From the NCBI RefSeq assembly GCF_021654335.1, contig NZ_AP023423.1, forward strand, positions 528,001-592,000: DNA of 64,000 nucleotides. The letters are read 5' to 3'. Shown piece after piece: positions 1 through 64,000 of the stretch. A model generated the notes under the pieces. The model was not told the DNA's origin. It saw only the letters and a program-made list of their open reading frames with translations, and made no database searches. The DNA comes from Sideroxyarcus emersonii. Its GTDB lineage: Bacteria; Pseudomonadota; Gammaproteobacteria; Burkholderiales; Gallionellaceae. Both the position numbers and the translations under genes were made by a program. Every line of letters begins with the position of its first letter. The first letter of the stretch is position 1.

Positions 1-504
1 CCATACCGGTCCGGCCCGGCCGCTACGCGCGTAATGGACGGCACGCTCCATTGCGATTCGGATGTCTTCGGGACGCTCTATCGTCACTGCATATTTGGTG
101 ATGCTCTGGACGATCTTGACGATATCGACTTCCTGTACACCTTTCTGCCGCAACGGCGAATCGCGCAGCATGTCTGCACGTTTGACCTGGCCTGAAACGA
201 TCAGCAACGGCACGGATTCGATCCAGGCGCCGGCGACGGCTGTGATCGCATTGGTCGCTCCGGGGCCGGTGGTCACCATGGCTACGCCGAGATTCTCGTT
301 GATGCGCGAGTAGGCTTCAGCTGAGATGGCAGCTGCCTGCTCATGCAGACAGGCCACCGCTTCGATGTCAGGATGTTTGCCGACAGCATCCATCAGGTAC
401 ATGGCACCACCGCCGGGGAGGAGAAAGACATGTTTGATGCCCAACTTCGCAATAAAGTCGGCAATATAATCAGCAACCCGATATTGTGTGCCCAATTTCC
501 TCAA
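1..504 (-). CDS. Thiamine-pyrophosphate-dependent enzyme, acetolactate-synthase-like (partial)
   Basis: This is the N-terminal 168 codons of a TPP-binding enzyme cut by the window start. Reverse translation gives the N-terminal pyrimidine-binding fold of the acetolactate synthase family: a LPGGG motif near residue 30, the catalytic Glu in a CLHEQAA motif, and TTGPGATNA near residue 80. I place the start at a TTG overlapping the stop codon of the NeuB-like gene, because no ATG lies between that stop and the conserved fold. It follows the NeuB-like gene in the same direction with a 4 bp overlap, so the two are probably one operon for an activated sugar or surface glycan rather than for branched-chain amino acids. 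The exact substrate cannot be told from this fragment. Confidence 0.8.
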   Translation of the reverse strand, partial: MRKLGTQYRVADYIADFIAKLGIKHVFLLPGGGAMYLMDAVGKHPDIEAVACLHEQAAAISAEAYSRINENLGVAMVTTGPGATNAITAVAGAWIESVPLLIVSGQVKRADMLRDSPLRQKGVQEVDIVKIVQSITKYAVTIERPEDIRIAMERAVHYARSGRAGPVW

Positions 505-2006
505 TCCATCCAGTAAGTCAGCAGGGTCTTGCGTTGTTTGTTTGCCATGATTGCAGGATCTGTGTAGAACGAATCATTCTTGTCGTGTGTGGTCGATATT
601 TCTTCGATGACTGCGCCGCTCTCCGCCTTGAATGCATGGCGTACGCCGGGCTCAATGGTTACGACATCTCCTGGTCGATACAGTCTTCCCACTCCATTCA
701 GTTCAAGCATGACTTCGCCATAAATGATATGGAAGGTTTCTTCTTTCTTTTCGTGATATTGCTCTGGATGTATCTGGCCAGGAAGGCTGACAAGCAGTTT
801 TTTGCAATAACCACGGTTGATCACGGTGATGATCACAAGACCTACCTCATCGAAACGGTCGAGTCCGTAATGATGCGATACTTCCAGGTCGGCCCCTCCT
901 GGCACGACGATCTGGGTGCGTGACAAAAGCTCTTTGACCTGACGAGCGATATCCCAGATGCGGGCGCGGCGATCTACGCAGTTTGTGTTGGATGGGGCAA
1001 CTGCCTCATCACGTGCAATGTCGGCAGTAGCTGTGAAATCGGCATATTTGAACCAGTTGTTGGCGGTAAACTGATTGTGCTGGGGCGGGAAGGCAAAATA
1101 CACATCTTCGCTGCTGATGGTTTCACCTGCAGCTATTGCCCGTCGAGCAAAAATGCCGCGTTGCAACGAGCGCAGACTGGAAATTTCCTGCGGGTTTGCG
1201 GGGAGTCGGGCGTCGCCTGTGCCGCACAGAATCCAGGCTTGCTGCGCCGCCTGCAGCCATGCCCGTACCTGTTCCGGGTTGGCAGAATAGGCGTTGAGCG
1301 TATAGGTGTCGGTCGGGAGGCCGACATGTTTTTCGAAGAGCGTAGCGCCCTTGGCAATGGCCAGCTTGACGATGTCGATATTGTCCGGTTGTTCGTGTGT
1401 GGAGAATCCTATTCGTACGCCCGGATAGCGAGCTCGCAGGAAATCCATCTGCGACAGATGCATGTGGTCATCCGGCGTCGGGTACTCGCCGACGCAGTGC
1501 AGAATGGCGAATTCTTTATGTCGATGCGCGAAGAAGCTGACCACGCGGTCGATTTCCTCCAGTCGTGCGCCCGCTGTGGAAGCGACAATCGGCTTGTCGC
1601 TCAGCACAATACGCTCCAATAGCGGCCAGTCAGTGAACGAGCAACTGGCGATTTTAATGATATCCAGATCCTGCTCATCAATGAGATCAACCGATGGCTC
1701 ATCGAACGGTGTTGCCATGGTTATAAATCCCTGCTCACGCATTGCTGCTACCAGTCGATCAAACTCCGGCCGACTCAATCGTGTTTCCTCGAAACGTTTG
1801 ACATATTTAAGGTCGTCGCGCCCCTTGGCCGCTGGATGAATAAAGGTACCCAGGTCGCGGTATTGCAATTTGAGTGCGAAATTGAAAGGAAAATCTTTGC
1901 ACACTTTTCCAAACGCGTGGATTAAATCCAAACCATGTTGGACGTCGCCCATGTGATTGTTCGCCATTTCAAGAACAAAAAGCGGTGTTGGAATGGTCGC
2001 GGACAT
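501..2006 (-). CDS. NeuB-family sialic/legionaminic-type acid synthase with C-terminal cupin domain
   Basis: This 501-residue protein joins two parts. Residues 1-270 are a NeuB-type TIM barrel that condenses phosphoenolpyruvate with an amino sugar; MANNHMG, KLQYRD, IIKIASCS and EKHVGL are the family's substrate and metal motifs. Residues about 280-345 resemble the SAF (antifreeze-like) domain, including AGETISSEDV. Residues about 395-480 form a cupin with HPEQYHEKKEE and a downstream His, the usual metal-binding set. The cupin fusion is less common than plain NeuB and suggests a nonulosonic-acid variant. It lies next to flagellin and flagellar cap genes, so flagellin glycosylation is a plausible role, but this is inferred from position only. 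Confidence 0.82.
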   Translation of the reverse strand: MSATIPTPLFVLEMANNHMGDVQHGLDLIHAFGKVCKDFPFNFALKLQYRDLGTFIHPAAKGRDDLKYVKRFEETRLSRPEFDRLVAAMREQGFITMATPFDEPSVDLIDEQDLDIIKIASCSFTDWPLLERIVLSDKPIVASTAGARLEEIDRVVSFFAHRHKEFAILHCVGEYPTPDDHMHLSQMDFLRARYPGVRIGFSTHEQPDNIDIVKLAIAKGATLFEKHVGLPTDTYTLNAYSANPEQVRAWLQAAQQAWILCGTGDARLPANPQEISSLRSLQRGIFARRAIAAGETISSEDVYFAFPPQHNQFTANNWFKYADFTATADIARDEAVAPSNTNCVDRRARIWDIARQVKELLSRTQIVVPGGADLEVSHHYGLDRFDEVGLVIITVINRGYCKKLLVSLPGQIHPEQYHEKKEETFHIIYGEVMLELNGVGRLYRPGDVVTIEPGVRHAFKAESGAVIEEISTTHDKNDSFYTDPAIMANKQRKTLLTYWMD

Positions 2007-2197
2007 TATTGATCTTTCTAATAATTTCTATTATTACCAAGTTCCGCCTGAGGGATTCAGTCAGCATTGTGTTAATAAAAACCAGGCAGCCTTTTCCAGT
2101 TTGGGGGAAAGATCGCCCCGAAGGTATTGCGTATTATTTGACGATGTTTGCAAGGTTAATATCCAATCATAATTTTAACCACTGACCCTGGCCAAAT

Positions 2198-2959
2198 TTA
2201 TTCTAGTGTTTTAATCGCTGCCTGCTGCATCTGGGCCACATAGCGCTGCAGCAGCATGGTGGTTTTTCCATCCGGGTTGACGAAAACGCAGCCGACCCGG
2301 CGTTTCACCCTGCCGGAGCGGTCGGTGATCTCGAAAGCGTTCTTCACTTCGATGGCTGCTTTCAGCTTGCCGATCCCGGGCAGGTCGATCTCGCAATGAT
2401 CGTACACCATGCCAGGCTGCAGTTCGATCCCGGTCGCTTCGCATACCAGCGCCACACCGCCGATGCTGATATCCATCACGGTCACTTCATGCTGGATGTG
2501 CGCTTTTTCAGGAACCGGACGGATGATGCATTTGAGTGCGTTGGCCTCCGGTGTGACCAGCCGGTAATAGTCGCGTCGTTGCAGGCGCAGCAGTTTCCGC
2601 GGCAGGGCCAGGCTGAATGCGGCTGCGTTTTCATACAGTCCCAGCACGACATCGCCCGCGACGAACTGTACCTTGGCCTGATTGTGCGTCGTGACGAAGA
2701 TGACTCGCTTGCTGCGTTCGATGTGCCGATTGTCGAGCGGATTGGAGGCGGCATCTATCCAGACCCCATGCTCATCGACTGCAAGGATCATGGTCAGGAC
2801 CATGCTGTTGCCTTCGTTGTAGTACAGGGCGACGCGCGATTTGCGCTGCGCGATGGTTTGCAGGATGGAGATGATCTCTTTGGGATTGCTGATGAGATAG
2901 TCGTTTTCCTCGTCGTTCGAGAACAGTTCTATTTTCAGCGGGATCTCTTTGGTACGCAT
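2198..2959 (-). CDS. ycgR: Flagellar brake protein YcgR (PilZ domain)
   Basis: This 253-residue protein has a YcgR N-terminal domain (residues 1-110) and a C-terminal PilZ domain. The c-di-GMP-binding motifs are visible: RRDYYR (RxxxR) near residue 128 and DISIGG (D/NxSxxG) near residue 162. In the family, c-di-GMP-bound YcgR acts on the flagellar motor or stator and slows swimming. It is the distal gene of the late flagellar block, 14 bp after the FlhB-tail homologue. A GGDEF cyclase that could supply its ligand is encoded 5.8 kb upstream in the same direction. Confidence 0.9.
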   Translation of the reverse strand: MRTKEIPLKIELFSNDEENDYLISNPKEIISILQTIAQRKSRVALYYNEGNSMVLTMILAVDEHGVWIDAASNPLDNRHIERSKRVIFVTTHNQAKVQFVAGDVVLGLYENAAAFSLALPRKLLRLQRRDYYRLVTPEANALKCIIRPVPEKAHIQHEVTVMDISIGGVALVCEATGIELQPGMVYDHCEIDLPGIGKLKAAIEVKNAFEITDRSGRVKRRVGCVFVNPDGKTTMLLQRYVAQMQQAAIKTLE

Positions 2960-2972
2960 GGGGCCTTAATCG

Positions 2973-3314
2973 TCAACGTGGTTTCACCTTTGACGATTGT
3001 AACGGGTTTGCAATCGGCGCAGTACCTGGAATTGACGTGGTTTCTCCCCGTTCCAGGCGGTATAGCCAGGCCAGCAGCTCGGCCACTGCCAGGTAGAGTT
3101 GCGGCGGGATATGCTGGTCCAGTTCCACCTGCATCAGCATGCCGACCAGTTCCTCGGATTCATGCACATACACACCATGTTCCCTGGCCCGCTCGATGAT
3201 GGCCTGGGCGATAAGCCCCCTGCCGCTGGCCACTACCTTGGGGGCGGCGTCGCCTTTGCTATAGGCCAGTGCGACGGCCATTTGCCGGGATGGCGGTTTA
3301 TCCGGCGTGTTCAT
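2973..3314 (-). CDS. FlhB C-terminal-domain homologue
   Basis: This 113-residue soluble protein matches only the cytoplasmic substrate-specificity domain of FlhB/YscU export proteins. It has the conserved AVALAYSKGDAAPKVVASG segment at residues 13-31, followed by the EHGVYVHES and QIPPQLY-type helices. It lacks the four membrane helices and the NPTH autocleavage motif of full FlhB. Such FlhB-tail paralogues are common beside fliK and may tune the hook-length/export switch. The start overlaps the end of fliK by 17 bp, which indicates co-translation with fliK. Confidence 0.82.
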   Translation of the reverse strand: MNTPDKPPSRQMAVALAYSKGDAAPKVVASGRGLIAQAIIERAREHGVYVHESEELVGMLMQVELDQHIPPQLYLAVAELLAWLYRLERGETTSIPGTAPIANPLQSSKVKPR

Positions 3315-4386
3315 TGGGGGTGATCTGGCTATGGGTGACGTTGATGCCGCGTTCCGACAGGGCGGCGATCAATTGCGAACTGCTGCTGTTCAGCATGTCG
3401 CGGGTTTGCGCATCGGGGGCGGAAAAAGACAGTTTCAAGGCATTGCCGTTGAAATCCAGACGGGCGGAAATGCTGCCCAGATGGGGGAGGTCGAGGTCGA
3501 TCCGGGTAGTCCATTGCCCGGTTTCCTGGTGCTGTCCATTGCGTTGCTGCGATTCTTCACGCACTTCCCAGCGCATCTCCTGGCCTTGCCATACCTGGCC
3601 TTGCCAAAGGACCTGGTGCGTTTCCAGCGCATTCATCTGTTGCTGCACCAGCGTTTGCAGGTGGTCCGGGATATGCGCGACTGTATTGCGCTGTCCGCTC
3701 GCGGCGGTGGGATTCGGCATCGTATTGTTGATGGTTTCCATGCTTCTGGCGAGCGCGGTCTGTTGCGGCTGGGCCGACATTTGCTGGGCCGGTTGCGGGT
3801 GCCCGGATTTCGGCTGGGCTTGCGCCAATTGGTTCTGCGGCTCCTGCAGTAATTGTGTGGTGGGGCGTGTTCCGGCGATCCACTGAGCCTGGTGCGATTC
3901 ATAGAACAGGCCGCTATGGCTCAGCGCATCGTGCAGCTTATTCGCGAGTTGCGTGGTGTCGGGCAGTACTCGTTCGCCGGTCCACAGCGGGGCGCTTTGG
4001 ATGGGGCGCACATAGCTTCTTTCCAGCGGCTGCTGCGAGAGCGAGGAGAGCAGGCGCGAGGCGGCGCTGAGCGACTCGGGGGTGGAAACCGGATTGGAGG
4101 AGGCTGCCAGGGTAAAGGTCAGGCGTGGCTGCAGTGAGGCGACCTGCAGGATGAGGGTATCGCCTGGACGGATAAAGTTCGGCAACTGCATCTGCAGCAA
4201 CTGGTCGGCGACCCGGACGTTGAATGTGCTGGGCGCGACCTGCGCCTGCACGGTACCTTGTACTTTCTGGCCTATCTCGAATTGCCCGGCTGGATTGGCG
4301 TTGCCCTTGGCCGGTGTTGCCGTGATGAGAGGCTTATCGGTGAGCGACAGCGCCTTGAGCGTGGAGATCAGGTTGGCAGGCAGCAT
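3298..4386 (-). CDS. fliK: Flagellar hook-length control protein FliK
   Basis: This 362-residue protein has a Gln/Ala/Pro-rich, low-complexity middle (residues about 150-260), typical of the FliK ruler region. Its C-terminal Flg_hook domain has the signature LDLPHLGSISARLDFNGN followed by a predicted helix ending in ALSERGINV. In the family the N-terminus is exported as a molecular ruler and the C-terminal domain contacts FlhB to switch export from hook to filament substrates. It overlaps the FlhB-tail homologue, which fits that partnership. Identification rests on the C-terminal domain, composition and neighbours. Confidence 0.87.
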   Translation of the reverse strand: MLPANLISTLKALSLTDKPLITATPAKGNANPAGQFEIGQKVQGTVQAQVAPSTFNVRVADQLLQMQLPNFIRPGDTLILQVASLQPRLTFTLAASSNPVSTPESLSAASRLLSSLSQQPLERSYVRPIQSAPLWTGERVLPDTTQLANKLHDALSHSGLFYESHQAQWIAGTRPTTQLLQEPQNQLAQAQPKSGHPQPAQQMSAQPQQTALARSMETINNTMPNPTAASGQRNTVAHIPDHLQTLVQQQMNALETHQVLWQGQVWQGQEMRWEVREESQQRNGQHQETGQWTTRIDLDLPHLGSISARLDFNGNALKLSFSAPDAQTRDMLNSSSSQLIAALSERGINVTHSQITPNEHAG

Positions 4387-4401
4387 GCATCATGGAAATG
4401 C

Positions 4402-4722
4402 TTAGGAATTGACGAGGTAGGCCTGCTGCAGCCGTTGCTCGCTGCGGTTGCTCTGCATGATGCGCTGCAGCTGCTCCATCCAGCTCTCGGTGCGGCTGCG
4501 GATGTCTGCATCGTCTGCGAGTATCTTCTTGAGCAAGGCGATCTTCTGCGCACGCTCTTCCGGGTTGGATGGCACGACATCGCGCGGTTTGATCTCCTCT
4601 ACCTTGCGCTTGCATTCCTGTTCCAGCGAGATCAGCCGGTCCCATTCGCCACCCACGGCCGCATCGCGCATCTGTCCGGTGATCCCGGACAGGCGTTGGT
4701 ATTCTTCCAGCAGCATGGACAT
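4402..4722 (-). CDS. fliT: FliT-like flagellar export chaperone
   Basis: This 106-residue, almost wholly helical protein has a charged N-terminal segment (LISLEQECKRKVEEI) typical of FliT/FlgN-type chaperones. In the family FliT binds the cap protein FliD and, in enterobacteria, the FlhDC regulator. It lies 3 bp after fliS in the order fliD-fliS-fliT, the classical arrangement. Sequence identity to enteric FliT looks low, so the call depends strongly on size, helicity and position. Confidence 0.78.
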   Translation of the reverse strand: MSMLLEEYQRLSGITGQMRDAAVGGEWDRLISLEQECKRKVEEIKPRDVVPSNPEERAQKIALLKKILADDADIRSRTESWMEQLQRIMQSNRSEQRLQQAYLVNS

Positions 4723-4725
4723 TGC

Positions 4726-5196
4726 TCAGCCCCTTCCGTAAACAAGTGCGGGTTGCTTGCTTGTTGGTACCGGCTGTTGCGGTACCGCAGACAACGATAC
4801 TTCCTTGACGGGACGGATGCTATCCCAGGCTCCCTTGATTTCACCCAAGAGTCGCGTTACTTCATCCAGTGCCTCGACATCGTTCTTCAGGTTGGCTTGA
4901 GTCAGGCGTATGCACATGTATCCATACAATGCATCCAGGTCTTGTGCCAGTTGTCCCCCGACGTTTTTGTCCAGACTGGCCTGCAATCCTTCGCCGATGA
5001 TACGGATGGCATGCGAGATGGCCTTGCTCTTGGCGGGGACGTCGTTGCGCAGGATGCCGTTCCGGGCATTGGCGATGGCCAGCAAAGCGCCCTGATAGAG
5101 CATCGTGATCAGCATATGGGGGTCGGCCGCATGCAGGCTGGATTCGACCCCGATTTTTGCGTAAGCATTGGTAGCTAGGTTTGCGTTCATGATCAT
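4726..5196 (-). CDS. fliS: Flagellar secretion chaperone FliS
   Basis: This 156-residue protein carries the FliS signature. The N-terminal segment has AYAKIGVESS, then PHMLITMLYQGALLAIANAR near residue 30 and YGYMCIRLTQANL near residue 90. FliS binds the C-terminal D0 helix of flagellin in the cytosol and prevents premature polymerisation. About 30 extra Pro/Ser-rich C-terminal residues exceed the usual 120-130 residue core. It is transcribed directly after fliD with a 5 bp gap. Confidence 0.92.
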   Translation of the reverse strand: MIMNANLATNAYAKIGVESSLHAADPHMLITMLYQGALLAIANARNGILRNDVPAKSKAISHAIRIIGEGLQASLDKNVGGQLAQDLDALYGYMCIRLTQANLKNDVEALDEVTRLLGEIKGAWDSIRPVKEVSLSAVPQQPVPTSKQPALVYGRG

Positions 5197-5201
5197 GCCC
5201 C

Positions 5202-6599
5202 TTACTTGGTGCTGGTTAATGCCTGGGTGAGATAGGAACTGGTGCTGTTCATGCTCGACAGCATCATGTTCAGGTTGCTGTACTGGGTGGTGTAATAGGC
5301 CTGAAGCGCATTCATCCGGATGTTCAGCTGGCTGATCTTGTTGTTGAGCCCGGTGATGGATGTGTTGATGTCGGAAATGTGCTGGGATATCAGGCCACCG
5401 GCGGTGATGGTTGAAGTGGCCCAGGCATCCAGGCGGGTGGCGAATCCTGTTGCAGAATTGAACAGATTGGTCACGTCGCTGTAGTTGTTCGTCAGGGCGG
5501 TGTTAAGCGCTGCGCTATCCAGTTTCAGGGTGCCGTCCGTCTGGGTGGTGATGCCGACCTGCGCAAGGGAGGTCAGGCTGCCTCCGGCTGCAGGCGTTGC
5601 TGGCGTCATGAAAATGCTTTGCAGCTGTCCCATCATCAGCCGCACCGTTCCGTCGCCAGCCAATGAGCCTGCGGTCGACGTGGCGGTGCCGTAGGCCGAT
5701 CTGGACTTCAGTTGGGCGTACAAGGCGTTATAAGTGCTGACGAAATTGGATGCGGCGGTGTTGATCGCATTGGTATCATGGGCCACCGTCAGGGTGGCAG
5801 GGGCTGTGGTGATCGCACCTAGCGTAAACGTGACGCCCTGGATGGCGCCGCCAACCGTGTTGGTCGAGCTGGTCATCGCGATGCCGTTCATCGTGTAGCT
5901 CGCATTCTGCGCAGCAACCGTCTGGGTCATGTTCTTCGTGCCGGCGGGGTCATAAGCCAGCAGCGTATCGACACCGTTGCCGGCCCCGTTGGTGGTGATC
6001 TTGAGGCTGTTGCTGGCGCCGCTGGTGCTGGAAGAGATGACAAGACGATAAGGGGTGGCGCTGCCATCATTGACGATAGTGGCCGTCACGCCGATATTCG
6101 CTGTATTGATCGCATCCCTGATGCCTTGCAACGTATTGTTGGTGCTGTCGATGGTGATGCTTTTCGTGCCGCTGCCATTGGAGGTGAACGTGGTGCCGCT
6201 GGTGGTGCCGAAATCGAAAGTTACCGTCGTCGAGGTACCCGCATTGATCGTTGCAGTAGTGCTGGTCTGGCCGGTCGCAACCAGACTTTGCGCCTGGGCC
6301 AGAGCGCTCACGTTCAGCGAATAAGTTCCCGCTACTGCAGAACTGGTTGCAGTGGCAGTAATGCCCGCGTTCGACGATACCGCACTGAACCCTTGCAAGC
6401 TGGTAGTGAGGCTTTGTTCCGCGCTCTGGAAGCTGGAGATCAATCCCTGGATTGTCCCCAAGGAGGAGATCTGGGATTGATAACTGGCGATCTGCGTATT
6501 GAGCGTGTTGATCGGCTGGCGCTCGACCGACATCAGCTGCGAGACCAGACTTGGAACGTCAATGGTCCCCGCGCTTGTTGATGCCGCTACTGATGCCAT
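5202..6599 (-). CDS. fliD: Flagellar filament cap protein FliD
   Basis: This 465-residue protein starts with the FliD N-terminal domain (VDVPSLVSQLMSVERQPINTLNTQI-like segment near residue 13). It has a Ser/Thr/Ala-rich variable middle and ends in the conserved FliD_C helical region (FATRLDAW near residue 392, then the segment containing RMNALQAYYTTQYSNL). FliD caps the filament tip and guides flagellin polymerisation. It precedes fliS and follows flaG in the same direction. The Thr-rich composition is usual for environmental betaproteobacterial FliD. Confidence 0.93.
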   Translation of the reverse strand: MASVAASTSAGTIDVPSLVSQLMSVERQPINTLNTQIASYQSQISSLGTIQGLISSFQSAEQSLTTSLQGFSAVSSNAGITATATSSAVAGTYSLNVSALAQAQSLVATGQTSTTATINAGTSTTVTFDFGTTSGTTFTSNGSGTKSITIDSTNNTLQGIRDAINTANIGVTATIVNDGSATPYRLVISSSTSGASNSLKITTNGAGNGVDTLLAYDPAGTKNMTQTVAAQNASYTMNGIAMTSSTNTVGGAIQGVTFTLGAITTAPATLTVAHDTNAINTAASNFVSTYNALYAQLKSRSAYGTATSTAGSLAGDGTVRLMMGQLQSIFMTPATPAAGGSLTSLAQVGITTQTDGTLKLDSAALNTALTNNYSDVTNLFNSATGFATRLDAWATSTITAGGLISQHISDINTSITGLNNKISQLNIRMNALQAYYTTQYSNLNMMLSSMNSTSSYLTQALTSTK

Positions 6600-6613
6600 G
6601 GCAACCTCCTATA

Positions 6614-6976
6614 CTAAGCTTGCTGTTTCAGCAGTATACCCTGCTGCAGTTTATGCGTATTCAGGTACTGGTCTATCGATTCCGCGATTCCTAGCACGGC
6701 TTCGGAAGGGAACTGACTGACCACTTTGCCGGTTGTCGTGTCCATCATCTTGACTACAGGCGTTTTGGTGCCGGGATCTACTGCGAATTCCAGGCTCTGG
6801 TTCGATTGTTGCATCGCACTGTTGATCTTGTTGATGGCATTGTTCAACTGCTCGGCCGAAGGCGGTTGAGTAACGGATGCTGCGGCGGCAGTTTGCGGAA
6901 CGGCAACAGCAGGCCCGTCATTGCTGACTGGCCTGACTGGCAGCGTACCTTGGCTGCTTATGTTCTGGATGATCAT
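6614..6976 (-). CDS. flaG: FlaG family protein
   Basis: This 120-residue protein has the FlaG core at residues 45-110: LNNAINKINSAMQQSNQSLEF, then the VKMMDTTTGKVVSQFPSEAVLGIAE block with the characteristic IRQIPSEE-like FPSE motif. FlaG proteins influence filament length and are usually found between flagellin and fliD genes, as here. The N-terminal 40 residues are low complexity. A good ribosome-binding sequence (AAAGGAGATCC) precedes the ATG. Confidence 0.88.
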   Translation of the reverse strand: MIIQNISSQGTLPVRPVSNDGPAVAVPQTAAAASVTQPPSAEQLNNAINKINSAMQQSNQSLEFAVDPGTKTPVVKMMDTTTGKVVSQFPSEAVLGIAESIDQYLNTHKLQQGILLKQQA

Positions 6977-6995
6977 TTTGGATCTCCTTTGATCT

Positions 6996-7027
6996 AGGCG
7001 CCTAACCGTTGTTCCGGTCAGGCGCCT
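6996..7027 (-). terminator. Hairpin downstream of the first flagellin gene
   Basis: An inverted repeat with arms built on AGGCGCCT plus four further pairs (ACCG/CGGT, with one unpaired base) lies 14 bp past the flagellin stop codon. On the flagellin strand there is no T-run after it, so it may act as an mRNA 3'-end stabiliser or partial attenuator before flaG rather than as a strong intrinsic terminator. The same kind of hairpin follows the second flagellin copy. Confidence 0.6.
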
Positions 7028-7040
7028 ACATTTTTACTGG

Positions 7041-7757
7041 TTAACGTAACAGGGTCAGCACGGAATTCGGTGTCTGGTTCGCTTGTGCCAACACTGCCGA
7101 GCCCGCTTGCTGCAAGATGTTGTTGCGGGTCATCGCGGTTGTCTCTGCGGCATAGTCCGTATCCATGATGCGGCTGTAGGCGGCGGACAGGTTCACCGAG
7201 GCGACCTGCATGGTGGCAACGGCCGATCCGAAGGTCGCCATGTCGGCACCATAGTTGGATCGTGCGGTATTCACGGTGGAGAGGTCGGTCGTGATGGTGG
7301 AGACCGTAGTGCCGGTGGGTGCCGTGATGGCTGCACTGACACCAGTCACAGTGTTGCCGGAGCCGTCGACCGTCACTGCAGTTGCGGCGGTGGTCAGGCC
7401 GGCGATACGCTTGTTTTCGGCCAGCAGCGCGGTAGTCTCGGCGCCGGAAGCGGTGCCGCCCAGCTGCACGGCGATCTCATACAGGCGCTGCAGATTGGCT
7501 ACGATCTGTCCTGCATAGCCGTCATTGGTCTGGGCAGTCGAGATCGCGTTGTTGGCGCCCTGGATGGCGATGTTGGTGCCGCGAATCTTGCTGTCGTAAT
7601 TGGTGGCAATGACCAGGCCGGTGGGGTCATCCTTGGCGCTGTTGATGCGCAGACCCGAAGACAGGCGCTGTTGGGCGGTTTGCAGGGCGAGAGCCGATTT
7701 GTTCAGGGCTGCTCCGGCAAACAGGGCCGCAACGTTGGTATTGATGACTTGTGCCAT
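7041..7757 (-). CDS. fliC: Flagellin (copy 1)
   Basis: This 238-residue short flagellin consists almost only of the conserved D0/D1 domains. The N-terminus MAQVINTNVAALFA...LNKS and AQQRLSSGLRINSAKDDPTGL is followed by the C-terminal helix with NILQQAGSAVLAQANQ and LTLLR. A small Thr/Val-rich variable region lies at residues about 115-165. Its sequence is identical to copy 2 except for Asn instead of Asp in the IATxYDSK motif near residue 53. No sigma-28 promoter is evident in the 89 bp between the copies, so it may depend on read-through or on an unseen promoter. Confidence 0.95.
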   Translation of the reverse strand: MAQVINTNVAALFAGAALNKSALALQTAQQRLSSGLRINSAKDDPTGLVIATNYDSKIRGTNIAIQGANNAISTAQTNDGYAGQIVANLQRLYEIAVQLGGTASGAETTALLAENKRIAGLTTAATAVTVDGSGNTVTGVSAAITAPTGTTVSTITTDLSTVNTARSNYGADMATFGSAVATMQVASVNLSAAYSRIMDTDYAAETTAMTRNNILQQAGSAVLAQANQTPNSVLTLLR

Positions 7758-7802
7758 TTTATGCTCCTTGGTTATTTAACTGCATTTTGCTGCTGGTTTT
7801 CT

Positions 7803-7832
7803 GGTGCCTGACCGGAATACCGGTCAGGCGCC
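7803..7832 (-). terminator. Hairpin between the two flagellin genes
   Basis: A 13 bp stem (GGTGCCTGACCGG against CCGGTCAGGCGCC, one mismatch) with a 4-base loop lies 15 bp past the stop codon of flagellin copy 2. On the flagellin strand it is followed by an A-rich, not T-rich, stretch. It probably lowers but need not abolish read-through into copy 1, and it could protect the abundant flagellin message from 3' decay. Confidence 0.65.
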
Positions 7833-7846
7833 TACATTTTTACTGG

Positions 7847-8563
7847 TTAACGTAACAGGGTCAGCACGGAATTCGGTGTCTGGTTCGCTTGTGCCAACAC
7901 TGCCGAGCCCGCTTGCTGCAAGATGTTGTTGCGGGTCATCGCGGTTGTCTCTGCGGCATAGTCCGTATCCATGATGCGGCTGTAGGCGGCGGACAGGTTC
8001 ACCGAGGCGACCTGCATGGTGGCAACGGCCGATCCGAAGGTCGCCATGTCGGCACCATAGTTGGATCGTGCGGTATTCACGGTGGAGAGGTCGGTCGTGA
8101 TGGTGGAGACCGTAGTGCCGGTGGGTGCCGTGATGGCTGCACTGACACCAGTCACAGTGTTGCCGGAGCCGTCGACCGTCACTGCAGTTGCGGCGGTGGT
8201 CAGGCCGGCGATACGCTTGTTTTCGGCCAGCAGCGCGGTAGTCTCGGCGCCGGAAGCGGTGCCGCCCAGCTGCACGGCGATCTCATACAGGCGCTGCAGA
8301 TTGGCTACGATCTGTCCTGCATAGCCGTCATTGGTCTGGGCAGTCGAGATCGCGTTGTTGGCGCCCTGGATGGCGATGTTGGTGCCGCGAATCTTGCTGT
8401 CGTAATCGGTGGCAATGACCAGGCCGGTGGGGTCATCCTTGGCGCTGTTGATGCGCAGACCCGAAGACAGGCGCTGTTGGGCGGTTTGCAGGGCGAGAGC
8501 CGATTTGTTCAGGGCTGCTCCGGCAAACAGGGCCGCAACGTTGGTATTGATGACTTGTGCCAT
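7847..8563 (-). CDS. fliC: Flagellin (copy 2, promoter-proximal)
   Basis: This 238-residue flagellin has the same D0/D1 architecture as copy 1: N-terminal LNKSALALQTAQQRLSSGL and C-terminal QTPNSVLTLLR. It is the promoter-proximal copy, with a strong sigma-28-type promoter about 95-120 bp upstream of the start. A ribosome-binding sequence (AAAGGAGAACTAAC) precedes the ATG. Flagellin is exported by the flagellar type III apparatus with FliS as chaperone and forms the filament. Protein and DNA are nearly identical to copy 1, including the 3' flank. Confidence 0.96.
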   Translation of the reverse strand: MAQVINTNVAALFAGAALNKSALALQTAQQRLSSGLRINSAKDDPTGLVIATDYDSKIRGTNIAIQGANNAISTAQTNDGYAGQIVANLQRLYEIAVQLGGTASGAETTALLAENKRIAGLTTAATAVTVDGSGNTVTGVSAAITAPTGTTVSTITTDLSTVNTARSNYGADMATFGSAVATMQVASVNLSAAYSRIMDTDYAAETTAMTRNNILQQAGSAVLAQANQTPNSVLTLLR

Positions 8564-8656
8564 GTTAGTTCTCCTTTAACTTGACTTACTTGCGGCTGTT
8601 TCGCCGCTCACTTTGGTTTGCCGTTTTATGTAGCTTGGCAGCCGCCGTTGGATCAG

Positions 8657-8683
8657 TTATCGGAGCTTTATGGGAAAACTTTA
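8657..8683 (-). promoter_or_regulatory. Sigma-28 (FliA) promoter of the flagellin genes
   Basis: On the minus strand TAAAGTTT is followed by an 11-base spacer and TCCGATAA. This matches the sigma-28 consensus TAAAGTTT-N11-GCCGATAA at 15 of 16 positions. It lies about 95 bp upstream of flagellin copy 2, giving a leader of roughly 85-90 bases. No equivalent sequence was seen before copy 1 or before flaG. Confidence 0.85.
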
Positions 8684-8717
8684 GTGCTGAATGAAATTTG
8701 CAGGCGATTAAACAGGT

Positions 8718-10358
8718 TCATTCTGCCGCCACCACCCGGTTCTTGCCGGTCTGCTTGGCCTTGTACATGGCCTTGTCGGCGCGGCCGATCAGGTCCTCGG
8801 CATCCTCGTTCTCGCCGCGTAGCGCCACGCCGGCGCTGAAGGTGACCAGGATCCGCTCGTTGTTGTGCAGGAAGAACTTCTTGGTCAGGTCGCGCTGCAG
8901 ACGCTGCAATGCCTCAATCCCGGCTTGCAGGTCGGTGTCCGGCAATACGATGAGGAACTCTTCACCGCCGTAGCGCCCTACTGTATCGGCAGGGCGCAAC
9001 GTTTCTTTAATGACTTTTGTCAGGTGCACCAGGGCGTGATCGCCGGCCTGATGTCCCAGCGTATCGTTCAATTGCTTGAAATTATCGATATCGAGCAGGG
9101 CGACGCTGACGGCTGTGCGGCTGCGATCGGAGCGTTTGAGTTCGCGATCCAGGGTCTCGTCCAGCCCGCGCCGGTTGAGCGCGCCGGTGAGCTGGTCTTC
9201 GCGTACCAGTTCGCTGACCTGCTCCAGTTCCTGTTCCAGCGCCCTGATGCGCGCTTCCGCCTCGTCGGCCTGCTTCTTGGAGGAAAGCATCTCTTCGTGC
9301 GAACGCATGACGCTGGTCTGGATCACGCGGGTGTCGTGCATCACATCCTTGAGAATATGGCTAAGCTCGGTCAGGTTGTCCGCCTTGCCGATCTTCTGGC
9401 TGTAGCCTTCGATCTTGCTGTGGTATTCGCCGGTGCTCTCGGTCAATTCGCCCAGGCGGTCGATGAAGGTGGTCATCAGGCTCTTCAATGTCGCCTTGGC
9501 GTCGGTCAGGCTTTGTTTGAGCGTGCTTTGCTTGATGATGGCATCGCGCAGGTTGCGTTCCGCATCGGCAATCGAGCGCTTGTCCAGCGGGTTGGCGATG
9601 ATCTCCTGCAGGGCGGCGATCTGGCCGTGCAGCCATTTATCGTCTTCCACCATCTCGCTGACGTTTTCCACCAGCAGGCGCAGCAGGCGCACCAGGCCTT
9701 CCTGTATCTTCGCCTTGTCGCCGCCGCGCAGTTCCAGCTTGAGCCAGAACTGCCGCAGCTGCTTGGCGAGGTCGTTAAGGCGTTCCTTGTTGTCGGTGCT
9801 GCGCACCAGCGATACCAGCGCCTGGATCTCGTCGTTCATCTCTGGCTGCGAGGTCAGCGTGCTTTCCAGCGACTGCGCCAGCAGTTCGCGCAGTCGCCCC
9901 AGCAACTCCTGATGGTCGGCCAGTGCTGGCGCCGCGCCGCCTGCGGTGGGGGAGGCATCCGGCTGGACCGCGGGAACCAGGTCTGCGGCGCTGGGGCCGG
10001 TGGGGGCGGTAGACCACGAGCGCAGCAGGCCTTGCAGTTTGCCGAACAACACCTCGGGGTCGCTGGCAAAGCGCGTGAGCACGGTGTCCACGCCGTCCTT
10101 CTTGCGGGTGACGGTGATGCCCTTGTGCGGCGTCTCCAGCTGGCGCAGCAGGTCGCGGATCAGTTCCGCCCAGGCAGGCACCAGTTTGCCTTTGCTGGTT
10201 GTGGCGCCGATGTCGTCGGCCGACGGTGCGGGAGCCGGTTCGCCGCTGATCTCGCGATACATCTGCACATAGTTTTCCGGTGTCGGCGCAAGTTTGCGCG
10301 CGGCGAGGGTGGTGAACGTTTCGCGGGCGATTTCGGAAGGTGACTTGGTTTTGCTCAT
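8718..10358 (-). CDS. Diguanylate cyclase (GGDEF domain) with long helical N-terminus
   Basis: This 546-residue protein has no obvious membrane segment. The N-terminal 370 residues are helical and charged, with a coiled-coil stretch before the cyclase (EEMLSSKKQADEAEARIRAL near residue 360). The C-terminal GGDEF domain has an intact RYGGEEF active site near residue 462 and an RPAD inhibitory site (RxxD) five residues before it. It should therefore make c-di-GMP from two GTP with product inhibition. It sits between flagellin and a two-component pair and could feed YcgR. The N-terminal region resembles cyclases in other betaproteobacteria, but its input signal is unknown. Confidence 0.9.
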   Translation of the reverse strand: MSKTKSPSEIARETFTTLAARKLAPTPENYVQMYREISGEPAPAPSADDIGATTSKGKLVPAWAELIRDLLRQLETPHKGITVTRKKDGVDTVLTRFASDPEVLFGKLQGLLRSWSTAPTGPSAADLVPAVQPDASPTAGGAAPALADHQELLGRLRELLAQSLESTLTSQPEMNDEIQALVSLVRSTDNKERLNDLAKQLRQFWLKLELRGGDKAKIQEGLVRLLRLLVENVSEMVEDDKWLHGQIAALQEIIANPLDKRSIADAERNLRDAIIKQSTLKQSLTDAKATLKSLMTTFIDRLGELTESTGEYHSKIEGYSQKIGKADNLTELSHILKDVMHDTRVIQTSVMRSHEEMLSSKKQADEAEARIRALEQELEQVSELVREDQLTGALNRRGLDETLDRELKRSDRSRTAVSVALLDIDNFKQLNDTLGHQAGDHALVHLTKVIKETLRPADTVGRYGGEEFLIVLPDTDLQAGIEALQRLQRDLTKKFFLHNNERILVTFSAGVALRGENEDAEDLIGRADKAMYKAKQTGKNRVVAAE

Positions 10359-10454
10359 GGGGCGAAGGTGGCGGTAGTCGATGCGGGGATTATCCGGTAA
10401 CGCGGCGGTCGTTAAACTCGGAATAGCGGCAGTTTCCGGTTCTATTTGGCCCGG

Positions 10455-11105
10455 TTATTCGATCAGGTGATTGCTGATGGCATAATGGATCGCTTCTGCA
10501 TTGTTCTTCAGCTTCATCTTTTCCAGCAGGCGCGAGCGGTATACGCTGACCGTCTTGGGGCTGAGCGACATGATTTCCGCCATCTCGCTCAATTTCTTGC
10601 CCGAGGCCATCAGGCAGAGGGTCTGGTATTCTCGGTTGGAGAGCGTCTGGTGCAGCAATTCCTGGTAGCCCTGCGACAGCCCGTTGGCCAGCTGTTCCGC
10701 CAGTTCGGTGCTGATGTATTTCTTCCCGCTGGCGACCTGGCGGATGGCGGTGACCAGTTGCAGCGGTGCGCTTTGTTTGTTGAGGTAGCCGGCCGCGCCG
10801 GCCTTCATGGAGCGCAGGGCGTATTGTTCTTCCGGATGCATGCTGAGCATCAGCACCGGCAGCTGCGGACGGTTGGCCCTGAGCTGTTTGAGTACGTCGA
10901 CCCCATGTTTGTCCGGCATGCTGATGTCCAGCAGAACCACATCGTAGTCGGTCTCCTCCACCATGCGGATGGCCTGCATGCCGTTCTCCGCTTCGCCGAT
11001 CACGCGCATGTCGTCGGTGTCGTCCAGCAATTGCTTCAGGCCCTTGCGGATGAGTGCGTGATCGTCGGCTATCAGCACTTTTATCATTGCGGTATCGCTT
11101 CTCAA
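10455..11105 (-). CDS. NarL/LuxR-family response regulator
   Basis: This 216-residue protein has a receiver domain (residues 5-120) with phospho-acceptor Asp in VVLLDISMPDKHG near residue 56, the T/S position in MLSMHP and the K in YLNKQSAP. A LuxR-type helix-turn-helix follows (LSNREYQTLCLMASGKKLSEMAEIM and SPKTVSVYRSRLLEKM, residues about 148-195). It overlaps the histidine kinase gene by 4 bp, so they are a cognate pair. The layout resembles UvrY/GacA-type regulators. The target genes are not shown by the sequence. Confidence 0.92.
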   Translation of the reverse strand: MRSDTAMIKVLIADDHALIRKGLKQLLDDTDDMRVIGEAENGMQAIRMVEETDYDVVLLDISMPDKHGVDVLKQLRANRPQLPVLMLSMHPEEQYALRSMKAGAAGYLNKQSAPLQLVTAIRQVASGKKYISTELAEQLANGLSQGYQELLHQTLSNREYQTLCLMASGKKLSEMAEIMSLSPKTVSVYRSRLLEKMKLKNNAEAIHYAISNHLIE

Positions 11106-12613
11106 AATAGGTTCTGTTGTGCCAGCAGGTCGTCTGCGGTGATGCGCCCCGTTTCGCGCGGGATGAATACGCCGATCTGCGTTCCCTGTCCGGCTGGGCT
11201 GTCGATATTCACCTTGCCGCCGAAGTATTCTACCCGTTCGCGGATGCCGCGTAAGCCGAATGAACGGGGTTTGGCGCGGTCGGTCTGGGTGATGCCGCGT
11301 CCGTTGTCGTGCACTTTCAGCTCGATGCCGCCATCGCGTTCATGCATGCGGACCTCGACCTTGCTGGCCTGGGCATGTTTGGTGATGTTGGCGAGCGTCT
11401 CCTGGAAAATGCGGAACAGGGCGATGGAGATGTCGGGCGGGATTTCGTCCGGTATTTTGTCGTGTTCGAAGACGCAGGAGATGCCGGTGCGTTGCTCGAA
11501 CTCGTCCACTTCCATCTCGATGGCGGCGACGATGCCGAAGGTGTCCAGCACGCTGGGGCGCAGGCTGCGCGATATGTTGCCGGCTGCCGCGATGCATCTG
11601 TCCACCAGCGCTTCGATGTTCTGCGCCTTTTCCGCCAGCGCCGGTTTTTCGGTCAGGCGGCCGCCCAGCCATGCGATGTCCAGCTTGATGGCGGTGAGCG
11701 TGCTGCCGAGCTCGTCGTGCACTTCGCGGGCGATGGCGATGCGTTCCTGCTCCCTGACTTCCTGTATGTGCGAAGAGAGCTCGCGCAGCTGCGCCTTGGA
11801 TCGCCGGATCTCCAGCTCGGCTTCCTTGCTCTGCGTGATGTTGAAGATGATGCCTTCCCACTGGATGCCGTTGGGCGTTTTGCGCGGACTGGAGCGAAGG
11901 TTGATCCATTTGATCTCGTTGCCGGGCAAGGTCAGCACGCGGCCTTCCCAGTTCCAGAACGACAGGTTCTTTGCGGAGGCCTGCATGCTCTGCCGGTAGG
12001 AAGGAGCATCTTCCGGGTGCAGCATGGATTCGAACAGCGATGAGGTGCGGGCCAGGTCCTGCGGCGCGATCCCCAGCAATGCGTGGCATCCTTCGCTGAC
12101 GTAGGGGAAGCTCGCCTGGCCGTCATTTTGCAGCAGCATCTGGTACGCCATGCCGGGCAGGTCGGCGATGAACGCATGCAGGCGGGTCTGGTTTTCCTGC
12201 AGCGCCAGTTGTGCGCTGCGATGCGCCTGGCGGATGCGCGCTTCGCGCAGGTTGTGTTCGATTGCAGGGGCGAGGCGGTTCAGGCTGCCCTTGAAGATGT
12301 AATCGTCGGCGCCATGCCGCATGGTGTGAATAATGGTCTCCTCGCGCAAGTCGTGGGAGAGGAACAGGAAGGGGATGTCCGCCCCGCTGCTTTGCATGAG
12401 CTCGAGTGCGGGCAGGCCACCGAAGCCGGGCGGATCATAGCTGCACAGCACGACATCGAACTGTTCCTTGAGCAGCGCCGATCTCATGTCGCTTGCGTTG
12501 CCCACCCGCAGATGGTCAAGTTGGTAACCCGCTTGCGACAGCTTGTCCAGGGTGCGTTGCGCGTCGGCGCTGGAAGATTCGACCAGTAAGGCGCGGAGTT
12601 TCTTGGCAGTCAT
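11102..12613 (-). CDS. Hybrid-type sensor histidine kinase (REC-PAS-HisKA_3-HATPase)
   Basis: This 503-residue cytosolic kinase starts with a receiver-like domain (residues 7-120; the Asp is in CSYDPPGFGG). A PAS/PAC region follows (residues about 145-275), then a HisKA_3 dimerisation helix with the phospho-His in IAREVHDELGSTLTAIKLD near residue 297. The NarX/UhpB-type HATPase has ELKVHDNGRGI and SFGLRGIRERVEYFGG. The first receiver lacks the usual LDxxLPxxdG context, so it may be degenerate. There is no transmembrane segment. It pairs with the response regulator that overlaps its 3' end. Confidence 0.9.
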   Translation of the reverse strand: MTAKKLRALLVESSSADAQRTLDKLSQAGYQLDHLRVGNASDMRSALLKEQFDVVLCSYDPPGFGGLPALELMQSSGADIPFLFLSHDLREETIIHTMRHGADDYIFKGSLNRLAPAIEHNLREARIRQAHRSAQLALQENQTRLHAFIADLPGMAYQMLLQNDGQASFPYVSEGCHALLGIAPQDLARTSSLFESMLHPEDAPSYRQSMQASAKNLSFWNWEGRVLTLPGNEIKWINLRSSPRKTPNGIQWEGIIFNITQSKEAELEIRRSKAQLRELSSHIQEVREQERIAIAREVHDELGSTLTAIKLDIAWLGGRLTEKPALAEKAQNIEALVDRCIAAAGNISRSLRPSVLDTFGIVAAIEMEVDEFEQRTGISCVFEHDKIPDEIPPDISIALFRIFQETLANITKHAQASKVEVRMHERDGGIELKVHDNGRGITQTDRAKPRSFGLRGIRERVEYFGGKVNIDSPAGQGTQIGVFIPRETGRITADDLLAQQNLF

Positions 12614-12714
12614 TCTGTTTTCCCGTACGATTATTGGGATTATAAGCGGCGTCTGTGCCGTGCACTAGGCCGGAATTTCGGTAGAATACCGGCTGTTACC
12701 GAACCTGCCACCTT

Positions 12715-13803
12715 ATGTCTTCCGCCCGTCCTGCCGTTGTTCCCGAGAATCTGCTCCGCCCGGAAGTGCTGGGTCTGCATGCCTATCATGTGCCTCCCGC
12801 AGGCGGCATGGTCAAGCTGGACGCAATGGAAAATCCCTATCCGCTGCCGCAGGTGCTGCGCGAGGAGATCGCGCGAGTGGTGGCGGATGCCGAGATCAAC
12901 CGCTATCCGGATGCGGCGGCAAGTCAGCTCAAGGCCGATATCCGCAAGGTGAGCGGCCTGCCGGCCGGCATGGAGGTCCTGCTTGGCAACGGTTCCGACG
13001 AGATCATCCAGTTGCTGGCGCTGGCGGTCGCCAAACCCGGCGCGGTGCTGTTGAGCGTGGAGCCGTCGTTCGTCATGTACAGGATGATTGCCACTTTTGC
13101 CGGCATGAAGTATGTCGGCGTGCCGCTGGCGGCGGATTTTTCGCTCGACCTGCCGGCCACGCTGGAGGCTATCCGGCGCGAACGTCCCGCACTGGTATTC
13201 CTCGCTTATCCCAACAACCCGACCGGCAACCTGTTCGATGCCGCAGCGATCCGGCAGGTGGTCGAGGCGGCGCCGGGGCTGGTCGTGGTGGACGAGGCTT
13301 ATTACGCCTTTGCGCGTGACAGTTTCATCCCTCATTTGGCGCGGTATGACAACCTGCTGGTGATGCGCACTTTCTCCAAGCTCGGCATGGCAGGGTTGCG
13401 CCTCGGCTTCCTGGCCGGTTCGCCCGCCTGGCTGGAGCAGCTGGAAAAACTGCGCTTACCGTATAATGTGGGCGTCCTGCCGCAATTGGTCGCGGCAAAG
13501 TTACTGCAGCATCACGATGTATTGCTGGCGCAGGCGGAAAGCATCAAACAGGAGCGCACTGGACTGTTGCGCGCATTGACCCGGATCGAAGGGGTGCATG
13601 CTTATCCCAGTGAAGCCAATTTCATCCTGTTCCGCGTGGCAAAAGCCACGCAGGTATTCGAAGGGCTGAAGCGGCGCGGTGTGCTGATCAAGAACCTGAA
13701 CGGGGGACACCCGGCATTGACCGATTGCCTGCGCGTTACGGTAGGGACGCAGCAGGAAAACGAGCGGTTCATGGCAGCGTTACAAGATACCATTAACCAA
13801 TAA
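12715..13803 (+). CDS. hisC: Histidinol-phosphate aminotransferase
   Basis: This 362-residue fold-type I PLP aminotransferase converts imidazole-acetol phosphate and glutamate to histidinol phosphate. The key motifs are LGNGSDEII near residue 86, [10 protein letters not shown] near residue 165, [10 protein letters not shown] near residue 193 and the PLP-binding Lys in [15 protein letters not shown] near residue 223. It begins the his operon hisC-hisB-hisH-hisA-hisF-hisI-hisE and is divergent from the kinase gene. The 101 bp upstream contain a TAGAAT -10-like hexamer at 12682-12687. Confidence 0.95.
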
Positions 13804-13824
13804 CCAACCCGCATAAGGCGAATC

Positions 13825-14412
13825 ATGCGTAGCGCAAAAGTCAGTCGCAACACCCTGGAGACCAAGATTGCGGTCGAACTGAATCTGGACGGGGCGGGCA
13901 AGGTCAAGCTGGATACCGGCCTGCCGTTCCTCGAGCACATGCTGGACCAGATTGCACGGCACGGACTGATCGATCTGGACATCGACGCCAAGGGTGACCT
14001 GCATATCGACGCACACCATACGGTGGAAGACATCGGCATCACGCTGGGGCAGGCACTCAACCAGGCGATCGGGGACAAGAAGGGGTTGCGCCGTTACGGG
14101 CATGCCTATGTGCCGCTGGATGAAGCGCTGTCGCGCGTGGTGCTGGATATCTCCGGCCGTCCCGGTCTGGTGTTCAATGTCGATTTCGTGCGTTCCAACA
14201 TCGGTGAATTCGAAGTCGACCTGATCCGCGAATTTTTCCAGGGTTTCGTCAACCACGCCCTGGTGACGTTGCACATCGACAACCTGGCCGGCGACAATGC
14301 GCATCACCAGGCCGAGACCATCTTCAAGGCGTTCGGTCGGGCCCTGCGCATCGCGCTGGAGATCGATCCGCGCATGGCCGGCGTCATGCCATCCACCAAG
14401 GGAACGTTATAA
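13825..14412 (+). CDS. hisB: Imidazoleglycerol-phosphate dehydratase
   Basis: This 195-residue protein is the monofunctional dehydratase, without the N-terminal phosphatase found in enteric HisB. It shows the duplicated manganese-binding motifs DAHHTVED near residue 65 and DNAHHQAE near residue 157, together with [16 protein letters not shown]. It catalyses the sixth step of histidine synthesis. The start ATG lies 21 bp after hisC within the same operon. Confidence 0.96.
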
Positions 14413-14422
14413 CGTCTCAATC

Positions 14423-15061
14423 ATGGTTGATATCGCAATCGTCGATTACGGCATGGGCAATCTGCGCTCTGTGCAACAGGCTGTCCGCAAGGTCGCACCG
14501 CAAGCGAACATCGCGGTGACGGGCGAGGCCGGGGTGATCGCTGCCGCCGGACGGGTGGTTTTCCCCGGCCAGGGGGCGGCACCCGATTGCATGCGCGAGA
14601 TCCGTTCCCGCGGCCTGGACAAGGTGATCGCCGATGTGGTCGGGGAAGGCAAGCCGTTCCTCGGTATCTGCATGGGGCTGCAAGTGCTGTTCGAGCACAG
14701 CGAAGAAGGAGATACGCCTTGCCTGGGGCTGTTCGCCGGGCCGGTCAAACGTTTTGCCTCCGGCTTGCAGGATGCGCAGGGCAACAAGCTCAAGGTGCCG
14801 CACATGGGCTGGAACCAGGTGCATCACGGCAAGCATGCTTTGTGGGACGGCATCGCCCAGGATGCGCGCTTCTATTTTGTCCACAGCTACTATGTACAGC
14901 CGCGCGATGCAGGGCTGGTGCAGGCCACCAGCGACTATCCGCAGCCCTTTGTCTGTGCGGTGGCGCGTGATAATTTATTTGCCGTTCAGTTCCACCCGGA
15001 GAAGAGCGCGGCGGCCGGCTTGAGGCTGCTGCAAAATTTCATCAACTGGAATCCTGTGTGA
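14423..15061 (+). CDS. hisH: Imidazole glycerol phosphate synthase, glutamine amidotransferase subunit
   Basis: This 212-residue class I glutaminase delivers ammonia to HisF. The nucleophile lies in FLGICMGLQVLFE near residue 78, and the His-Glu pair is in AVQFHPEKS near residue 190. I take the ATG at 14423 rather than longer upstream starts because MVDIAIVDYGMGNLRS is the usual family N-terminus. It lies 10 bp after hisB. Confidence 0.95.
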   Translation: MVDIAIVDYGMGNLRSVQQAVRKVAPQANIAVTGEAGVIAAAGRVVFPGQGAAPDCMREIRSRGLDKVIADVVGEGKPFLGICMGLQVLFEHSEEGDTPCLGLFAGPVKRFASGLQDAQGNKLKVPHMGWNQVHHGKHALWDGIAQDARFYFVHSYYVQPRDAGLVQATSDYPQPFVCAVARDNLFAVQFHPEKSAAAGLRLLQNFINWNPV

Positions 15062-15070
15062 CCTTAAATC

Positions 15071-15832
15071 ATGGATACTAAAACGCTGATCATCCCCGCG
15101 ATCGATTTGAAAGACGGACAATGTGTGCGCCTGCGGCAAGGCGTGATGGAGGGCGCAACGGTGTTCTCCGACGATCCCGCCGCGATGGCCAAACACTGGC
15201 TGGCGCAAGGTGCGCGTCGTCTGCATCTGGTGGATCTCAACGGGGCATTCGCCGGCAAACCCAAGAACGAAGCGGCGGTGCGCAGCATCGTCGAGGCGGT
15301 CGGCGGCGATATGCCGATACAACTGGGCGGCGGTATCCGCGATCTGGAGACCATCGAGCGCTATCTCGACCTTGGCGTGACTTACGTCATCATCGGCACC
15401 GCTGCCGTGAAAGTGCCGGGATTCCTGCATGAGGCATGCGATGCCTTTCCCGGCCACATCATGGTCGGGCTGGACGCCAAGGGCGGCAAGGTCGCGGTGG
15501 ACGGCTGGTCGAAACTGACGGGACACGATGTGGCCGATCTGGCGCAGCGCTTCGAAGGTTACGGCGTCGAAGCCATCATCTATACCGATATCGGGCGCGA
15601 CGGCATGATGACCGGCGTGAACATCGAAGCGACTGTGGAGCTGGCGCGGCCATTGCACGTGCCGGTCATCGCCAGTGGCGGCATCACCAATCTGGACGAT
15701 GTGCGCGCGCTGTGTGCAGTGCGCGCCGAAGGCATCACCGGTGCCATTACCGGGCGCGCCATCTACGAGGGCACGCTGGACTTCAAGGCGGCGCAGGCCT
15801 TGGCGGACGAACTGTCGCCAGCCGTGATCTGA
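15071..15832 (+). CDS. hisA: Phosphoribosylformimino-5-aminoimidazole carboxamide ribotide isomerase
   Basis: This 253-residue TIM barrel has the N-terminal [18 protein letters not shown] with the first catalytic Asp. The second catalytic Asp is in [14 protein letters not shown], and IASGGI closes the phosphate site. It performs the ProFAR-to-PRFAR isomerisation. Its stop codon overlaps the hisF start (TGATG), which indicates translational coupling. Confidence 0.96.
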
Positions 15833-16590
15833 TGCTGGCCAAACGCATCATTCCCTGCCTCGATGTGACTGCCGGTCGCGTGGTCAAGGGCGTCAGCTTC
15901 GTCGAGCTGCGCGATGCCGGCGACCCGGTGGAGATCGCGCGCCGCTACGACGAACAGGGGGCGGACGAACTGACCTTTCTCGACATCACCGCCAGTTCCG
16001 ATGATCGCGGCATCATTTTCCGCATCATCGAGCAGGTTGCGGAACAGGTCTTCATTCCGTTGACGGTGGGCGGCGGCGTGCGCGAGGTGCAGGATGTGCG
16101 CAACCTGCTCAACGCCGGAGCGGACAAGGTCAGCATCAACACCTCGGCGGTGGTCAATCCGCAACTGGTGGCGGATGCCTCGGCAAAGTACGGTTCGCAG
16201 TGCATCGTGGTCGCCATCGACGCCAAACAGGTCGGGCCGAACAGGTGGGAGGTGTTCACCCACGGCGGACGCAAGGCCACCGGGCTGGATGCGGTGGAAT
16301 GGGCTAAGAAGATGCAAACCCTGGGCGCGGGCGAGATCCTGCTGACCAGCATGGACCAGGACGGGCAGAAGCGCGGTTTCGATCTGGCGCTGACGCGCGC
16401 CGTGACCGATGCGCTGGAGATTCCGGTGATCGCCAGCGGCGGCGTGGGCAACCTGCAGCATCTCGCCGACGGCGTCAAGATTGGCGGCGCGGATGCGGTG
16501 CTGGCCGCCAGCATCTTCCATTTCGGCGAATACACGGTGCTGCAAGCCAAGCAGTTCATGGCGCAGCAGGGTATCGAGGTGAGACTGTGA
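15832..16590 (+). CDS. hisF: Imidazole glycerol phosphate synthase, cyclase subunit
   Basis: This 252-residue TIM barrel starts [20 protein letters not shown], with the first catalytic Asp in that segment. The second is in [15 protein letters not shown] near residue 130. With HisH it makes imidazole glycerol phosphate and AICAR from PRFAR. The ATG at 15832 overlaps the hisA stop by one base, and the 3' end overlaps hisI by 4 bp. Confidence 0.96.
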
Positions 16591-16976
16591 CCGAGAGCTG
16601 GTTGAACAAAGTCAATTGGTCGGACGACGGCCTGGTGCCGGCCATCGCCCAGGATGCGGCAACCGGTCGCGTGCTGATGGTGGCCTGGATGAACCGCGAG
16701 GCATTGAAACGCACCGCCGAATCCGGCGAGGCGATATACTGGTCGCGTTCGCGCAAGAAGCTGTGGCACAAGGGTGAGGAATCCGGCCACATCCAGCAGG
16801 TCCGGGAGATCCGGCTGGACTGCGATGCCGACGTGATCCTGCTGCAAGTGGAGCAGCAAGGCGGGATCGCCTGCCACACCGGGCGCGAAAGCTGTTTCTA
16901 CAGCAAGCTGGAAGACGGCGCGTGGGTGGAGACCGATGCGGTGCTGAAGGATCCCGACGAGATATACAGGAAATGA
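16587..16976 (+). CDS. hisI: Phosphoribosyl-AMP cyclohydrolase
   Basis: This 129-residue zinc enzyme opens the adenine ring of phosphoribosyl-AMP. It has the family core [25 protein letters not shown], and the metal ligands in [10 protein letters not shown] and [10 protein letters not shown]. It starts at GTG, overlapping the hisF stop (GTGA). HisI and HisE are separate genes here, as in most betaproteobacteria, not fused as in enterics. Confidence 0.95.
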
Positions 16977-17290
16977 GCAACGATACTTTACAACGGCTGA
17001 GCGGAACCATCGAGGCACGCAAGAACGCTGCGCCGGAGTCGTCCTATGTCGCCAAGCTGTTCAGCAAGGGCGACGATGCGATCCTGAAGAAAGTGATCGA
17101 GGAGGCGGGCGAGGTGTTGCTGGCGGCCAAGGATGGCGACCGGCAGCACCTGGTGTACGAGGTGGCGGACCTGTGGTTTCACAGCATGGTGTTGCTGGCG
17201 CACAAGGGCCTGAGCGCGGACGACGTGCTGCAGGAACTGGCGCGGCGCGAAGGCGTATCCGGCATCACGGAGAAGGCGGGCCGGAAATGA
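16973..17290 (+). CDS. hisE: Phosphoribosyl-ATP diphosphatase
   Basis: This 105-residue MazG-fold pyrophosphohydrolase hydrolyses phosphoribosyl-ATP. The motifs [19 protein letters not shown] and [14 protein letters not shown] hold the metal-binding Glu and Asp residues. The ATG at 16973 overlaps the hisI stop. The HIT-family gene starts inside its last codons. Confidence 0.95.
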
Positions 17291-17637
17291 GCGACAACTG
17301 CCTCTTCTGCAGGATCGTGCGCGGCGAGATACCCAGCCGCAAGGTGTACGAGGACGACGAGGTGTTCGCCTTCCACGACATCAATCCGGTCGCACCGGTG
17401 CATTTCATGCTGATCCCCAAGCAGCATCTGGTCTCCCTGCTGGATGCGGAGGAAAGGCACGCGGCCCTGCTGGGCCGCATGCTGCTGCTGGCCCCAAGGC
17501 TGGCACGCGATCAGGGGCTGCAGGACGGTTTCCGCACCGTCATCAACAGCGGCAAAGGCGGCGGCCAGGAAGTGTTTCATCTGCATATACATGTCATCGG
17601 CGGCGGCAACATTCCGCCGATGGTCAAGCGTAGTTAA
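17287..17637 (+). CDS. HIT-family nucleotide hydrolase (HinT-like)
   Basis: This 116-residue protein has the HIT fold. [13 protein letters not shown] lies at the N-terminus, [20 protein letters not shown] in the middle, and the histidine triad [12 protein letters not shown] near residue 95. HinT-type proteins hydrolyse AMP-linked substrates such as adenosine phosphoramidates. It overlaps hisE by 4 bp and is followed 17 bp later by tatA, a common betaproteobacterial order. Confidence 0.92.
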
Positions 17638-17654
17638 TCGACAAGGAGCGCATC

Positions 17655-17873
17655 ATGGGTTCATTGAGTATCTGGCATTGGTTGATCGTATTGCTGATCG
17701 TTGTACTGGTCTTCGGCACCAAGAAGCTGCGCAACATCGGCGAAGACCTGGGGGGGGCGGTGAAAGGCTTCAAGGATGGCATGAAGAGCGACGAAGAGGC
17801 GCACAAGCAGGTCACCCAGGACGGCAAGACCATCGAAGGCGAAGTGAAAGAGAAGAACCAGACCAAGGTTTGA
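17655..17873 (+). CDS. tatA: Sec-independent translocase subunit TatA
   Basis: This 72-residue protein has one N-terminal membrane helix ([15 protein letters not shown]), the FGTKKL hinge and an amphipathic helix ([16 protein letters not shown]), then a charged tail. TatA oligomers form the passage for folded Tat substrates. The window contains a likely client: ActB1 carries an RRDFLK Tat signal. A good ribosome-binding site (ACAAGGAG) precedes the ATG. Confidence 0.95.
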
Positions 17874-17888
17874 GCCTGACAGGGATTT

Positions 17889-18284
17889 ATGTTCGATATC
17901 GGCTTTTCGGAGATCGTGGTCATCATGGTGGTGGCGCTGGTCGTCATCGGCCCGGAGCGGCTGCCTAAAGTGGCCCGCACCATGGGGCTGCTGTGGAGCA
18001 GGGCGCAGCGCTATGTCAACGGCGTGCGGGCCGATATCGAACGCGACATGCAGATGGAAGAGCTGAAACAGCTCAAGCTCAAGGTGGAGCAGGAAGCGGC
18101 TGCGGCTGCGCAAACCGCCAATCAGGCGGTGCGGACGGTGGACGACCATCTGCAGTCGCTGCAGGACGAGGGGCGGGCGGCAGTCGAGCGGGGCAATCCG
18201 TCGCGCAGCGTGCCTGCTACGGGTGGCAGCGGTGTCCAGAAAGCTCCCTCAACACCCGAACAGCGCCAGTTCCCGATCGACTAG
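17889..18284 (+). CDS. tatB: Sec-independent translocase subunit TatB
   Basis: This 131-residue protein has the TatB N-terminus MFDIGFSEIVVIMVVALVVIGPERLP, where the Glu in the membrane helix and the GPERLP hinge separate it from TatA. A long charged helix (DMQMEELKQLKLKVEQE) and a flexible Pro/Ser tail follow. With TatC it forms the twin-arginine receptor. It lies 15 bp after tatA. Confidence 0.95.
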   Translation: MFDIGFSEIVVIMVVALVVIGPERLPKVARTMGLLWSRAQRYVNGVRADIERDMQMEELKQLKLKVEQEAAAAAQTANQAVRTVDDHLQSLQDEGRAAVERGNPSRSVPATGGSGVQKAPSTPEQRQFPID

Positions 18285-18298
18285 CCCCGCCCTGAATC

Positions 18299-19021
18299 GT
18301 GAGCACCAGCGAAAGTCTAATCTCCCACCTGATCGAGTTGCGCAAGCGCCTGCTCAATTCCGCCATCGCGCTGTTGCTGGTGTTCATCTGCCTGTTCCCG
18401 TGGGCGTCCGATCTTTATAGCGTACTGGCGCATCCGTTGCTGGCCAAGCTGCCGGCAGGCGGCCAGATGATCGCGACCGATGTCACCACGCCGTTTTTCG
18501 TGCCGCTCAAGGTTGCGATGATGGCGGCCTTCCTGATCGCGTTGCCGTACATCCTGTATCAGGCGTGGCGTTTCGTTGCGCCGGGGCTGTATGCGAACGA
18601 GAAGCGCTGGATATTGCCGTTGCTGGTTGCCAGCGTGCTGCTGTTCTTCAGCGGTATGGCTTTCGCCTATTTCGTGGTGTTCCCGGTGGTGTTCGGCTTC
18701 ATTACTGCCGCTGCGCCGCACGGCGTGGCCGTCATGACCGACATCGACAAATATCTCAGCTTCGTGCTGAGCATGTTCGTGGCCTTCGGGCTGGCGTTCC
18801 AGGTGCCCATCGCGGTGGTGCTGCTGGTGAAGACCGGGATGGTGAGCACAGCCAAGCTGCGCGAGGTCAGGCCCTATGTGATCGTCGGCGCCTTCGTCGT
18901 CGGTGCGATCTTCACCCCGCCGGATGTGGTATCGCAGTGCATGCTGGCGCTGCCGCTGTGGTTGCTCTACGAAGCGGGTATCGTGGTGGCGGGTTGGGTG
19001 GGACAGAACAGGCCGGAGTAA
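18299..19021 (+). CDS. tatC: Sec-independent translocase subunit TatC
   Basis: This 240-residue protein has six predicted membrane helices. The cytosolic N-terminus SLISHLIELRKRLLNS and the loop after the second helix with FVAPGLYANEKRW are the conserved signal-binding parts of TatC. The start is GTG, 14 bp after tatB. It completes a tatABC operon that appears to be transcribed from his and the HIT gene. Confidence 0.95.
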   Translation: MSTSESLISHLIELRKRLLNSAIALLLVFICLFPWASDLYSVLAHPLLAKLPAGGQMIATDVTTPFFVPLKVAMMAAFLIALPYILYQAWRFVAPGLYANEKRWILPLLVASVLLFFSGMAFAYFVVFPVVFGFITAAAPHGVAVMTDIDKYLSFVLSMFVAFGLAFQVPIAVVLLVKTGMVSTAKLREVRPYVIVGAFVVGAIFTPPDVVSQCMLALPLWLLYEAGIVVAGWVGQNRPE

Positions 19022-19127
19022 CTAAGGCATCCGCTGCAGGTGGGGAAGTTCGAACCAGGTCGCCCGTGTTTCCTGCATTGCCAATCCATTGCCGATGCCG
19101 CCGCTATGTGGTGTGGCGGCGGCCGGC

Positions 19128-20285
19128 TTATTCCTGGGCCTTGGCTTTCGGACGTTTCCCCACCTTCACCTGTACCACCACTTCCGACTGGTTGCGCAGC
19201 AGCTTCAGCATGGTGACTTTGCCTGGCGGCAGCGAGGAGATGGTCTCCAGCATGATGGTGGAATCGGTCAGCGGCTTGTCCGCGATGCTGAGCAGGATGT
19301 CGCCGGCTTTGACGCCGGCCTTGTCCGCAGGGCTGCCGCGCACCACTTCGGCGATCAGCACGCCCTTCACGTCGCCGAGTTTGAACGATTCCAGCAGCTC
19401 CGGCGTGAGATCCTGCACCGCGACGCCGATCCAGCCGCGGATGACCGAGCCGTTCTGGATGATCTGCTCCATGATCTTCTTCGCCGTGCTCACCGGGATG
19501 GCGAAGCCGATGCCGAGCGAACCGCCGTTGGGGGAATAGATTGCACTGTTGATGCCGAGCAGGTTGCCTTCGCTGTCCACCAGCGCGCCGCCCGAGTTGC
19601 CGGGGTTGATGGCGGCATCGGTCTGGATGAAATTCTCGAAGGTGCTGAGTCCGAGGTGGTTGCGTTTCAGTGCGCTGACGATGCCCATGGTGACGGTCTG
19701 GCCGACGCCAAAAGGATTGCCGACGGCGAGCACGATATCGCCCACGTGCGCCTGGTCGGACTGGCCGAACGTGATGGCCGGCAGGTTATTGCCGATATCC
19801 ACCTTGATCACGGCGAGATCGGTGTCCGGATCGGAACCGACGATGTGTCCCTTGGCGGTACGGCCATCCGACAGGGCCACTTCGATCTGGTCGGCGCTTT
19901 CGATGACATGGTGGTTGGTGAGGATGTAGCCATCATGGCTGACGATGACGCCCGAGCCCAGGCTGGAGCTCTGCTGCGGGACATTGTTGTCGAATTCGTC
20001 GCCGAAGAAGAAGCGGAAGCGCGGGTCGTCCATGAACGGCGCGGCCGGGGCTTTCACCTCGCTGCTGGTGAAGATGTTCACCACGGCAGGCATCACTTTC
20101 TGGGCGGCCTTGCTGAATCCCTCGGCAGGCAGCTCGCCGCTGCTGCCGATATTGTTCTCGTACAAGGTCACCACGCCGCTGCGCGCCGCATTGGGCAGCA
20201 GCGAAGGTCTCAGCGTATGGATGACGAACAGCATCGCGAGACCGACAGTGGTGGCTTGGGCGAACAGGAGCCAGAATTTGCGCAT
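19128..20285 (-). CDS. DegS/AlgW-like periplasmic serine protease (single PDZ)
   Basis: This 385-residue protein has an N-terminal membrane anchor (residues 5-27), then a trypsin-like domain with the triad in TNHHVIESAD, DTDLAVIKVD and NPGNSGGALVD. One PDZ domain follows (PADKAGVKAGDILLSI, residues about 290-370). The uncleaved anchor and single PDZ match DegS/AlgW, which start the sigma-E cascade, rather than DegP/DegQ with two PDZ domains. It is convergent with tatC and divergent from the Nif3-like gene, with 40 bp between the starts. Confidence 0.9.
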   Translation of the reverse strand: MRKFWLLFAQATTVGLAMLFVIHTLRPSLLPNAARSGVVTLYENNIGSSGELPAEGFSKAAQKVMPAVVNIFTSSEVKAPAAPFMDDPRFRFFFGDEFDNNVPQQSSSLGSGVIVSHDGYILTNHHVIESADQIEVALSDGRTAKGHIVGSDPDTDLAVIKVDIGNNLPAITFGQSDQAHVGDIVLAVGNPFGVGQTVTMGIVSALKRNHLGLSTFENFIQTDAAINPGNSGGALVDSEGNLLGINSAIYSPNGGSLGIGFAIPVSTAKKIMEQIIQNGSVIRGWIGVAVQDLTPELLESFKLGDVKGVLIAEVVRGSPADKAGVKAGDILLSIADKPLTDSTIMLETISSLPPGKVTMLKLLRNQSEVVVQVKVGKRPKAKAQE

Positions 20286-20325
20286 GATATGATTTGAGCC
20301 GCTGCTAATTAATGGTACGAAAACA

Positions 20326-21072
20326 ATGCGATTGGACGAATTGCGCGATTATATCGGAAGCGAGCTTGAAATCGGCCGTTTTCGTGATTACAGCCCCAAC
20401 GGGCTGCAGGTGGAGGGGCGCGCGGAGGTGCGGCGCATCGCTACCGGCGTCACCGCTTCGCAGGCCGTACTGGAGGCGGCAACAGCCTGGGGGGCGGATG
20501 CCCTGCTCGTACATCATGGGTATTTCTGGCGCAGCGAGGATGCCACCATCACCGGCATCAAGAGGCGCCGTGTGGCACACCTGCTGAAGCACGATATCAG
20601 CCTGCTCGCCTACCACCTGCCGCTGGATGCGCACCCCGTCCTCGGCAACAACGCGCAGCTCGGCCAACGGCTCGGTTTTGTCGAGCATGGGCGCTTCGGC
20701 GAGCAGGACCTTGCCATGCACGGCGTCCTGTCGCAGCCGCAGACCTTGCAGCAACTCGCCCAGCATGTCCAGCATGCCCTGCAGCGCGCGCCCCAGGTCA
20801 TCGGCCACGCCAATCCCAACATCGTCCGCATCGCCTGGTGCAGCGGCGCAGCGCAGGGTTATTTCGAACAGGCGGTGGCGCTGGGGGTGGACGCGTTCCT
20901 GACCGGCGAGATTTCGGAACAGAACGTTCACGTCGCGCAGGAGACCGGCGTCGCCTTCATCGCAGCGGGACACCACGCCACCGAACGCTACGGGATCCAG
21001 GCGCTGGGCCAGCATCTGGCTGCGCGTTTCGGGCTGGAACACCGTTTCTTTGACCAGGACAATCCGGTCTGA
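20326..21072 (+). CDS. Nif3-like dinuclear metal-centre protein
   Basis: This 248-residue protein has the Nif3/YbgI metal ligands: LLVHHGYFW near residue 65, YHLPLDAHP near residue 98 and AAGHHATERYG near residue 215. YbgI-type proteins bind two metals, but their reaction is not settled; GTP cyclohydrolase-like annotations are unproven. In many betaproteobacteria this gene lies between the DegS-like protease and the petABC operon. Here the ACIII operon follows a few genes later. Confidence 0.9.
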   Translation: MRLDELRDYIGSELEIGRFRDYSPNGLQVEGRAEVRRIATGVTASQAVLEAATAWGADALLVHHGYFWRSEDATITGIKRRRVAHLLKHDISLLAYHLPLDAHPVLGNNAQLGQRLGFVEHGRFGEQDLAMHGVLSQPQTLQQLAQHVQHALQRAPQVIGHANPNIVRIAWCSGAAQGYFEQAVALGVDAFLTGEISEQNVHVAQETGVAFIAAGHHATERYGIQALGQHLAARFGLEHRFFDQDNPV

Positions 21073-21122
21073 GAATTGTCAGTGCGGTATTCCGGGCTGC
21101 GCGCAAGCGCAATCCCCGGGAT

Positions 21123-21557
21123 TCAATGCCGGTTCTTCCTCATTTCTATATTCCCGGTGGCGAGGAATATCTCGCGCAGGAAACACAGCAGGCCGAAGAT
21201 CAGTGCCAGCATGGCCGAAATGAAGAACAGCGAAACCACGCGCGATGGGTCCATGCCCGTCTCCGAGCCCACGAAGAGGGCGGCAATCACAATGCAGATG
21301 AAAAGCGCAGACATGGTGCAGAGGCTGACCGACCAGTGGACCCAGCGGGCCCTGCGCGCAAGCATCAGCATCTCGTTCTTCACGGTTTCTGGCGACTGAT
21401 CGTTCAGGTTGCCCAACACCCTGGAGCGATCCACGATGCGGGCGATACGGTTGGTAATCACCGCGAGTATCGCGCCGATTCCGGTCAGCAGAAAGACGGG
21501 AGCGACCGCCAGCTGGATGACGTGGGCAACGGTCGTGATGTCGGCGGCATTTTGCAT
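21123..21557 (-). CDS. DUF2721 membrane protein
   Basis: This 144-residue protein has three predicted membrane helices. The DUF2721 pattern is visible: an N-terminal AHVIQLAVAPVFLLTGIGA helix, then ITNRIARIVDRSRVL, and a final pair of helices around LALIFGLLCFLREIFLA. I take the ATG at 21557 because it opens directly into the conserved region, while a longer frame upstream is basic and lacks family resemblance. The function of the family is unknown. It is encoded after the MgtC-like gene, 47 bp apart. Confidence 0.85.
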   Translation of the reverse strand: MQNAADITTVAHVIQLAVAPVFLLTGIGAILAVITNRIARIVDRSRVLGNLNDQSPETVKNEMLMLARRARWVHWSVSLCTMSALFICIVIAALFVGSETGMDPSRVVSLFFISAMLALIFGLLCFLREIFLATGNIEMRKNRH

Positions 21558-21604
21558 GGTGTCTCCAGTGCGTGGCCGATCCTGCCTGCAGGTCGGGCGG
21601 GGCG

Positions 21605-22360
21605 TCAGTTCCTGGCGTGGATGAGCGAGAAGTCCTCGACCCCCTGCAGTGTGCTCAATCCGCTGGCCAATTCGTTCATTGCCGCGCCGCTGCTCTTGCT
21701 CAGCGCGATGGCGACGAAATGCCACTCGAGTTTCTCGTTGCTGGAGCGTATGGCGAAGGAACCCGATGCGATCTCGTAGCCGTGCGAATAGACGACTTCG
21801 CGCAGCGTATTTTCCTGCGGCACGAAGTTCTTCTGGAATTCGAGCGTGACGGCAATGGCCGGCCGCGAGGGCAGCCAGCTTTCCAGTCTGGATATCCACA
21901 TCATGCACATCGCGGAGAGCAGGGTGAGCATGATCGCAGAGGCATAGAAGCCGACGCCGACCATGATGCCGATGGCGGAGCAGGTCCAGATCGAGGCGGC
22001 AGTGGTGAGGCCGCTGATGTTGAGGCCTTCGCGCATGATGACGCCCGCACCGAGGAAGCCGATGCCGGTGACGATACCCTGGATGACGCGCGTGGGGTCG
22101 CCGGCAAGGGCGGCATTCACTTGCCCGCCGAACCAGTAGCTCGGATAACCGGAGATGACGGTGACGGCGGCGGCGGCCATGCAGACCAGGCCGTAGGTGC
22201 GCATGCCGGCCGCGCGGCCATGGTAGGAGCGTTCGTAGCCGACGATGAGGCCGAGGATGAGCGCGCCAAACAGGTTGAAAAATACGATCAGGTTGGTCGC
22301 CACTTCCGGGGCGGACCAGTAAGCCGACAGCTTCGCAAACGTTAGTGCATCCATTCCCAT
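21605..22360 (-). CDS. MgtC/SapB-family membrane protein
   Basis: This 251-residue protein has the MgtC N-terminal membrane domain. The core motifs are GLIVGYERSYHGRAAGMRTYGLVCMAAA near residue 40 and VTGIGFLGAGVIMREGLNISGLTTAASIW near residue 97. The C-terminal 100 residues form a soluble ACT-like domain. MgtC proteins affect growth in low magnesium and can inhibit F-type ATPase in pathogens; the role here is unknown. A magnesium-responsive leader was not seen in the 120 bp upstream. Confidence 0.88.
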   Translation of the reverse strand: MGMDALTFAKLSAYWSAPEVATNLIVFFNLFGALILGLIVGYERSYHGRAAGMRTYGLVCMAAAAVTVISGYPSYWFGGQVNAALAGDPTRVIQGIVTGIGFLGAGVIMREGLNISGLTTAASIWTCSAIGIMVGVGFYASAIMLTLLSAMCMMWISRLESWLPSRPAIAVTLEFQKNFVPQENTLREVVYSHGYEIASGSFAIRSSNEKLEWHFVAIALSKSSGAAMNELASGLSTLQGVEDFSLIHARN

Positions 22361-22482
22361 TCCCTGTTTTTACCGGCTATGGAGTTTACAAGAATCTGGC
22401 AGTCATTGCCGCTGCGCCGGCGCGATGCGAGCAAATTTTGCGGCTGGCGAGACACGTCGCTCGATGTCGGCGCCGAATCCGC

Positions 22483-23118
22483 TCAGGATTTCGACCTGCC
22501 GCGCAACTGGTCGAGCGAAACGACGGCGCTGCGCGGCGCTTCCTGCAAGGCCAGGTTGGACAGGCGCAACTGTTCTCCGTGTTCCAGCAGCAGCGATTGC
22601 CAGGGGCGCATGGCGTCGTCCAGCAATTCTTCGCGGCGGGTGATGAAGGGCAGCAGGAAGTCGCGGCGGCGCGGGTGCCAGGGCAGCCATTGCCATCCCA
22701 GGAAGCTGTCGCTGTGCTTGAATCCTGCATCGCCCAGACGGGCGCGCAGGGCTTCCACGGCGGGCAGGGCTTTTTTCGATGCGTCCGGCGCGTTGTTCCA
22801 CATCAGGCCGTAGAAGACGCGGTAGTGGTCGCCGAGGAATTGCTGTTCCATGAACGCACGCAGAAAAACGGCTTGTTCGGCGTTCGGCTGCAGGTACACG
22901 CCGACCAGGCAAGCGTCGTTGTTGCGGTCTTCCGTCACCTGCGTGCTCCACGGCAGCGACTGTTGTTCCAGCCAACGGTCCAGCCGTTCGCGCAGGGCCA
23001 GCCAGAATTCGTTGTTGAGGCGCAGGCGGATCGCATCCAGGTGTTCGGCGGCGATCACTGCCAATGGGAGGTTCTCTTCCTGCGAGAAAAAATCCAGGAC
23101 GGCTTGTTCTTCGTTCAT
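22483..23118 (-). CDS. Conserved hypothetical protein
   Basis: I do not recognise this 211-residue soluble protein. It is rich in Leu, Arg and Trp (EFWLALRERLDRWLEQQ, WQWLPWHPRRRDFLLPF) and has no signal peptide, membrane helix or Cys cluster. Codon use and the lack of alternative frames suggest a real gene. It lies 92 bp downstream of the GbsR-type regulator gene in the same direction and 122 bp upstream of the MgtC gene. The size and Trp pattern suggest a self-contained globular domain. Confidence 0.7.
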   Translation of the reverse strand: MNEEQAVLDFFSQEENLPLAVIAAEHLDAIRLRLNNEFWLALRERLDRWLEQQSLPWSTQVTEDRNNDACLVGVYLQPNAEQAVFLRAFMEQQFLGDHYRVFYGLMWNNAPDASKKALPAVEALRARLGDAGFKHSDSFLGWQWLPWHPRRRDFLLPFITRREELLDDAMRPWQSLLLEHGEQLRLSNLALQEAPRSAVVSLDQLRGRSKS

Positions 23119-23210
23119 GTCAGGTCTTCAATCAATGCGCCCGCCCGCCGGTGAAATGGCTGGTTGCCGTACATTCGGATGGCGGACGATCTGCGGGGCG
23201 GTTGCCCGCG

Positions 23211-23792
23211 TTATTCGGAAACTTCTTCCTTGGTCAGGCCTGCGAATGATAGCAGGCGATTCTTGGCGTGCAGCAGCTTTTTCGCTTGTGCGCCCAGATG
23301 CATCAGCGAAGTGAGATCTTCCGCGCTCAGTTTCTGGATGTCGATGAACCACTCGTTGGCCATGGAGATGAGGTCGTACATTTCCTGCATGCGCTTGTGG
23401 AAATGCTCGTCCTCCGGCGTGTTCTTGGGATCGAGCAGGCATTCCCGCAGCACCGACAGGGTTGGCTCCACTTCGCGCCGCCGCCGTTCGTCCGCCAGCG
23501 TGCGGAAGATCTCCCACACATCCTCCGGCGCCTTGAAGTATTCGCGGCGGTCGCCGGCACGGTATTCGGAACGCAACAGGCGCCAGCTTTGCAGTTCTTT
23601 CAGCCCCATGCTGACATTGGAGCGGGAAAAGGACAGCAGGTAGGTGATGTCGTCGGCGTTCAGCGGGACATGCGAGATATAGAGCAGCGCGTAGATTTGG
23701 CCAACGGTACGGCTGATTCCCCAGCGGCTTCCCATTTCCCCAAAGTGATGTATGAAGCGCCAGGTGGTGTCTGAAAGGTGTTCCATTTCCAT
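23211..23792 (-). CDS. GbsR/MarR-type transcriptional regulator
   Basis: This protein of about 193 residues has a winged helix-turn-helix near residues 20-95 (TVGQIYALLYISHVPLNADDITYLLSFSRSNVSMGLKELQ and LRSEYRAGDRREYF). This is the GbsR layout known from osmotic and other stress regulators. A long helical C-terminus probably dimerises. I place the start at 23792 (MEMEHLS), because the longer frame upstream is basic and unlike the family. It is divergent from the ACIII operon with 262 bp between the starts, so it is a candidate regulator of actA. Confidence 0.82.
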   Translation of the reverse strand: MEMEHLSDTTWRFIHHFGEMGSRWGISRTVGQIYALLYISHVPLNADDITYLLSFSRSNVSMGLKELQSWRLLRSEYRAGDRREYFKAPEDVWEIFRTLADERRRREVEPTLSVLRECLLDPKNTPEDEHFHKRMQEMYDLISMANEWFIDIQKLSAEDLTSLMHLGAQAKKLLHAKNRLLSFAGLTKEEVSE

Positions 23793-24054
23793 TCTCGTAC
23801 TTTCAAGGATTTCTGAAATTAATGCAACTACTTTTACCCAAAGGCCTTTTTTTCGCGGGAGCGCCGACGCGCCGGCCGTTGTGTTGACACGACTATTTGA
23901 ACTGTTGAAGATGCGGTGCCTTATCGGAAGCGCCATTGCGGTTTGCGGAAATGGACGCCGAAGGAAGATGTTAGCGAGCAGTGAATGCTGGCCGTGCATA
24001 AGCGGACAGTTATATATAAATAATCATCCAGGTTTTGTCAGGGGGCTACTTACG

Positions 24055-24660
24055 ATGCAGCATATTTTGCGTTTGTTCATTCTGCTTGTCGGGCTGTTTG
24101 CGGGTACGGGAAGTTACGCTGCCGACGCCGCGCCAAAATTGACCACGCCGGACGATCTGGGTCCCCAGATCGAACAACCGATTGAATTTCCCCATTTCCG
24201 CCATGCCGGCGATGCCAAGGACGGTGGCATGCAGATCAACTGCATGTATTGCCACACCTATGCGCGTCGCAGCATGGTGGCGGGCATCCCGCCGGTGCAG
24301 AAATGCATCGGTTGCCATCAGAGCATCGAATCGGTCCGGGACAAGCCGCGCATCCAGAAGCTGTTCGAATACTGGGATGCCAAGAAGCCGATCCCCTGGA
24401 AGAAGGTGCATGACCTTCCCGATTTCGTGCGCTTCAATCACGAGCGCCACATCCAGCGTTTCTATTTCCAGCAGGATCGCCCTTATCAGGAGGTGTGCGG
24501 TTACTGCCACGGCAATGTGAAGGCCATGACGGTAGCGCAGCGCCAGAAACCGCTGACAATGGGCTGGTGTGCCAGCTGCCATCAGAAGGATCATCCGGTC
24601 AGTGCCAACTCGACCGAGACCGGGCATGGTCCGAACGATTGCTTCACGTGCCACAAGTAA
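24055..24660 (+). CDS. actA: Alternative complex III pentahaem cytochrome c subunit ActA
   Basis: This 201-residue protein has a Sec signal peptide (LFILLVGLFAGTGSYA) and five haem c motifs: CMYCH, CIGCH, CGYCH, CASCH and CFTCH. The segment FPHFRHAGDA supplies a distal-ligand type His. ActA is the periplasmic multihaem subunit that takes electrons from quinol oxidation in alternative complex III. It is the first gene of actA-B1-B2-C-D-E-F. The start at 24055 gives a clean signal peptide; a longer frame upstream is not supported. Confidence 0.92.
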   Translation: MQHILRLFILLVGLFAGTGSYAADAAPKLTTPDDLGPQIEQPIEFPHFRHAGDAKDGGMQINCMYCHTYARRSMVAGIPPVQKCIGCHQSIESVRDKPRIQKLFEYWDAKKPIPWKKVHDLPDFVRFNHERHIQRFYFQQDRPYQEVCGYCHGNVKAMTVAQRQKPLTMGWCASCHQKDHPVSANSTETGHGPNDCFTCHK

Positions 24661-24703
24661 GCGCGTGACGATTAACACAAGCAAGATATCAGGGGATTAT
24701 GTG

Positions 24704-26932
24704 ATGACAGAGAACGATTTTAATCGGCGTGATTTTTTGAAGGTGCTGGGCTGGGGCGGAACCGCCGTCGCCTTGAGCGGCTGCGGCAATACCTCGATCC
24801 AGGATGGCCAGGAAACCGTCACTTCCTATGTGACCCTGCCTTCCTACGTCATTCCCAGCATTTCGAACTACTTCAATTCGACCTGCGCGCAGTGCGAAGC
24901 CGGCTGCAACATCATGGGGCGTGTGCGCGAAGGCCGCGTGCTGAAGGCGGAAGGCAATCCGAATTCGCCGATCAACCGCGGCAGGATGTGCGGCTTGGGC
25001 CTGTCGGGCGTGCAGGCGCACTACAATCCGGATCGCGTGCGCCAGCCGCTGCTGAAGGGCGAGGCGATCGCCTGGGACAAGGCGCTGGGCGTCATTGCCG
25101 ACAAGCTGAATGGCGTCAAGGGCGCCGAAGTCGCCTTCCTGACCGGCAACATGAGCGGCCATGTGCAGGCGCTGCTGGGCAACTACATGGACGAGTTGGG
25201 CAGCAAGAACCATTTCTCCTATGAGGCGATCTCCCCGGCCGTGCTGCGCGCTGCCAACAAGAAAGCCTACGGCGTATCGATGCCGCGTTACCGCATCGAC
25301 AAGGCCAGGGTGGTGGTGTCGTTCGGTGCCGACTTCCTCGGCGCCTGGGTTTCCCCGGTACATTTCTCGCAGCAATATGCGCAGTTCCGCAAAGGCAACC
25401 GTCCGGAAGGGCGCGGCGTGCTGGTGCAGATCGAGCCGAAGATGACGCTGACCGGCGCGAACGCGGATCGCTGGATCGCGGTCCGCCCCGGTTCGGAAGG
25501 TGTGCTGGCGCTGGGTATCATCAACGCCCTGGGCAAGGCCGGCCTGGCTATTCCGGCCGATATCGCCGCAGCAAGCAAGGCGTATACGACCGAGCGCGTG
25601 AGCAGCGAGACGGATGTTTCCGCCGAGCAAATCGAAAAACTGGCTGCCCTGCTGAAGGAGCGCACGCCCAGCCTGGTGCTGGCGGGCAGCGCGGCGGAAG
25701 GCTATGCGCACGGCTCGCAGAATGCGGCCGCCATCGCGCTGCTCAACCGGGTGCTGGGCAACGTCGGCAAGACCGTGGAAGCGAGCGCCAGCGTGCCGTT
25801 CCCGCAGATCGCGCCGACCGTGGGCAACCGTGCCTCGCTGGTCAGCCTCAACGATGGCCTGGCCGCCGGCAAGTACAAGGTGGTGTTCAGCTATGGTGTC
25901 AACCCGGTGTTCAGTGCCCCGGCGGCATTGAAGTTCAAGGATAACTACGCCAAGGCCGACTTCAAGGTGGCGTTCGCGCAGTACCTGGACGAAACCGCAC
26001 AGGCGGCCGACCTGGTGCTGCCGCTGGATTCCGCGATGGAAGACTGGGCCACCGTGGTGCCGGAATACATGGTCACACCGGAAGGCGCGGGTTCCGCCGC
26101 TTACGCGCAGATGAGCTTCCGCCAGCCGCTGATGGACAAGCTGTATCCGGACACCCGCGGTATCGGCGACATCCTGCTGGCCCTGCTCAAGCAGCGCAAG
26201 GCTGACAAGTACAAGGAATTCGACGATTTCTACGCCTATTTGCGCAGTGCGGTACTGAAGAACAAGGTGGCACTCGGCGGCAAAGCCACCGATGACGACG
26301 ACGCATTCTGGGACGAGACGCTGAGCAAGGGTTTCCTGCCGATGAAGGGCATCGCCGGCACCGTGTCGGCCAAGGCCTCGGCCTCCGACCTGAAGTTGCC
26401 GTCGGCGGCGGCAGACCGGGATTATCCGCTGCGCCTGATCCCGTCCATATCGGCCAGCATGCGCGACGGCCGCAACGCGAACGAACCCTGGTTGCAGGAG
26501 TCGCCCGATCCGCTGACCACGATCGTGTGGGATTCCTGGGTCGAGATCAACCCCAAGACCGCAGCCAAGCTGGGGATCGTTGAGGGCGATATCGTCGAGG
26601 TGACCTCCAGAAGCGGAACCATCAGGACGCAGGCCTACCTGTTCCCTGGCATCCATCCGGATGCGGTTTCCGTTCCGGTCGGCTATGGCCACGAAGCGAT
26701 GGGGCGCTATGCCAAGGGCGTGGGTGCCAACGTGTTCGCCATGCTGGATGCGGTGTTCGACAAGGAGACCGGCGAACTGGCGCTCAACGAGACCGGCGTG
26801 AAGATCAGCAAGACCGGTCAGCGCGTTCTCATCGTCAAGGAGGAGGGGCCTGTCGGCGGCAGCCAGGCGGGCAAGAAGAAGATTGCGGTCCAGGTAGCGG
26901 CCGACAAAGTTGATCTTTCGAAGGAGGTCTAA
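24704..26932 (+). CDS. actB1: Alternative complex III molybdopterin-type subunit ActB1 (Tat lipoprotein)
   Basis: This 742-residue protein has a Tat signal NRRDFLKVLGWGG followed by a lipobox-like LSGCG, so it is probably a Tat-exported lipoprotein. A CAQCEAGC motif sits where molybdopterin oxidoreductases bind an Fe-S cluster. The rest follows the DMSO-reductase-family fold, although this family is thought to lack molybdenum in ACIII. In Rhodothermus and Flavobacterium ActB is one fused protein of about 1000 residues. Here the catalytic-like and Fe-S parts are separate genes 3 bp apart. It is encoded between the pentahaem and Fe-S subunits. Confidence 0.9.
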   Translation: MTENDFNRRDFLKVLGWGGTAVALSGCGNTSIQDGQETVTSYVTLPSYVIPSISNYFNSTCAQCEAGCNIMGRVREGRVLKAEGNPNSPINRGRMCGLGLSGVQAHYNPDRVRQPLLKGEAIAWDKALGVIADKLNGVKGAEVAFLTGNMSGHVQALLGNYMDELGSKNHFSYEAISPAVLRAANKKAYGVSMPRYRIDKARVVVSFGADFLGAWVSPVHFSQQYAQFRKGNRPEGRGVLVQIEPKMTLTGANADRWIAVRPGSEGVLALGIINALGKAGLAIPADIAAASKAYTTERVSSETDVSAEQIEKLAALLKERTPSLVLAGSAAEGYAHGSQNAAAIALLNRVLGNVGKTVEASASVPFPQIAPTVGNRASLVSLNDGLAAGKYKVVFSYGVNPVFSAPAALKFKDNYAKADFKVAFAQYLDETAQAADLVLPLDSAMEDWATVVPEYMVTPEGAGSAAYAQMSFRQPLMDKLYPDTRGIGDILLALLKQRKADKYKEFDDFYAYLRSAVLKNKVALGGKATDDDDAFWDETLSKGFLPMKGIAGTVSAKASASDLKLPSAAADRDYPLRLIPSISASMRDGRNANEPWLQESPDPLTTIVWDSWVEINPKTAAKLGIVEGDIVEVTSRSGTIRTQAYLFPGIHPDAVSVPVGYGHEAMGRYAKGVGANVFAMLDAVFDKETGELALNETGVKISKTGQRVLIVKEEGPVGGSQAGKKKIAVQVAADKVDLSKEV

Positions 26933-26935
26933 AGC

Positions 26936-27817
26936 ATGTCAGTTTCCAATTTGCTAGAAAACTGGTCGAAGTTTCGCCATACCCATCCGGTCGATGACAA
27001 GGGGCATCCGGACTGGGAGGCGTATCCGTCCGACATCAAATGGGCGATGAGCATAGACCTCGATGCCTGCACCGGCTGCAACGCCTGCAGCGTGGCTTGC
27101 TATGCCGAGAACAACCTGCCGGTGGTGGGCAAGGAGAAATATTCGCACGGCCAGGCCATGCACTGGATGCGCATCGAGCGCTATTGGGACGAAACTGCCG
27201 GCGTGGGCGAATTCAGCGCCGACCAAGGCGCGCGCTTCCTGCCCATGATGTGCCAGCAATGCGAAGCGGCACCGTGTGAGACGGTGTGCCCGGTCGGCGC
27301 CACCAACCACACCGAGGACGGCCTGAACTCGCAGATCTACAACCGCTGCATCGGTTCGCGCTACTGCTCGGCGAACTGCCCGTACAAGGTGCGCTATTTC
27401 AACTGGTACAACTACCCGGAGCAGGAAAACGCCTGGCCTTCGCCGCTGAACCAGCAGCTCAATCCGGACCTGACCGTGCGTACCAAGGGGGTGATGGAGA
27501 AATGCACGTTCTGCAAGCAGCGCACCTACACTGCTCGCAACAACGCGAAGACGGAAGGCCGCCCGGTACAGGACAGCGACGTGCAGACCGCATGCCAGGA
27601 AGCGTGCCCGGTCGGTGCGATCACGTTCGGCAACCTGTTCAACCCGGAATCGCAGGTGGCCAAGCAGTGGCAGAGCCAGCAGGTCGAACTGACCAAGGAA
27701 GTGCAGGACAAGGACGAGAAGGAAGGCAACCGTTTGCGCGGCTACCGTATCCTGGAAGAGCTGCGGCCCTATCCTTCGGTGATGTATCTGGAGCGGGTGC
27801 GCGAAAGCGCCGTATAA
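26936..27817 (+). CDS. actB2: Alternative complex III iron-sulfur subunit ActB2
   Basis: This 293-residue protein holds four ferredoxin-like Cys groups: CTGCNACSVAC, CQQCEAAPCETVCPVGA, CIGSRYCSANCPYKVR, and CTFCKQR with CQEACPVGA. This is the pattern of the DmsB/NrfC-type subunits that carry up to four clusters. It corresponds to the C-terminal part of fused ActB. It has no signal peptide of its own and would be co-exported with ActB1 through Tat. Confidence 0.92.
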   Translation: MSVSNLLENWSKFRHTHPVDDKGHPDWEAYPSDIKWAMSIDLDACTGCNACSVACYAENNLPVVGKEKYSHGQAMHWMRIERYWDETAGVGEFSADQGARFLPMMCQQCEAAPCETVCPVGATNHTEDGLNSQIYNRCIGSRYCSANCPYKVRYFNWYNYPEQENAWPSPLNQQLNPDLTVRTKGVMEKCTFCKQRTYTARNNAKTEGRPVQDSDVQTACQEACPVGAITFGNLFNPESQVAKQWQSQQVELTKEVQDKDEKEGNRLRGYRILEELRPYPSVMYLERVRESAV

Positions 27818-27841
27818 GGCACAAGGGAAGGAAAAGAGAAA

Positions 27842-29227
27842 ATGGGAAAAGATATCCGCGAAGACATCGCCTGGGCACAGATCAACAAGGATGTGCTCAA
27901 GAGCCTTGAATCGCCTCGCAAACTGTATTGGGTGATTTTGCTGGTGGCCATTGCCATGGTGGGCGTGGCCGTGGGCTGCGAGATCTATCAGTACAACGTC
28001 GGCCTTGGGGTGGGCAATTTTGATAACCCCAATGTGTGGGGGCTGTACATCGCCACCTTCATCTTCTGGATCGGCATGAGCCACTCCGGCACGTTGCTGT
28101 CGGCGATCCTGCACCTGATGCATGCCGACTGGCGCAAGCCGATCTACCGCTTCGCCGAAGCGATGACCACGTTCTCGCTGATGACGGCCGGCTTGTTCGT
28201 GATGGTGCACCTGGGGCGCCTGTGGCAGGTTTACTATGCGCTGCCCTACCCGAGCGAGCGCTGGGTCTGGCCCAACTTCCAGTCCCCGCTGCTGTGGGAT
28301 GCGATGGCGATCTTCACTTACCTGAGTTCGTCCGTTCTGTTCCTGTACATCGGCTCGATCCCGGATCTGGCCATCTGCCGCGACAACATCCACCAGGGCT
28401 GGCGCAAGAAGCTGTATACCCTGCTTGCGCTGGGCTGGGAGGGTACCGACCGCCAGTGGCGCAACTTCCGCATCACCTACCTGACCATCGCATGCTTCCT
28501 GATCCCGCTGGCGGTGTCGGTGCACTCCATCGTGGCATCGGACTTCGCCATGTCGCAGCAGCCAGGCTGGCACGTGACCTCGTTCCCGCCGTACTTCGTG
28601 GCTGGTGCGCTGTACTCCGGTTGCGCGGCGATCATCACGCTGTTCATCATCCTGCGCTATGTGTTCAGGTTCGAGGAATACATGACGCTGCCGATCCTGA
28701 GGAAGACGGTGCGCCTGACCTTCGCCATCGCGATGGTGTGGACCTACCTGAACTGCATCGAATTTGCCGCGACATGGTACAGCCATGATGAGGCAGCCAA
28801 GGCTGTGCTGATCGAGAAAGCGACCGGTCGCTTTGCACCGTTCTTCTGGGGCATGATCTTCTGCGGTTCCGTGGTGCCGTTCGCGTTGATGGTCAAGAAA
28901 TGGCAGACCAGCATCCCGGTGATGTTCGCCGTGTCGCTGTTGCTGAACCTGGGCATGTGGCTGGAGCGCTGGATGATCGTGGCACCGACCTTCTCGCATG
29001 GCTATTACCCGTGGACATGGGACGAGCACATGTGGCCCAGCATGGTGCAATGGGGCATCGTGTTCGGCAGCTTCGGCTGGTTCACCCTGCTGTTCATGGT
29101 GTTCTGCAAGGTCGTGCCGTCGGTTTCCATGTATGAGGTCAAGGAAATGGTGTATCACCGCAGTCTGGCGAAAAAGAAAGAAGAGCAGGCTGTAAAGGAA
29201 GAACTCGCTGTGAAGGGAGCCAACTAA
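27842..29227 (+). CDS. actC: Alternative complex III NrfD-like membrane subunit ActC
   Basis: This 461-residue protein has about ten predicted membrane helices of the NrfD/PsrC family. WIGMSHSGTLLSAILHL near residue 77 is the conserved quinol-site helix, and YPWTWDEHMWPS marks the periplasmic loop typical of ACIII NrfD subunits. ActC and ActF are the two quinol-interacting membrane subunits. It lies 24 bp after actB2 and abuts actD. Confidence 0.92.
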   Translation: MGKDIREDIAWAQINKDVLKSLESPRKLYWVILLVAIAMVGVAVGCEIYQYNVGLGVGNFDNPNVWGLYIATFIFWIGMSHSGTLLSAILHLMHADWRKPIYRFAEAMTTFSLMTAGLFVMVHLGRLWQVYYALPYPSERWVWPNFQSPLLWDAMAIFTYLSSSVLFLYIGSIPDLAICRDNIHQGWRKKLYTLLALGWEGTDRQWRNFRITYLTIACFLIPLAVSVHSIVASDFAMSQQPGWHVTSFPPYFVAGALYSGCAAIITLFIILRYVFRFEEYMTLPILRKTVRLTFAIAMVWTYLNCIEFAATWYSHDEAAKAVLIEKATGRFAPFFWGMIFCGSVVPFALMVKKWQTSIPVMFAVSLLLNLGMWLERWMIVAPTFSHGYYPWTWDEHMWPSMVQWGIVFGSFGWFTLLFMVFCKVVPSVSMYEVKEMVYHRSLAKKKEEQAVKEELAVKGAN

Positions 29228-29758
29228 ATGAGCAAACGTTACTTGCTTGCCCTGTATAACAATTTCGACGAAGCCGAAGCCGTCGTCAGCGAACTGCGCA
29301 ATTCCGATATCAAGGGTTTTGACGCAGCCGATGACCTGGTGGTGAAGTCGCCGATCGAACATCCGGAAGTCGAGGAATTCCTCGGCGAGAAACCGGTGAA
29401 AGTGCAGTGGTTTACCTTGGGCGGAGCCCTGACGGGCGGTTTGTTGGCATTCACGCTGATCGCCGGTTCGCAGGCCAGTTTCTATTCCCAGATGAAGGGC
29501 GGCAAACCGATCGTGCCGATCCCCCCGGATCTGGTGCTGACCTACGAGATGTTCATTCTGGGCGGGGTGTATATCACGGTGCTGGGCTTCCTGATCTGTG
29601 CCGGGTTGCCGGCGCGCCGTTCGCCGCTGTATAGCGCCAAAGTGTCGGAAGACCAGATCGGTATCCTGGTGAAGGCCGAAGACGGTTCCGTGGCCAAGCT
29701 CAGGGAGATCTTCACCAAGCACAAGGCATTGGAAATTCAGGAAGAGGCAGGCAGATGA
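29228..29758 (+). CDS. actD: Alternative complex III subunit ActD
   Basis: This 176-residue protein has an N-terminal soluble domain (KRYLLALYNNFDEAEAVVSELR, DUF3341-like) followed by two membrane helices (residues about 60-80 and 105-128). This is the ActD layout: a cytosolic domain plus two-helix anchor. It starts right after the actC stop and overlaps actE by 4 bp. Confidence 0.9.
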   Translation: MSKRYLLALYNNFDEAEAVVSELRNSDIKGFDAADDLVVKSPIEHPEVEEFLGEKPVKVQWFTLGGALTGGLLAFTLIAGSQASFYSQMKGGKPIVPIPPDLVLTYEMFILGGVYITVLGFLICAGLPARRSPLYSAKVSEDQIGILVKAEDGSVAKLREIFTKHKALEIQEEAGR

Positions 29759-30291
29759 AAAAAATAACTTTAGCAATTGCGTTACTGGTTGCACCTGCGG
29801 TGGCTCAAGCATGGCCCTGGTCCAAGGACATGTCGGAGCAGATCAGCGTCAAGCCGCAAGAGAGCGTCAATCCGGCCAATCCCGGCATGGCAACCTATCC
29901 GGAACATTCGGTGCCAGTGCAAGGCACGGCCAGCTTCGTGAAGGACATGGAAGCGGCCGACAAGCAGAAGAATCCCGTGCCGGCCACGCAGAAATCGGTC
30001 GAGCTGGGAGGCCGCCTGTTCGGTATCTATTGCACTCCCTGCCACGGCTATGCCGGCAAGGGTGACGGGCTGGTGGGGCAGAAGCTGGTGCTGCAGCCCT
30101 ACAACCTGACCGCCGACCAGACCAAGCAGCGCAGCGATGGTTTCATCTGGGGGATGATGACGTTCGGCGGCGCGGTGATGCCACCGTATGCCAACGACCT
30201 GTCGCCGACCGAGCGCTGGCATGTGGTCAACTATGTGCGCAAGGTGCTGCAACAGGGTGGCACTGTGCAGGCCAACGTTAACGGCCGGTAA
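29755..30291 (+). CDS. actE: Alternative complex III monohaem cytochrome c subunit ActE
   Basis: This 178-residue protein has a signal peptide (ITLAIALLVAPAVAQA) and one haem motif CTPCHGYAGKGDG near residue 92. The axial Met is probably in FGGAVMPPYANDLSP near residue 140. ActE is the monohaem partner that can pass electrons on to a terminal oxidase or soluble carrier. It has no obvious lipobox, unlike the ActE of some other lineages. Confidence 0.9.
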   Translation: MKKITLAIALLVAPAVAQAWPWSKDMSEQISVKPQESVNPANPGMATYPEHSVPVQGTASFVKDMEAADKQKNPVPATQKSVELGGRLFGIYCTPCHGYAGKGDGLVGQKLVLQPYNLTADQTKQRSDGFIWGMMTFGGAVMPPYANDLSPTERWHVVNYVRKVLQQGGTVQANVNGR

Positions 30292-30308
30292 CCAAGGGGG
30301 AATTGAGT

Positions 30309-31325
30309 ATGCTTTCTTACAGTAATTGGTCGGTCCTGACTGCCAGTTTTGTGGTGGTCACTTACCTGGCGTTGAGCGGCGTGGCCTTGTGTTCGGTGCT
30401 GTATCTGGTCGGCGCCAAGTGGCGCTTGCAGGTCGGGCAACTGGGCGTGTCCTTGTATTCCTTGTTCCCGCTGGCGTTCGTGCTGCTGGTGATCCTGCTG
30501 ATCGGCGGCGAGCATACGTTCCCGTGGATCGGCCACGTTTCGCATGGCGAAAACGTGCACATGCCGGGCTGGTACACCCTGCCTCTGCTGGCTGCGCGCG
30601 AAGTGATCGGCATGCTCACGATCATGTTCGTGTGGCGCACCTTCATCAAGCGTCAGGCAGTCATGGATCGCAGCGAAGAGGATCGTGCTAAGTTCCATCA
30701 TGTGGCCTGCTGGGTCCCGTTCTTCACCGTGTTGTATGCCACCATGGTGGCGTGGGACTTCGAGATGACGCTGAAGCCTTCCTGGCACAGCGCGATCTAC
30801 GGCATGCAGAACCTGGTCAGCAACTTCGGCATGTTCCTGTCTTTCCTGGTGATCTGGATCTACGTGCTGAACACGCGCGACAGGCTGGTGAAGCGGGTCG
30901 ACGAGTTCATCTACAACTATATGGCGCAGATGATGCTGGCGTTCACCTTGCTGTGGATGTACACCTTCTTCGCGCAATACCTGACGATCTGGTACGGCAA
31001 CCTCGGCGACGAGCGCGATCGCATAGATGCCATGCAGAACGGCGACTTCAGCGTGCTGTGGTGGTCCATGATTGCGTTGAAATTCGTCATCCCGTTCGTG
31101 TCGCTCTGCTTCCCGGTAACGCGCCACAGCCCGAAGGCGACAGTGGCGGTTGCCGCCGGCATCATCGTCGGCACGCTGCTTGAGCGTTTCGTCTGGATCG
31201 CGGGCGTCAACGGCACCGGATCCATACCGGTTCTGTGGGGAGGACTGGTCAGCATAGGTGTCATCATGGTAGGGTATCAACTGGTGCGCAGCACAATGGT
31301 GCGTAACCAATTGATAAAAGGATAA
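30309..31325 (+). CDS. actF: Alternative complex III membrane subunit ActF
   Basis: This 338-residue protein has about ten predicted membrane helices and resembles a shortened NrfD protein. It contains WIGHVSHGENVHMPGWYTLP, AREVIGML and the segment LLWMYTFFAQYLTIWYGNL, which is typical of ActF. The ATG at 30309 has a suitable AGGGGG ribosome-binding site 8 bp upstream; a TTG two codons earlier is less likely. It is the last act gene; sspA follows after 8 bp. Confidence 0.92.
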   Translation: MLSYSNWSVLTASFVVVTYLALSGVALCSVLYLVGAKWRLQVGQLGVSLYSLFPLAFVLLVILLIGGEHTFPWIGHVSHGENVHMPGWYTLPLLAAREVIGMLTIMFVWRTFIKRQAVMDRSEEDRAKFHHVACWVPFFTVLYATMVAWDFEMTLKPSWHSAIYGMQNLVSNFGMFLSFLVIWIYVLNTRDRLVKRVDEFIYNYMAQMMLAFTLLWMYTFFAQYLTIWYGNLGDERDRIDAMQNGDFSVLWWSMIALKFVIPFVSLCFPVTRHSPKATVAVAAGIIVGTLLERFVWIAGVNGTGSIPVLWGGLVSIGVIMVGYQLVRSTMVRNQLIKG

Positions 31326-31333
31326 TTTGCTAC

Positions 31334-31933
31334 ATGATGACTTTGTATTCGGGGACGACCGATCCCTATAGCCACCGTTGCCGCTTTGTTTTGTTCGAAA
31401 AAGGTATGGATTTCCAGGTCATTGACGTGGATGTCTATAACAAACCGGAAGACTTGGCGGTGATGAACCCGTATAACACCGTGCCGGTGCTGGTCGAGCG
31501 CGACCTGATCCTGTACGAGGCTAACATCATCAACGAATACATCGACGAGCGCTTCCCGCATCCGCAGTTGATGCCGCCGGATCCGGTGATGCGGGCGCGG
31601 GCGCGCTTGTTCCTGCATCGCTTCGAGAATGAGCTGTTCTGCCATATCCCCGGCCTGGAGAGCGGCAACGCCAAGGTTGCGGAGAAGGCGCGGGCTGCGG
31701 TACGCGAGAACCTGACGCAGATTTCGCCGGTGTTTTCCAAGCAGAAATTCATGCTGGGCGACGAGTTCTCCATGCTCGATGTGGCGATCGCCCCGTTGCT
31801 GTGGCGCCTGGACCACTACGGCATCCAGCTGGACAAGGAAGCGGCGCCGTTGATGAAATATGCCGAACGGCTGTTTTCGCGCCCTGCCTACATCGAGGCG
31901 ATGACGCCTGCCGAAAAGGCGATGCGTAAGTGA
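31334..31933 (+). CDS. sspA: Stringent starvation protein A
   Basis: This 199-residue protein has a glutathione-S-transferase fold. The SspA N-terminus is TLYSGTTDPYSHRCRFVLFEKGMDF, then NPYNTVPVLVERDLILYEANIINEYIDERFPHP. SspA binds RNA polymerase and alters transcription in stationary phase and stress. It usually follows the bc1 genes in betaproteobacteria, but here it follows ACIII. The start could also be the next ATG at 31337. Confidence 0.94.
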   Translation: MMTLYSGTTDPYSHRCRFVLFEKGMDFQVIDVDVYNKPEDLAVMNPYNTVPVLVERDLILYEANIINEYIDERFPHPQLMPPDPVMRARARLFLHRFENELFCHIPGLESGNAKVAEKARAAVRENLTQISPVFSKQKFMLGDEFSMLDVAIAPLLWRLDHYGIQLDKEAAPLMKYAERLFSRPAYIEAMTPAEKAMRK

Positions 31934-31949
31934 TCGCAGCAGGCTCGGC

Positions 31950-32354
31950 ATGAGCGAACCGTCCACCAAGCCTTATCTGATCAGAGCCATCTACGACTGG
32001 TGTGCCGACGCCGGCTACACGCCTTATCTGGCGGTGCAGGTCGACGACTACACGCAAGTACCGATGGCTTACGTCAAGGATGGCAAGATCGTGCTGAACA
32101 TCGGCATGGATGCCGTGCGCAACCTGCAGCTGGGGAATGAAGACATCACCTGCGGCGGCCGCTTCGGCGGCGTCGCACACCAGCTCATCGTTCCAGTGTC
32201 CGCCGTGATCGGTATTTTCGCCAAGGAAACGGGACAGGGCCTAGTGTTCCAGGGGCAGGAATCCTCTCCCATCGGTTCGGCGGTCACCAGCCCGGACGAG
32301 CCGCCTGACGATCCGCAGCCACAAGGCAAGCCGACCCTGAGGGTGGTGAAGTAA
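31950..32354 (+). CDS. sspB: ClpXP adaptor SspB
   Basis: This 134-residue protein starts with the SspB substrate-binding domain (KPYLIRAIYDWCADAGYTPYLAVQVDDYTQVP and ARFGG-type CGGRFGGVAHQLIVP). A Pro-rich linker follows, and the C-terminal ClpX-binding motif is KPTLRVVK. SspB tethers ssrA-tagged proteins to ClpXP. It follows sspA by 16 bp and ends in a strong terminator. Confidence 0.95.
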   Translation: MSEPSTKPYLIRAIYDWCADAGYTPYLAVQVDDYTQVPMAYVKDGKIVLNIGMDAVRNLQLGNEDITCGGRFGGVAHQLIVPVSAVIGIFAKETGQGLVFQGQESSPIGSAVTSPDEPPDDPQPQGKPTLRVVK

Positions 32355-32355
32355 C

Positions 32356-32388
32356 AAAAAAGCCGCAGAAGACTCTGCGGCTTTTTTT
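32356..32388 (+). terminator. Bidirectional Rho-independent terminator between sspB and rpoH
   Basis: AAAAAAGCCGCAGA, a 4-base loop AGAC, and TCTGCGGCTTTTTT form a stem of up to 14 pairs. T-runs follow on both strands, so it can stop both sspB (plus) and rpoH (minus) transcripts. Confidence 0.95.
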
Positions 32389-32405
32389 ATCGTGCAACAA
32401 CCGGA

Positions 32406-33275
32406 TCAGGCGGCAGCGGGCAAGCTCAGCAGCGTCTGCATCTTGCTCAACGCCTTCTGCTCGATCTGGCGGATGCGTTCGGCGGACACATTAAACTCGG
32501 CAGCGAGCTCATGCAGCGTGGCGGCATGCTCATCGTTGTCGCGCAACCAGCGAGCTTCCACGATACGGCGGCTGCGTTCATCCAGGCTGGCAAGGGCTTG
32601 CGCCAATCCCGCTGTATGCAGGTGCTCACGTTCGGCCGCCTCCAGGATACTGGAAGGTTCATGTTCGGCATTGTCGGCCAGATAGTTGATGGGGGCATAG
32701 CTGTCGTCCTCTTCGCCGGCCAGCGGCTCGAGTGCCACTTCATGCCCGGCAAAGCGTGCTTCCATCTCCACCACATCGTGCTCGCTCACGTTGAGCTGAG
32801 TAGCGATCTCGCTGACCTGCTGCGGCCGCAGCGGTTCCAGACCTTCCTTCATGCTGCGCAGGTTGAAGAACAGCTTGCGCTGGGCCTTGGTCGTGGCGAT
32901 CTTTACCATGCGCCAGTTGCGGATCACGTATTCGTGGATCTCGGCGCGTATCCAGTGCAGCGCGAACGACACCAGACGAACCCCGCGCGACGGATCGTAG
33001 CGTTTCACGGCCTTCATCAGGCCGACGTTCCCTTCCTGGATAAGATCCGCCTGCGGCAGGCCGTAGCCGGCATACCCGCGTGCGACGCTGACGACGACGC
33101 GCAGGTGAGAAAGCACTAACTGACGCGCTGCGTCCAGATCGTTTTGTGTCTTGAGGCGTGTTGCCAAAGACAACTCTTCCTCATGGGTAAGTACGGGAAA
33201 GCGATTCACCGCCTGCACATACCCCTCAATACTGCCGATGGCGGACGGTATTGGTAGACTCATGGCTGAATTCAT
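32406..33275 (-). CDS. rpoH: Heat-shock sigma factor RpoH (sigma-32)
   Basis: This 289-residue sigma factor shows region 2 (HLRVVVSVARGYAGYGLPQADLIQEGNVGLMKAVKRYDP), the sigma-32-specific RpoH box QRKLFFNLRS near residue 133, and region 4 (LHELAAEFNVSAERIRQIEQKALSKM). The ATG at 33275 has a strong ribosome-binding site (GAGGAGGAAATGCC) and gives the normal family length; a longer frame upstream would run through the promoter. The promoter carries a CIRCE operator. The Tn7-like element lies immediately upstream of that promoter and leaves it intact. Confidence 0.95.
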   Translation of the reverse strand: MNSAMSLPIPSAIGSIEGYVQAVNRFPVLTHEEELSLATRLKTQNDLDAARQLVLSHLRVVVSVARGYAGYGLPQADLIQEGNVGLMKAVKRYDPSRGVRLVSFALHWIRAEIHEYVIRNWRMVKIATTKAQRKLFFNLRSMKEGLEPLRPQQVSEIATQLNVSEHDVVEMEARFAGHEVALEPLAGEEDDSYAPINYLADNAEHEPSSILEAAEREHLHTAGLAQALASLDERSRRIVEARWLRDNDEHAATLHELAAEFNVSAERIRQIEQKALSKMQTLLSLPAAA

Positions 33276-33297
33276 GGCATTTCCTCCTCTTAAAGCA

Positions 33298-33327
33298 ATT
33301 CTAGCACTCGGGCGATTCGAGTGCCAG
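33298..33327 (-). promoter_or_regulatory. rpoH promoter with overlapping CIRCE (HrcA) operator
   Basis: CTAGCACTC-N9-GAGTGCCAG (33301-33309 and 33319-33327) matches the CIRCE consensus TTAGCACTC-N9-GAGTGCTAA. On the minus strand TGGCAC (33321-33326) and TAGAAT (33298-33303), 17 bp apart, fit a sigma-70 promoter, so the operator covers the space between -35 and -10. HrcA binding there should repress rpoH until heat shock. Confidence 0.87.
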
Positions 33328-33382
33328 AAATCGAAAAAGTTCGATGGCAACCGGGCGGGGGGCCATTTGTAAGTGGCCCGCG

Positions 33383-33420
33383 AAAATACAGCGGAAGACA
33401 AAAAAATACAGTGGAAGACA
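33383..33420 (+). repeat. Two 18 bp direct repeats, candidate TnsB sites at the left transposon end
   Basis: AAAATACAGCGGAAGACA (33383-33400) and AAAATACAGTGGAAGACA (33403-33420) differ by one base and are spaced 20 bp. This spacing resembles the adjacent TnsB-binding repeats of Tn7-like ends. A TGT at 33368-33370, preceded by CCATT, could be the terminal trinucleotide and target-site copy. I could not find the matching inverted repeats on the right side, so the assignment is tentative. Confidence 0.45.
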
Positions 33421-33502
33421 ATTGTCTCCCTTTGGCTGCCATGAAAACGCATAGCAATTGCATGATTTCATGGCGGGAAGTTGGACGAATGGGGGCGTTG
33501 CT

Positions 33503-34474
33503 ATGACTTCAAAACGCCCAATGTTGTCATTTGTGCCGCCTCTGTTACCAAACCAGACTATTTACTCTTGGGGATCAGTCTTCCATGAGATGTCAGGGAA
33601 TTCAACCGTCGACCAAACGCGCCTACAGCTGTTTGGTACGGCTAGAGGCAGATGGGATTTCCACATCCCATCACATCTGAACGAGTTGTGCTCGAGCACC
33701 CAGCTACGTTTAGGTACGCCTGAGATCATAGTTCGGGACGCAACCATAATCCCTTATTACACCCAGTTTCGTGACCCAAGCGTTGCAGCCAATGTTTTAG
33801 ATCAGGTCAGACGTAACAGCATCGGAGGACTGGCTAGGGATATTGGGATGACCAGGTCGGCATCCACCGCACATCCTCCAAGGCGTAGCTGCAATGAATG
33901 TGTTCTCGCCGACGAAGATAAATACGGGTTTGCTTACTGGAGGCGAGACCATCAATTGCCTGGGGTACTGGTATGTCAGACACATGGAAAGCCACTCTTG
34001 GAATTACCGTATGGCCGAGATTCAGTTCAAAGAGAAATATTCCTATGGCCAAACGATGACTGGAATTTAAGGGAAGCTCAGTTAATACTGAACTGGTCGG
34101 ATGCAACGCTGAATGCGTTGCAGCACCTCGCGCAACTTGCCGCAGACATGGCAGGAGGGCATTTGGACGGCGGGTATTCAATGCAGAAGATGAGGAACAC
34201 TTGCCTATCGGCCCTACAAGAACGAAATCTGATCGCGACTGATAGATCACTGGACCTTTCACATGCATTGCGAGACTACGGGGACCACTACGCCCCTCTC
34301 AAGGGACTCCCAGAATTTACCTCTTCCTTACAACGGTCAATTGAGCCCGTCCTATTCCTTCTAGGCGGCAACGAGCACCGTACACACCCCTTGGAGTGGA
34401 TGTTGATCATTGGTTGGCTGTTTGGAGATTGGGCGACATTTCGAAAGGCATATGAAAGATCAATAGATGCATGA
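33503..34474 (+). CDS. Second TniQ/TnsD-family protein (short, target-selector type)
   Basis: This 323-residue protein has a TniQ N-terminal domain: the start LSFVPPLLPNQTIYSWGSVFHEMSGNS and a zinc-binding set CNECVLADEDKYGFAYWRRDHQLPGVLVCQTH (CxxC...CxxH near residues 130-160). TniQ/TnsD proteins pick the target and recruit TnsC. It is shorter than the TnsD of the same element and reads in the opposite direction at the far end of the cargo. I chose ATG 33503 after a GGGGGCG stretch; ATG 33458 would add 15 residues. It may give a second target pathway, or be a remnant of another element. Confidence 0.78.
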   Translation: MTSKRPMLSFVPPLLPNQTIYSWGSVFHEMSGNSTVDQTRLQLFGTARGRWDFHIPSHLNELCSSTQLRLGTPEIIVRDATIIPYYTQFRDPSVAANVLDQVRRNSIGGLARDIGMTRSASTAHPPRRSCNECVLADEDKYGFAYWRRDHQLPGVLVCQTHGKPLLELPYGRDSVQREIFLWPNDDWNLREAQLILNWSDATLNALQHLAQLAADMAGGHLDGGYSMQKMRNTCLSALQERNLIATDRSLDLSHALRDYGDHYAPLKGLPEFTSSLQRSIEPVLFLLGGNEHRTHPLEWMLIIGWLFGDWATFRKAYERSIDA

Positions 34475-34514
34475 GATTGGTGGGCCGCAATTGAATTCCT
34501 AAGGAGATAGCCCC

Positions 34515-34955
34515 ATGAAAGCAGCTAAGAAAAAGAGCAGGAAGTTGGCCGCACTAGTATCGGCTTTGTCTAGTATTCCCAACATTTGGAGCGCAAGCTC
34601 TGTCCAATCTGAGCCTGAAAAATGGTTAAGCAGCTGGCAGATTTACAAAACAGTCGAAGCGAGAATCCAGCCAGAACTCTTCGGATATCACTTTGTTGGC
34701 TACGATATTCGTGGTGGTCATGGAGCAGTCTCTAGCAAGATTGATAAATTTGATCCGGTGACGATGTGCGGAGTTACGCGAAGCGGTCGTGTTTATCAGC
34801 TATTAGGCCTGCCTGGAGTAAATCCGGATGCCCAATATACGTTGGATGCCTGGATTCATAGGAACGAATTGGTCATGGAGGAAGCGACCGAAGAGTTCGT
34901 CCAGCATTACAAAATCGATTTGGAGCGATTGCGGAAAATCGCTCCTCAGCCTTAG
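34515..34955 (+). CDS. Hypothetical small basic protein of the transposon cargo
   Basis: I do not recognise this 146-residue protein. It starts with a Lys-rich stretch (MKAAKKKSRK) and has GYHFVGYDIRGGHGAVSSK in the middle and a charged helical end. It follows the second TniQ gene by 40 bp and has a good ribosome-binding site (AAGGAGATAGCCCC). The spacing suggests joint transcription with that TniQ protein, so a role in transposition or target choice is as likely as a defence role. Confidence 0.6.
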   Translation: MKAAKKKSRKLAALVSALSSIPNIWSASSVQSEPEKWLSSWQIYKTVEARIQPELFGYHFVGYDIRGGHGAVSSKIDKFDPVTMCGVTRSGRVYQLLGLPGVNPDAQYTLDAWIHRNELVMEEATEEFVQHYKIDLERLRKIAPQP

Positions 34956-35000
34956 CGGACAGTGGTAACTAACCGAGAAATGTCATTCTCAAGCGTCCGC
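34922..35000 (+). other. Nested hairpins at the 3' end of the small cargo gene
   Basis: GGAGCGATT (34922-34930) pairs perfectly with AATCGCTCC (34937-34945) around a 6-base loop inside the last codons. Just beyond, GCGGAC (34955-34960) can pair with GTCCGC (34995-35000) and encloses GAGAA/TTCTC. There is no T-run, so termination is uncertain. These elements separate the TniQ-small-protein unit from the STAND gene, which starts 87 bp later. Confidence 0.4.
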
Positions 35001-35086
35001 TCTTCAAAGTTTAGAATGCGCTATTCTGAATAATTTCTAGATTGATAATTTATCGCGGTGGTTAGTCGACAAGATATACTTTTGAG

Positions 35087-38000
35087 ATGACAACCGATCT
35101 TCCAACTACTCCTGCTGCCGATGGGCAAGCTCAAGGCCATGTTGATGGCGGCCTAACCGCTGCTGCAAGTCCCGAACTAACCGGCGGAGCAGGATTCACT
35201 TTTGAAGATGGTGTGGCCGCCGTATACGCGGCGGCACTTCTTTCCGAGACCACCGCACCCGGACTCCCGGGCAGGCTGGTGAGGAGTTTGTCAGTTCAAC
35301 ATGGACCACTCGGCCATCCTCTTGATGACGTGATCGTCGAGGGCGAGGGAGCCGACGGAGTCTCAATACGTCTCAGCCTCCAAGTCAAGCGCTCCATCAC
35401 CATAAGTGCCGCAGCCACAAACACTGACTTCAGGGACACCGTGTTGCGCGCCCATGCGACCGCTACAGGTGCGGGATTTCACGTCCGGCTGGACCGGGTG
35501 GGAATAGCCACGGGCGAGATCTCCGAGGGCAGCAAGCGCGACTTCGAGACCCTATGCGAATGGGCACGGTCAGAGCATGACACTGCCCAGTTTAGGACGA
35601 AGCTCCACACCGATGGTGTTGCGGGGAAGAAGCAAACCTTCTTCGATGCCGTCCGGGGCATCCTTTCCACCAAGCTGCCCGAAGGCGAGCTCGACGCCGC
35701 CACCCATAGCCTGCTCTCCCATTTCGTCTTGATACGGTTCGACCTGATGCATGAAGGCTCGGTGACAGAACCGCAGACCGTCGCAAGCCTGGCGAATCAC
35801 CTTCAACCATCCGAGCGCTCTCGAGCGGACGACCTTTGGAGACGACTCCTCGCACTGGTTAGGGTAGCCGAGGGACACGCTGCTTCATTCGACAGGAAGA
35901 CCTTAGTCGCTCGCTTGAACGGAGCCTTCAGACTCGCAGGCGCTCCCTCCCTGAAGGAAGCTCTTGCCCGGATCGGGACCGAGGCGCGCCATGCCGCCAA
36001 CGAGATTCCGAACGACATCGGTGGCGTGAGCATCTCCCGTGGGCGTTTCGTCCAAAGCTCGCGCACGGCACTTACCCAGCATCGGTTCGTTCAGATAGGT
36101 GGACTGCCAGGAACCGGTAAATCGGTTGTGCTTCGGACCCTCGTCGAAGAGGCGCTCAAAGACGGACCCGTGCTCTTCCTCAAGGCCGACCGGTTGAATG
36201 GTGTGACATGGTCACAATACTCGACCAGTCAGGGTATCGGTCCCACCCCGTTGGGTGATCTCCTGGTCGAGCTTGCTTCGGTGGGGACTCCGGTCGTGTT
36301 CGTCGATGGTCTCGACCGAATTGATGCGCACCATCGCGGAATCCTCACGGACATCTTCAACACCATACTGGACTCGGATCTCCTCGCGAACTGGAAGGTG
36401 GTTGCCACCGTTAGGGATACGGGCATCGAACCAGTCCGGACTTGGCTGCCCCGCAAGCTTCTGGTCGTTGGTGCTGCCGTGATAGATGTGGCCGGGTTCG
36501 ACGACGACGAGGCCGCATCGTTGGCCCAAAGCAAACCCGCACTGAAGCCGCTTCTCTTCGGAACGGAGCAGGTCAGAGCCATCGTGCGCCGGCCGTTCTT
36601 TGCTGGAGTCCTGATCAGGCGACATCCGGCCGACACGAACGCCCCGAGTTCGGAGATAGAACTTGCCACAGCCTGGTGGACGGGTGGCGGGTATGGCGCA
36701 GACCCCACCCGTGCGGGACACCGTCGCATTGTGCTCGTCGAACTCGCCAGACGCGGAGCTCCAACACTGGGCAAACGTATCCAGATATTGGGAGTGGACC
36801 CTCAGGTGCTGGTTGAACTCGAAGCCGATGGAATCATCCGGCAAGTTAGAGCAGGACACACTGTCGACTTCGTACACGACATCTATTTTGAATGGTCATT
36901 TCTCCAGCTTCTGGTGTCCCAAGGTGGGCAATGGCTCGATGTTATCCGTCAGGTAGGCGAGCCCCCCATACTGGGGCGAACGGTCGAGCTGTTCTCTCAA
37001 AGCGAGCTCAAAGATGGAAACGACTGGCAAGGATTTCTGGAACGGCTTGAAAGCGCGACCGATGTCCGATCGCAGTGGTTGCGGGCATGGATGGTCGGTC
37101 CGTTCGGCCTGTCTTCGTTTCAGAACTACGAGCAAACGTATAACGCAGCGATGTTTGCCGAGGGGGCGAGAAGGGTTGCCAAGCTCGTCGTCTGGTTCCA
37201 GGCGGAAAAGACCAAGGCGAATCCGAACATATTGGGCAATGGAGCCCTTCCAGATCTCGGCCTGATCGAGCGCATCCGCCTTGCCGATTCCATGGCTTGG
37301 CCCTCAGACATGAGCACTTGGGCGCGCTTCAATTCTTGGCTGATACGATGGATCCACAATATTCCTACGTCGACTCTTCCCGACGTGGTGGCAGTTTTCG
37401 AGGTCTGGCAGAACGCATTCGCCGATCTGGTCAATCCGGTATCGAAGGAAATAGTTCGACTTGCCGGTTTGTGGCTTGCGGACATCGAGGCCCGTGAACA
37501 GGATGGCACTCAAGCAAATTCCCGCACCGGATGGGACCGGCTTAGGCATGGAGAGCTGGAGGAGCTGGGTGAACGATTGAGGGCGGTGATCCTGCGGGCG
37601 GGACGCGCCTACCGCACCCCCGTGCGCGAACACCTATCGCATTTAATGACGTTGGAATATCTGCCACGGCAGGCGGTTGAACAGGTGATGACATATGCCT
37701 TCATCATTAGTGAGGTTTGCCCAGACCAACTCGTCGACTTCATGTTGAGCATAATGATTCGTCCACTTCCAGAAGAGGTGGTGCGCCGTTCATCGGATTC
37801 ACCTTTCGGAATTGGGATCAGTAGCCATGACTGGCAATCCCTATCCATCGATGACCAGCACGGGTTTTTCCCCTGCGCCCCCACGCGGGAACCATTTCCC
37901 TCTCTGTTCGCACACGCCCCCGATGAGGCCAGACGCCTGGTGCGGGAAATCACCAACCATGCGATTACCGCCTGGCGTCAGCTTCACGTTTACGACTACG

Positions 38001-40426
38001 AGGAACGCGGAACACCGATTCCGCTGACGCTCGATTTCCCTTGGGGGCAGCAAACCTTCTGGGGTGGAGCGCAGCAATATGTCTGGTCACGCGGCACTTG
38101 GGGCTCGCACGCCGTCGGTTCGGGCCTGATGGCACTTGAGCTGTGGGCGTTGAAAGAAGTCGAAAATGGGCGTCCTGTAGACGATGTCATTCGCGATGTG
38201 CTGGAGGGGCACGAGAGCGTTGCGGCACTTGGGGTTGCCATCGCTGTCATGCTGGAGAGCAAGCACATCTCCGAGGTTACCCTGCCACTGCTCACGAGTC
38301 AGCGGTTATGGGATTGGGATATCCAGCGACATACATCTGATCTTGGCTTCAATGTAAATCTCATGGGTTTCCTACCGCATGACAGACGTCACTACCAGGC
38401 AGTAGTAGAAGGGAACGAGCGTCGGGGGCGTCGGATGGATGTGCGTGATCTTGCATCAATGTGCGTTATCGGTGGCGGCGACTTGGGAACCAGAACATCC
38501 GAAGCGATCATTAGATTCACCGACGACCTCCCATTCGGATATGCGGAACAACGGGAGAACCCCGAAACTGTACGGCAACTTCGGAGAACGGCAGAAATCT
38601 GGGCCGAAGTGGGTAGACGCACAAACTACCGTGCGACACCAACCGAGAACGGTGATGGTTTGATCATCCAGCTGGACAACCCGGTAGCCCAAGGCCCCGA
38701 TATCGATGCCATCAACCAACGACAAGCAGAGATGGCGGAGCACCTCCCCCTGCTCAATTGGGCAAATGCCACCTTTCAGAATGGCGTGCTAAACAATGCA
38801 TTGACGCTCGAACAGGCGGTCGAACGTGCTCGAAGACTGGATTCTGCGGACCTGTTTGAAGAGGCGTTCGAACACGTCAGTCCCGGACACGAACGACAGG
38901 CCGCCGTATCCTGTGTTGCCGCCGTTGCGCTCCGTTATGGACGGGCCCTCCCGCTTGCCGATCTGGATTGGTCCACAGATGTATGCCTAAGGGCTTGGAG
39001 AACGCGGGAGGTTCGTGACGACATGTTCTTCAGCGGCTCCATCCTGCTCAACCATCCCACGCTCTTCGCGACTTACGGACTTGCTGCGATGGACAATCAT
39101 GACCCTACACGGCGTGACGCTCTGGAAGCGCTGATACAACTAGCTGGTCATCCATACGAACAGATAATGGTCGAGGCACTGGCGGGATTATTGGCTCTGT
39201 GGGGGCTATGTCCCGAAGTAGCTTGGCTCGCTCTCGAACTTGCGGCATCCCTGTCAATCTTCGAGCGTCCGTCATATGACACTCCAAGAGAACAGATCGA
39301 AGAACAAATTCAACGCGGAATCTGGGAGAAGGTAGCCACGGCCCTTTCCCGACTCGACGCTCTGGATGAACCGCCCCACCCACTGCCCGGAATGCCTCCG
39401 GCATGGGTGCCCGCTACCAACGGACGAAGAATCGCACGTGGTCGTCGCGGCAGGGAGGTGATAATCGAGTGGGAGCATCCGTCGACTGACGTTCATACTC
39501 AGTTTCTCGCAAAAGTCTTGACTAAAATCCCCGCAGATTCTGCGATGGGGGACGTTCCGCGGCGCGACCAGTTCCTTACGTGGTGTGACGGACTCGTCGG
39601 CTGGACTATCGAACGAATTCATCCTTCGTGGGCGCGGCAGGAAGGCGGGCAGGATTTCGAGGCCGCGTCTTCCGAACACTACGAATGGCGGCGCGATCTC
39701 TTTCGATTCTTTGCTCGGGTGTCGCTGCACCTCGATCCCGACGAAAGCGCCCGTCGTTTTGTGGAACCTGCGGCGGGAACCAATGACGACACCTTCGGTT
39801 CGCTCATGTCATCGTATGTTTCATACATTACGCATACCATAATGGATGAGCCGGTATTCCCGACAAACCTGATAGTCCTTTTGGAAAAGATCGTTCCGAG
39901 AGTACTGGCACATAGAAGGTGGGAACAATCAAGATGGAATGACGGGGAGATACACGATTCCGACCTATACAGCATGATTCGGGCACTGTTCTTTATTGAT
40001 GTTGAAAGGGCGATGGGTGCCGCGCGTTTTGCGAACGGCGATTGGACCGATGTTACGAACATCAATTCGGTCATAGACCCCATCCTCGCGGCCCAAGGTC
40101 AGAATCCGACGGTGATCTCATCCTATCTGACCTTATGCGAGCGCGCCTATCAGGCTTATCCACTGGAACTGTTCGTTGCCAAGCTCCCTATGGTACTCGG
40201 CGGAGGCGGTGGAATGCCGCTCGGTTGGCGGGGAACAACCGTCCCTGCACGGCTTGCGGGAATTATTCAACTGTTCTCTGAAAAGGTCCATCCGCTATCT
40301 GAAGAAATGGCAAGGGCGCTACTGCGAGCGCTGGACGCCCTCGTGGATATGGGTGACCGGAGGGCAGCTGCGATTCAAACCAGCGAAGCCTTCAAGGACG
40401 TTCGAACTGTCACAGTGGTTGTTTAG
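35087..40426 (+). CDS. Giant STAND NTPase with N-terminal PD-(D/E)XK (Cap4/DUF4297-like) nuclease domain
   Basis: This 1779-residue protein has three parts. Residues about 35-200 contain FTFEDGVAAVYAAALL, then PLDDVIVE with Asp80 and SLQVKRS with Gln99 and Lys101. This is the D-x(n)-(E/Q)xK signature of Cap4/DUF4297-like DNA nucleases. Residues about 330-480 form a P-loop domain with Walker A GGLPGTGKS (338-346) and Walker B VVFVDGLDRI (Asp407), as in NACHT/STAND proteins. The remaining about 1200 residues are helical and Trp-rich, the place of a sensor. The domain order nuclease-STAND-sensor matches Avs-type phage sensors. It is followed 14 bp later by a caspase-like protease. I find no ankyrin, WD40 or TPR repeat by eye. 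Confidence 0.75.
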   Translation: MTTDLPTTPAADGQAQGHVDGGLTAAASPELTGGAGFTFEDGVAAVYAAALLSETTAPGLPGRLVRSLSVQHGPLGHPLDDVIVEGEGADGVSIRLSLQVKRSITISAAATNTDFRDTVLRAHATATGAGFHVRLDRVGIATGEISEGSKRDFETLCEWARSEHDTAQFRTKLHTDGVAGKKQTFFDAVRGILSTKLPEGELDAATHSLLSHFVLIRFDLMHEGSVTEPQTVASLANHLQPSERSRADDLWRRLLALVRVAEGHAASFDRKTLVARLNGAFRLAGAPSLKEALARIGTEARHAANEIPNDIGGVSISRGRFVQSSRTALTQHRFVQIGGLPGTGKSVVLRTLVEEALKDGPVLFLKADRLNGVTWSQYSTSQGIGPTPLGDLLVELASVGTPVVFVDGLDRIDAHHRGILTDIFNTILDSDLLANWKVVATVRDTGIEPVRTWLPRKLLVVGAAVIDVAGFDDDEAASLAQSKPALKPLLFGTEQVRAIVRRPFFAGVLIRRHPADTNAPSSEIELATAWWTGGGYGADPTRAGHRRIVLVELARRGAPTLGKRIQILGVDPQVLVELEADGIIRQVRAGHTVDFVHDIYFEWSFLQLLVSQGGQWLDVIRQVGEPPILGRTVELFSQSELKDGNDWQGFLERLESATDVRSQWLRAWMVGPFGLSSFQNYEQTYNAAMFAEGARRVAKLVVWFQAEKTKANPNILGNGALPDLGLIERIRLADSMAWPSDMSTWARFNSWLIRWIHNIPTSTLPDVVAVFEVWQNAFADLVNPVSKEIVRLAGLWLADIEAREQDGTQANSRTGWDRLRHGELEELGERLRAVILRAGRAYRTPVREHLSHLMTLEYLPRQAVEQVMTYAFIISEVCPDQLVDFMLSIMIRPLPEEVVRRSSDSPFGIGISSHDWQSLSIDDQHGFFPCAPTREPFPSLFAHAPDEARRLVREITNHAITAWRQLHVYDYEERGTPIPLTLDFPWGQQTFWGGAQQYVWSRGTWGSHAVGSGLMALELWALKEVENGRPVDDVIRDVLEGHESVAALGVAIAVMLESKHISEVTLPLLTSQRLWDWDIQRHTSDLGFNVNLMGFLPHDRRHYQAVVEGNERRGRRMDVRDLASMCVIGGGDLGTRTSEAIIRFTDDLPFGYAEQRENPETVRQLRRTAEIWAEVGRRTNYRATPTENGDGLIIQLDNPVAQGPDIDAINQRQAEMAEHLPLLNWANATFQNGVLNNALTLEQAVERARRLDSADLFEEAFEHVSPGHERQAAVSCVAAVALRYGRALPLADLDWSTDVCLRAWRTREVRDDMFFSGSILLNHPTLFATYGLAAMDNHDPTRRDALEALIQLAGHPYEQIMVEALAGLLALWGLCPEVAWLALELAASLSIFERPSYDTPREQIEEQIQRGIWEKVATALSRLDALDEPPHPLPGMPPAWVPATNGRRIARGRRGREVIIEWEHPSTDVHTQFLAKVLTKIPADSAMGDVPRRDQFLTWCDGLVGWTIERIHPSWARQEGGQDFEAASSEHYEWRRDLFRFFARVSLHLDPDESARRFVEPAAGTNDDTFGSLMSSYVSYITHTIMDEPVFPTNLIVLLEKIVPRVLAHRRWEQSRWNDGEIHDSDLYSMIRALFFIDVERAMGAARFANGDWTDVTNINSVIDPILAAQGQNPTVISSYLTLCERAYQAYPLELFVAKLPMVLGGGGGMPLGWRGTTVPARLAGIIQLFSEKVHPLSEEMARALLRALDALVDMGDRRAAAIQTSEAFKDVRTVTVVV

Positions 40427-40440
40427 GGACGAAATAGACT

Positions 40441-42000
40441 ATGGTTACAAGAAAGAAATCAGTTGCACCGTCGAATACCCCGCCTGTGCAATTGCCTGAC
40501 GGTGCTCGAGTCATTGCCTTTGTCGTTGGAATAGAGCACTACCAAAAGCGCGGCGGACCGACGTTGCCTAGTGTGGATTTTGCGCACAACGATGCTAACG
40601 AGTTCGCCGACGCGATAAGTGGAATTTACCAAGGAGATCAGCTCGATATTGTCGTGAACTTGGACAGTGATGCGACACTTGGAAATCTCCAATACGGTCT
40701 AAAGCAAGCAATTCAGTCTTTGGGGGCAGATGACCTTTTCATTTTTTACTATGCAGGCCATGGTTTTCATGACTCGCAGGGAAACCGCATCACAGCATGG
40801 GATACTCATGCTGGGGGACTCGATGGAACCACTCTCTCGTTGCGCGAAATTCTTATCGATCCGTTAGGGCGAAGCCCTTGTCAGAGAGCTCTGATTTTCA
40901 TTGACGCGTGCGCAACAAAACTCAACAACAGTATCCATGCTCGCGATGTACTAACGGCGTTTGATAAAAACGAACTCAAGATGTTCCTGAATTCGGCTAC
41001 CTATTGCGCCACATTTCTTTCATGTGAACCTGGCCAGAAGTCCTATCCATCTAATGAGCATCAGCACGGGCTATGGACGTACTTCTTGCTCAAGGCTTTG
41101 CGGGGCGAATCCGAAGAGGCGTTGGGTCACAATCGTCACCTCACCGATATTAGCCTGAGGGATTATTTACAGGTTGCTGTCCGTAATTATGTGACAAAAT
41201 CTATGACGGTAAGTGAGGTGCAAAAGCCGTGCGCATTAATCAACGCAAGTAATACGTTTTCAATCCGATACATTCCAGAACCAACCATCACCGTTAGTGA
41301 CGCAAGCGATCTAACTGCAATTCGATTGGTCGCCAAGAAAGAATATCTTGAGTCAGTCAAGACAGGCAGTATTAAATCGCTGCCTGGTTTTAATAGAAAA
41401 ACCCATTTTGTTCCCACATATAAGAGTGAGAGTGCTACTACATTCATACGAACACTGATAGGGGATCAAATCGATGAAGAGATTCAGAATTATTATCAGT
41501 CGATAAAATCAGAGCTCGGATTGCGACATAAAGAAGTTGACCAGTCTTGTGGTGATGGTGAAGGTAGTATTGACACCGACTATTTTCGATTTTCAGTGGA
41601 GGTACACCAGCATAGCGAAGACTTTGCCGACTACGAACTTGTTCGACGTTTGATTTTGCGGAATGGATGGGAAGCCAAATCCAAAGAAATTGACCTTATC
41701 TTCGGCAAGATGTTTGAGCTTGTTGTCATAGAAGTCAAACCTGACGCCAACGACTACGACGAATTGGTCGACATGTTTGAGAATTTGGAAGAACAGCATG
41801 GAGGGACGCTGGAGGATGATGAGCCAAATACACGGATTACCTATATCTCCCAAGATGGGGTGCGGATTTTTATTGACCTATTTCAAGGGAGACTTACTCT
41901 AGGAACAGGTGGCAAGATGTTAATTACCGAGCTAATAGGAAAAGCCCGGGGCTATCGATTTGGGCTTGGCGGCAAATCTCAGCTATTGCTGACATCATAG
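40441..42000 (+). CDS. Caspase-like (peptidase C14) protease paired with the STAND protein
   Basis: This 519-residue protein opens with a caspase fold: RVIAFVVGIEHYQ, then FAHNDANEFADAI, then DDLFIFYYAGHGFHD with His107, then ALIFIDACATKL with Cys157, the two catalytic residues. Residues about 290-519 are a second part that I do not recognise, Asp/Glu-rich and predicted mixed alpha/beta. It lies 14 bp after the STAND gene in the same direction, so the two proteins are almost certainly made together. Bacterial caspase-like proteases act in several abortive anti-phage systems by cleaving partner or effector proteins. Whether it is triggered by the STAND protein is an inference. Confidence 0.78.
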   Translation: MVTRKKSVAPSNTPPVQLPDGARVIAFVVGIEHYQKRGGPTLPSVDFAHNDANEFADAISGIYQGDQLDIVVNLDSDATLGNLQYGLKQAIQSLGADDLFIFYYAGHGFHDSQGNRITAWDTHAGGLDGTTLSLREILIDPLGRSPCQRALIFIDACATKLNNSIHARDVLTAFDKNELKMFLNSATYCATFLSCEPGQKSYPSNEHQHGLWTYFLLKALRGESEEALGHNRHLTDISLRDYLQVAVRNYVTKSMTVSEVQKPCALINASNTFSIRYIPEPTITVSDASDLTAIRLVAKKEYLESVKTGSIKSLPGFNRKTHFVPTYKSESATTFIRTLIGDQIDEEIQNYYQSIKSELGLRHKEVDQSCGDGEGSIDTDYFRFSVEVHQHSEDFADYELVRRLILRNGWEAKSKEIDLIFGKMFELVVIEVKPDANDYDELVDMFENLEEQHGGTLEDDEPNTRITYISQDGVRIFIDLFQGRLTLGTGGKMLITELIGKARGYRFGLGGKSQLLLTS

Positions 42001-42283
42001 GTTCGCAGCTGCGAGTAAATTTACTGCTATCTGGACTTTGGAAATGGACTGGCTATCTGTCAACATGATGCCGATATTGCGCGCAAAGCGGAAGTTCCAA
42101 AGTATCGCCGCTTAGTTCCGCTTCGGCCGAGATTCCAGTCTTTGGCCGCATCGGACTCTGCACCTTGATTGCTAAAGGACTGCGCTATCCAGCTTGGCGG
42201 ACCTTCGCATTTGCCGAGGATGAGGATCACAAACGCTTATGCTGTAGGCGCGCAACGAAATGAGCGATCCAACTGACGCTTTG
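42001..42283. other. Intergenic stretch between the caspase and DUF3800 genes
   Basis: These 283 bases separate two convergent genes. I see no open frame with family resemblance and no clear terminator. The sequence TTGTTAGGC near 42281-42289 resembles an integron attC core, but the matching half is missing. Base composition is close to that of the caspase gene and GC-richer than the DUF3800 gene, so a junction between separately acquired pieces may lie here. Confidence 0.4.
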
Positions 42284-43411
42284 TTAGGCTCTAATCCTGC
42301 TTTCCCGGATTACTTCGAATTTGGACATTTCTTCATAACTGTCCGTTGAATGTAGAAATCCCATATTCTTATCATGTGACTCATCGATTGAATTCAGAAA
42401 CAAGTCAATGTTTTCGGTTTGAGTCGTGTTCAATTTGCAGAAATCGGATTGGATTTTATCCCTGGTGCTAGTGTTTAAGTAGCTGTGCAATTTCCCAACA
42501 ACCCCAACCAATATATCTGACAACTGGGTAAACTGGTTTGACTGTGAGTTAACAAATGAATAGTTTCTAATTTCTTGCGAACCATCCAAAATTTTGTATT
42601 CGGCCAACGATTCCGCTATAGAGTTTTCGTTATCGAAAATATGTGTAGAGTTTTTGAAAATACAAATTGGGCGCAAATAGAATTGAGAAAAGTCTCTTAT
42701 TAGAACAAAGTCCTCCTCACCCGTAACAAATGGCAGAGAGCCTTTATTCTTTGCTTCTTTTAATATCTGCCTGAGCGACTCAAGGCCCAAATGAAATTCC
42801 ATGTCATCGAGATAGTCGACAAACAGATTGCTTATTGATTCGATAAACGGCAAGACCTCATCTTGCTTGATGTTTGGGTATCCAAATCTGCGGAATAGCG
42901 AAATCATCGAATCAATTTCAATTTTTGACAGCTTATACAAATCATTCTTTAGCATGTTCGCAAATGGAGGTCCCAATTGTTGGCTTATCTCAGAATGCGA
43001 GATTGCTGAGTCAACAATATCTACAATCGACCAATAAAGGATATTTATACTTGAGTAGTGGACGTACAAATCGTTACTGCCGATGAATCTGAAGAAGGAT
43101 GTAAGTCTTTGCGACTTCATACAATCGAGAAAGTCCCCTTTAGCAATATGCTTGAACTTAACCTCTTTGACGGAGTCTTGTAGATTGAAACTATCAATTA
43201 GGGATTGAACATCTGGCGCAGTTCCTTCATGTACTAGCCCACCTAACACAAAGTTATCTGTGAACGCGGAATTAAAATCAAACTCTCTTACGTGAAATTT
43301 CCTTATGTTGTTCGTTTCATCATAGTAAAACGTATATGCGCCATCAAAGTTGGCCAAAGGTGCGGACCTCTTTGTGTATTTACGGATATCACCTATATCG
43401 AAAGTTTTCAT
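42284..43411 (-). CDS. DUF3800-like protein (predicted RNase H fold)
   Basis: This 375-residue protein has the DUF3800 pattern: an early acidic motif YTFYYDETNN (Asp31-Glu32), a middle helical region, and the C-terminal QLSDILVGVVGKLH motif with a conserved Asp. DUF3800 proteins are common in defence and mobile islands and are predicted to have an RNase H-like fold. The gene is clearly AT-richer than its neighbours, with many AAA, ATT and TTT codons, so it has a different origin. It is convergent with the caspase gene. The start at 43411 (MKTFDIG) is preferred; ATGs up to 43456 would add 15 residues. Confidence 0.62.
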   Translation of the reverse strand: MKTFDIGDIRKYTKRSAPLANFDGAYTFYYDETNNIRKFHVREFDFNSAFTDNFVLGGLVHEGTAPDVQSLIDSFNLQDSVKEVKFKHIAKGDFLDCMKSQRLTSFFRFIGSNDLYVHYSSINILYWSIVDIVDSAISHSEISQQLGPPFANMLKNDLYKLSKIEIDSMISLFRRFGYPNIKQDEVLPFIESISNLFVDYLDDMEFHLGLESLRQILKEAKNKGSLPFVTGEEDFVLIRDFSQFYLRPICIFKNSTHIFDNENSIAESLAEYKILDGSQEIRNYSFVNSQSNQFTQLSDILVGVVGKLHSYLNTSTRDKIQSDFCKLNTTQTENIDLFLNSIDESHDKNMGFLHSTDSYEEMSKFEVIRESRIRA

Positions 43412-43528
43412 TAGTCCAATTCGCTTCCCTATATTGCATAACATTCTGTGTGGCAACGGCGCTCGCTTGGCCGAATTGTAAAAGATATCTATCGATCTTC
43501 GAAGGATGTTAGATCAGACAGTTAAGTC

Positions 43529-45334
43529 CTAGCCAACTAGACGTCCTCCACGGGTAGAGTTCCGCCCTGGCTTGAGAAATTCCAGTTCTCGTGCGGGTCC
43601 AGCCCAATCCTTGGAAATTTGATACTCCATAAGAATTTCCATGATCGTGCCGGGGCTGAAGATGCGAGTTGGCGTTACAAACGAGAAGTATTGAAGCACC
43701 AGAAGGCCCTGATGGTGTTCGATTCCAGAAGCACCTAGCACGCTACGCTCTGACGCACCGACTGCTCCTGCACACAACTTCGCCCAAAGCATTCGCCTTG
43801 CATAGAAATGCCAGTCGGACTCCTTGAGAAGTTCTAACTGCTGCCGTGCCAACGGATATCTTGCTGGATCCGGCATGTTCGTGCGACTCCAACCCGCTTC
43901 GCGCATCAGGAAGTTGCGGGTGATTTTCTTTGGCATGTCGGTTGAGTTGTATAGAACAACTGCAGTGCTGGCGAAATTCCGTGCCCACCGCAAGTCATCG
44001 GGATGTTGCGTCACTATCAACGACGCAGGCTTTATACCATCCTTTGAATTTCTGTTATCAAGAATGGCTTTTAGCCAGACAAACCCGTCATCGTTGTCCC
44101 GCAGCAGCTTCTTCATCAAACTGGAGTATGTTTTCCACAGATCATCCATAGCCCAATTCGGGTGCTGGCGGAGAATTTCCTCGATTCGAGTACGGGAGGT
44201 TTTGCGCTCTGACGCAAATTCATGGGATGACTCTTGGGCTTCGATACGTGGAATAGCCGCCGAGCCAATATCTTGTGTCGCAGGTATGGCGATGGTCTCG
44301 ATTGCAGTGGCTGGCGCTGGCTGCTGCGGAGAAGGTTTCGTGGCAAACTCCCAGAATGCTGCCGCACTACCAAAAAGAAATTGGGATAGAGCCAAGTGCC
44401 GTGGCAGTGGGGCATCGAAAACGGTAGATTCTCCCGCAAGACGGAACCAATGTTGGTTCTTATTGAGGCGATAAGCTGAATCAATGCGACCTAACGTTTC
44501 TTTCCCAAAGTGTTTTTCAAGAGCCTCAACAATCTCCTTACGATTGATCGTGGATCCTCTCGAAAATCCCAACTCAACCAACCGAGCCTTATAGGCGGAC
44601 GCCAGTGTTGCGGCATCCAGAGGCACCGTGGGTGCAAGCAACATGTCTCGGGCGAATTGGGCATAACGCAACTCTGAAGCGCTTGCATCATGAACCGGTG
44701 TATAAAAGACGCCTTCGGTGAGGCTTAGCCCGCAACCTTCACAAGGCACCCATGGCGCAAGAATGAATTCATTCTTGCGCTCGAACGGACAGCCACAATT
44801 GGGACAACTCGAGAGCAGTCGGGCTTCGTGGCGCCAGCAGACCTGAACCCCCGGGATCTGGTGTGCCCTGTGAATGTAAGGCTGTTCCCATTCATCCGCG
44901 TCGCATCGCAGGCAATCGACACATAGATGTGTCTCTCCGCTTTCTCCAACGATCCTTTTGGGCATGTTGATGATTTGGTTTGCGATGGGTATCGCGTCAC
45001 CAGAAAGACTGAGACGCGCATTGCCGTACACTTCAAATAGAGGGAAGAGTGTCGTATCCCTTAGCAACCTCTCGACATTCTGGGTAGCATCTCCTGGAAG
45101 CTTGGCCGCGAATCGTTCGAGATATTTTGGAATCCAGTGTGTCAGACGGAATGGCGCCGAATCGTAGAGCTGTTGAAAGCTGACTCGGGTGGATAGATTG
45201 CCACTGTCATGGTGATATCTGGATACCTGCGAAATATGCAGTTCGTCTGGCAGAATCAGAGGGTAAAGAGATATCTGGCTTCCGTTCGTTTTCCCGGCAG
45301 ATTTTGTATCAATTTGTCGTTCGTTCAATGCCAC
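43529..45334 (-). CDS. tnsD: Tn7-like target selector TnsD
   Basis: This 601-residue protein has the TniQ N-terminal domain and several zinc-binding pairs: CVDCLRC (138-144), CWRH (166-169), CPNC (177-180) and CEGC (198-201). A long C-terminal part fits the DNA-recognition region of TnsD. In Tn7, TnsD binds a fixed chromosomal site and recruits TnsC. It is last in tnsA-B-C-D, separated from tnsC by 153 bp containing a strong hairpin. The target cannot be read from the sequence; glmS is not in this window. Confidence 0.85.
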   Translation of the reverse strand: MALNERQIDTKSAGKTNGSQISLYPLILPDELHISQVSRYHHDSGNLSTRVSFQQLYDSAPFRLTHWIPKYLERFAAKLPGDATQNVERLLRDTTLFPLFEVYGNARLSLSGDAIPIANQIINMPKRIVGESGETHLCVDCLRCDADEWEQPYIHRAHQIPGVQVCWRHEARLLSSCPNCGCPFERKNEFILAPWVPCEGCGLSLTEGVFYTPVHDASASELRYAQFARDMLLAPTVPLDAATLASAYKARLVELGFSRGSTINRKEIVEALEKHFGKETLGRIDSAYRLNKNQHWFRLAGESTVFDAPLPRHLALSQFLFGSAAAFWEFATKPSPQQPAPATAIETIAIPATQDIGSAAIPRIEAQESSHEFASERKTSRTRIEEILRQHPNWAMDDLWKTYSSLMKKLLRDNDDGFVWLKAILDNRNSKDGIKPASLIVTQHPDDLRWARNFASTAVVLYNSTDMPKKITRNFLMREAGWSRTNMPDPARYPLARQQLELLKESDWHFYARRMLWAKLCAGAVGASERSVLGASGIEHHQGLLVLQYFSFVTPTRIFSPGTIMEILMEYQISKDWAGPARELEFLKPGRNSTRGGRLVG

Positions 45335-45380
45335 TCAATTACTTCCTGACTTCAAGTTGGAAAAGAATCGTGAATATTCA

Positions 45381-45421
45381 GCCTCTGGGACACAATGGAT
45401 TCCATCCTGTGTCCCAGAGGC
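45381..45421 (-). other. Long perfect hairpin between tnsC and tnsD
   Basis: GCCTCTGGGACACA (45381-45394) pairs without mismatch with TGTGTCCCAGAGGC (45408-45421). The 13-base loop itself contains ATGGA-T-TCCAT. No T-run follows on the minus strand, so it is not a classical terminator. It could attenuate tnsD, stabilise the tnsABC message, or be a protein-binding site. Confidence 0.75.
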
Positions 45422-45487
45422 CTCAGTCCTGCAAAGGCCAGAGCCAATGTGTTATTGATCCTTTCTTCTGCGGTTAGCATCTCCATT

Positions 45488-46948
45488 TCATCCTTCCATC
45501 AATCCGGCTCGTCTCGCGAGTTCCCGGAGATCTGCATTGGAGCCGATTTTTTTTAGCAGTTCAGCCGTAGCTTGCGCTGCATCGTTCTGCTTTTTGAGTT
45601 CCGGACTGGGGGCCTGGGCGGAAGCATTTTCAGCAGCCTTATGATTGGCCGCCAAAAGACGCTCAATACGTTCGGCCAGAAGTTCGCTGTTGTCTGGTCG
45701 AAGCAATGCATCCAATTGCTCCTTTGGAGGAAGCAGGTCCTCGAACTTCTCCAGACGGTTCTTTTTCCCGGAACGCAATGCAGCAAGGGCTTGGTGCATG
45801 GGAATGAACTGTCGGTCATAGACGTCCTTCAGAACCTTGCTGTCGACCGTATCTAGGTTGTGGCGGATTGCATAAACTTGGGCAGCGCGATGCAGGGCAA
45901 TGAAGATCGCCATGATGCCCTGGGATAGATTGAATATCTGTTTACGCAGTTCATCCGTCAGCGGGGCTGGTTTCTTCACCCACTGAAATTTCTTCCAGAC
46001 CACTTCTACGACCAGTTTGTCCCACACTACATCATCGAACCTGGATGGCAGCGCCAGATCGAAATACCCGCCGCTGCATACACGGCGCGCATTGCGGGCG
46101 ACCTTGGAAAACAGCCTGACAGCGGCATAGGTTCCGCTGAAAACGATGGGTACTTTACATACGTTGGCGATCTTGAGAAAGAAGCTCAAGGCGAGCTCAG
46201 CCTCATGGTCGCCTCGCAGCAACAGGCACTGAATTTCGTCGACGAACAGTACACCCAGATGGTGGGTGGCGAACACTTGCGCCAGATTGCCAATCATCGT
46301 GTCGCGGGTCCGCGTGCCCTTGTCATATTGCTGCCGGTAATCTGTACCTAGTGCGTCATCGACAGCTCCAAACATGGACAGGATCAACCCCCTGAGGCTG
46401 GCATCGAAGCTTGCGTTGACGCCGATCCAAACCAATTGCTTGACGGCAAACGACTCACCCTTGTAGTCGGTGTGGATGATAACTTGCGAATACATCTCCA
46501 GCAGAGATTCAATGAGGGTAGTCTTGCCATTTCCGCTCACTGCTGTAGTCATGATTGCAGGCACGCTTTTGGACCTCACTTGATACTCCTCAAGTGGTTC
46601 GCTCATGGTCTTCTTGATCTTGCAGTGCAGACGACGCCACTCGCGGTTGAAAGGGTTCCGTGCGGCATAGCCACGACGGATCAGAACCGAAAGGGCGACT
46701 TCGACGTCGAATGCAAGCGGCAGAGGAATGACCAGGTCCTCGATGGCGGAAACGCAATGAATACGCTCGTGTGGCGGAAGAGCTAGTTCGAGTGCGGTGC
46801 CAACATCTGGTATGTAACGCAGTTCCTTCGTTACATAATCTTCGCTGAAGATATTGGGGAGGGCCTCGATCAAGGGATTACCGGCATAGGCGGCTGGTGC
46901 AGCAATCGAATGATACTCGGCCGTGATTTGTTTAAGTGGTTTAGTCAT
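45488..46948 (-). CDS. tnsC: Tn7-like AAA+ regulator TnsC
   Basis: This 486-residue ATPase has Walker A SGNGKTT (138-144) and Walker B LGVLFVDEIQ with Asp237-Glu238. HCVSAIEDL and the region after residue 240 fit the TniB/TnsC family. TnsC links the target selector to the TnsAB transposase and checks for target immunity. The first 8 bp overlap tnsB, so the genes are translated together. The length is near that of Tn7 TnsC (555) but shorter at the C-terminus. Confidence 0.92.
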   Translation of the reverse strand: MTKPLKQITAEYHSIAAPAAYAGNPLIEALPNIFSEDYVTKELRYIPDVGTALELALPPHERIHCVSAIEDLVIPLPLAFDVEVALSVLIRRGYAARNPFNREWRRLHCKIKKTMSEPLEEYQVRSKSVPAIMTTAVSGNGKTTLIESLLEMYSQVIIHTDYKGESFAVKQLVWIGVNASFDASLRGLILSMFGAVDDALGTDYRQQYDKGTRTRDTMIGNLAQVFATHHLGVLFVDEIQCLLLRGDHEAELALSFFLKIANVCKVPIVFSGTYAAVRLFSKVARNARRVCSGGYFDLALPSRFDDVVWDKLVVEVVWKKFQWVKKPAPLTDELRKQIFNLSQGIMAIFIALHRAAQVYAIRHNLDTVDSKVLKDVYDRQFIPMHQALAALRSGKKNRLEKFEDLLPPKEQLDALLRPDNSELLAERIERLLAANHKAAENASAQAPSPELKKQNDAAQATAELLKKIGSNADLRELARRAGLMEG

Positions 46949-49250
46949 GATCGATCAACTCCTCAGTTTGAGCCAAGAGCTTGGATAGCAGGTCGGGCGG
47001 TGCGTCGGAACCGTCTGAATCTTCGGCAACGACATACTCATCGACATCCCGGCGATTGCGTTGGACAGCTTCCCTTACGCGTTCCACCTCTGCCTCGAAT
47101 GCTCGTTTGTCCTTGATGTCAGACAGGTGCTCGGCCTTCGATGCGGGAGGAATTGCCTGATCTCGTGCTTCGGCGGCCTTTTTGATCTCCTCGTCCCGGA
47201 AGCGATTGTGGGCAACCCGGTCCAGAAGGCGAATGTCAGCGTCGTCTTCCCGTACCAAATCTCGGTACACCATGCAGTCAAAAATCTCCTCCAGGCGGGC
47301 ATGTTCCGGAATTTTTGAGGGAACGGTTACTGTAAGGGTTTCGTAATTCCCGGTCGTGTCATTCAGGCAAAAGATGCGGCGCGGATCATTGGGGTGGTAT
47401 TTGATCTTGAGTTTCTTGTTGCCAAACGTCCGGACAAACTCTTGCCATTGTTGCTTGTCCACCATGTGGCCCCTGTAGGCGTGCCCGGCAAAGTGCACAC
47501 CAGCTTCTCGAACAGATACGTTGGCGCTGGGAAGCAGGGCGGTGTATAGGGTGTCCTGATCCCACTGGGGTGGAGACCCGTGAAGATTGTCGAGGCCATA
47601 GTTCCACAGGTTGATTGGCGTTGCCTTGATTTCCAGTCCACTCAAGGGACCGACTAGGCGATCACTAACATCAGTAGTTTTGTTGAACGTGAGAATGGCG
47701 TGAACCAGGATGCGGGTAAAGCGGTGAAGGGTGAGGGTAGCGTCCAGCCTGCAATCCCTTTGGCCACGTTCACGTGCCCGGGAGAGCACTGCACCCGGCA
47801 TCCACTTCACGGTCAGATCGCGAAGCCAGTGAAACAGGGTCTCGATCGGTCCCTTTTTGTCAGGGCGGAATGGAGGGCAGGGACTCAGGTTTAACCTGAG
47901 GTCATGGGCGCTGTCAGTGCTGGGAATCGAAAGTTGCTCGCCGCGATCATGTACGATGTCCAAACATCCATGAGCGCATGGCCAGTCTGAATCGGTCATT
48001 TTAAATCCCAATGATCTCAGGAACTCTCCCTTGGGAGAAAAGGCATTGAACAGTGCCAGTCGTGCCGTGTGCCAACTGGGGCCTTCAAGCGCGACATGTA
48101 CGCCGACTATCATTCCGCTCCAGACGTCCCTCACCAGATAGACAACAGGTCTGCCGATAATCCAAAAGGGGTTGAACGAGCTGACGAGGTACACATCCGC
48201 CACTGTGGAGTCGATCATGTAGGCCTGCGCAGGGCCGAACAACCTGTCAAACGCCTTGCCTAGAATGGCACGCTTGGTCTGCTCCCAAGTGATAGCTGGA
48301 ATCATCTGCTTGAGCAGTTCCACCGGGGTGTATTTTTTTTTTACGTAATAGCGAAACGTTTCAAGGGACGGACGCTTCTCAAGTAACGTTTTGCTGGGCT
48401 CATAGACTCCTTGTTCGTTCTCACACCAGCCGTCCGTGAAGTGATCCTCGATCATTTTGTGATAGGCGTGTTCATACTTGCCGAGGCTGCCACCGTACAG
48501 GTCCCATGCCAGCCAGATTAGTGCCCTATCATCCGGACCTGTATTCACTCCGATTCGTTCTGGCGCGTGGCCTGTCTTGATGCGTTTTGGAGTCCTGCCG
48601 CGCTTCCTCAGACCCGGATTGCGGTATTTCCCCGGGGCACCACAATTTGCATTGTCCGAGATTAACGCTGACTCTTTGCACTCATAGAGCCAGAGCCGAT
48701 AGACGATTTGGTAGACCGTATAACGCGTTAGCTTTTTCTGATCCTGCGATAGTGTCTTATTGTGGTGCTCCACGGTCCGCGCGACATAGCGCCCCAACTC
48801 GCCACTCTCGAATATGCGGATGAGATCCTTTTCATGCAGGAAGTCGTCAGTGAATCCCTTGCGGCGTCCCTTAACCTTCTTTTCGGCGGCGGAAAGCTCA
48901 TGTTCTTTCTTGTTCAGGCGCTTCGGAACGAAAGCGCGCGTTTTGACGATCAGGCGTTTGCTGAACACATCCTCAAGAACTGAGAGGCTGACACGTGTAG
49001 GACGGTGAAGCTTTAGCTTCACACGCTTGTTGCCGGTGCTGACTTCGGATTCCGGCAATCGATCAGGAAATCTCAGGACAAATGCACAATCGCTGACGCG
49101 ATTGGCCCAGACGATTCTGTATAGGCCGGGATCGATTGGTAGCTCAGTGGGTTTGATGACGTTGATGACATTATGACGGCCAAGTCTTTCCGTCATCGTA
49201 GTCGGTTGGAAATGATTTCCGTCCCTGAAGAATTTGTCATTTGCATTCAT
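46941..49250 (-). CDS. tnsB: Tn7-like DDE transposase TnsB
   Basis: This 769-residue transposase has an RNase H-type catalytic core with MIDSTVADVY (Asp347), DIVHDRGEQL (Asp435) and KKGPIETLFHW (Glu470). Upstream domains (residues about 130-330) are basic and would bind the transposon ends. TnsB cuts and joins the 3' strands. It overlaps tnsA by 4 bp and tnsC by 8 bp. The size is close to Tn7 TnsB (702). Confidence 0.93.
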   Translation of the reverse strand: MNANDKFFRDGNHFQPTTMTERLGRHNVINVIKPTELPIDPGLYRIVWANRVSDCAFVLRFPDRLPESEVSTGNKRVKLKLHRPTRVSLSVLEDVFSKRLIVKTRAFVPKRLNKKEHELSAAEKKVKGRRKGFTDDFLHEKDLIRIFESGELGRYVARTVEHHNKTLSQDQKKLTRYTVYQIVYRLWLYECKESALISDNANCGAPGKYRNPGLRKRGRTPKRIKTGHAPERIGVNTGPDDRALIWLAWDLYGGSLGKYEHAYHKMIEDHFTDGWCENEQGVYEPSKTLLEKRPSLETFRYYVKKKYTPVELLKQMIPAITWEQTKRAILGKAFDRLFGPAQAYMIDSTVADVYLVSSFNPFWIIGRPVVYLVRDVWSGMIVGVHVALEGPSWHTARLALFNAFSPKGEFLRSLGFKMTDSDWPCAHGCLDIVHDRGEQLSIPSTDSAHDLRLNLSPCPPFRPDKKGPIETLFHWLRDLTVKWMPGAVLSRARERGQRDCRLDATLTLHRFTRILVHAILTFNKTTDVSDRLVGPLSGLEIKATPINLWNYGLDNLHGSPPQWDQDTLYTALLPSANVSVREAGVHFAGHAYRGHMVDKQQWQEFVRTFGNKKLKIKYHPNDPRRIFCLNDTTGNYETLTVTVPSKIPEHARLEEIFDCMVYRDLVREDDADIRLLDRVAHNRFRDEEIKKAAEARDQAIPPASKAEHLSDIKDKRAFEAEVERVREAVQRNRRDVDEYVVAEDSDGSDAPPDLLSKLLAQTEELIDHD

Positions 49251-50221
49251 GGCAGCCTCCTTAATTTATTCAGAATGGACCAACTTGGGATGCTCATGGG
49301 CGAGCGTGTTTCACCATGAGGGAATGGCAACTGGAGATGTACTGGACGTGTGAGGTCCACAGGAATCAAGCCGCGCATGATCCCGAACTTCAGAAGTCGA
49401 ACAGCGGTGTGAAAATCAATTTCCATGGCGTGGCTGACCATTTCGACTTGCTCGATGCAGCGACCACGCCAAGGAGCGGCTTTCCATGCAGACAGGAACT
49501 TGTTCAGTAACTCAACATCACGTTCAGAGAAGCGCTGGATAGCGCCGCTCAAGGCCCACTCCAGGTTGAGATACACCTGCTGATTGACCATTCGGTCGGT
49601 CGCCAGGAGCCAGGGAATGCCAAGGGACGTCCAGTACGCTCTTTCCAGCCTGAGAATCCGGAATATCTTTTTACGCCGTCGGACGCGCTTTTCCTTGGAA
49701 GGCTCCCTATTGGGATCCCCTCGCATGTCTTTCCAGTACTTGATCGAAACCGCGACAAGGAAAGGAGCCTTACGCGGAAGTTCAACTGTCAGCACCTGAT
49801 CTGTCGAATAAATGAACGGCACTTTAAGGCCCACGTATTTCGCATGGCGAAACTTCAACTCCTGCGCAATGGCCACCGTGCCAGGGCTGTCCAGCCAAAG
49901 ATCATGAGATGCGGCCGTCTTAGAATCCAGGATTTCCAGCATCGGATGGGGATGGGTGGCCGTCCACAGTGGATAGTTCTCGCGAATATCCGTGATGCAG
50001 GGCTGAGCCATATTTGGGACGCAATGGGCTCGCTCTAGGTTGGACACCAGGTGATGTTGCCGATTGATGAAGGGGTCAAACAGGATGTGGGACTGTCCGT
50101 GGGACGAATAGTCTTGTTTGGTGACTTGGATCCACGAGCGGTAATTCTTGCCAATGCCCTGGCCACGGCCATCCTTGAGCCAATTGACCAAGCGTGTTTC
50201 TGTAATCGCAGCGCGATGCAT
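49247..50221 (-). CDS. tnsA: Tn7-like endonuclease TnsA
   Basis: This 324-residue protein has the TnsA nuclease motifs CITDIRENYPLW (Glu81), STDQVLTVEL (Asp141) and VSIKYW (Lys161), matching E63, D114 and K132 of Tn7 TnsA. It cuts the 5' strands, so the element should move by cut-and-paste. I take ATG 50221 as start because GGAGGGAGAT stands directly upstream; an earlier ATG at 50356 would add 45 residues without family support. Confidence 0.92.
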   Translation of the reverse strand: MHRAAITETRLVNWLKDGRGQGIGKNYRSWIQVTKQDYSSHGQSHILFDPFINRQHHLVSNLERAHCVPNMAQPCITDIRENYPLWTATHPHPMLEILDSKTAASHDLWLDSPGTVAIAQELKFRHAKYVGLKVPFIYSTDQVLTVELPRKAPFLVAVSIKYWKDMRGDPNREPSKEKRVRRRKKIFRILRLERAYWTSLGIPWLLATDRMVNQQVYLNLEWALSGAIQRFSERDVELLNKFLSAWKAAPWRGRCIEQVEMVSHAMEIDFHTAVRLLKFGIMRGLIPVDLTRPVHLQLPFPHGETRSPMSIPSWSILNKLRRLP

Positions 50222-50523
50222 ATCTCCCTCCGAAGTGTTTAGCTCCAACGAACATGCGGATATCCGGGTGCCGGCAAATTGCTGGCGCGGAATTGGCGCA
50301 TCCGCGATGTTCATGGGGTCTGGATTAGGGACAGGAGTCCCCTTGACCTCGGGCACAAAGAGAGAGATACTTTTAATGTCCTTTCAGTATGTCGTCCTGT
50401 TAGCGCAGGGCGTCTCTCGAGTGACCAAGGCCGTAGCCATGAAAATGGGTGCGGCTTTTGTTTTTAGTCCATGATGTTTTCCTTTCTAGGCAATTGGCGG
50501 GTGGCAATGGATCGCAGCGCTAT

Positions 50524-50901
50524 TCAGCTAACGACCTCCCGAATTGTTGTTCGCAATCCCTTGATGAACCTTGCGGGCAATTGGTTTGCATGAAGCCTGA
50601 TGTCACGTATGAGCGCCTGTATATCTGGAGATAACTCTGATTCTCCGTAGACAAGCCCCCTCAAGACTGAAGACTGTTGTAAGAGCTCATATGCTTCAGT
50701 CTCACAAAACTCAAGCGCAGAGAGGATCTTTTCCATTCTGCTGGTAGGAGGTGGCGTACCCCGTCCGTTTTCGATTTCGCAGTAATAGCTGACCGAAATC
50801 CCGGACTTTGTCGCAATTTCGGCTAGTGTCTTATCGAGTTCAAGGCGACGGCGCTTAAGCCGTTGACTCAAGGCTATCTGGATTTCTGTTTGATTGGCCA
50901 C
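50524..50901 (-). CDS. XRE-family transcriptional regulator
   Basis: This 125-residue protein has an N-terminal Cro/CI-type helix-turn-helix (ALSQRLKRRRLELDKTLAEIATKSGISVSYYCEIENGRG, residues 10-48), followed by a helical dimerisation part. It is encoded 303 bp upstream of the tnsA start in the same direction and divergent from the next gene with 156 bp between starts. It is a good candidate for control of the tns operon or of the divergent gene. It may mark the right part of the transposon. Confidence 0.85.
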   Translation of the reverse strand: MANQTEIQIALSQRLKRRRLELDKTLAEIATKSGISVSYYCEIENGRGTPPPTSRMEKILSALEFCETEAYELLQQSSVLRGLVYGESELSPDIQALIRDIRLHANQLPARFIKGLRTTIREVVS

Positions 50902-51057
50902 GACAGTTCCTTTTTCTGTTGAAAATGCATTCCGTCGCCAGCATAGTTCGGTTCTTTGGGGTACGGTAGGAAGTATCTGGGCAATTTGGGCGAGGGATAT
51001 TTCCGAAGTGAGTGTCGGCTCTATTGGATACGGATTAAAGAAGCAGGAGGGCTACAG

Positions 51058-52194
51058 GTGGACATTGCGATGCTACGCATGAAGGTGGCCGTTAATCATT
51101 TCAAACACCTATTGTTGGGGGATCTGCATGTTGCCGCCGTTCACCAGGAAACGGAGGTATTTAAGAAGCTTGCCCCGAGATGCAGGGATGTCAATATCGC
51201 GGAAAAGACATGGAAGTCATGGTTTGAAGAACCTCAAATAATCCCTCGATTAAAGACTATCCGAACTCTGGATGCGCTCGCTTCTTGCGCCATTCGCGTT
51301 GTGTCCGAGAGGGATGGCGAAGAGAAAGCGCTGCCATCCGGATTCTTTGGACAGTTGGTTCATGGCGGTCTGGTTAAAAGGATGATGCAAGCTTCCAAAT
51401 CCAAACATCCATTGATTGCGTTAAGAGACAGGGCGGAGAGTTACAAACCAATCTCCCCATTACATCTGCACCTTGATGCGATCGAGGTGGATGCACTTTC
51501 CGAAGGCTATGGTGATATCTCATGGGAAACGGTTAAGCGTGTTGGTGCTGAAAGAATTCTCAGTATATTGGCCGAACGATGGGGGCCTCGACATGGCACA
51601 GCCTATTTGGAGTTTTCCTCTGACTTAAGCTTGGATTGGGAAGCGGCCGACGCTGATAGGCGCGCCGAAATTCGCAAGGGTTATGCGCGCTTCAAGCCAG
51701 ATCTATTTGAGAATGCATTAAATCAAGTTCCTCATCCTGCTTGGGCCAGAACTGGTATAGGCGCTGATGTGTCTTCAACGCATATTTACAAGGCTCTATT
51801 TTCATTGGCGGCAGATACACGATTCTTGAAAGCGGATCGGCTGGTTACTTGGTCGCTTGACCTGGCAACTGCCGCTCTAGCGATGCATGCCTTAGCTTGG
51901 TCTGATCGATATACAACCTTTGATGATTTAATGCCTGACGAACTGATCTATTGGATAGCGTTCGAGGAAATTTTTTTCACCTCAGAACCGTTGGACGCAA
52001 GCAATACTGAAATAGTTAGAGCAATTTCGCAACTTGATGCTGAATGGACCGAGGAAACATTTTCAATATTCAACCGCGCAAGAGAAATATACCAGTGTCA
52101 ATTGGCTGAACTCGGTCTAACCGCAAATGAGGTCTTAGGTACTGCCATGCTGGCAGTTGAAGCGCACCCACTGAGATACGTAATGAAGGAATAA
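51058..52194 (+). CDS. Protein of unknown function next to the Tn7-like core
   Basis: I do not recognise this 378-residue soluble protein. I place the start at GTG 51058 because AGGAGGG stands six bases upstream; an ATG at 50956 would add 34 residues. It has HFKHLLLGDLHVAAVHQETE near the start, HLHLDAIEVDALSEGYGDISW in the middle and a helical C-terminus, with no membrane segment or clear catalytic motif. It is divergent from the XRE gene and ends in two hairpins. It could be transposon cargo or the first gene of the flanking chromosome. Confidence 0.68.
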   Translation: MDIAMLRMKVAVNHFKHLLLGDLHVAAVHQETEVFKKLAPRCRDVNIAEKTWKSWFEEPQIIPRLKTIRTLDALASCAIRVVSERDGEEKALPSGFFGQLVHGGLVKRMMQASKSKHPLIALRDRAESYKPISPLHLHLDAIEVDALSEGYGDISWETVKRVGAERILSILAERWGPRHGTAYLEFSSDLSLDWEAADADRRAEIRKGYARFKPDLFENALNQVPHPAWARTGIGADVSSTHIYKALFSLAADTRFLKADRLVTWSLDLATAALAMHALAWSDRYTTFDDLMPDELIYWIAFEEIFFTSEPLDASNTEIVRAISQLDAEWTEETFSIFNRAREIYQCQLAELGLTANEVLGTAMLAVEAHPLRYVMKE

Positions 52195-52197
52195 ATG

Positions 52198-52257
52198 GTG
52201 AGCAATAAAAAATGCTCACTTCAAAGCCCGCCTGAGTAGACTGAGGTCGCTTTTTTT
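52198..52257 (+). terminator. Two hairpins ending the unknown gene
   Basis: GTGAGCA (52198-52204) pairs with TGCTCAC (52213-52219) just after the stop codon. A second bulged stem between about 52224 and 52250 (centre CCTGAGT-AG-ACTGAGG) is followed directly by seven T residues, so the second one looks like the real Rho-independent terminator. From there to 52445 I see no gene, only three copies of TGCAGTT or its complement. Confidence 0.7.
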
Positions 52258-52445
52258 ATTTAGTCTTGGGGAGCATCGTCCCCGACTGCCTTTGGCAAAG
52301 GAATAACGGATAGCCCCCTCGTCCATATAAAAGAGGACCCACCTGGTTGCAGTTGGTTATCTTTACCGTTTTTAATAGAGACGTTGAGTCTGAACTGCAA
52401 GTGGCGGAGCGGCTTCGGAGAGGGTATGCAGTTTTGACTTCGGCT

Positions 52446-52931
52446 TCACTGTTCCAGAGGTTTTGTCGACTGAATAAATGGGTTGTCAAACAAGCGATCA
52501 TGCTCATTAAACATTTCTGACAACCTTCTGTAGAGTTGGCGATAGGCTTCAGCAGTTTTACCTTGGGCGTCAAGCGAAGCACACTCACTAATGATCGTAT
52601 CCAACGCATGCAAAATTTCTCTGTGTGCTTGCTGATGAGTGCGAAAGTCTTCATGTTCTTCTGTAACGCTACCCTGCCTCAACATGACGGATTCTTCGTG
52701 AGTGAAATGATTGAAGGAGATATCGATAATATTGAGGAAGAACGAAGCTAATCTCCCTCGGCACGTGCCCAACTGTTCACGGGGGCAGCTTTGGCAATTT
52801 TGTTGATTGTTTAGGTTCCGACAAGTACTGCGAAGGTTCTCTAGGAAACGATGCAATCGTAAGTGTTCTTCCTCGATTAGCAAGTAGTCTTCGGGAGCGA
52901 GATTTCTTATTGCCTGAACATGAAGTGCCAT
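52446..52931 (-). CDS. Hemerythrin-like protein
   Basis: This 161-residue helical protein has the iron-ligand pattern of bacterial hemerythrins: EEHLRLHRFL near residue 22, FNHFTHEESVM near residue 77 and HQQAHREIL near residue 102. Unusually it has a Cys cluster CQSCPREQLGTC at residues 46-57, which may bind zinc or an Fe-S centre. Hemerythrins bind oxygen or sense redox. It follows the MarR gene by 11 bp in the same direction. Confidence 0.85.
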   Translation of the reverse strand: MALHVQAIRNLAPEDYLLIEEEHLRLHRFLENLRSTCRNLNNQQNCQSCPREQLGTCRGRLASFFLNIIDISFNHFTHEESVMLRQGSVTEEHEDFRTHQQAHREILHALDTIISECASLDAQGKTAEAYRQLYRRLSEMFNEHDRLFDNPFIQSTKPLEQ

Positions 52932-52942
52932 GATTCACCCCT

Positions 52943-53383
52943 TTACTTAGCCTGCTCTAAAAGCCGCGACGCAAGATTGTCACGCATGATTTGCAGGGCT
53001 GAAGAAAGCAGAGAGACCTGTTCCTTGCTGAGGCCGCGAAGCATATCTGTCTGGATTGCTGCCACGACTTCCTCGATGGCAGACAAATATGGAGATGCTG
53101 CTGGGGTCAGAAACAGTTGGTAGGCGCGCCGATCATCTGGATCTTTGCGGCGTTCGACCAGTCCGATCTTCGCGAGTTGATCGATTGCATGCACCAATGT
53201 GATTGGCTGAACATCCATCCCGTCTGCAAGGTCAACTTGGCGTATACCTTCTCGATAGGAGATGCCTATCAAGACCCGTATCTGCAAAAAGGTAAGCGCC
53301 ATGCCAGATATGTCCTGCCGAATGTTACGAGCCAGTAGCTGTGATGTATTTCTCAGCACGAACCACAAATTTTCAGAAAACAT
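52943..53383 (-). CDS. MarR-family transcriptional regulator
   Basis: This 146-residue winged-helix regulator has the MarR core: MALTFLQIRVLIGISYREGIRQVDLADGMDVQPITLVHAIDQLAKIGLVERRKDPDDRRAYQLFLT (residues about 25-95, including the DDRRAY wing). It is divergent from the HlyD-ABC export operon with 266 bp between starts. This is the usual position for a local repressor of a drug or toxin pump. The ligand is unknown. Confidence 0.9.
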   Translation of the reverse strand: MFSENLWFVLRNTSQLLARNIRQDISGMALTFLQIRVLIGISYREGIRQVDLADGMDVQPITLVHAIDQLAKIGLVERRKDPDDRRAYQLFLTPAASPYLSAIEEVVAAIQTDMLRGLSKEQVSLLSSALQIMRDNLASRLLEQAK

Positions 53384-53430
53384 ACATTCCTCTTTCGATA
53401 ATATACATTATATATAGTAGATATATTATA

Positions 53431-53468
53431 CTTACCACTTAAGCATGGGAACTTGAATTGCGTCTTTG
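53431..53468 (+). repeat. Copy 1 of a short diverged repeat
   Basis: CTTACCACTTAAGCATG, 9 bases, then ATTGCGTCTTTG. A related copy lies at 61119-61158 with 2 and 1 mismatches in these two blocks. It stands in the region between marR and the HlyD gene. Confidence 0.6.
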
Positions 53469-53649
53469 TCGTGGTGGTACTCTTTGTCTTGTCGGGAAGG
53501 CTACCGACCGGTTGAGAGGTGTTGGAGGTGATGTAGTTAGTCGCAGGGTGATTTAGCGCAGCTTGAGGATGTAAATAGGAGCGACTTGCCTAGCGCGTCG
53601 ACGGTAACAAGCTGCAATTTGACTACTTTTCTATAGAGCACGCACGGCC

Positions 53650-54723
53650 ATGAATAGACAACAAAAACTCTGGTTACGGTTATCTGCCGGCGTAATTCTG
53701 TTAGCCGTGATTGCTGGCTTGGGCTGGCAAAAGTTTGGTACCAATAGTCGCGAAGACGGAATCCTCAGCGGTAATGGTCGCATCGAGGGGGTGGAAATCG
53801 ATATTGCTGCGAAAGCGGCAGGCCGATTGAGAGACATCTTCGTGAAAGAAGGTGAGTTCGTCACGGCAGGGCAAGTGGTCGCGCAGATGGATACGCAGTC
53901 GCTGGATGCGCAACGTCAACAAGCCGAGGCCCAGTTGCGCCAGGCTCAGGATGCCGTCACGACTGCACGCAGTCAGTTGGCCCAGCGGGAAAGCGAAAAA
54001 GCGGCAGCGCTGGCCATCGTGGCACAGCGGGAAACCGAGGTTGACTTGGTCAGCAAGCGCGCAGCGCGCGTCATGGAGCTTGCTTCTAAAGGCGTTGTCA
54101 CTGCACAGGCGGCAGATGACGCTCGTGCATCAGTGAGCAGTGCTAATGCTGCGCTGAGTGCCACTCGTGCGCAGGCGGCTGCAATGGATTCCGCGATTAC
54201 GACCGCACGCAGCCAGATCAACGGCGCACTTTCAGCGGCAGCCGCCGCACGCGCTTCTGTCGCGAAGATTCAGGCTGACATCGACGACAGCACGCTGAAG
54301 GCCCCGCGCGATGGTCGCGTGCAATATCTGGTTGCCCATCCGGGGGAAATCGTCAGCGGCGGCGGCAGGGTCCTGAACCTAGTCGACCTCAGTGACGTCT
54401 ACATGACTTTCTTCCTGCCCACCGCGGCCGCCGGGCGTGTGACGATCGGTAGCGAGGTTCACCTCGTACTCGATGCCGCACCCCAATATGTGATACCTGC
54501 ACAGGTTTCCTTTGTCGCCGACGTCGCGCAGTTCACTCCCAAGACGGTGGAAACAGCAAGCGAGCGTGAGAAACTGATGTTCCGGGTCAGGGCGAAGATC
54601 GCTCCCGAATTACTGAAGAAATATATTCTCCAGGTAAAAACGGGGTTGCCCGGAGTTGCTTATGTCCGACAAGACGCCAACGCGGCTTGGCCTGATCGCC
54701 TCAAGGTGAAACTGCCGCAATGA
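53650..54723 (+). CDS. HlyD/YhiI-type membrane-fusion protein
   Basis: This 357-residue protein has an N-terminal membrane anchor ([20 protein letters not shown]) and the biotinyl-lipoyl halves ([18 protein letters not shown] and [20 protein letters not shown]). A long Ala/Gln-rich coiled coil stands between the halves. It is the periplasmic adaptor of a tripartite pump and matches E. coli YhiI in layout. It overlaps the next gene by 4 bp. Confidence 0.92.
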
Positions 54724-57491
54724 ACGGGAGCGACGAAGTGGCTTCGTCTCCGCACCTGACATCTGTTGTTCGACTAAATGAACTCAGCTTGCGCTACGGC
54801 AAAGTGCAGGCGCTGGACGGGATAACGCTTGACCTGCCTGCCGGCTGCATGGTGGGGATCATCGGGCCGGATGGGGTAGGTAAGTCCAGTCTCTTTTCAC
54901 TCATCTCCGGTGCGCGGGCGATTCAATCAGGAACAATTGAGGTTCTGGGTGGCAACATGGCCGATCCACAGCACCGCAAGAATGTCTGCCCGCGCATCGC
55001 GTACATGCCCCAGGGACTGGGCAGGAACCTCTACCCGACGCTCTCGGTTGCCGAAAACGTGGATTTCTTTGCCCGCCTGTTCGGTCATGGCCGCCGCGAG
55101 CGCGCACGTCGTATCAATGAGCTGTTGCACGCCACCGGGCTTGCCCCTTTTGCCGACCGCCCTGCAATCAAGCTGTCCGGAGGCATGAAGCAGAAGCTTG
55201 GCCTGTGTTGCGCGTTGATCCACGACCCCGACCTGTTGATCCTGGACGAGCCCACCACCGGTGTTGATCCGCTGTCACGCCGCCAATTCTGGGAGCTTAT
55301 CGAGAGTATCCGCGCCAATCGCCCCGGCATGAGCGTATTGGTTGCCACCGCCTACATGGAAGAGGCTGCGCGCTTCGACTGGCTGATCGCCATGAATGAC
55401 GGGAAAGTGCTTGCCAGTGGCACGCCAAATGAACTTCTGGCGCGCACCGGGACGCGCACGCTGGAAGAATCCTTCATCGCGTTGCTGCCCTCGGTACAGC
55501 GAGAGGGTTATCGGCCCGTGATGATTGAGCCTCGCGAGGCCAGTCCAGGAGGGGAGGCCGCTATCGAAGCGCACGATCTCACCATGCGCTTCGGCGATTT
55601 TACTGCGGTCGACCACGTGAGCTTCCGCATCGGTCGCGGCGAGATCTTCGGTTTCATCGGTTCCAACGGCTGCGGCAAGACCACCACCATGAAGATGCTC
55701 ACCGGCTTGTTGCCCGCGAGCGAGGGACAGGCACGACTGTTCGGCCATCCAGTGAATCCGCACGATATCGACACGCGCCGCCGCGTCGGCTATATGACCC
55801 AGTCGTTTTCGCTCTACGGCGAACTCACAGTGCGGCAGAACTTGGTGTTGCATGCACGGCTCTTCGCTATACCGCCTGAGCGCATCGCCTTGCGGGTGCA
55901 GGAGATGGCCGACCGTTTCGATCTCGCCGGGATCATGGACAGCCTCCCCGATGCACTGCCCCTAGGCGAACGCCAGCGTTTATCGCTTGCTGTCGCGATG
56001 ATCCACGGGCCGGAGATGCTGATCCTGGATGAACCAACCTCGGGTGTCGATCCGGTAGCACGCGACAACTTCTGGAACGTGCTGATCGAACTGGCGCGCA
56101 AAGACAATGTCACCATCTTCATCTCGACTCACTTCATGAACGAAGCCGAGCGCTGCGACCGGATATCGCTGATGCATGCGGGGCGCGTGCTGGTAAGCGA
56201 CACTCCTGCGGCCATCGTGGCAAAGCGCGGAGCGCACAACCTCGAACAAGCATTCATCAGTCATCTTGAAGAGGCGGCGGCAGGGGGAGACATACCGCAA
56301 CCGCAATCGGTCACTGTAGCAGCGCCGGCTCCTGCAGCAGCAACCGTCTCCAGCCGTGAAGGCTTTTTCAACCTGCGTCGCCTGCTCAGCTATACGCGGC
56401 GCGAGTCGCTGGAACTGCGGCGTGATCCGATTCGTCTTGCGCTGGCTGGATTGGGCAGCGTGTTGCTCATGCTGGTGCTGGGCTACGGTATCAGCATGGA
56501 CGTCGAAAACCTCAGGTTCGCTGTGCTCGATCAGGACCAGACTTCGGTAAGCCGTGATTACACCCTCAATCTTGCCGGCTCGCGCTACTTCATCGAACGT
56601 CCACCCATCCGCGACTACGCCGATCTGGACCAGCGCATGCGCGACGGCGAGCTCAGCCTTGCGCTGGAAATACCGCCCGGTTTCGCGCGCGACATCGCAC
56701 GTGGCACGCCGGTGCAGATCGGCGCCTGGTTCGACGGCGCCATGCCCATGCGCGCCGAGACAGCGAGCGGCTACGTGCAGGGCATGCACTACCACTGGCT
56801 TGCCACCAAGATGCGTGAAGCCTATGGTGAGGCGGCCACCAAGGGACTGGTCAGCATCGAGACTCGCTTCCGCTACAACCCCGATGTGAAAAGCCTGCCG
56901 GCCATGGCGCCGGCGGTGATCCCGCTGCTGCTGCTCATGCTTCCGGCGATACTCACCGCCCTGTCGGTGGTGCGCGAAAAAGAACTCGGCTCCATCGTCA
57001 ATCTCTACGTCACGCCGGTCACGCGCTTGGAGTTCCTGCTCGGCAAGCAGATTCCCTACATCGTGCTTGCCATGTTCAACTTCGTGGTACTCGTTGCAAT
57101 GACGGTCTATCTGTTTCGCGTACCGATCACGGGCAGCATCCTCACGCTCACGTTTGCGGCATTCCTTTACGTAATTACCGCCACCGCCATGGGGCTGGTG
57201 ATCTCGACCCTCATGCGCAGCCAGATCGCAGCGCTGATCGGGGCAGCCATCTTTACCATCGTTCCCGCCATACAGTTTTCCGGCATGATCAATCCGGTCT
57301 CATCGCTGGAAGGGATAGGCCGCGTGATCGGGGATATATTCCCCACCACCTACTTCCTGACCATCACCCGTGGCACTTTTTCCAAAGGGCTAGATTTTGC
57401 GGACCTACAAACATCGTTCATTCCACTGTTGATCGCGATCCCGGTTCTGATCGGGCTCGGCACGGTCCTGCTCAAGAAACAGGAGGGCTAG
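54720..57491 (+). CDS. RbbA-like fusion of two ABC ATPases and an ABC-2 permease
   Basis: This 923-residue protein has two ATP-binding cassettes. The first has GPDGVGKSS, signature LSGGMKQK and [13 protein letters not shown]; the second, from about residue 285, has GSNGCGKTT, a degenerate signature [10 protein letters not shown] and [12 protein letters not shown]. An ABC-2 permease with about six membrane helices follows (residues about 560-915). This is the architecture of E. coli RbbA (911 residues), which lies between yhiI and yhhJ. RbbA has been linked to ribosomes; the operon layout argues for an export pump. It overlaps the HlyD gene by 4 bp and is 2 bp before the next permease. Confidence 0.93.
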
Positions 57492-57493
57492 GC

Positions 57494-58618
57494 ATGCGAG
57501 CGGCACACAATATTCTGCACTTGGGCATCAAGGAACTGCGCAGCCTGCTGCGTGACCCGATCCTGCTCACGCTGATCATCCTCATCTTCACAGTCTCCGT
57601 TTATGCGGCCGCGACAGCAGCGCCAGAGGTCCTGAGCAAGGCGCCCATTGCCATCGTTGACGAGGATCATTCGCAGCTCTCGCAACGCATCGCAAGCTCA
57701 TTTTATCCGCCTGCTTTTATGCCACCGACGATGATTACCGCCACCCAGGTCGACAGCGGCATGGATGCCGGGCTCTACACCTTCGCGCTGGACATTCCTC
57801 CCAACTTCCAGCGTGATGTTCTGGCCGGTCGCAGCCCTGCGATCCAGCTCAACGTCGACGCCACACGCATGTCCCAAGCCTTCACGGGCAGCGGCAATAT
57901 TCAGGCGATCATCAACGGCGAGGTGAGTGAATTTGCACAGAGGTACCGCACTGTTCCAACGCTGCCTGTCGATCTTGCACTGCGGGCGCGCTTCAACCCC
58001 GAACTGAACGCCTCCTGGTTCGCCGCGATGATGCAGGTGATCGACCAGATCACCATGCTTTCCATCATGCTCACCGGCGCCGCGCTGCTCAGGGAGCGAG
58101 AGCACGGCACGGTGGAGCACCTGCTGGTAATGCCGGTCACCCCCTTCGAGATCATGGCCGCCAAGGTATGGTCGATGGGGCTCGCGGTGTTGCTGGCCGC
58201 CGCATTCTCACTGGTCTTCATCGTGCAGGGCGTGCTTTCGGTGCCCATCGAAGGGTCCGTCCTGTTGTTTCTCGTGGGTGCGACACTGCACGTCTTTGCG
58301 GCCACCTCGATGGGGATATTCCTTGGCACGATCGCACGCTCCATGCCGCAGTTGGGATTGCTGCTGTTCCTGACGATCATGCCGTTGCAAATCCTCTCGG
58401 GCGGCATAACGCCGCGCGAGAGTATGCCCGAGTTGGTGCAGACCCTGATGCTTGCGGCGCCGAATACACATTTCGTCATCCTAGGCCAAGCCATCCTGTT
58501 TCGCGGCGCGGGCTTTTCGGTGGTGTGGCCGCAATTCGCCGCGCTTGCCGTGATCGGGACGGTCTTGTTCGTGTTGTCGCTCGCGCGCTTTCGGAAGACG
58601 CTGGCAACGATGGCGTGA
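57494..58618 (+). CDS. YhhJ-like ABC-2 permease
   Basis: This 374-residue protein has an N-terminal membrane helix, a periplasmic domain (residues about 45-180) and five C-terminal helices. LLREREHGTVEHLLVMPVTPFEIMAAKVW near residue 197 is the typical ABC-2 motif. It is the second permease of the RbbA-type pump and matches E. coli YhhJ in size (374). It is the last gene of the HlyD-ABC-permease operon. Confidence 0.92.
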   Translation: MRAAHNILHLGIKELRSLLRDPILLTLIILIFTVSVYAAATAAPEVLSKAPIAIVDEDHSQLSQRIASSFYPPAFMPPTMITATQVDSGMDAGLYTFALDIPPNFQRDVLAGRSPAIQLNVDATRMSQAFTGSGNIQAIINGEVSEFAQRYRTVPTLPVDLALRARFNPELNASWFAAMMQVIDQITMLSIMLTGAALLREREHGTVEHLLVMPVTPFEIMAAKVWSMGLAVLLAAAFSLVFIVQGVLSVPIEGSVLLFLVGATLHVFAATSMGIFLGTIARSMPQLGLLLFLTIMPLQILSGGITPRESMPELVQTLMLAAPNTHFVILGQAILFRGAGFSVVWPQFAALAVIGTVLFVLSLARFRKTLATMA

Positions 58619-58688
58619 GCACACATTCCAAGTTGTCATGCCAGTGTCGATGGATATTTCATATCAGTCAATTAGGTTCTAATCGGCC

Positions 58689-60035
58689 ATGTTTACCCAC
58701 CTCAATGCAATTCACCGAAAACTGATTTTCCGGGTATTTTTTTCTGCCGTCTTGCTTGCGACTGTACTTGGCACAGTCGCCTTCCTATACGAGCGGAGTC
58801 AACTGCAAGGACAGATAATGGAAATGGCGCAGATTGGGATTGAGGTGCGCAGGACCGAGATTTCCAGGGAGTTAGCTGCTATGGCCGATGCCAGCGCCAT
58901 GCAATCGACCAAGCAAGATATGGGTAACCTTTCCCACTTTCTGCCGCACACAGAGCTCGGCCGCTTCGCGTTCGCGACTCTCTCTGACACCTCGCAACGC
59001 GAGGTGGGATACGCAACTGACAGCAGCAACGCGGATATCCAGCGCTTTACTGAAATACTCGCTCAGCTTCAGCCGGGCCGCTCGCCGACACACGTTGAAT
59101 TAGGGAGTGTGTTCCGCATCGGCAAGGAACACGGCATGCCGTTCGTCCTGGCTATTGCCGATGACCATGAACAGACCATCGGCTACATCAAAGGTATCTT
59201 CGTGCCGTCGCCAAAAACAGAAGCTGACATTCTCCGCGCCGGGCAGCGAGCGTCATTGCTGGCCGTCTTATTCGTGCTTATCACTGCCTTGATCATCTAC
59301 CCCGTCATCCGTGGGCTCATAGTGAAGCTGGAAATGCAGGCCACCCAGTTGGCCTATGCTAATTTTGACACTATCAAGGTGTTGGGTAGCGCTGTCGCCA
59401 AACGGGACAGAGATACTGACGCTCACAACTATCGCGTAACGGTGTATTCAATACGTCTGGCTGAAACAGTTGGGCTGGACGAGACCGCCATCCGCAGCCT
59501 GATCAAGGGAGCCTTTCTACACGACGTCGGCAAAATAGCTATACGTGACTCTGTCCTGCTAAAGTCTGGCAGCTTGGACCAGAATGAATTCGCTGAGATG
59601 AAAAGCCACGTCCAACAAGGACTGGAAATCCTCGGAAATTCGGAATGGCTGGCAGACGCCGTCCAAGTAGTCGGCTGCCACCACGAGAAATATGACGGCA
59701 GTGGCTATCCGAATGGCTTGGCAGGTGAGGCCATACCCATCACCGCGCGGATCTTCGCCGTCGCTGACGTATTCGATGCGCTAACATCGAGACGCCCCTA
59801 CAGGAAAGCTGTTACGCCCGGGGAAGCCTGGGAGATACTGCACCAAGGGGCTGGGCAGCATTTTGACCCGGCTCTGGTAACAGCATTTGAGCCCTTGGTA
59901 CAGTCACTATTCGCTGCCGTAAATCAACAGGGAACGACGCTGTACCAAGTACTCAGCGAGGCTGCCCGGCCCTACGTCATAAACATCCTGAAAGAACAGC
60001 TGGGCAAATCGGTCGACAGCGTACAAAAGAGATGA
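58689..60035 (+). CDS. HD-GYP c-di-GMP phosphodiesterase with periplasmic sensor
   Basis: This 448-residue protein has a membrane helix at residues 12-32, a periplasmic sensor (residues about 35-175), and a second helix near residues 183-203. The HD-GYP domain has AFLHDVGKIAIRD, a conserved HHEKYDGSGYPNGLAGEAIP motif (GYP present) and AVADVFDAL. It should hydrolyse c-di-GMP. It is the counterpart of the GGDEF cyclase at the left of the window. The LpxR-like gene overlaps its stop codon. Confidence 0.92.
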   Translation: MFTHLNAIHRKLIFRVFFSAVLLATVLGTVAFLYERSQLQGQIMEMAQIGIEVRRTEISRELAAMADASAMQSTKQDMGNLSHFLPHTELGRFAFATLSDTSQREVGYATDSSNADIQRFTEILAQLQPGRSPTHVELGSVFRIGKEHGMPFVLAIADDHEQTIGYIKGIFVPSPKTEADILRAGQRASLLAVLFVLITALIIYPVIRGLIVKLEMQATQLAYANFDTIKVLGSAVAKRDRDTDAHNYRVTVYSIRLAETVGLDETAIRSLIKGAFLHDVGKIAIRDSVLLKSGSLDQNEFAEMKSHVQQGLEILGNSEWLADAVQVVGCHHEKYDGSGYPNGLAGEAIPITARIFAVADVFDALTSRRPYRKAVTPGEAWEILHQGAGQHFDPALVTAFEPLVQSLFAAVNQQGTTLYQVLSEAARPYVINILKEQLGKSVDSVQKR

Positions 60036-61096
60036 GAACTATGCGCTGTGGAATAGAGTGGCATCGTAGAAATATGACATCTTGGGATACGCGGACGCGA
60101 GTGATTTCGCAATCAACCGCAATCCTGACAGTTTCACTGGCGATCATTTTTACCGCGCCTCCAGCAATTGCCTCAGAGACAACCAAGACAAGTGTACTGA
60201 CTCTCATGGTGGAGAACGACCTCTTTTACCACAGCGACCGAGACTATACGAACGGGATAGCGCTGGTATGGGGACCGTCGCCGGAGCCTACGCCGGATTG
60301 GGCAGTGACCATGGCTCGTTTGGTACCCTGGTTTCCCAAGGAAGGCGAAGTTGGCCATGGTTATACCATCGGGCAGAACATGTATACGCCACGTGATATT
60401 ACGGTCGCCAATCCTCCGCTCAATGATCGCCCGTACGGGGGATGGCTGTATGGGAGCATGGGAATGGGAACTGAGACAGGACGCCAGCTTGATCTGGTCA
60501 CTCTGACGCTGGGAGTGGTCGGGCCGGCCTCGCAAGCCGAACAAGCTCAGAAGGCTGTTCACAAGATTGTCGGATCACCCCAGCCCCAAGGCTGGAACAC
60601 CCAACTAAAGAATGAACTCGGAATTCTGTTGACATATCAGCGTAGCTGGAGGGCGTTGGCAGACTCGACCTTGGATGGGCTGGCGATCGATCTGACCCCT
60701 GACGCTGGGTTTGCGCTCGGCAACGTGTATACCTATGCAAGCGCGGGATTGACATTGCGCTATGGCAAGAACCTTACTATGGATTATGGTCCGCCTCGGA
60801 TCCAACCGAGCCCGCTTGGCACTGGCTATTTTGCAACGAAGGAAAATTTCACTTGGTATTTATTCACTGGGTTCGAAATGCGTGCAGTTGCCCGCAATAT
60901 CTTTCTCGATGGCAATACGTTTCAGAGTAGCCGCAGTGTAGAAAAGAAGCCATTCGTTAGCGATTTTCAATGGGGAGTCGTCACGGTGTGGAACGGAGTG
61001 CATTTGACTTACACGCACGTTGTGCGTACGCGAGAATTCAAAACGCAGGGTGGGAGCGACCAATTTGGCGCGTTCAGCATTTCGACGGAGTATTAG
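60032..61096 (+). CDS. LpxR-family outer-membrane lipid A deacylase
   Basis: This 354-residue protein has a signal peptide (ISQSTAILTVSLAIIFTAPPAIA) and the DUF2219/LpxR core: VENDLFYHSDRDYTNGIALVWG, then DRPYGGWLYGSMG near residue 128. It is a 12-strand beta-barrel with its active site at the outer surface, and LpxR removes 3'-acyloxyacyl chains from lipid A. An ATG at 60074 would give a more normal signal-peptide length. The HD-GYP gene overlap favours 60032. Confidence 0.87.
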   Translation: MRTMRCGIEWHRRNMTSWDTRTRVISQSTAILTVSLAIIFTAPPAIASETTKTSVLTLMVENDLFYHSDRDYTNGIALVWGPSPEPTPDWAVTMARLVPWFPKEGEVGHGYTIGQNMYTPRDITVANPPLNDRPYGGWLYGSMGMGTETGRQLDLVTLTLGVVGPASQAEQAQKAVHKIVGSPQPQGWNTQLKNELGILLTYQRSWRALADSTLDGLAIDLTPDAGFALGNVYTYASAGLTLRYGKNLTMDYGPPRIQPSPLGTGYFATKENFTWYLFTGFEMRAVARNIFLDGNTFQSSRSVEKKPFVSDFQWGVVTVWNGVHLTYTHVVRTREFKTQGGSDQFGAFSISTEY

Positions 61097-61118
61097 GCGA
61101 GTTGAATCTATAGCGGCA

Positions 61119-61158
61119 CTTACCACCAAAGCATGAAGCGAGATGCATTGCGTCCTTG
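61119..61158 (+). repeat. Copy 2 of a short diverged repeat
   Basis: CTTACCACCAAAGCATG, 11 bases, then ATTGCGTCCTTG, similar to the copy at 53431-53468. It lies 22 bp past the LpxR-like stop codon. TACCA and TGGTA at its ends, and GCAT/ATGC inside, can form weak stems. Confidence 0.6.
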
Positions 61159-61222
61159 GTATTATTTAATGCTTATCCATGAGTTGGGCTTGTGATGATT
61201 TTCAGACTTGAAAGGACTAATG

Positions 61223-61444
61223 ATGAATGAGCCATCTAGTGAGTGTCTGTATGACGATAGCGGTAACTGCTATTGTTCTGCCTGTAACGGACATCTATAC
61301 GAAGAGCACTTACAGACACATACGCCACCTCGTGGCATGCCATCCTGTTTACAGTCCTGCGCTTGTCCAAATTGCGGACATATCTGTTGTTGTACTCGAG
61401 AAGCCCCGAAACCTAGGACAGAGCCGCCGACATTCAAGATTTAA
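61223..61444 (+). CDS. Small Cys-rich protein (putative metal binding)
   Basis: This frame encodes about 73 residues with eleven Cys: ECLYDDSGNCYCSACNGH, then a His-rich step, then PSCLQSCACPNCGHICCCTRE. The CxCxxC, CxxCxCxxC and CxxCCC groups suggest two zinc or other metal sites. The start at 61223 has AAGGA six bases upstream; an earlier TTG would add five residues. There is no signal peptide. I do not recognise the family, and a real gene is likely but not certain. Confidence 0.5.
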   Translation: MNEPSSECLYDDSGNCYCSACNGHLYEEHLQTHTPPRGMPSCLQSCACPNCGHICCCTREAPKPRTEPPTFKI

Positions 61445-61890
61445 TTTGTTGCGGGAAGACATTCTTCGGCTTACTCCATTAAAGTCAACAGATATTCCTT
61501 GAAACGAAGGATGAGTAATAAAGCGGGAGTCTAATAGATTTATTCTTCGCCATTCCCGGTTGCAGATTGCCGCCAATGTCTTTCTGGCTTTCATTGTTCC
61601 TTCATCGATACCCAATTTGAACATTGGGTAGAGAAACGTGCATAAACCGGGCCAAGAAAAAGACGCTCATGGCATATCGCTAGACTGGGTTATATAGAGA
61701 ATGTATAGGCCAAATGGCATATACCCAAACGAATATTTTAATGCTAGCTTTATTCGGTCGCCTTTATTGCATCTCGTTCAAGCGAATTCTTATTCGACTA
61801 GGCGCCCTGTCCTGCGATAGCAAAGGGTTAATCGTCTGCGTTTAAGGCTTTGGATTCCAAATTTGTATTTTTGCTGTTGCGGGAGTTGCC
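61445..61890. other. 446 bp non-coding stretch with one palindrome
   Basis: I see no convincing gene here on either strand; the longest minus-strand frame (91 codons, 61349-61624) has no family resemblance and overlaps the Cys-rich gene. The sequence is AT-rich. TACCCAAT (61609-61616) and ATTGGGTA (61623-61630) form a perfect 8 bp palindrome with a 6-base spacer, a possible operator. The promoter of the downstream three-gene operon must lie here. Confidence 0.55.
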
Positions 61891-62493
61891 CTGACAAACA
61901 AAATTATCTATCTGACTGGTGCGCCTGCCACAGGAAAGTCGACACTTACCGAAAATCTGAGTCAGCAGCTACCTGACGCGGCAGTGTTTACCTATAGCAA
62001 GGAATTGCTGGATTGGGTCCAAAAGCGCACAAAGCTGATTGCCACTCAAGATGACCTAAGGCGTGAGTCCGCCAAAATGATCACGAGAGAAGATGTGCAG
62101 GCTGTGGATAGTCAGCTCGTAGAGCTGGTCAATTCCTGCAGGGGGCAGCGAACGGTGGTAGTTGATTCCCACCCGGTTACGATCGAGGAATTCGGATTTC
62201 GGGTAACTCTATTTACAAAGAAACAGCTCGGTGCACTTGCTCCCGATGTGATCGTCTGTCTGTACGCCAACGCCGAGACAATTATTGAGCGCATTTCAAG
62301 GAATGCCGCAGGTCGTCCAATGCCGTCTCACTATGAGATCGATTTGCATACTCAACTTCAATGTCAGGTTGCCAGTATTTACGCCATTGAGACGGGAGCA
62401 TCGCTCTACTACTTGAACGCATCGTGCTCGCCAGACGACTTGCTCGGTAATTTTATGAGCGTTACGGGAATTGGAAGTCCGAACAACAAATAG
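61891..62493 (+). CDS. P-loop kinase/AAA-type NTPase with probable CTG start
   Basis: This 200-residue protein has Walker A LTGAPATGKST at residues 8-18 and resembles small nucleotide or nucleoside kinases (LID-like ERISRNAAGRPMP near residue 135). No ATG, GTG or TTG exists in frame between the upstream stop (61843) and the Walker A. CTG at 61891 with GGGAG five bases upstream gives (M)TNKIIYLTG, the expected N-terminus. A GTG at 61984 would remove the P-loop. It is followed 23 bp later by a BpsA-like gene. Confidence 0.72.
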   Translation: MTNKIIYLTGAPATGKSTLTENLSQQLPDAAVFTYSKELLDWVQKRTKLIATQDDLRRESAKMITREDVQAVDSQLVELVNSCRGQRTVVVDSHPVTIEEFGFRVTLFTKKQLGALAPDVIVCLYANAETIIERISRNAAGRPMPSHYEIDLHTQLQCQVASIYAIETGASLYYLNASCSPDDLLGNFMSVTGIGSPNNK

Positions 62494-62516
62494 TAATTTC
62501 AACTCCAGGGGGCTGG

Positions 62517-63356
62517 ATGTCAAAGAAAAACAATATAGATTTACGCGCGGCGATCAATGCGATATCGGATGTGGTTCAGAATAGGCCGCGTCCATTGCGT
62601 GAACTTGATCAAATTTACATGAAGACTGGGGATATGGTTCTGCAGTCCGAGTTGATTGCCAAGTGGGCTGATGGTAAGAGACTTGCTTTTATTGGCGACG
62701 GTGACGCGATCAGTATCTGCGTTGCGTACCTTAAGCATCGCGAAATTTTCGATTTCGGTCCCACTGAGATCGCGGTATTTGATTTCGACGAGAGAATTTG
62801 CGGAGCGATAGCAAGGTTCGCCGATAAAGAGAAAATCACGAATCTTCGCTCCGTACTCTACAATTGCCTGGATGCTTTCCCGGAAGAAGGAAAGTTCGAC
62901 TGTTACTACACTAATCCCCCATGGGGTGCGAGTAACGATGGTGCGAGTGTAAACGTATTCGTTCAGCGGGGTATGGAAGCCGTCGGCTACCAAGGAGAGG
63001 GTACGGTGGTCATAGCTGATGACCACGAGTTGGAGTGGCCACAGCGGGTCCTTGCAGCAACCCAATCATTTTCACTTGAGTCTGGGTTCTATGTGCAAAA
63101 GATGTCTTCCAAATTGCACTTGTACCACCTTGATGACAACCCCAACCTGCGATCCTGCAATCTGGTTTTTAAGTCATTGCCAGGGATAACCCCGCCGGGA
63201 AAATCAGTGGCTGTCGTCGATCCTGTACGGCTAGCAAACTTTTACGGACAAGACCAGCACCCCAGGATTAAATATGTGCGTGAGAAGAAGCGCGTCGATT
63301 ATGGGAAAGCACACGACGACGAATACAAATACGAATATTTTGAGGAGCCGAAATGA
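62517..63356 (+). CDS. BpsA/DUF43-like Rossmann enzyme (aminopropyl or methyl transferase type)
   Basis: This 279-residue protein has RLAFIGDGDAISICVAYL (SAM/dcSAM-binding glycine motif), then AVFDFDERICGAI, then CYYTNPPWGASNDGASVNVFVQRG. This is the pattern of N4-bis(aminopropyl)spermidine synthase (PF01861), in which a GDGD-like motif and a PP motif form the active site. NPPW is also the motif of N6-adenine and N4-cytosine methyltransferases, so that alternative remains. The gene lies between the P-loop kinase and a protein of unknown function, with a 4 bp overlap to the latter. Confidence 0.7.
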   Translation: MSKKNNIDLRAAINAISDVVQNRPRPLRELDQIYMKTGDMVLQSELIAKWADGKRLAFIGDGDAISICVAYLKHREIFDFGPTEIAVFDFDERICGAIARFADKEKITNLRSVLYNCLDAFPEEGKFDCYYTNPPWGASNDGASVNVFVQRGMEAVGYQGEGTVVIADDHELEWPQRVLAATQSFSLESGFYVQKMSSKLHLYHLDDNPNLRSCNLVFKSLPGITPPGKSVAVVDPVRLANFYGQDQHPRIKYVREKKRVDYGKAHDDEYKYEYFEEPK

Positions 63357-63931
63357 CCAAAATACTTACGCCGCAGCAGGGTGTTCTCTTCATGAAAGTC
63401 GGCGTCCACGCCAATGAGTCTCTGGAAGATATTATCCAGAGAAAAACCTTGGAAATTGAACAGGCCGGCTTTGCGCTCTGGGGTTATGGGGGTAATACCT
63501 GCCATCCGCGCTCGATGGTTCAGCCATTTGCAAAGATGCACCAGGCGATGGGTGGAAAGATATTTCTTTGCATGCAGGAGATGGAGTCCCACCATTTTGC
63601 CGAGCCGGTCAGAGCGGAGCAGTACTCGGTCGACGGTGACCATTGGCAAGATGTACCGGAGGCAATTAATGTATTGGGCTCCCGATTTGCTCTGGCGATT
63701 AAGGATCTGCACGAAGAGAAATTTATACTGCCGCTGGACAAAACAAGGGTGGCAGTTGGGAATAGCAAGGGAACGTTTGGCCATAACTACATTGCTGGCC
63801 GCGTTGATAAAGCATGTCTTGATTTGTCGGATCAGATTGACATCCCTTCAGCGCCGGAAGAGGCAACCAATATACAAATCAGCTTGGTGGCGGAGCTTTG
63901 TGATCCCTTTGCGGTCTTCTTGAAAAATTAG
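63353..63931 (+). CDS. Protein of unknown function in the kinase/BpsA-like operon
   Basis: I do not recognise this 192-residue protein. It has GFALWGYGGNTCHPRSMVQPF near residue 40 and SKGTFGHNYIAGRVDKACL near residue 143, and no membrane helix. It overlaps the BpsA-like gene by 4 bp, so the three proteins likely work together. Its stop codon overlaps that of the next gene on the opposite strand. Confidence 0.7.
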   Translation: MTKILTPQQGVLFMKVGVHANESLEDIIQRKTLEIEQAGFALWGYGGNTCHPRSMVQPFAKMHQAMGGKIFLCMQEMESHHFAEPVRAEQYSVDGDHWQDVPEAINVLGSRFALAIKDLHEEKFILPLDKTRVAVGNSKGTFGHNYIAGRVDKACLDLSDQIDIPSAPEEATNIQISLVAELCDPFAVFLKN

Positions 63932-64000
63932 TCTTCTGACGCAAGAACGTTGGGTGCATCCTGTCTCAGGTCCTGAATATAGCTATTAAGCCCCTCAATA
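63928..64000 (-). CDS. 3' end of a convergent gene (partial)
   Basis: On the minus strand an open frame runs from the window edge to a TAA at 63930-63928 and ends in NSYIQDLRQDAPNVLASED. Only 23 residues are visible, so the product is unknown. Its stop overlaps that of the preceding plus-strand gene. Confidence 0.45.
   Translation of the reverse strand, partial: IEGLNSYIQDLRQDAPNVLASED

What the first reader, a model, noticed from the sequence alone, without database searches (positions are those of the whole stretch)
35087..42000. Nuclease-STAND sensor paired with a caspase-like protease: a candidate undescribed defence system
The sequence shows a 1779-residue protein with a PD-(D/E)XK site (Asp80...Gln99-x-Lys101) and a STAND P-loop (Walker A 338-346, Asp407). 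A caspase fold with intact His107/Cys157 is encoded 14 bp later. Avs-type STAND proteins with nuclease domains sense phage proteins, and caspase-like proteases act in other abortive systems. Having both a nuclease and a protease as linked outputs of one STAND operon is not an arrangement I know as a named system. My inference is that the C-terminal sensor activates the nuclease and the protease, which then cleaves a host target, itself or the STAND protein.
Basis: partly seen in the sequence, partly recalled or inferred. Interest (0 to 1): 0.93.

Follow-up and report, generated by a model that had tools for sequence, protein, structure and literature searches.

The report
Avs4-like sensor beside a caspase-like protease
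A bacterial genome carries, between the genes of a Tn7-like transposon, a gene for a protein related to a known phage sensor with a predicted DNA-cutting domain, followed 14 bases later by a gene for a protease predicted to fold like human caspases; the two would likely kill infected cells together, although most of the relatives examined of each gene occur without the other.

Summary
A 1779-aa STAND protein (35087-40426) and a 519-aa caspase-family protein (40441-42000) lie 14 bp apart. D80/Q99/K101 and the P-loop are invariant in 56 aligned sequences, H107/C157 in 95. The predicted STAND structure (residues 1-1200) matches solved Avs4, bound to phage portal, best; its N-terminus matches HamA/Cap4-type nucleases; the protease matches MALT1.

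The STAND is an Avs4 relative far below the curated Avs4 cut-off. The pair is not broadly conserved: 1 of 24 genomes with caspase relatives has this STAND, and 0 of 28 loci found from the STAND side have the caspase. It apparently recurs once (one contig length shared by both protein lists). GC3 differs (0.61, 0.45), and Tn7-like transposon genes flank the genes.

The caspase subfamily also occurs without the STAND (with Gabija in 3 of 7 loci checked) or fused behind TmtA (Tiamat). Protease-nuclease pairs in AVAST and caspase-nuclease loci (canu) are published; this combination appeared in none of my paper searches.

Best reading: an Avs4-like nuclease sensor that captured a mobile paracaspase as a likely second output. 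New variant of a known kind.

The parts
35087..40426 (+). STAND protein, 1779 aa, distant relative of Avs4
35192..35932 (+). residues 36-282: predicted PD-(D/E)XK nuclease domain of the HamA/Cap4/DUF4297/LmuA type (D80, Q99, K101)
35954..36919 (+). residues 290-611: STAND NTPase core (Walker A 338-346, D407/D410, conserved H597)
36920..40423 (+). residues 612-1779: mostly helical C-terminal sensor part; 922-1235 aligns with Avs4 777-1101
   Evidence: residues 1201-1779 were not modelled
40441..42000 (+). caspase-family protease, 519 aa
40486..41277 (+). residues 16-279: caspase domain, closest solved fold MALT1 paracaspase; H107, C157, acidic D51 and D155
40942..40944 (+). R168, conserved arginine in the low-confidence loop behind C157; candidate self-cleavage site (inferred)
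   Evidence: R in 19 of 19 and 16 of 16 members of two relative groups, against 4 of 63 other caspases in the same alignment; pLDDT under 50 at 166-169 and 171-173
41290..41997 (+). residues 284-519: C-terminal domain without a Pfam match over cut-off
   Evidence: search with this region alone: 4 of 4 hits carry Peptidase_C14
42284..43456 (-). neighbour: DUF3800 protein, PADLOC candidate PDC-S51 (442 bits)
43529..45334 (-). neighbour: TniQ/TnsD
45488..50356 (-). neighbours: TnsC/TniB-type ATPase (45488-46948), transposase with Mu C-terminal domain, TnsB-like (46941-49250), TnsA-like endonuclease (49247-50356)
   Evidence: TniB over cut-off; the Mu-transpos_C and TnsA matches lie under the Pfam cut-offs, 20.4 of 21.7 and 23.0 of 26.5 bits
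33458..34474 (+). neighbour on the other side: second TniQ, beside rpoH
33385..33421 (+). two direct repeats AATACAGYGGAAGACAA, 20 bp apart; candidate transposon-end binding sites (inferred)
   Evidence: both exact; 3 matches with up to 3 mismatches in the window, reached by 0 of 100 shuffles; stretch kept at 98% over 62 bp in a same-genus genome

Best explanation
Between Tn7-like transposon genes lie two neighbouring genes, one for an Avs4-related STAND protein that is predicted to bind a phage protein (likely the portal) and then cut DNA with its predicted N-terminal HamA/Cap4-type nuclease, and one 14 bp downstream for a caspase-family protease with a predicted MALT1-like fold that would be recruited to the assembled sensor and act as a second killing enzyme. 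Shown by sequence: the two frames, their order, the invariant catalytic residues, the Avs4 profile match and the flanking transposon genes. Predicted by model: both folds. Inferred: (1) both are made from one transcript; (2) phage protein binding to the C-terminal sensor makes the STAND assemble, which switches on the nuclease; (3) crowding on that assembly switches on the caspase by cutting itself at R168, because its S1 pocket should carry two acidic residues (D51, D155; the MALT1 equivalents are recalled) and prefer Arg/Lys; (4) the caspase cuts host or phage proteins, so that infected cells die. The caspase is likely a mobile module added to a sensor that elsewhere works without it.
Against: 23 of 24 genomes with caspase relatives have no such STAND and 28 of 28 loci found from the STAND side no such caspase (4 of them lack downstream sequence), so each can occur without the other. 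GC3 0.608 against 0.454 speaks for separate origins. No fusion or gating insertion linking them was seen; the disordered STAND tail 1-45 has no Lys or Arg for such a protease to cut. Portal as trigger rests on a distant relationship, and residues 1201-1779 were not modelled.
Confidence: 0.42

Rival explanations
1. Two independent defence genes side by side as transposon cargo: a single-gene Avs4-like nuclease sensor, and a self-contained caspase with its own C-terminal sensing domain.
For: Relatives of each occur without the other; different GC3; the caspase's C-terminal domain was found only with the caspase and could be its own sensor; relatives without the STAND sit in islands with other systems.
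Against: Same strand, 14 bp gap, and one apparent recurrence of the pair at 67%/77% identity.
Confidence: 0.4
2. The caspase is the activator of the STAND nuclease, as trypsin is of the gated nucleases in AVAST and as CanA is of CanC in canu: it cleaves the STAND protein and so releases the nuclease.
For: Mechanism published for other pairs (PMC12799240). A low-confidence loop at 808-813 contains R813.
Against: No gating insertion was seen: the aligned STAND relatives, for nearly all of which no caspase neighbour is known, have about the same length and the same invariant active site, the 808-813 loop is variable and the tail lacks Lys/Arg. The published gated nucleases are of the metallo-beta-lactamase fold; this one matches HamA/Cap4.
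Confidence: 0.1
3. The caspase is a safety valve: it cleaves and shuts off the STAND, or removes cells in which the STAND misfires.
For: Only general: adjacent downstream position.
Against: The same caspase subfamily is fused at the end of TmtA-like proteins, which fits an output better than a brake.
Confidence: 0.05

Closest known systems
Avs4 (AVAST type 4), PDB 8dgf
   Same: STAND NTPase, large helical sensor, N-terminal nuclease; best match by profile and fold
   Different: 51 bits against a cut-off of 1500; nuclease nearest to HamA/Cap4/DUF4297 (that of known Avs4 is recalled as Mrr-like); a caspase gene follows
Trypsin-nuclease AVAST (Avs1 type, EpiAvs; PMC12799240)
   Same: A STAND sensor with a protease and a nuclease in one locus
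   Different: There the protease is a trypsin fused to the defence protein and the nuclease is a separate metallo-beta-lactamase-fold pro-enzyme; here the nuclease is fused and the protease separate
canu, caspase-nuclease loci (KaeCanABC; PMC12799240)
   Same: MALT1-like caspase beside a nuclease gene, near transposases
   Different: No metallo-beta-lactamase nuclease among the 17 proteins scanned; a CanB equivalent and the Ig-like domain were not tested; no STAND is mentioned for canu in the parts read
CARD-NLR systems, LypABC (PMC13236601, passages read)
   Same: NLR-like ATPase and peptidases in one locus
   Different: The LypA peptidase in the passages read is trypsin-like and carries a CARD-like domain; Pfam shows none in this pair
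TmtA (Tiamat, recalled) with C-terminal caspase (16 loci among L019-L037)
   Same: Same caspase subfamily with R168 and C195
   Different: Caspase at the end of a TmtA-like protein; no A1-type STAND in these loci

Membership tests
Avs4 (AVAST type 4) | NCBIfam NF041815 over its curated cut-off of 1500 bits | tested here: not met
   51 bits
Avs4 (AVAST type 4) | Overall fold like solved Avs4 | tested here: met
Avs4 (AVAST type 4) | Triggered by phage portal protein | not testable with these tools
   needs co-expression
STAND NTPases | Walker A, Walker B-type acidic residues, NACHT-like fold | tested here: met
   (no Pfam NTPase model passes its cut-off)
HamA/Cap4/DUF4297-type PD-(D/E)XK nucleases | Core fold with D...QxK active site | tested here: met
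   PADLOC DUF626_VIII matches 19 of 19 members scanned
Caspase superfamily (Peptidase C14) | Profile over cut-off, His/Cys dyad, caspase fold | tested here: met
EACC1-associated caspases (NF047832) | Profile over its cut-off of 140 bits | tested here: not met
   47 bits
canu | Metallo-beta-lactamase-fold nuclease gene next to the caspase | tested here: not met
   none among the 17 proteins of the pair and its surroundings scanned with Pfam
canu | Ig-like domain behind the caspase domain | tested here: inconclusive
   residues 284-519 were not folded or searched alone; the listed rows cover 9-279
PADLOC PDC-M54 | PDC-M54A over its whole length | tested here: not met
   36.9 bits, residues 34-609 only
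Tn7-like transposons | tnsA, tnsB, tnsC and tniQ genes together | tested here: met
   (tnsA and tnsB matches lie under the Pfam cut-offs)
Tn7-like transposons | Two inverted ends and target-site duplication | tested here: inconclusive
   candidate repeats at one end only

The most novel reading that the evidence does not exclude
One phage-triggered STAND assembly fires two different enzymes at once, its own fused nuclease and a recruited paracaspase, giving a bacterial counterpart of the apoptosome or inflammasome in which DNA and proteins are destroyed together. The paracaspase belongs to a mobile subfamily that plugs into unrelated sensors (Avs4-like STAND here, Tiamat elsewhere) and is switched on by cutting itself at a conserved arginine.
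Probability: 0.25. Interest if true: 0.75.

Novelty: new variant of a known kind. Interest (0 to 1): 0.5.

Why it matters
If the pair works as one system, it shows that bacterial caspases are exchangeable output modules that STAND sensors can add to a nuclease they already have. It would also make a clear test of how a sensor switches on an unfused caspase. The subfamily found here also sits at the end of TmtA (Tiamat) proteins; one paper lists Tiamat among systems of unknown mechanisms (PMC10482375, passage), so the conserved R168 and the Cys/His dyad make that mechanism testable too. If the genes are independent, it is still a worked case of two defence-type genes of different composition meeting among Tn7-like transposon genes.

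Tried and rejected
A second nuclease in the caspase's C-terminal part: a stretch at about 418-430 looks like D...ExK and UPF0102 matches weakly (16.2 bits, cut-off 23.6), but the ExK is not kept in relatives, so I rejected it.

Conserved partner of caspases without the STAND: genes within 7 kb were compared in 21 loci (own included). No partner was common to most; the largest group of true neighbours spans 7 loci, and the 4 of these checked are GajB/UvrD-like (L003, L006, L008, L091); a larger group of 8 loci consists of antisense frames on the caspase itself.

Transposon ends: comparisons of the two flanks gave no convincing inverted pair. The stretch 50357-58600 has only short, weak matches in three same-genus genomes, so the right border stays open.

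Viral and plasmid homes: tblastn found neither protein in phage records, and the pattern scan of viral contigs found no caspase relative. Plasmids hold 25 records with a STAND match and 10 with a caspase match; no accession appears in both printed lists, and the DNA of 38000-42000 has no match there.

In the structure listing for the caspase the rows reach residue 282 at most; the C-terminal part was not folded alone. Host species: not established.

Full report
WHAT IS THERE. The window holds 35087-40426 (+), 1779 aa, and 40441-42000 (+), 519 aa, with 14 bp between stop and start. Both belong to well-populated families: 610 STAND and 137 caspase relatives at E up to 1e-3 among the capped candidates, with the best 120 of each listed.

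IS THE PAIR CONSERVED? Mostly not. The genome scan kept 78 loci of caspase relatives (311 stretches found, the best 80 kept). Of the 19 with the caspase as main domain, one (L033) has a STAND of this family within the fetched flanks (up to 10 kb, less where contigs end), about 3.2 kb downstream and with other frames between. Of 24 genomes holding such loci and searched whole, 1 has the STAND (L033's, E limit 1e-20). From the STAND side: matches in 5 of 399 genomes of the order and 2 of 369 of the class (own genome counted both times), 5 of 298 of the genus of G401 and 8 of 398 of the family of G422. I read flanks of these 18 foreign loci, of 6 of the 25 plasmid records with a match, and of the 4 viral contigs: 0 of 28 have the caspase. 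In 4 of the 28 (L080, L082, L114, L129) the contig ends at or just after the STAND's downstream side, so 24 are informative there; L080 and L081 look like two records of one sequence. For the pair: P0013 and P0124 share a contig length of 7572, the only one shared by the two lists of 120. This is strong but indirect evidence, because contigs are not named. Other close STAND relatives (P0004-P0012, 67-89%) share no contig length with a listed caspase, but some of their contigs are short, and a caspase over 90% identical would be hidden in the cluster of P0123.

ORIGIN. GC3 is 0.608 for the STAND, 0.454 for the caspase, 0.437 for the DUF3800 gene, 0.52-0.62 for tniQ1 and tnsABC, and 0.57-0.85 for 12 flanking frames measured. 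The cargo was probably put together from different sources. Around it lie tnsA, tnsB, tnsC and tniQ on one side and a second tniQ beside rpoH on the other. In two same-genus genomes DNA similarity stops just upstream of rpoH (33309, 33326); a third keeps part of the second tniQ (225 of 338 residues, 78%) with the same end repeats. A survey of Tn7-like cargo names defence systems in its title; a word search of its main text found no 'caspase', 'Avs' or 'NTPase' (PMC8649781).

WHERE THE CASPASE MODULE OCCURS ELSEWHERE. I checked ten neighbouring proteins from seven loci: three loci (L003, L008, L091) carry Gabija GajA and GajB; the others gave a UvrD/GajB-like protein (L006), PDC-S49 (L009), a type IV restriction-like match (L005) and nothing (L014). 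In 16 loci the caspase domain is the end of a longer protein. PADLOC calls the N-terminal 1150 or so residues TmtA in the 3 checked, and 15 of 16, L019 itself counted, match L019's N-terminal part (the sixteenth, L020, lies on a 4.6-kb contig). That TmtA is Tiamat is recalled. No paper in the library holds 'Tiamat', 'caspase' and 'defense system' together.

MECHANISM. Most likely the STAND senses a phage protein, assembles and cuts DNA; its relatives mostly do without a caspase. The caspase is likely a second output, switched on by closeness on the assembly. That the same subfamily is fused at the end of TmtA-like proteins supports an output role. The chief rival, two independent neighbours, is nearly as likely. 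Activation of the nuclease by the caspase, as in the published gated pairs (PMC12799240; parts 1-3 of 6 read), is less likely, because no gating insertion or cleavable tail is seen.

PRIOR ART. Searches of the library (several list only the top of longer hit lists) turned up, in the listings shown, no description of an Avs4-like STAND with an adjacent caspase. Caspases and STAND ATPases in the same conflict systems are described (PMC7159879, passages). Subscription journals are mostly not held, so this is not proof of absence.

Noticed in passing
L019-L026, L028-L032, L034, L036, L037 (16 loci): Caspase domain of the same subfamily at the end of a longer protein; in 15 of 16 (L019 counted) the N-terminal part matches that of L019, called TmtA (Tiamat, recalled) by PADLOC in the 3 checked. 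A possible effector for a system of unknown mechanism.
   Followed up: partly
L003, L008, L091: Caspase relatives near Gabija GajA and GajB, 3 of 7 loci checked.
   Followed up: partly
window 42284-43456: DUF3800 protein, full-length match to PADLOC candidate PDC-S51, GC 38%, the lowest of the window genes measured.
   Followed up: no
window 33385-33421; L148 11099-12064: Two 17-bp direct repeats beside rpoH; in a same-genus genome the same repeats, two on one side and one inverted on the other, bracket about 1 kb holding part of a tniQ, like a mini-element.
   Followed up: partly
window 34515-34955: 146-aa frame between tniQ and the STAND with no Pfam, PADLOC or NCBIfam match and no tblastn match in any fetched locus except the window's own.
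   Followed up: partly
L033 402-10746: A gammaproteobacterial MAG with caspase and a distant STAND relative on one strand, about 3.2 kb apart.
   Followed up: partly
L116 5926-12981: A distant STAND relative with a weak TniQ match (28%) about 1.4 kb away, so perhaps another Tn7-like cargo.
   Followed up: no
window 50357-58600: Only short, weak DNA matches in three same-genus genomes; a 412-aa frame at 50956-52194 has no Pfam match.
   Followed up: no
L135 6986-16984: A STAND relative is followed closely by a second frame of 1593 aa, annotated as hypothetical.
   Followed up: no
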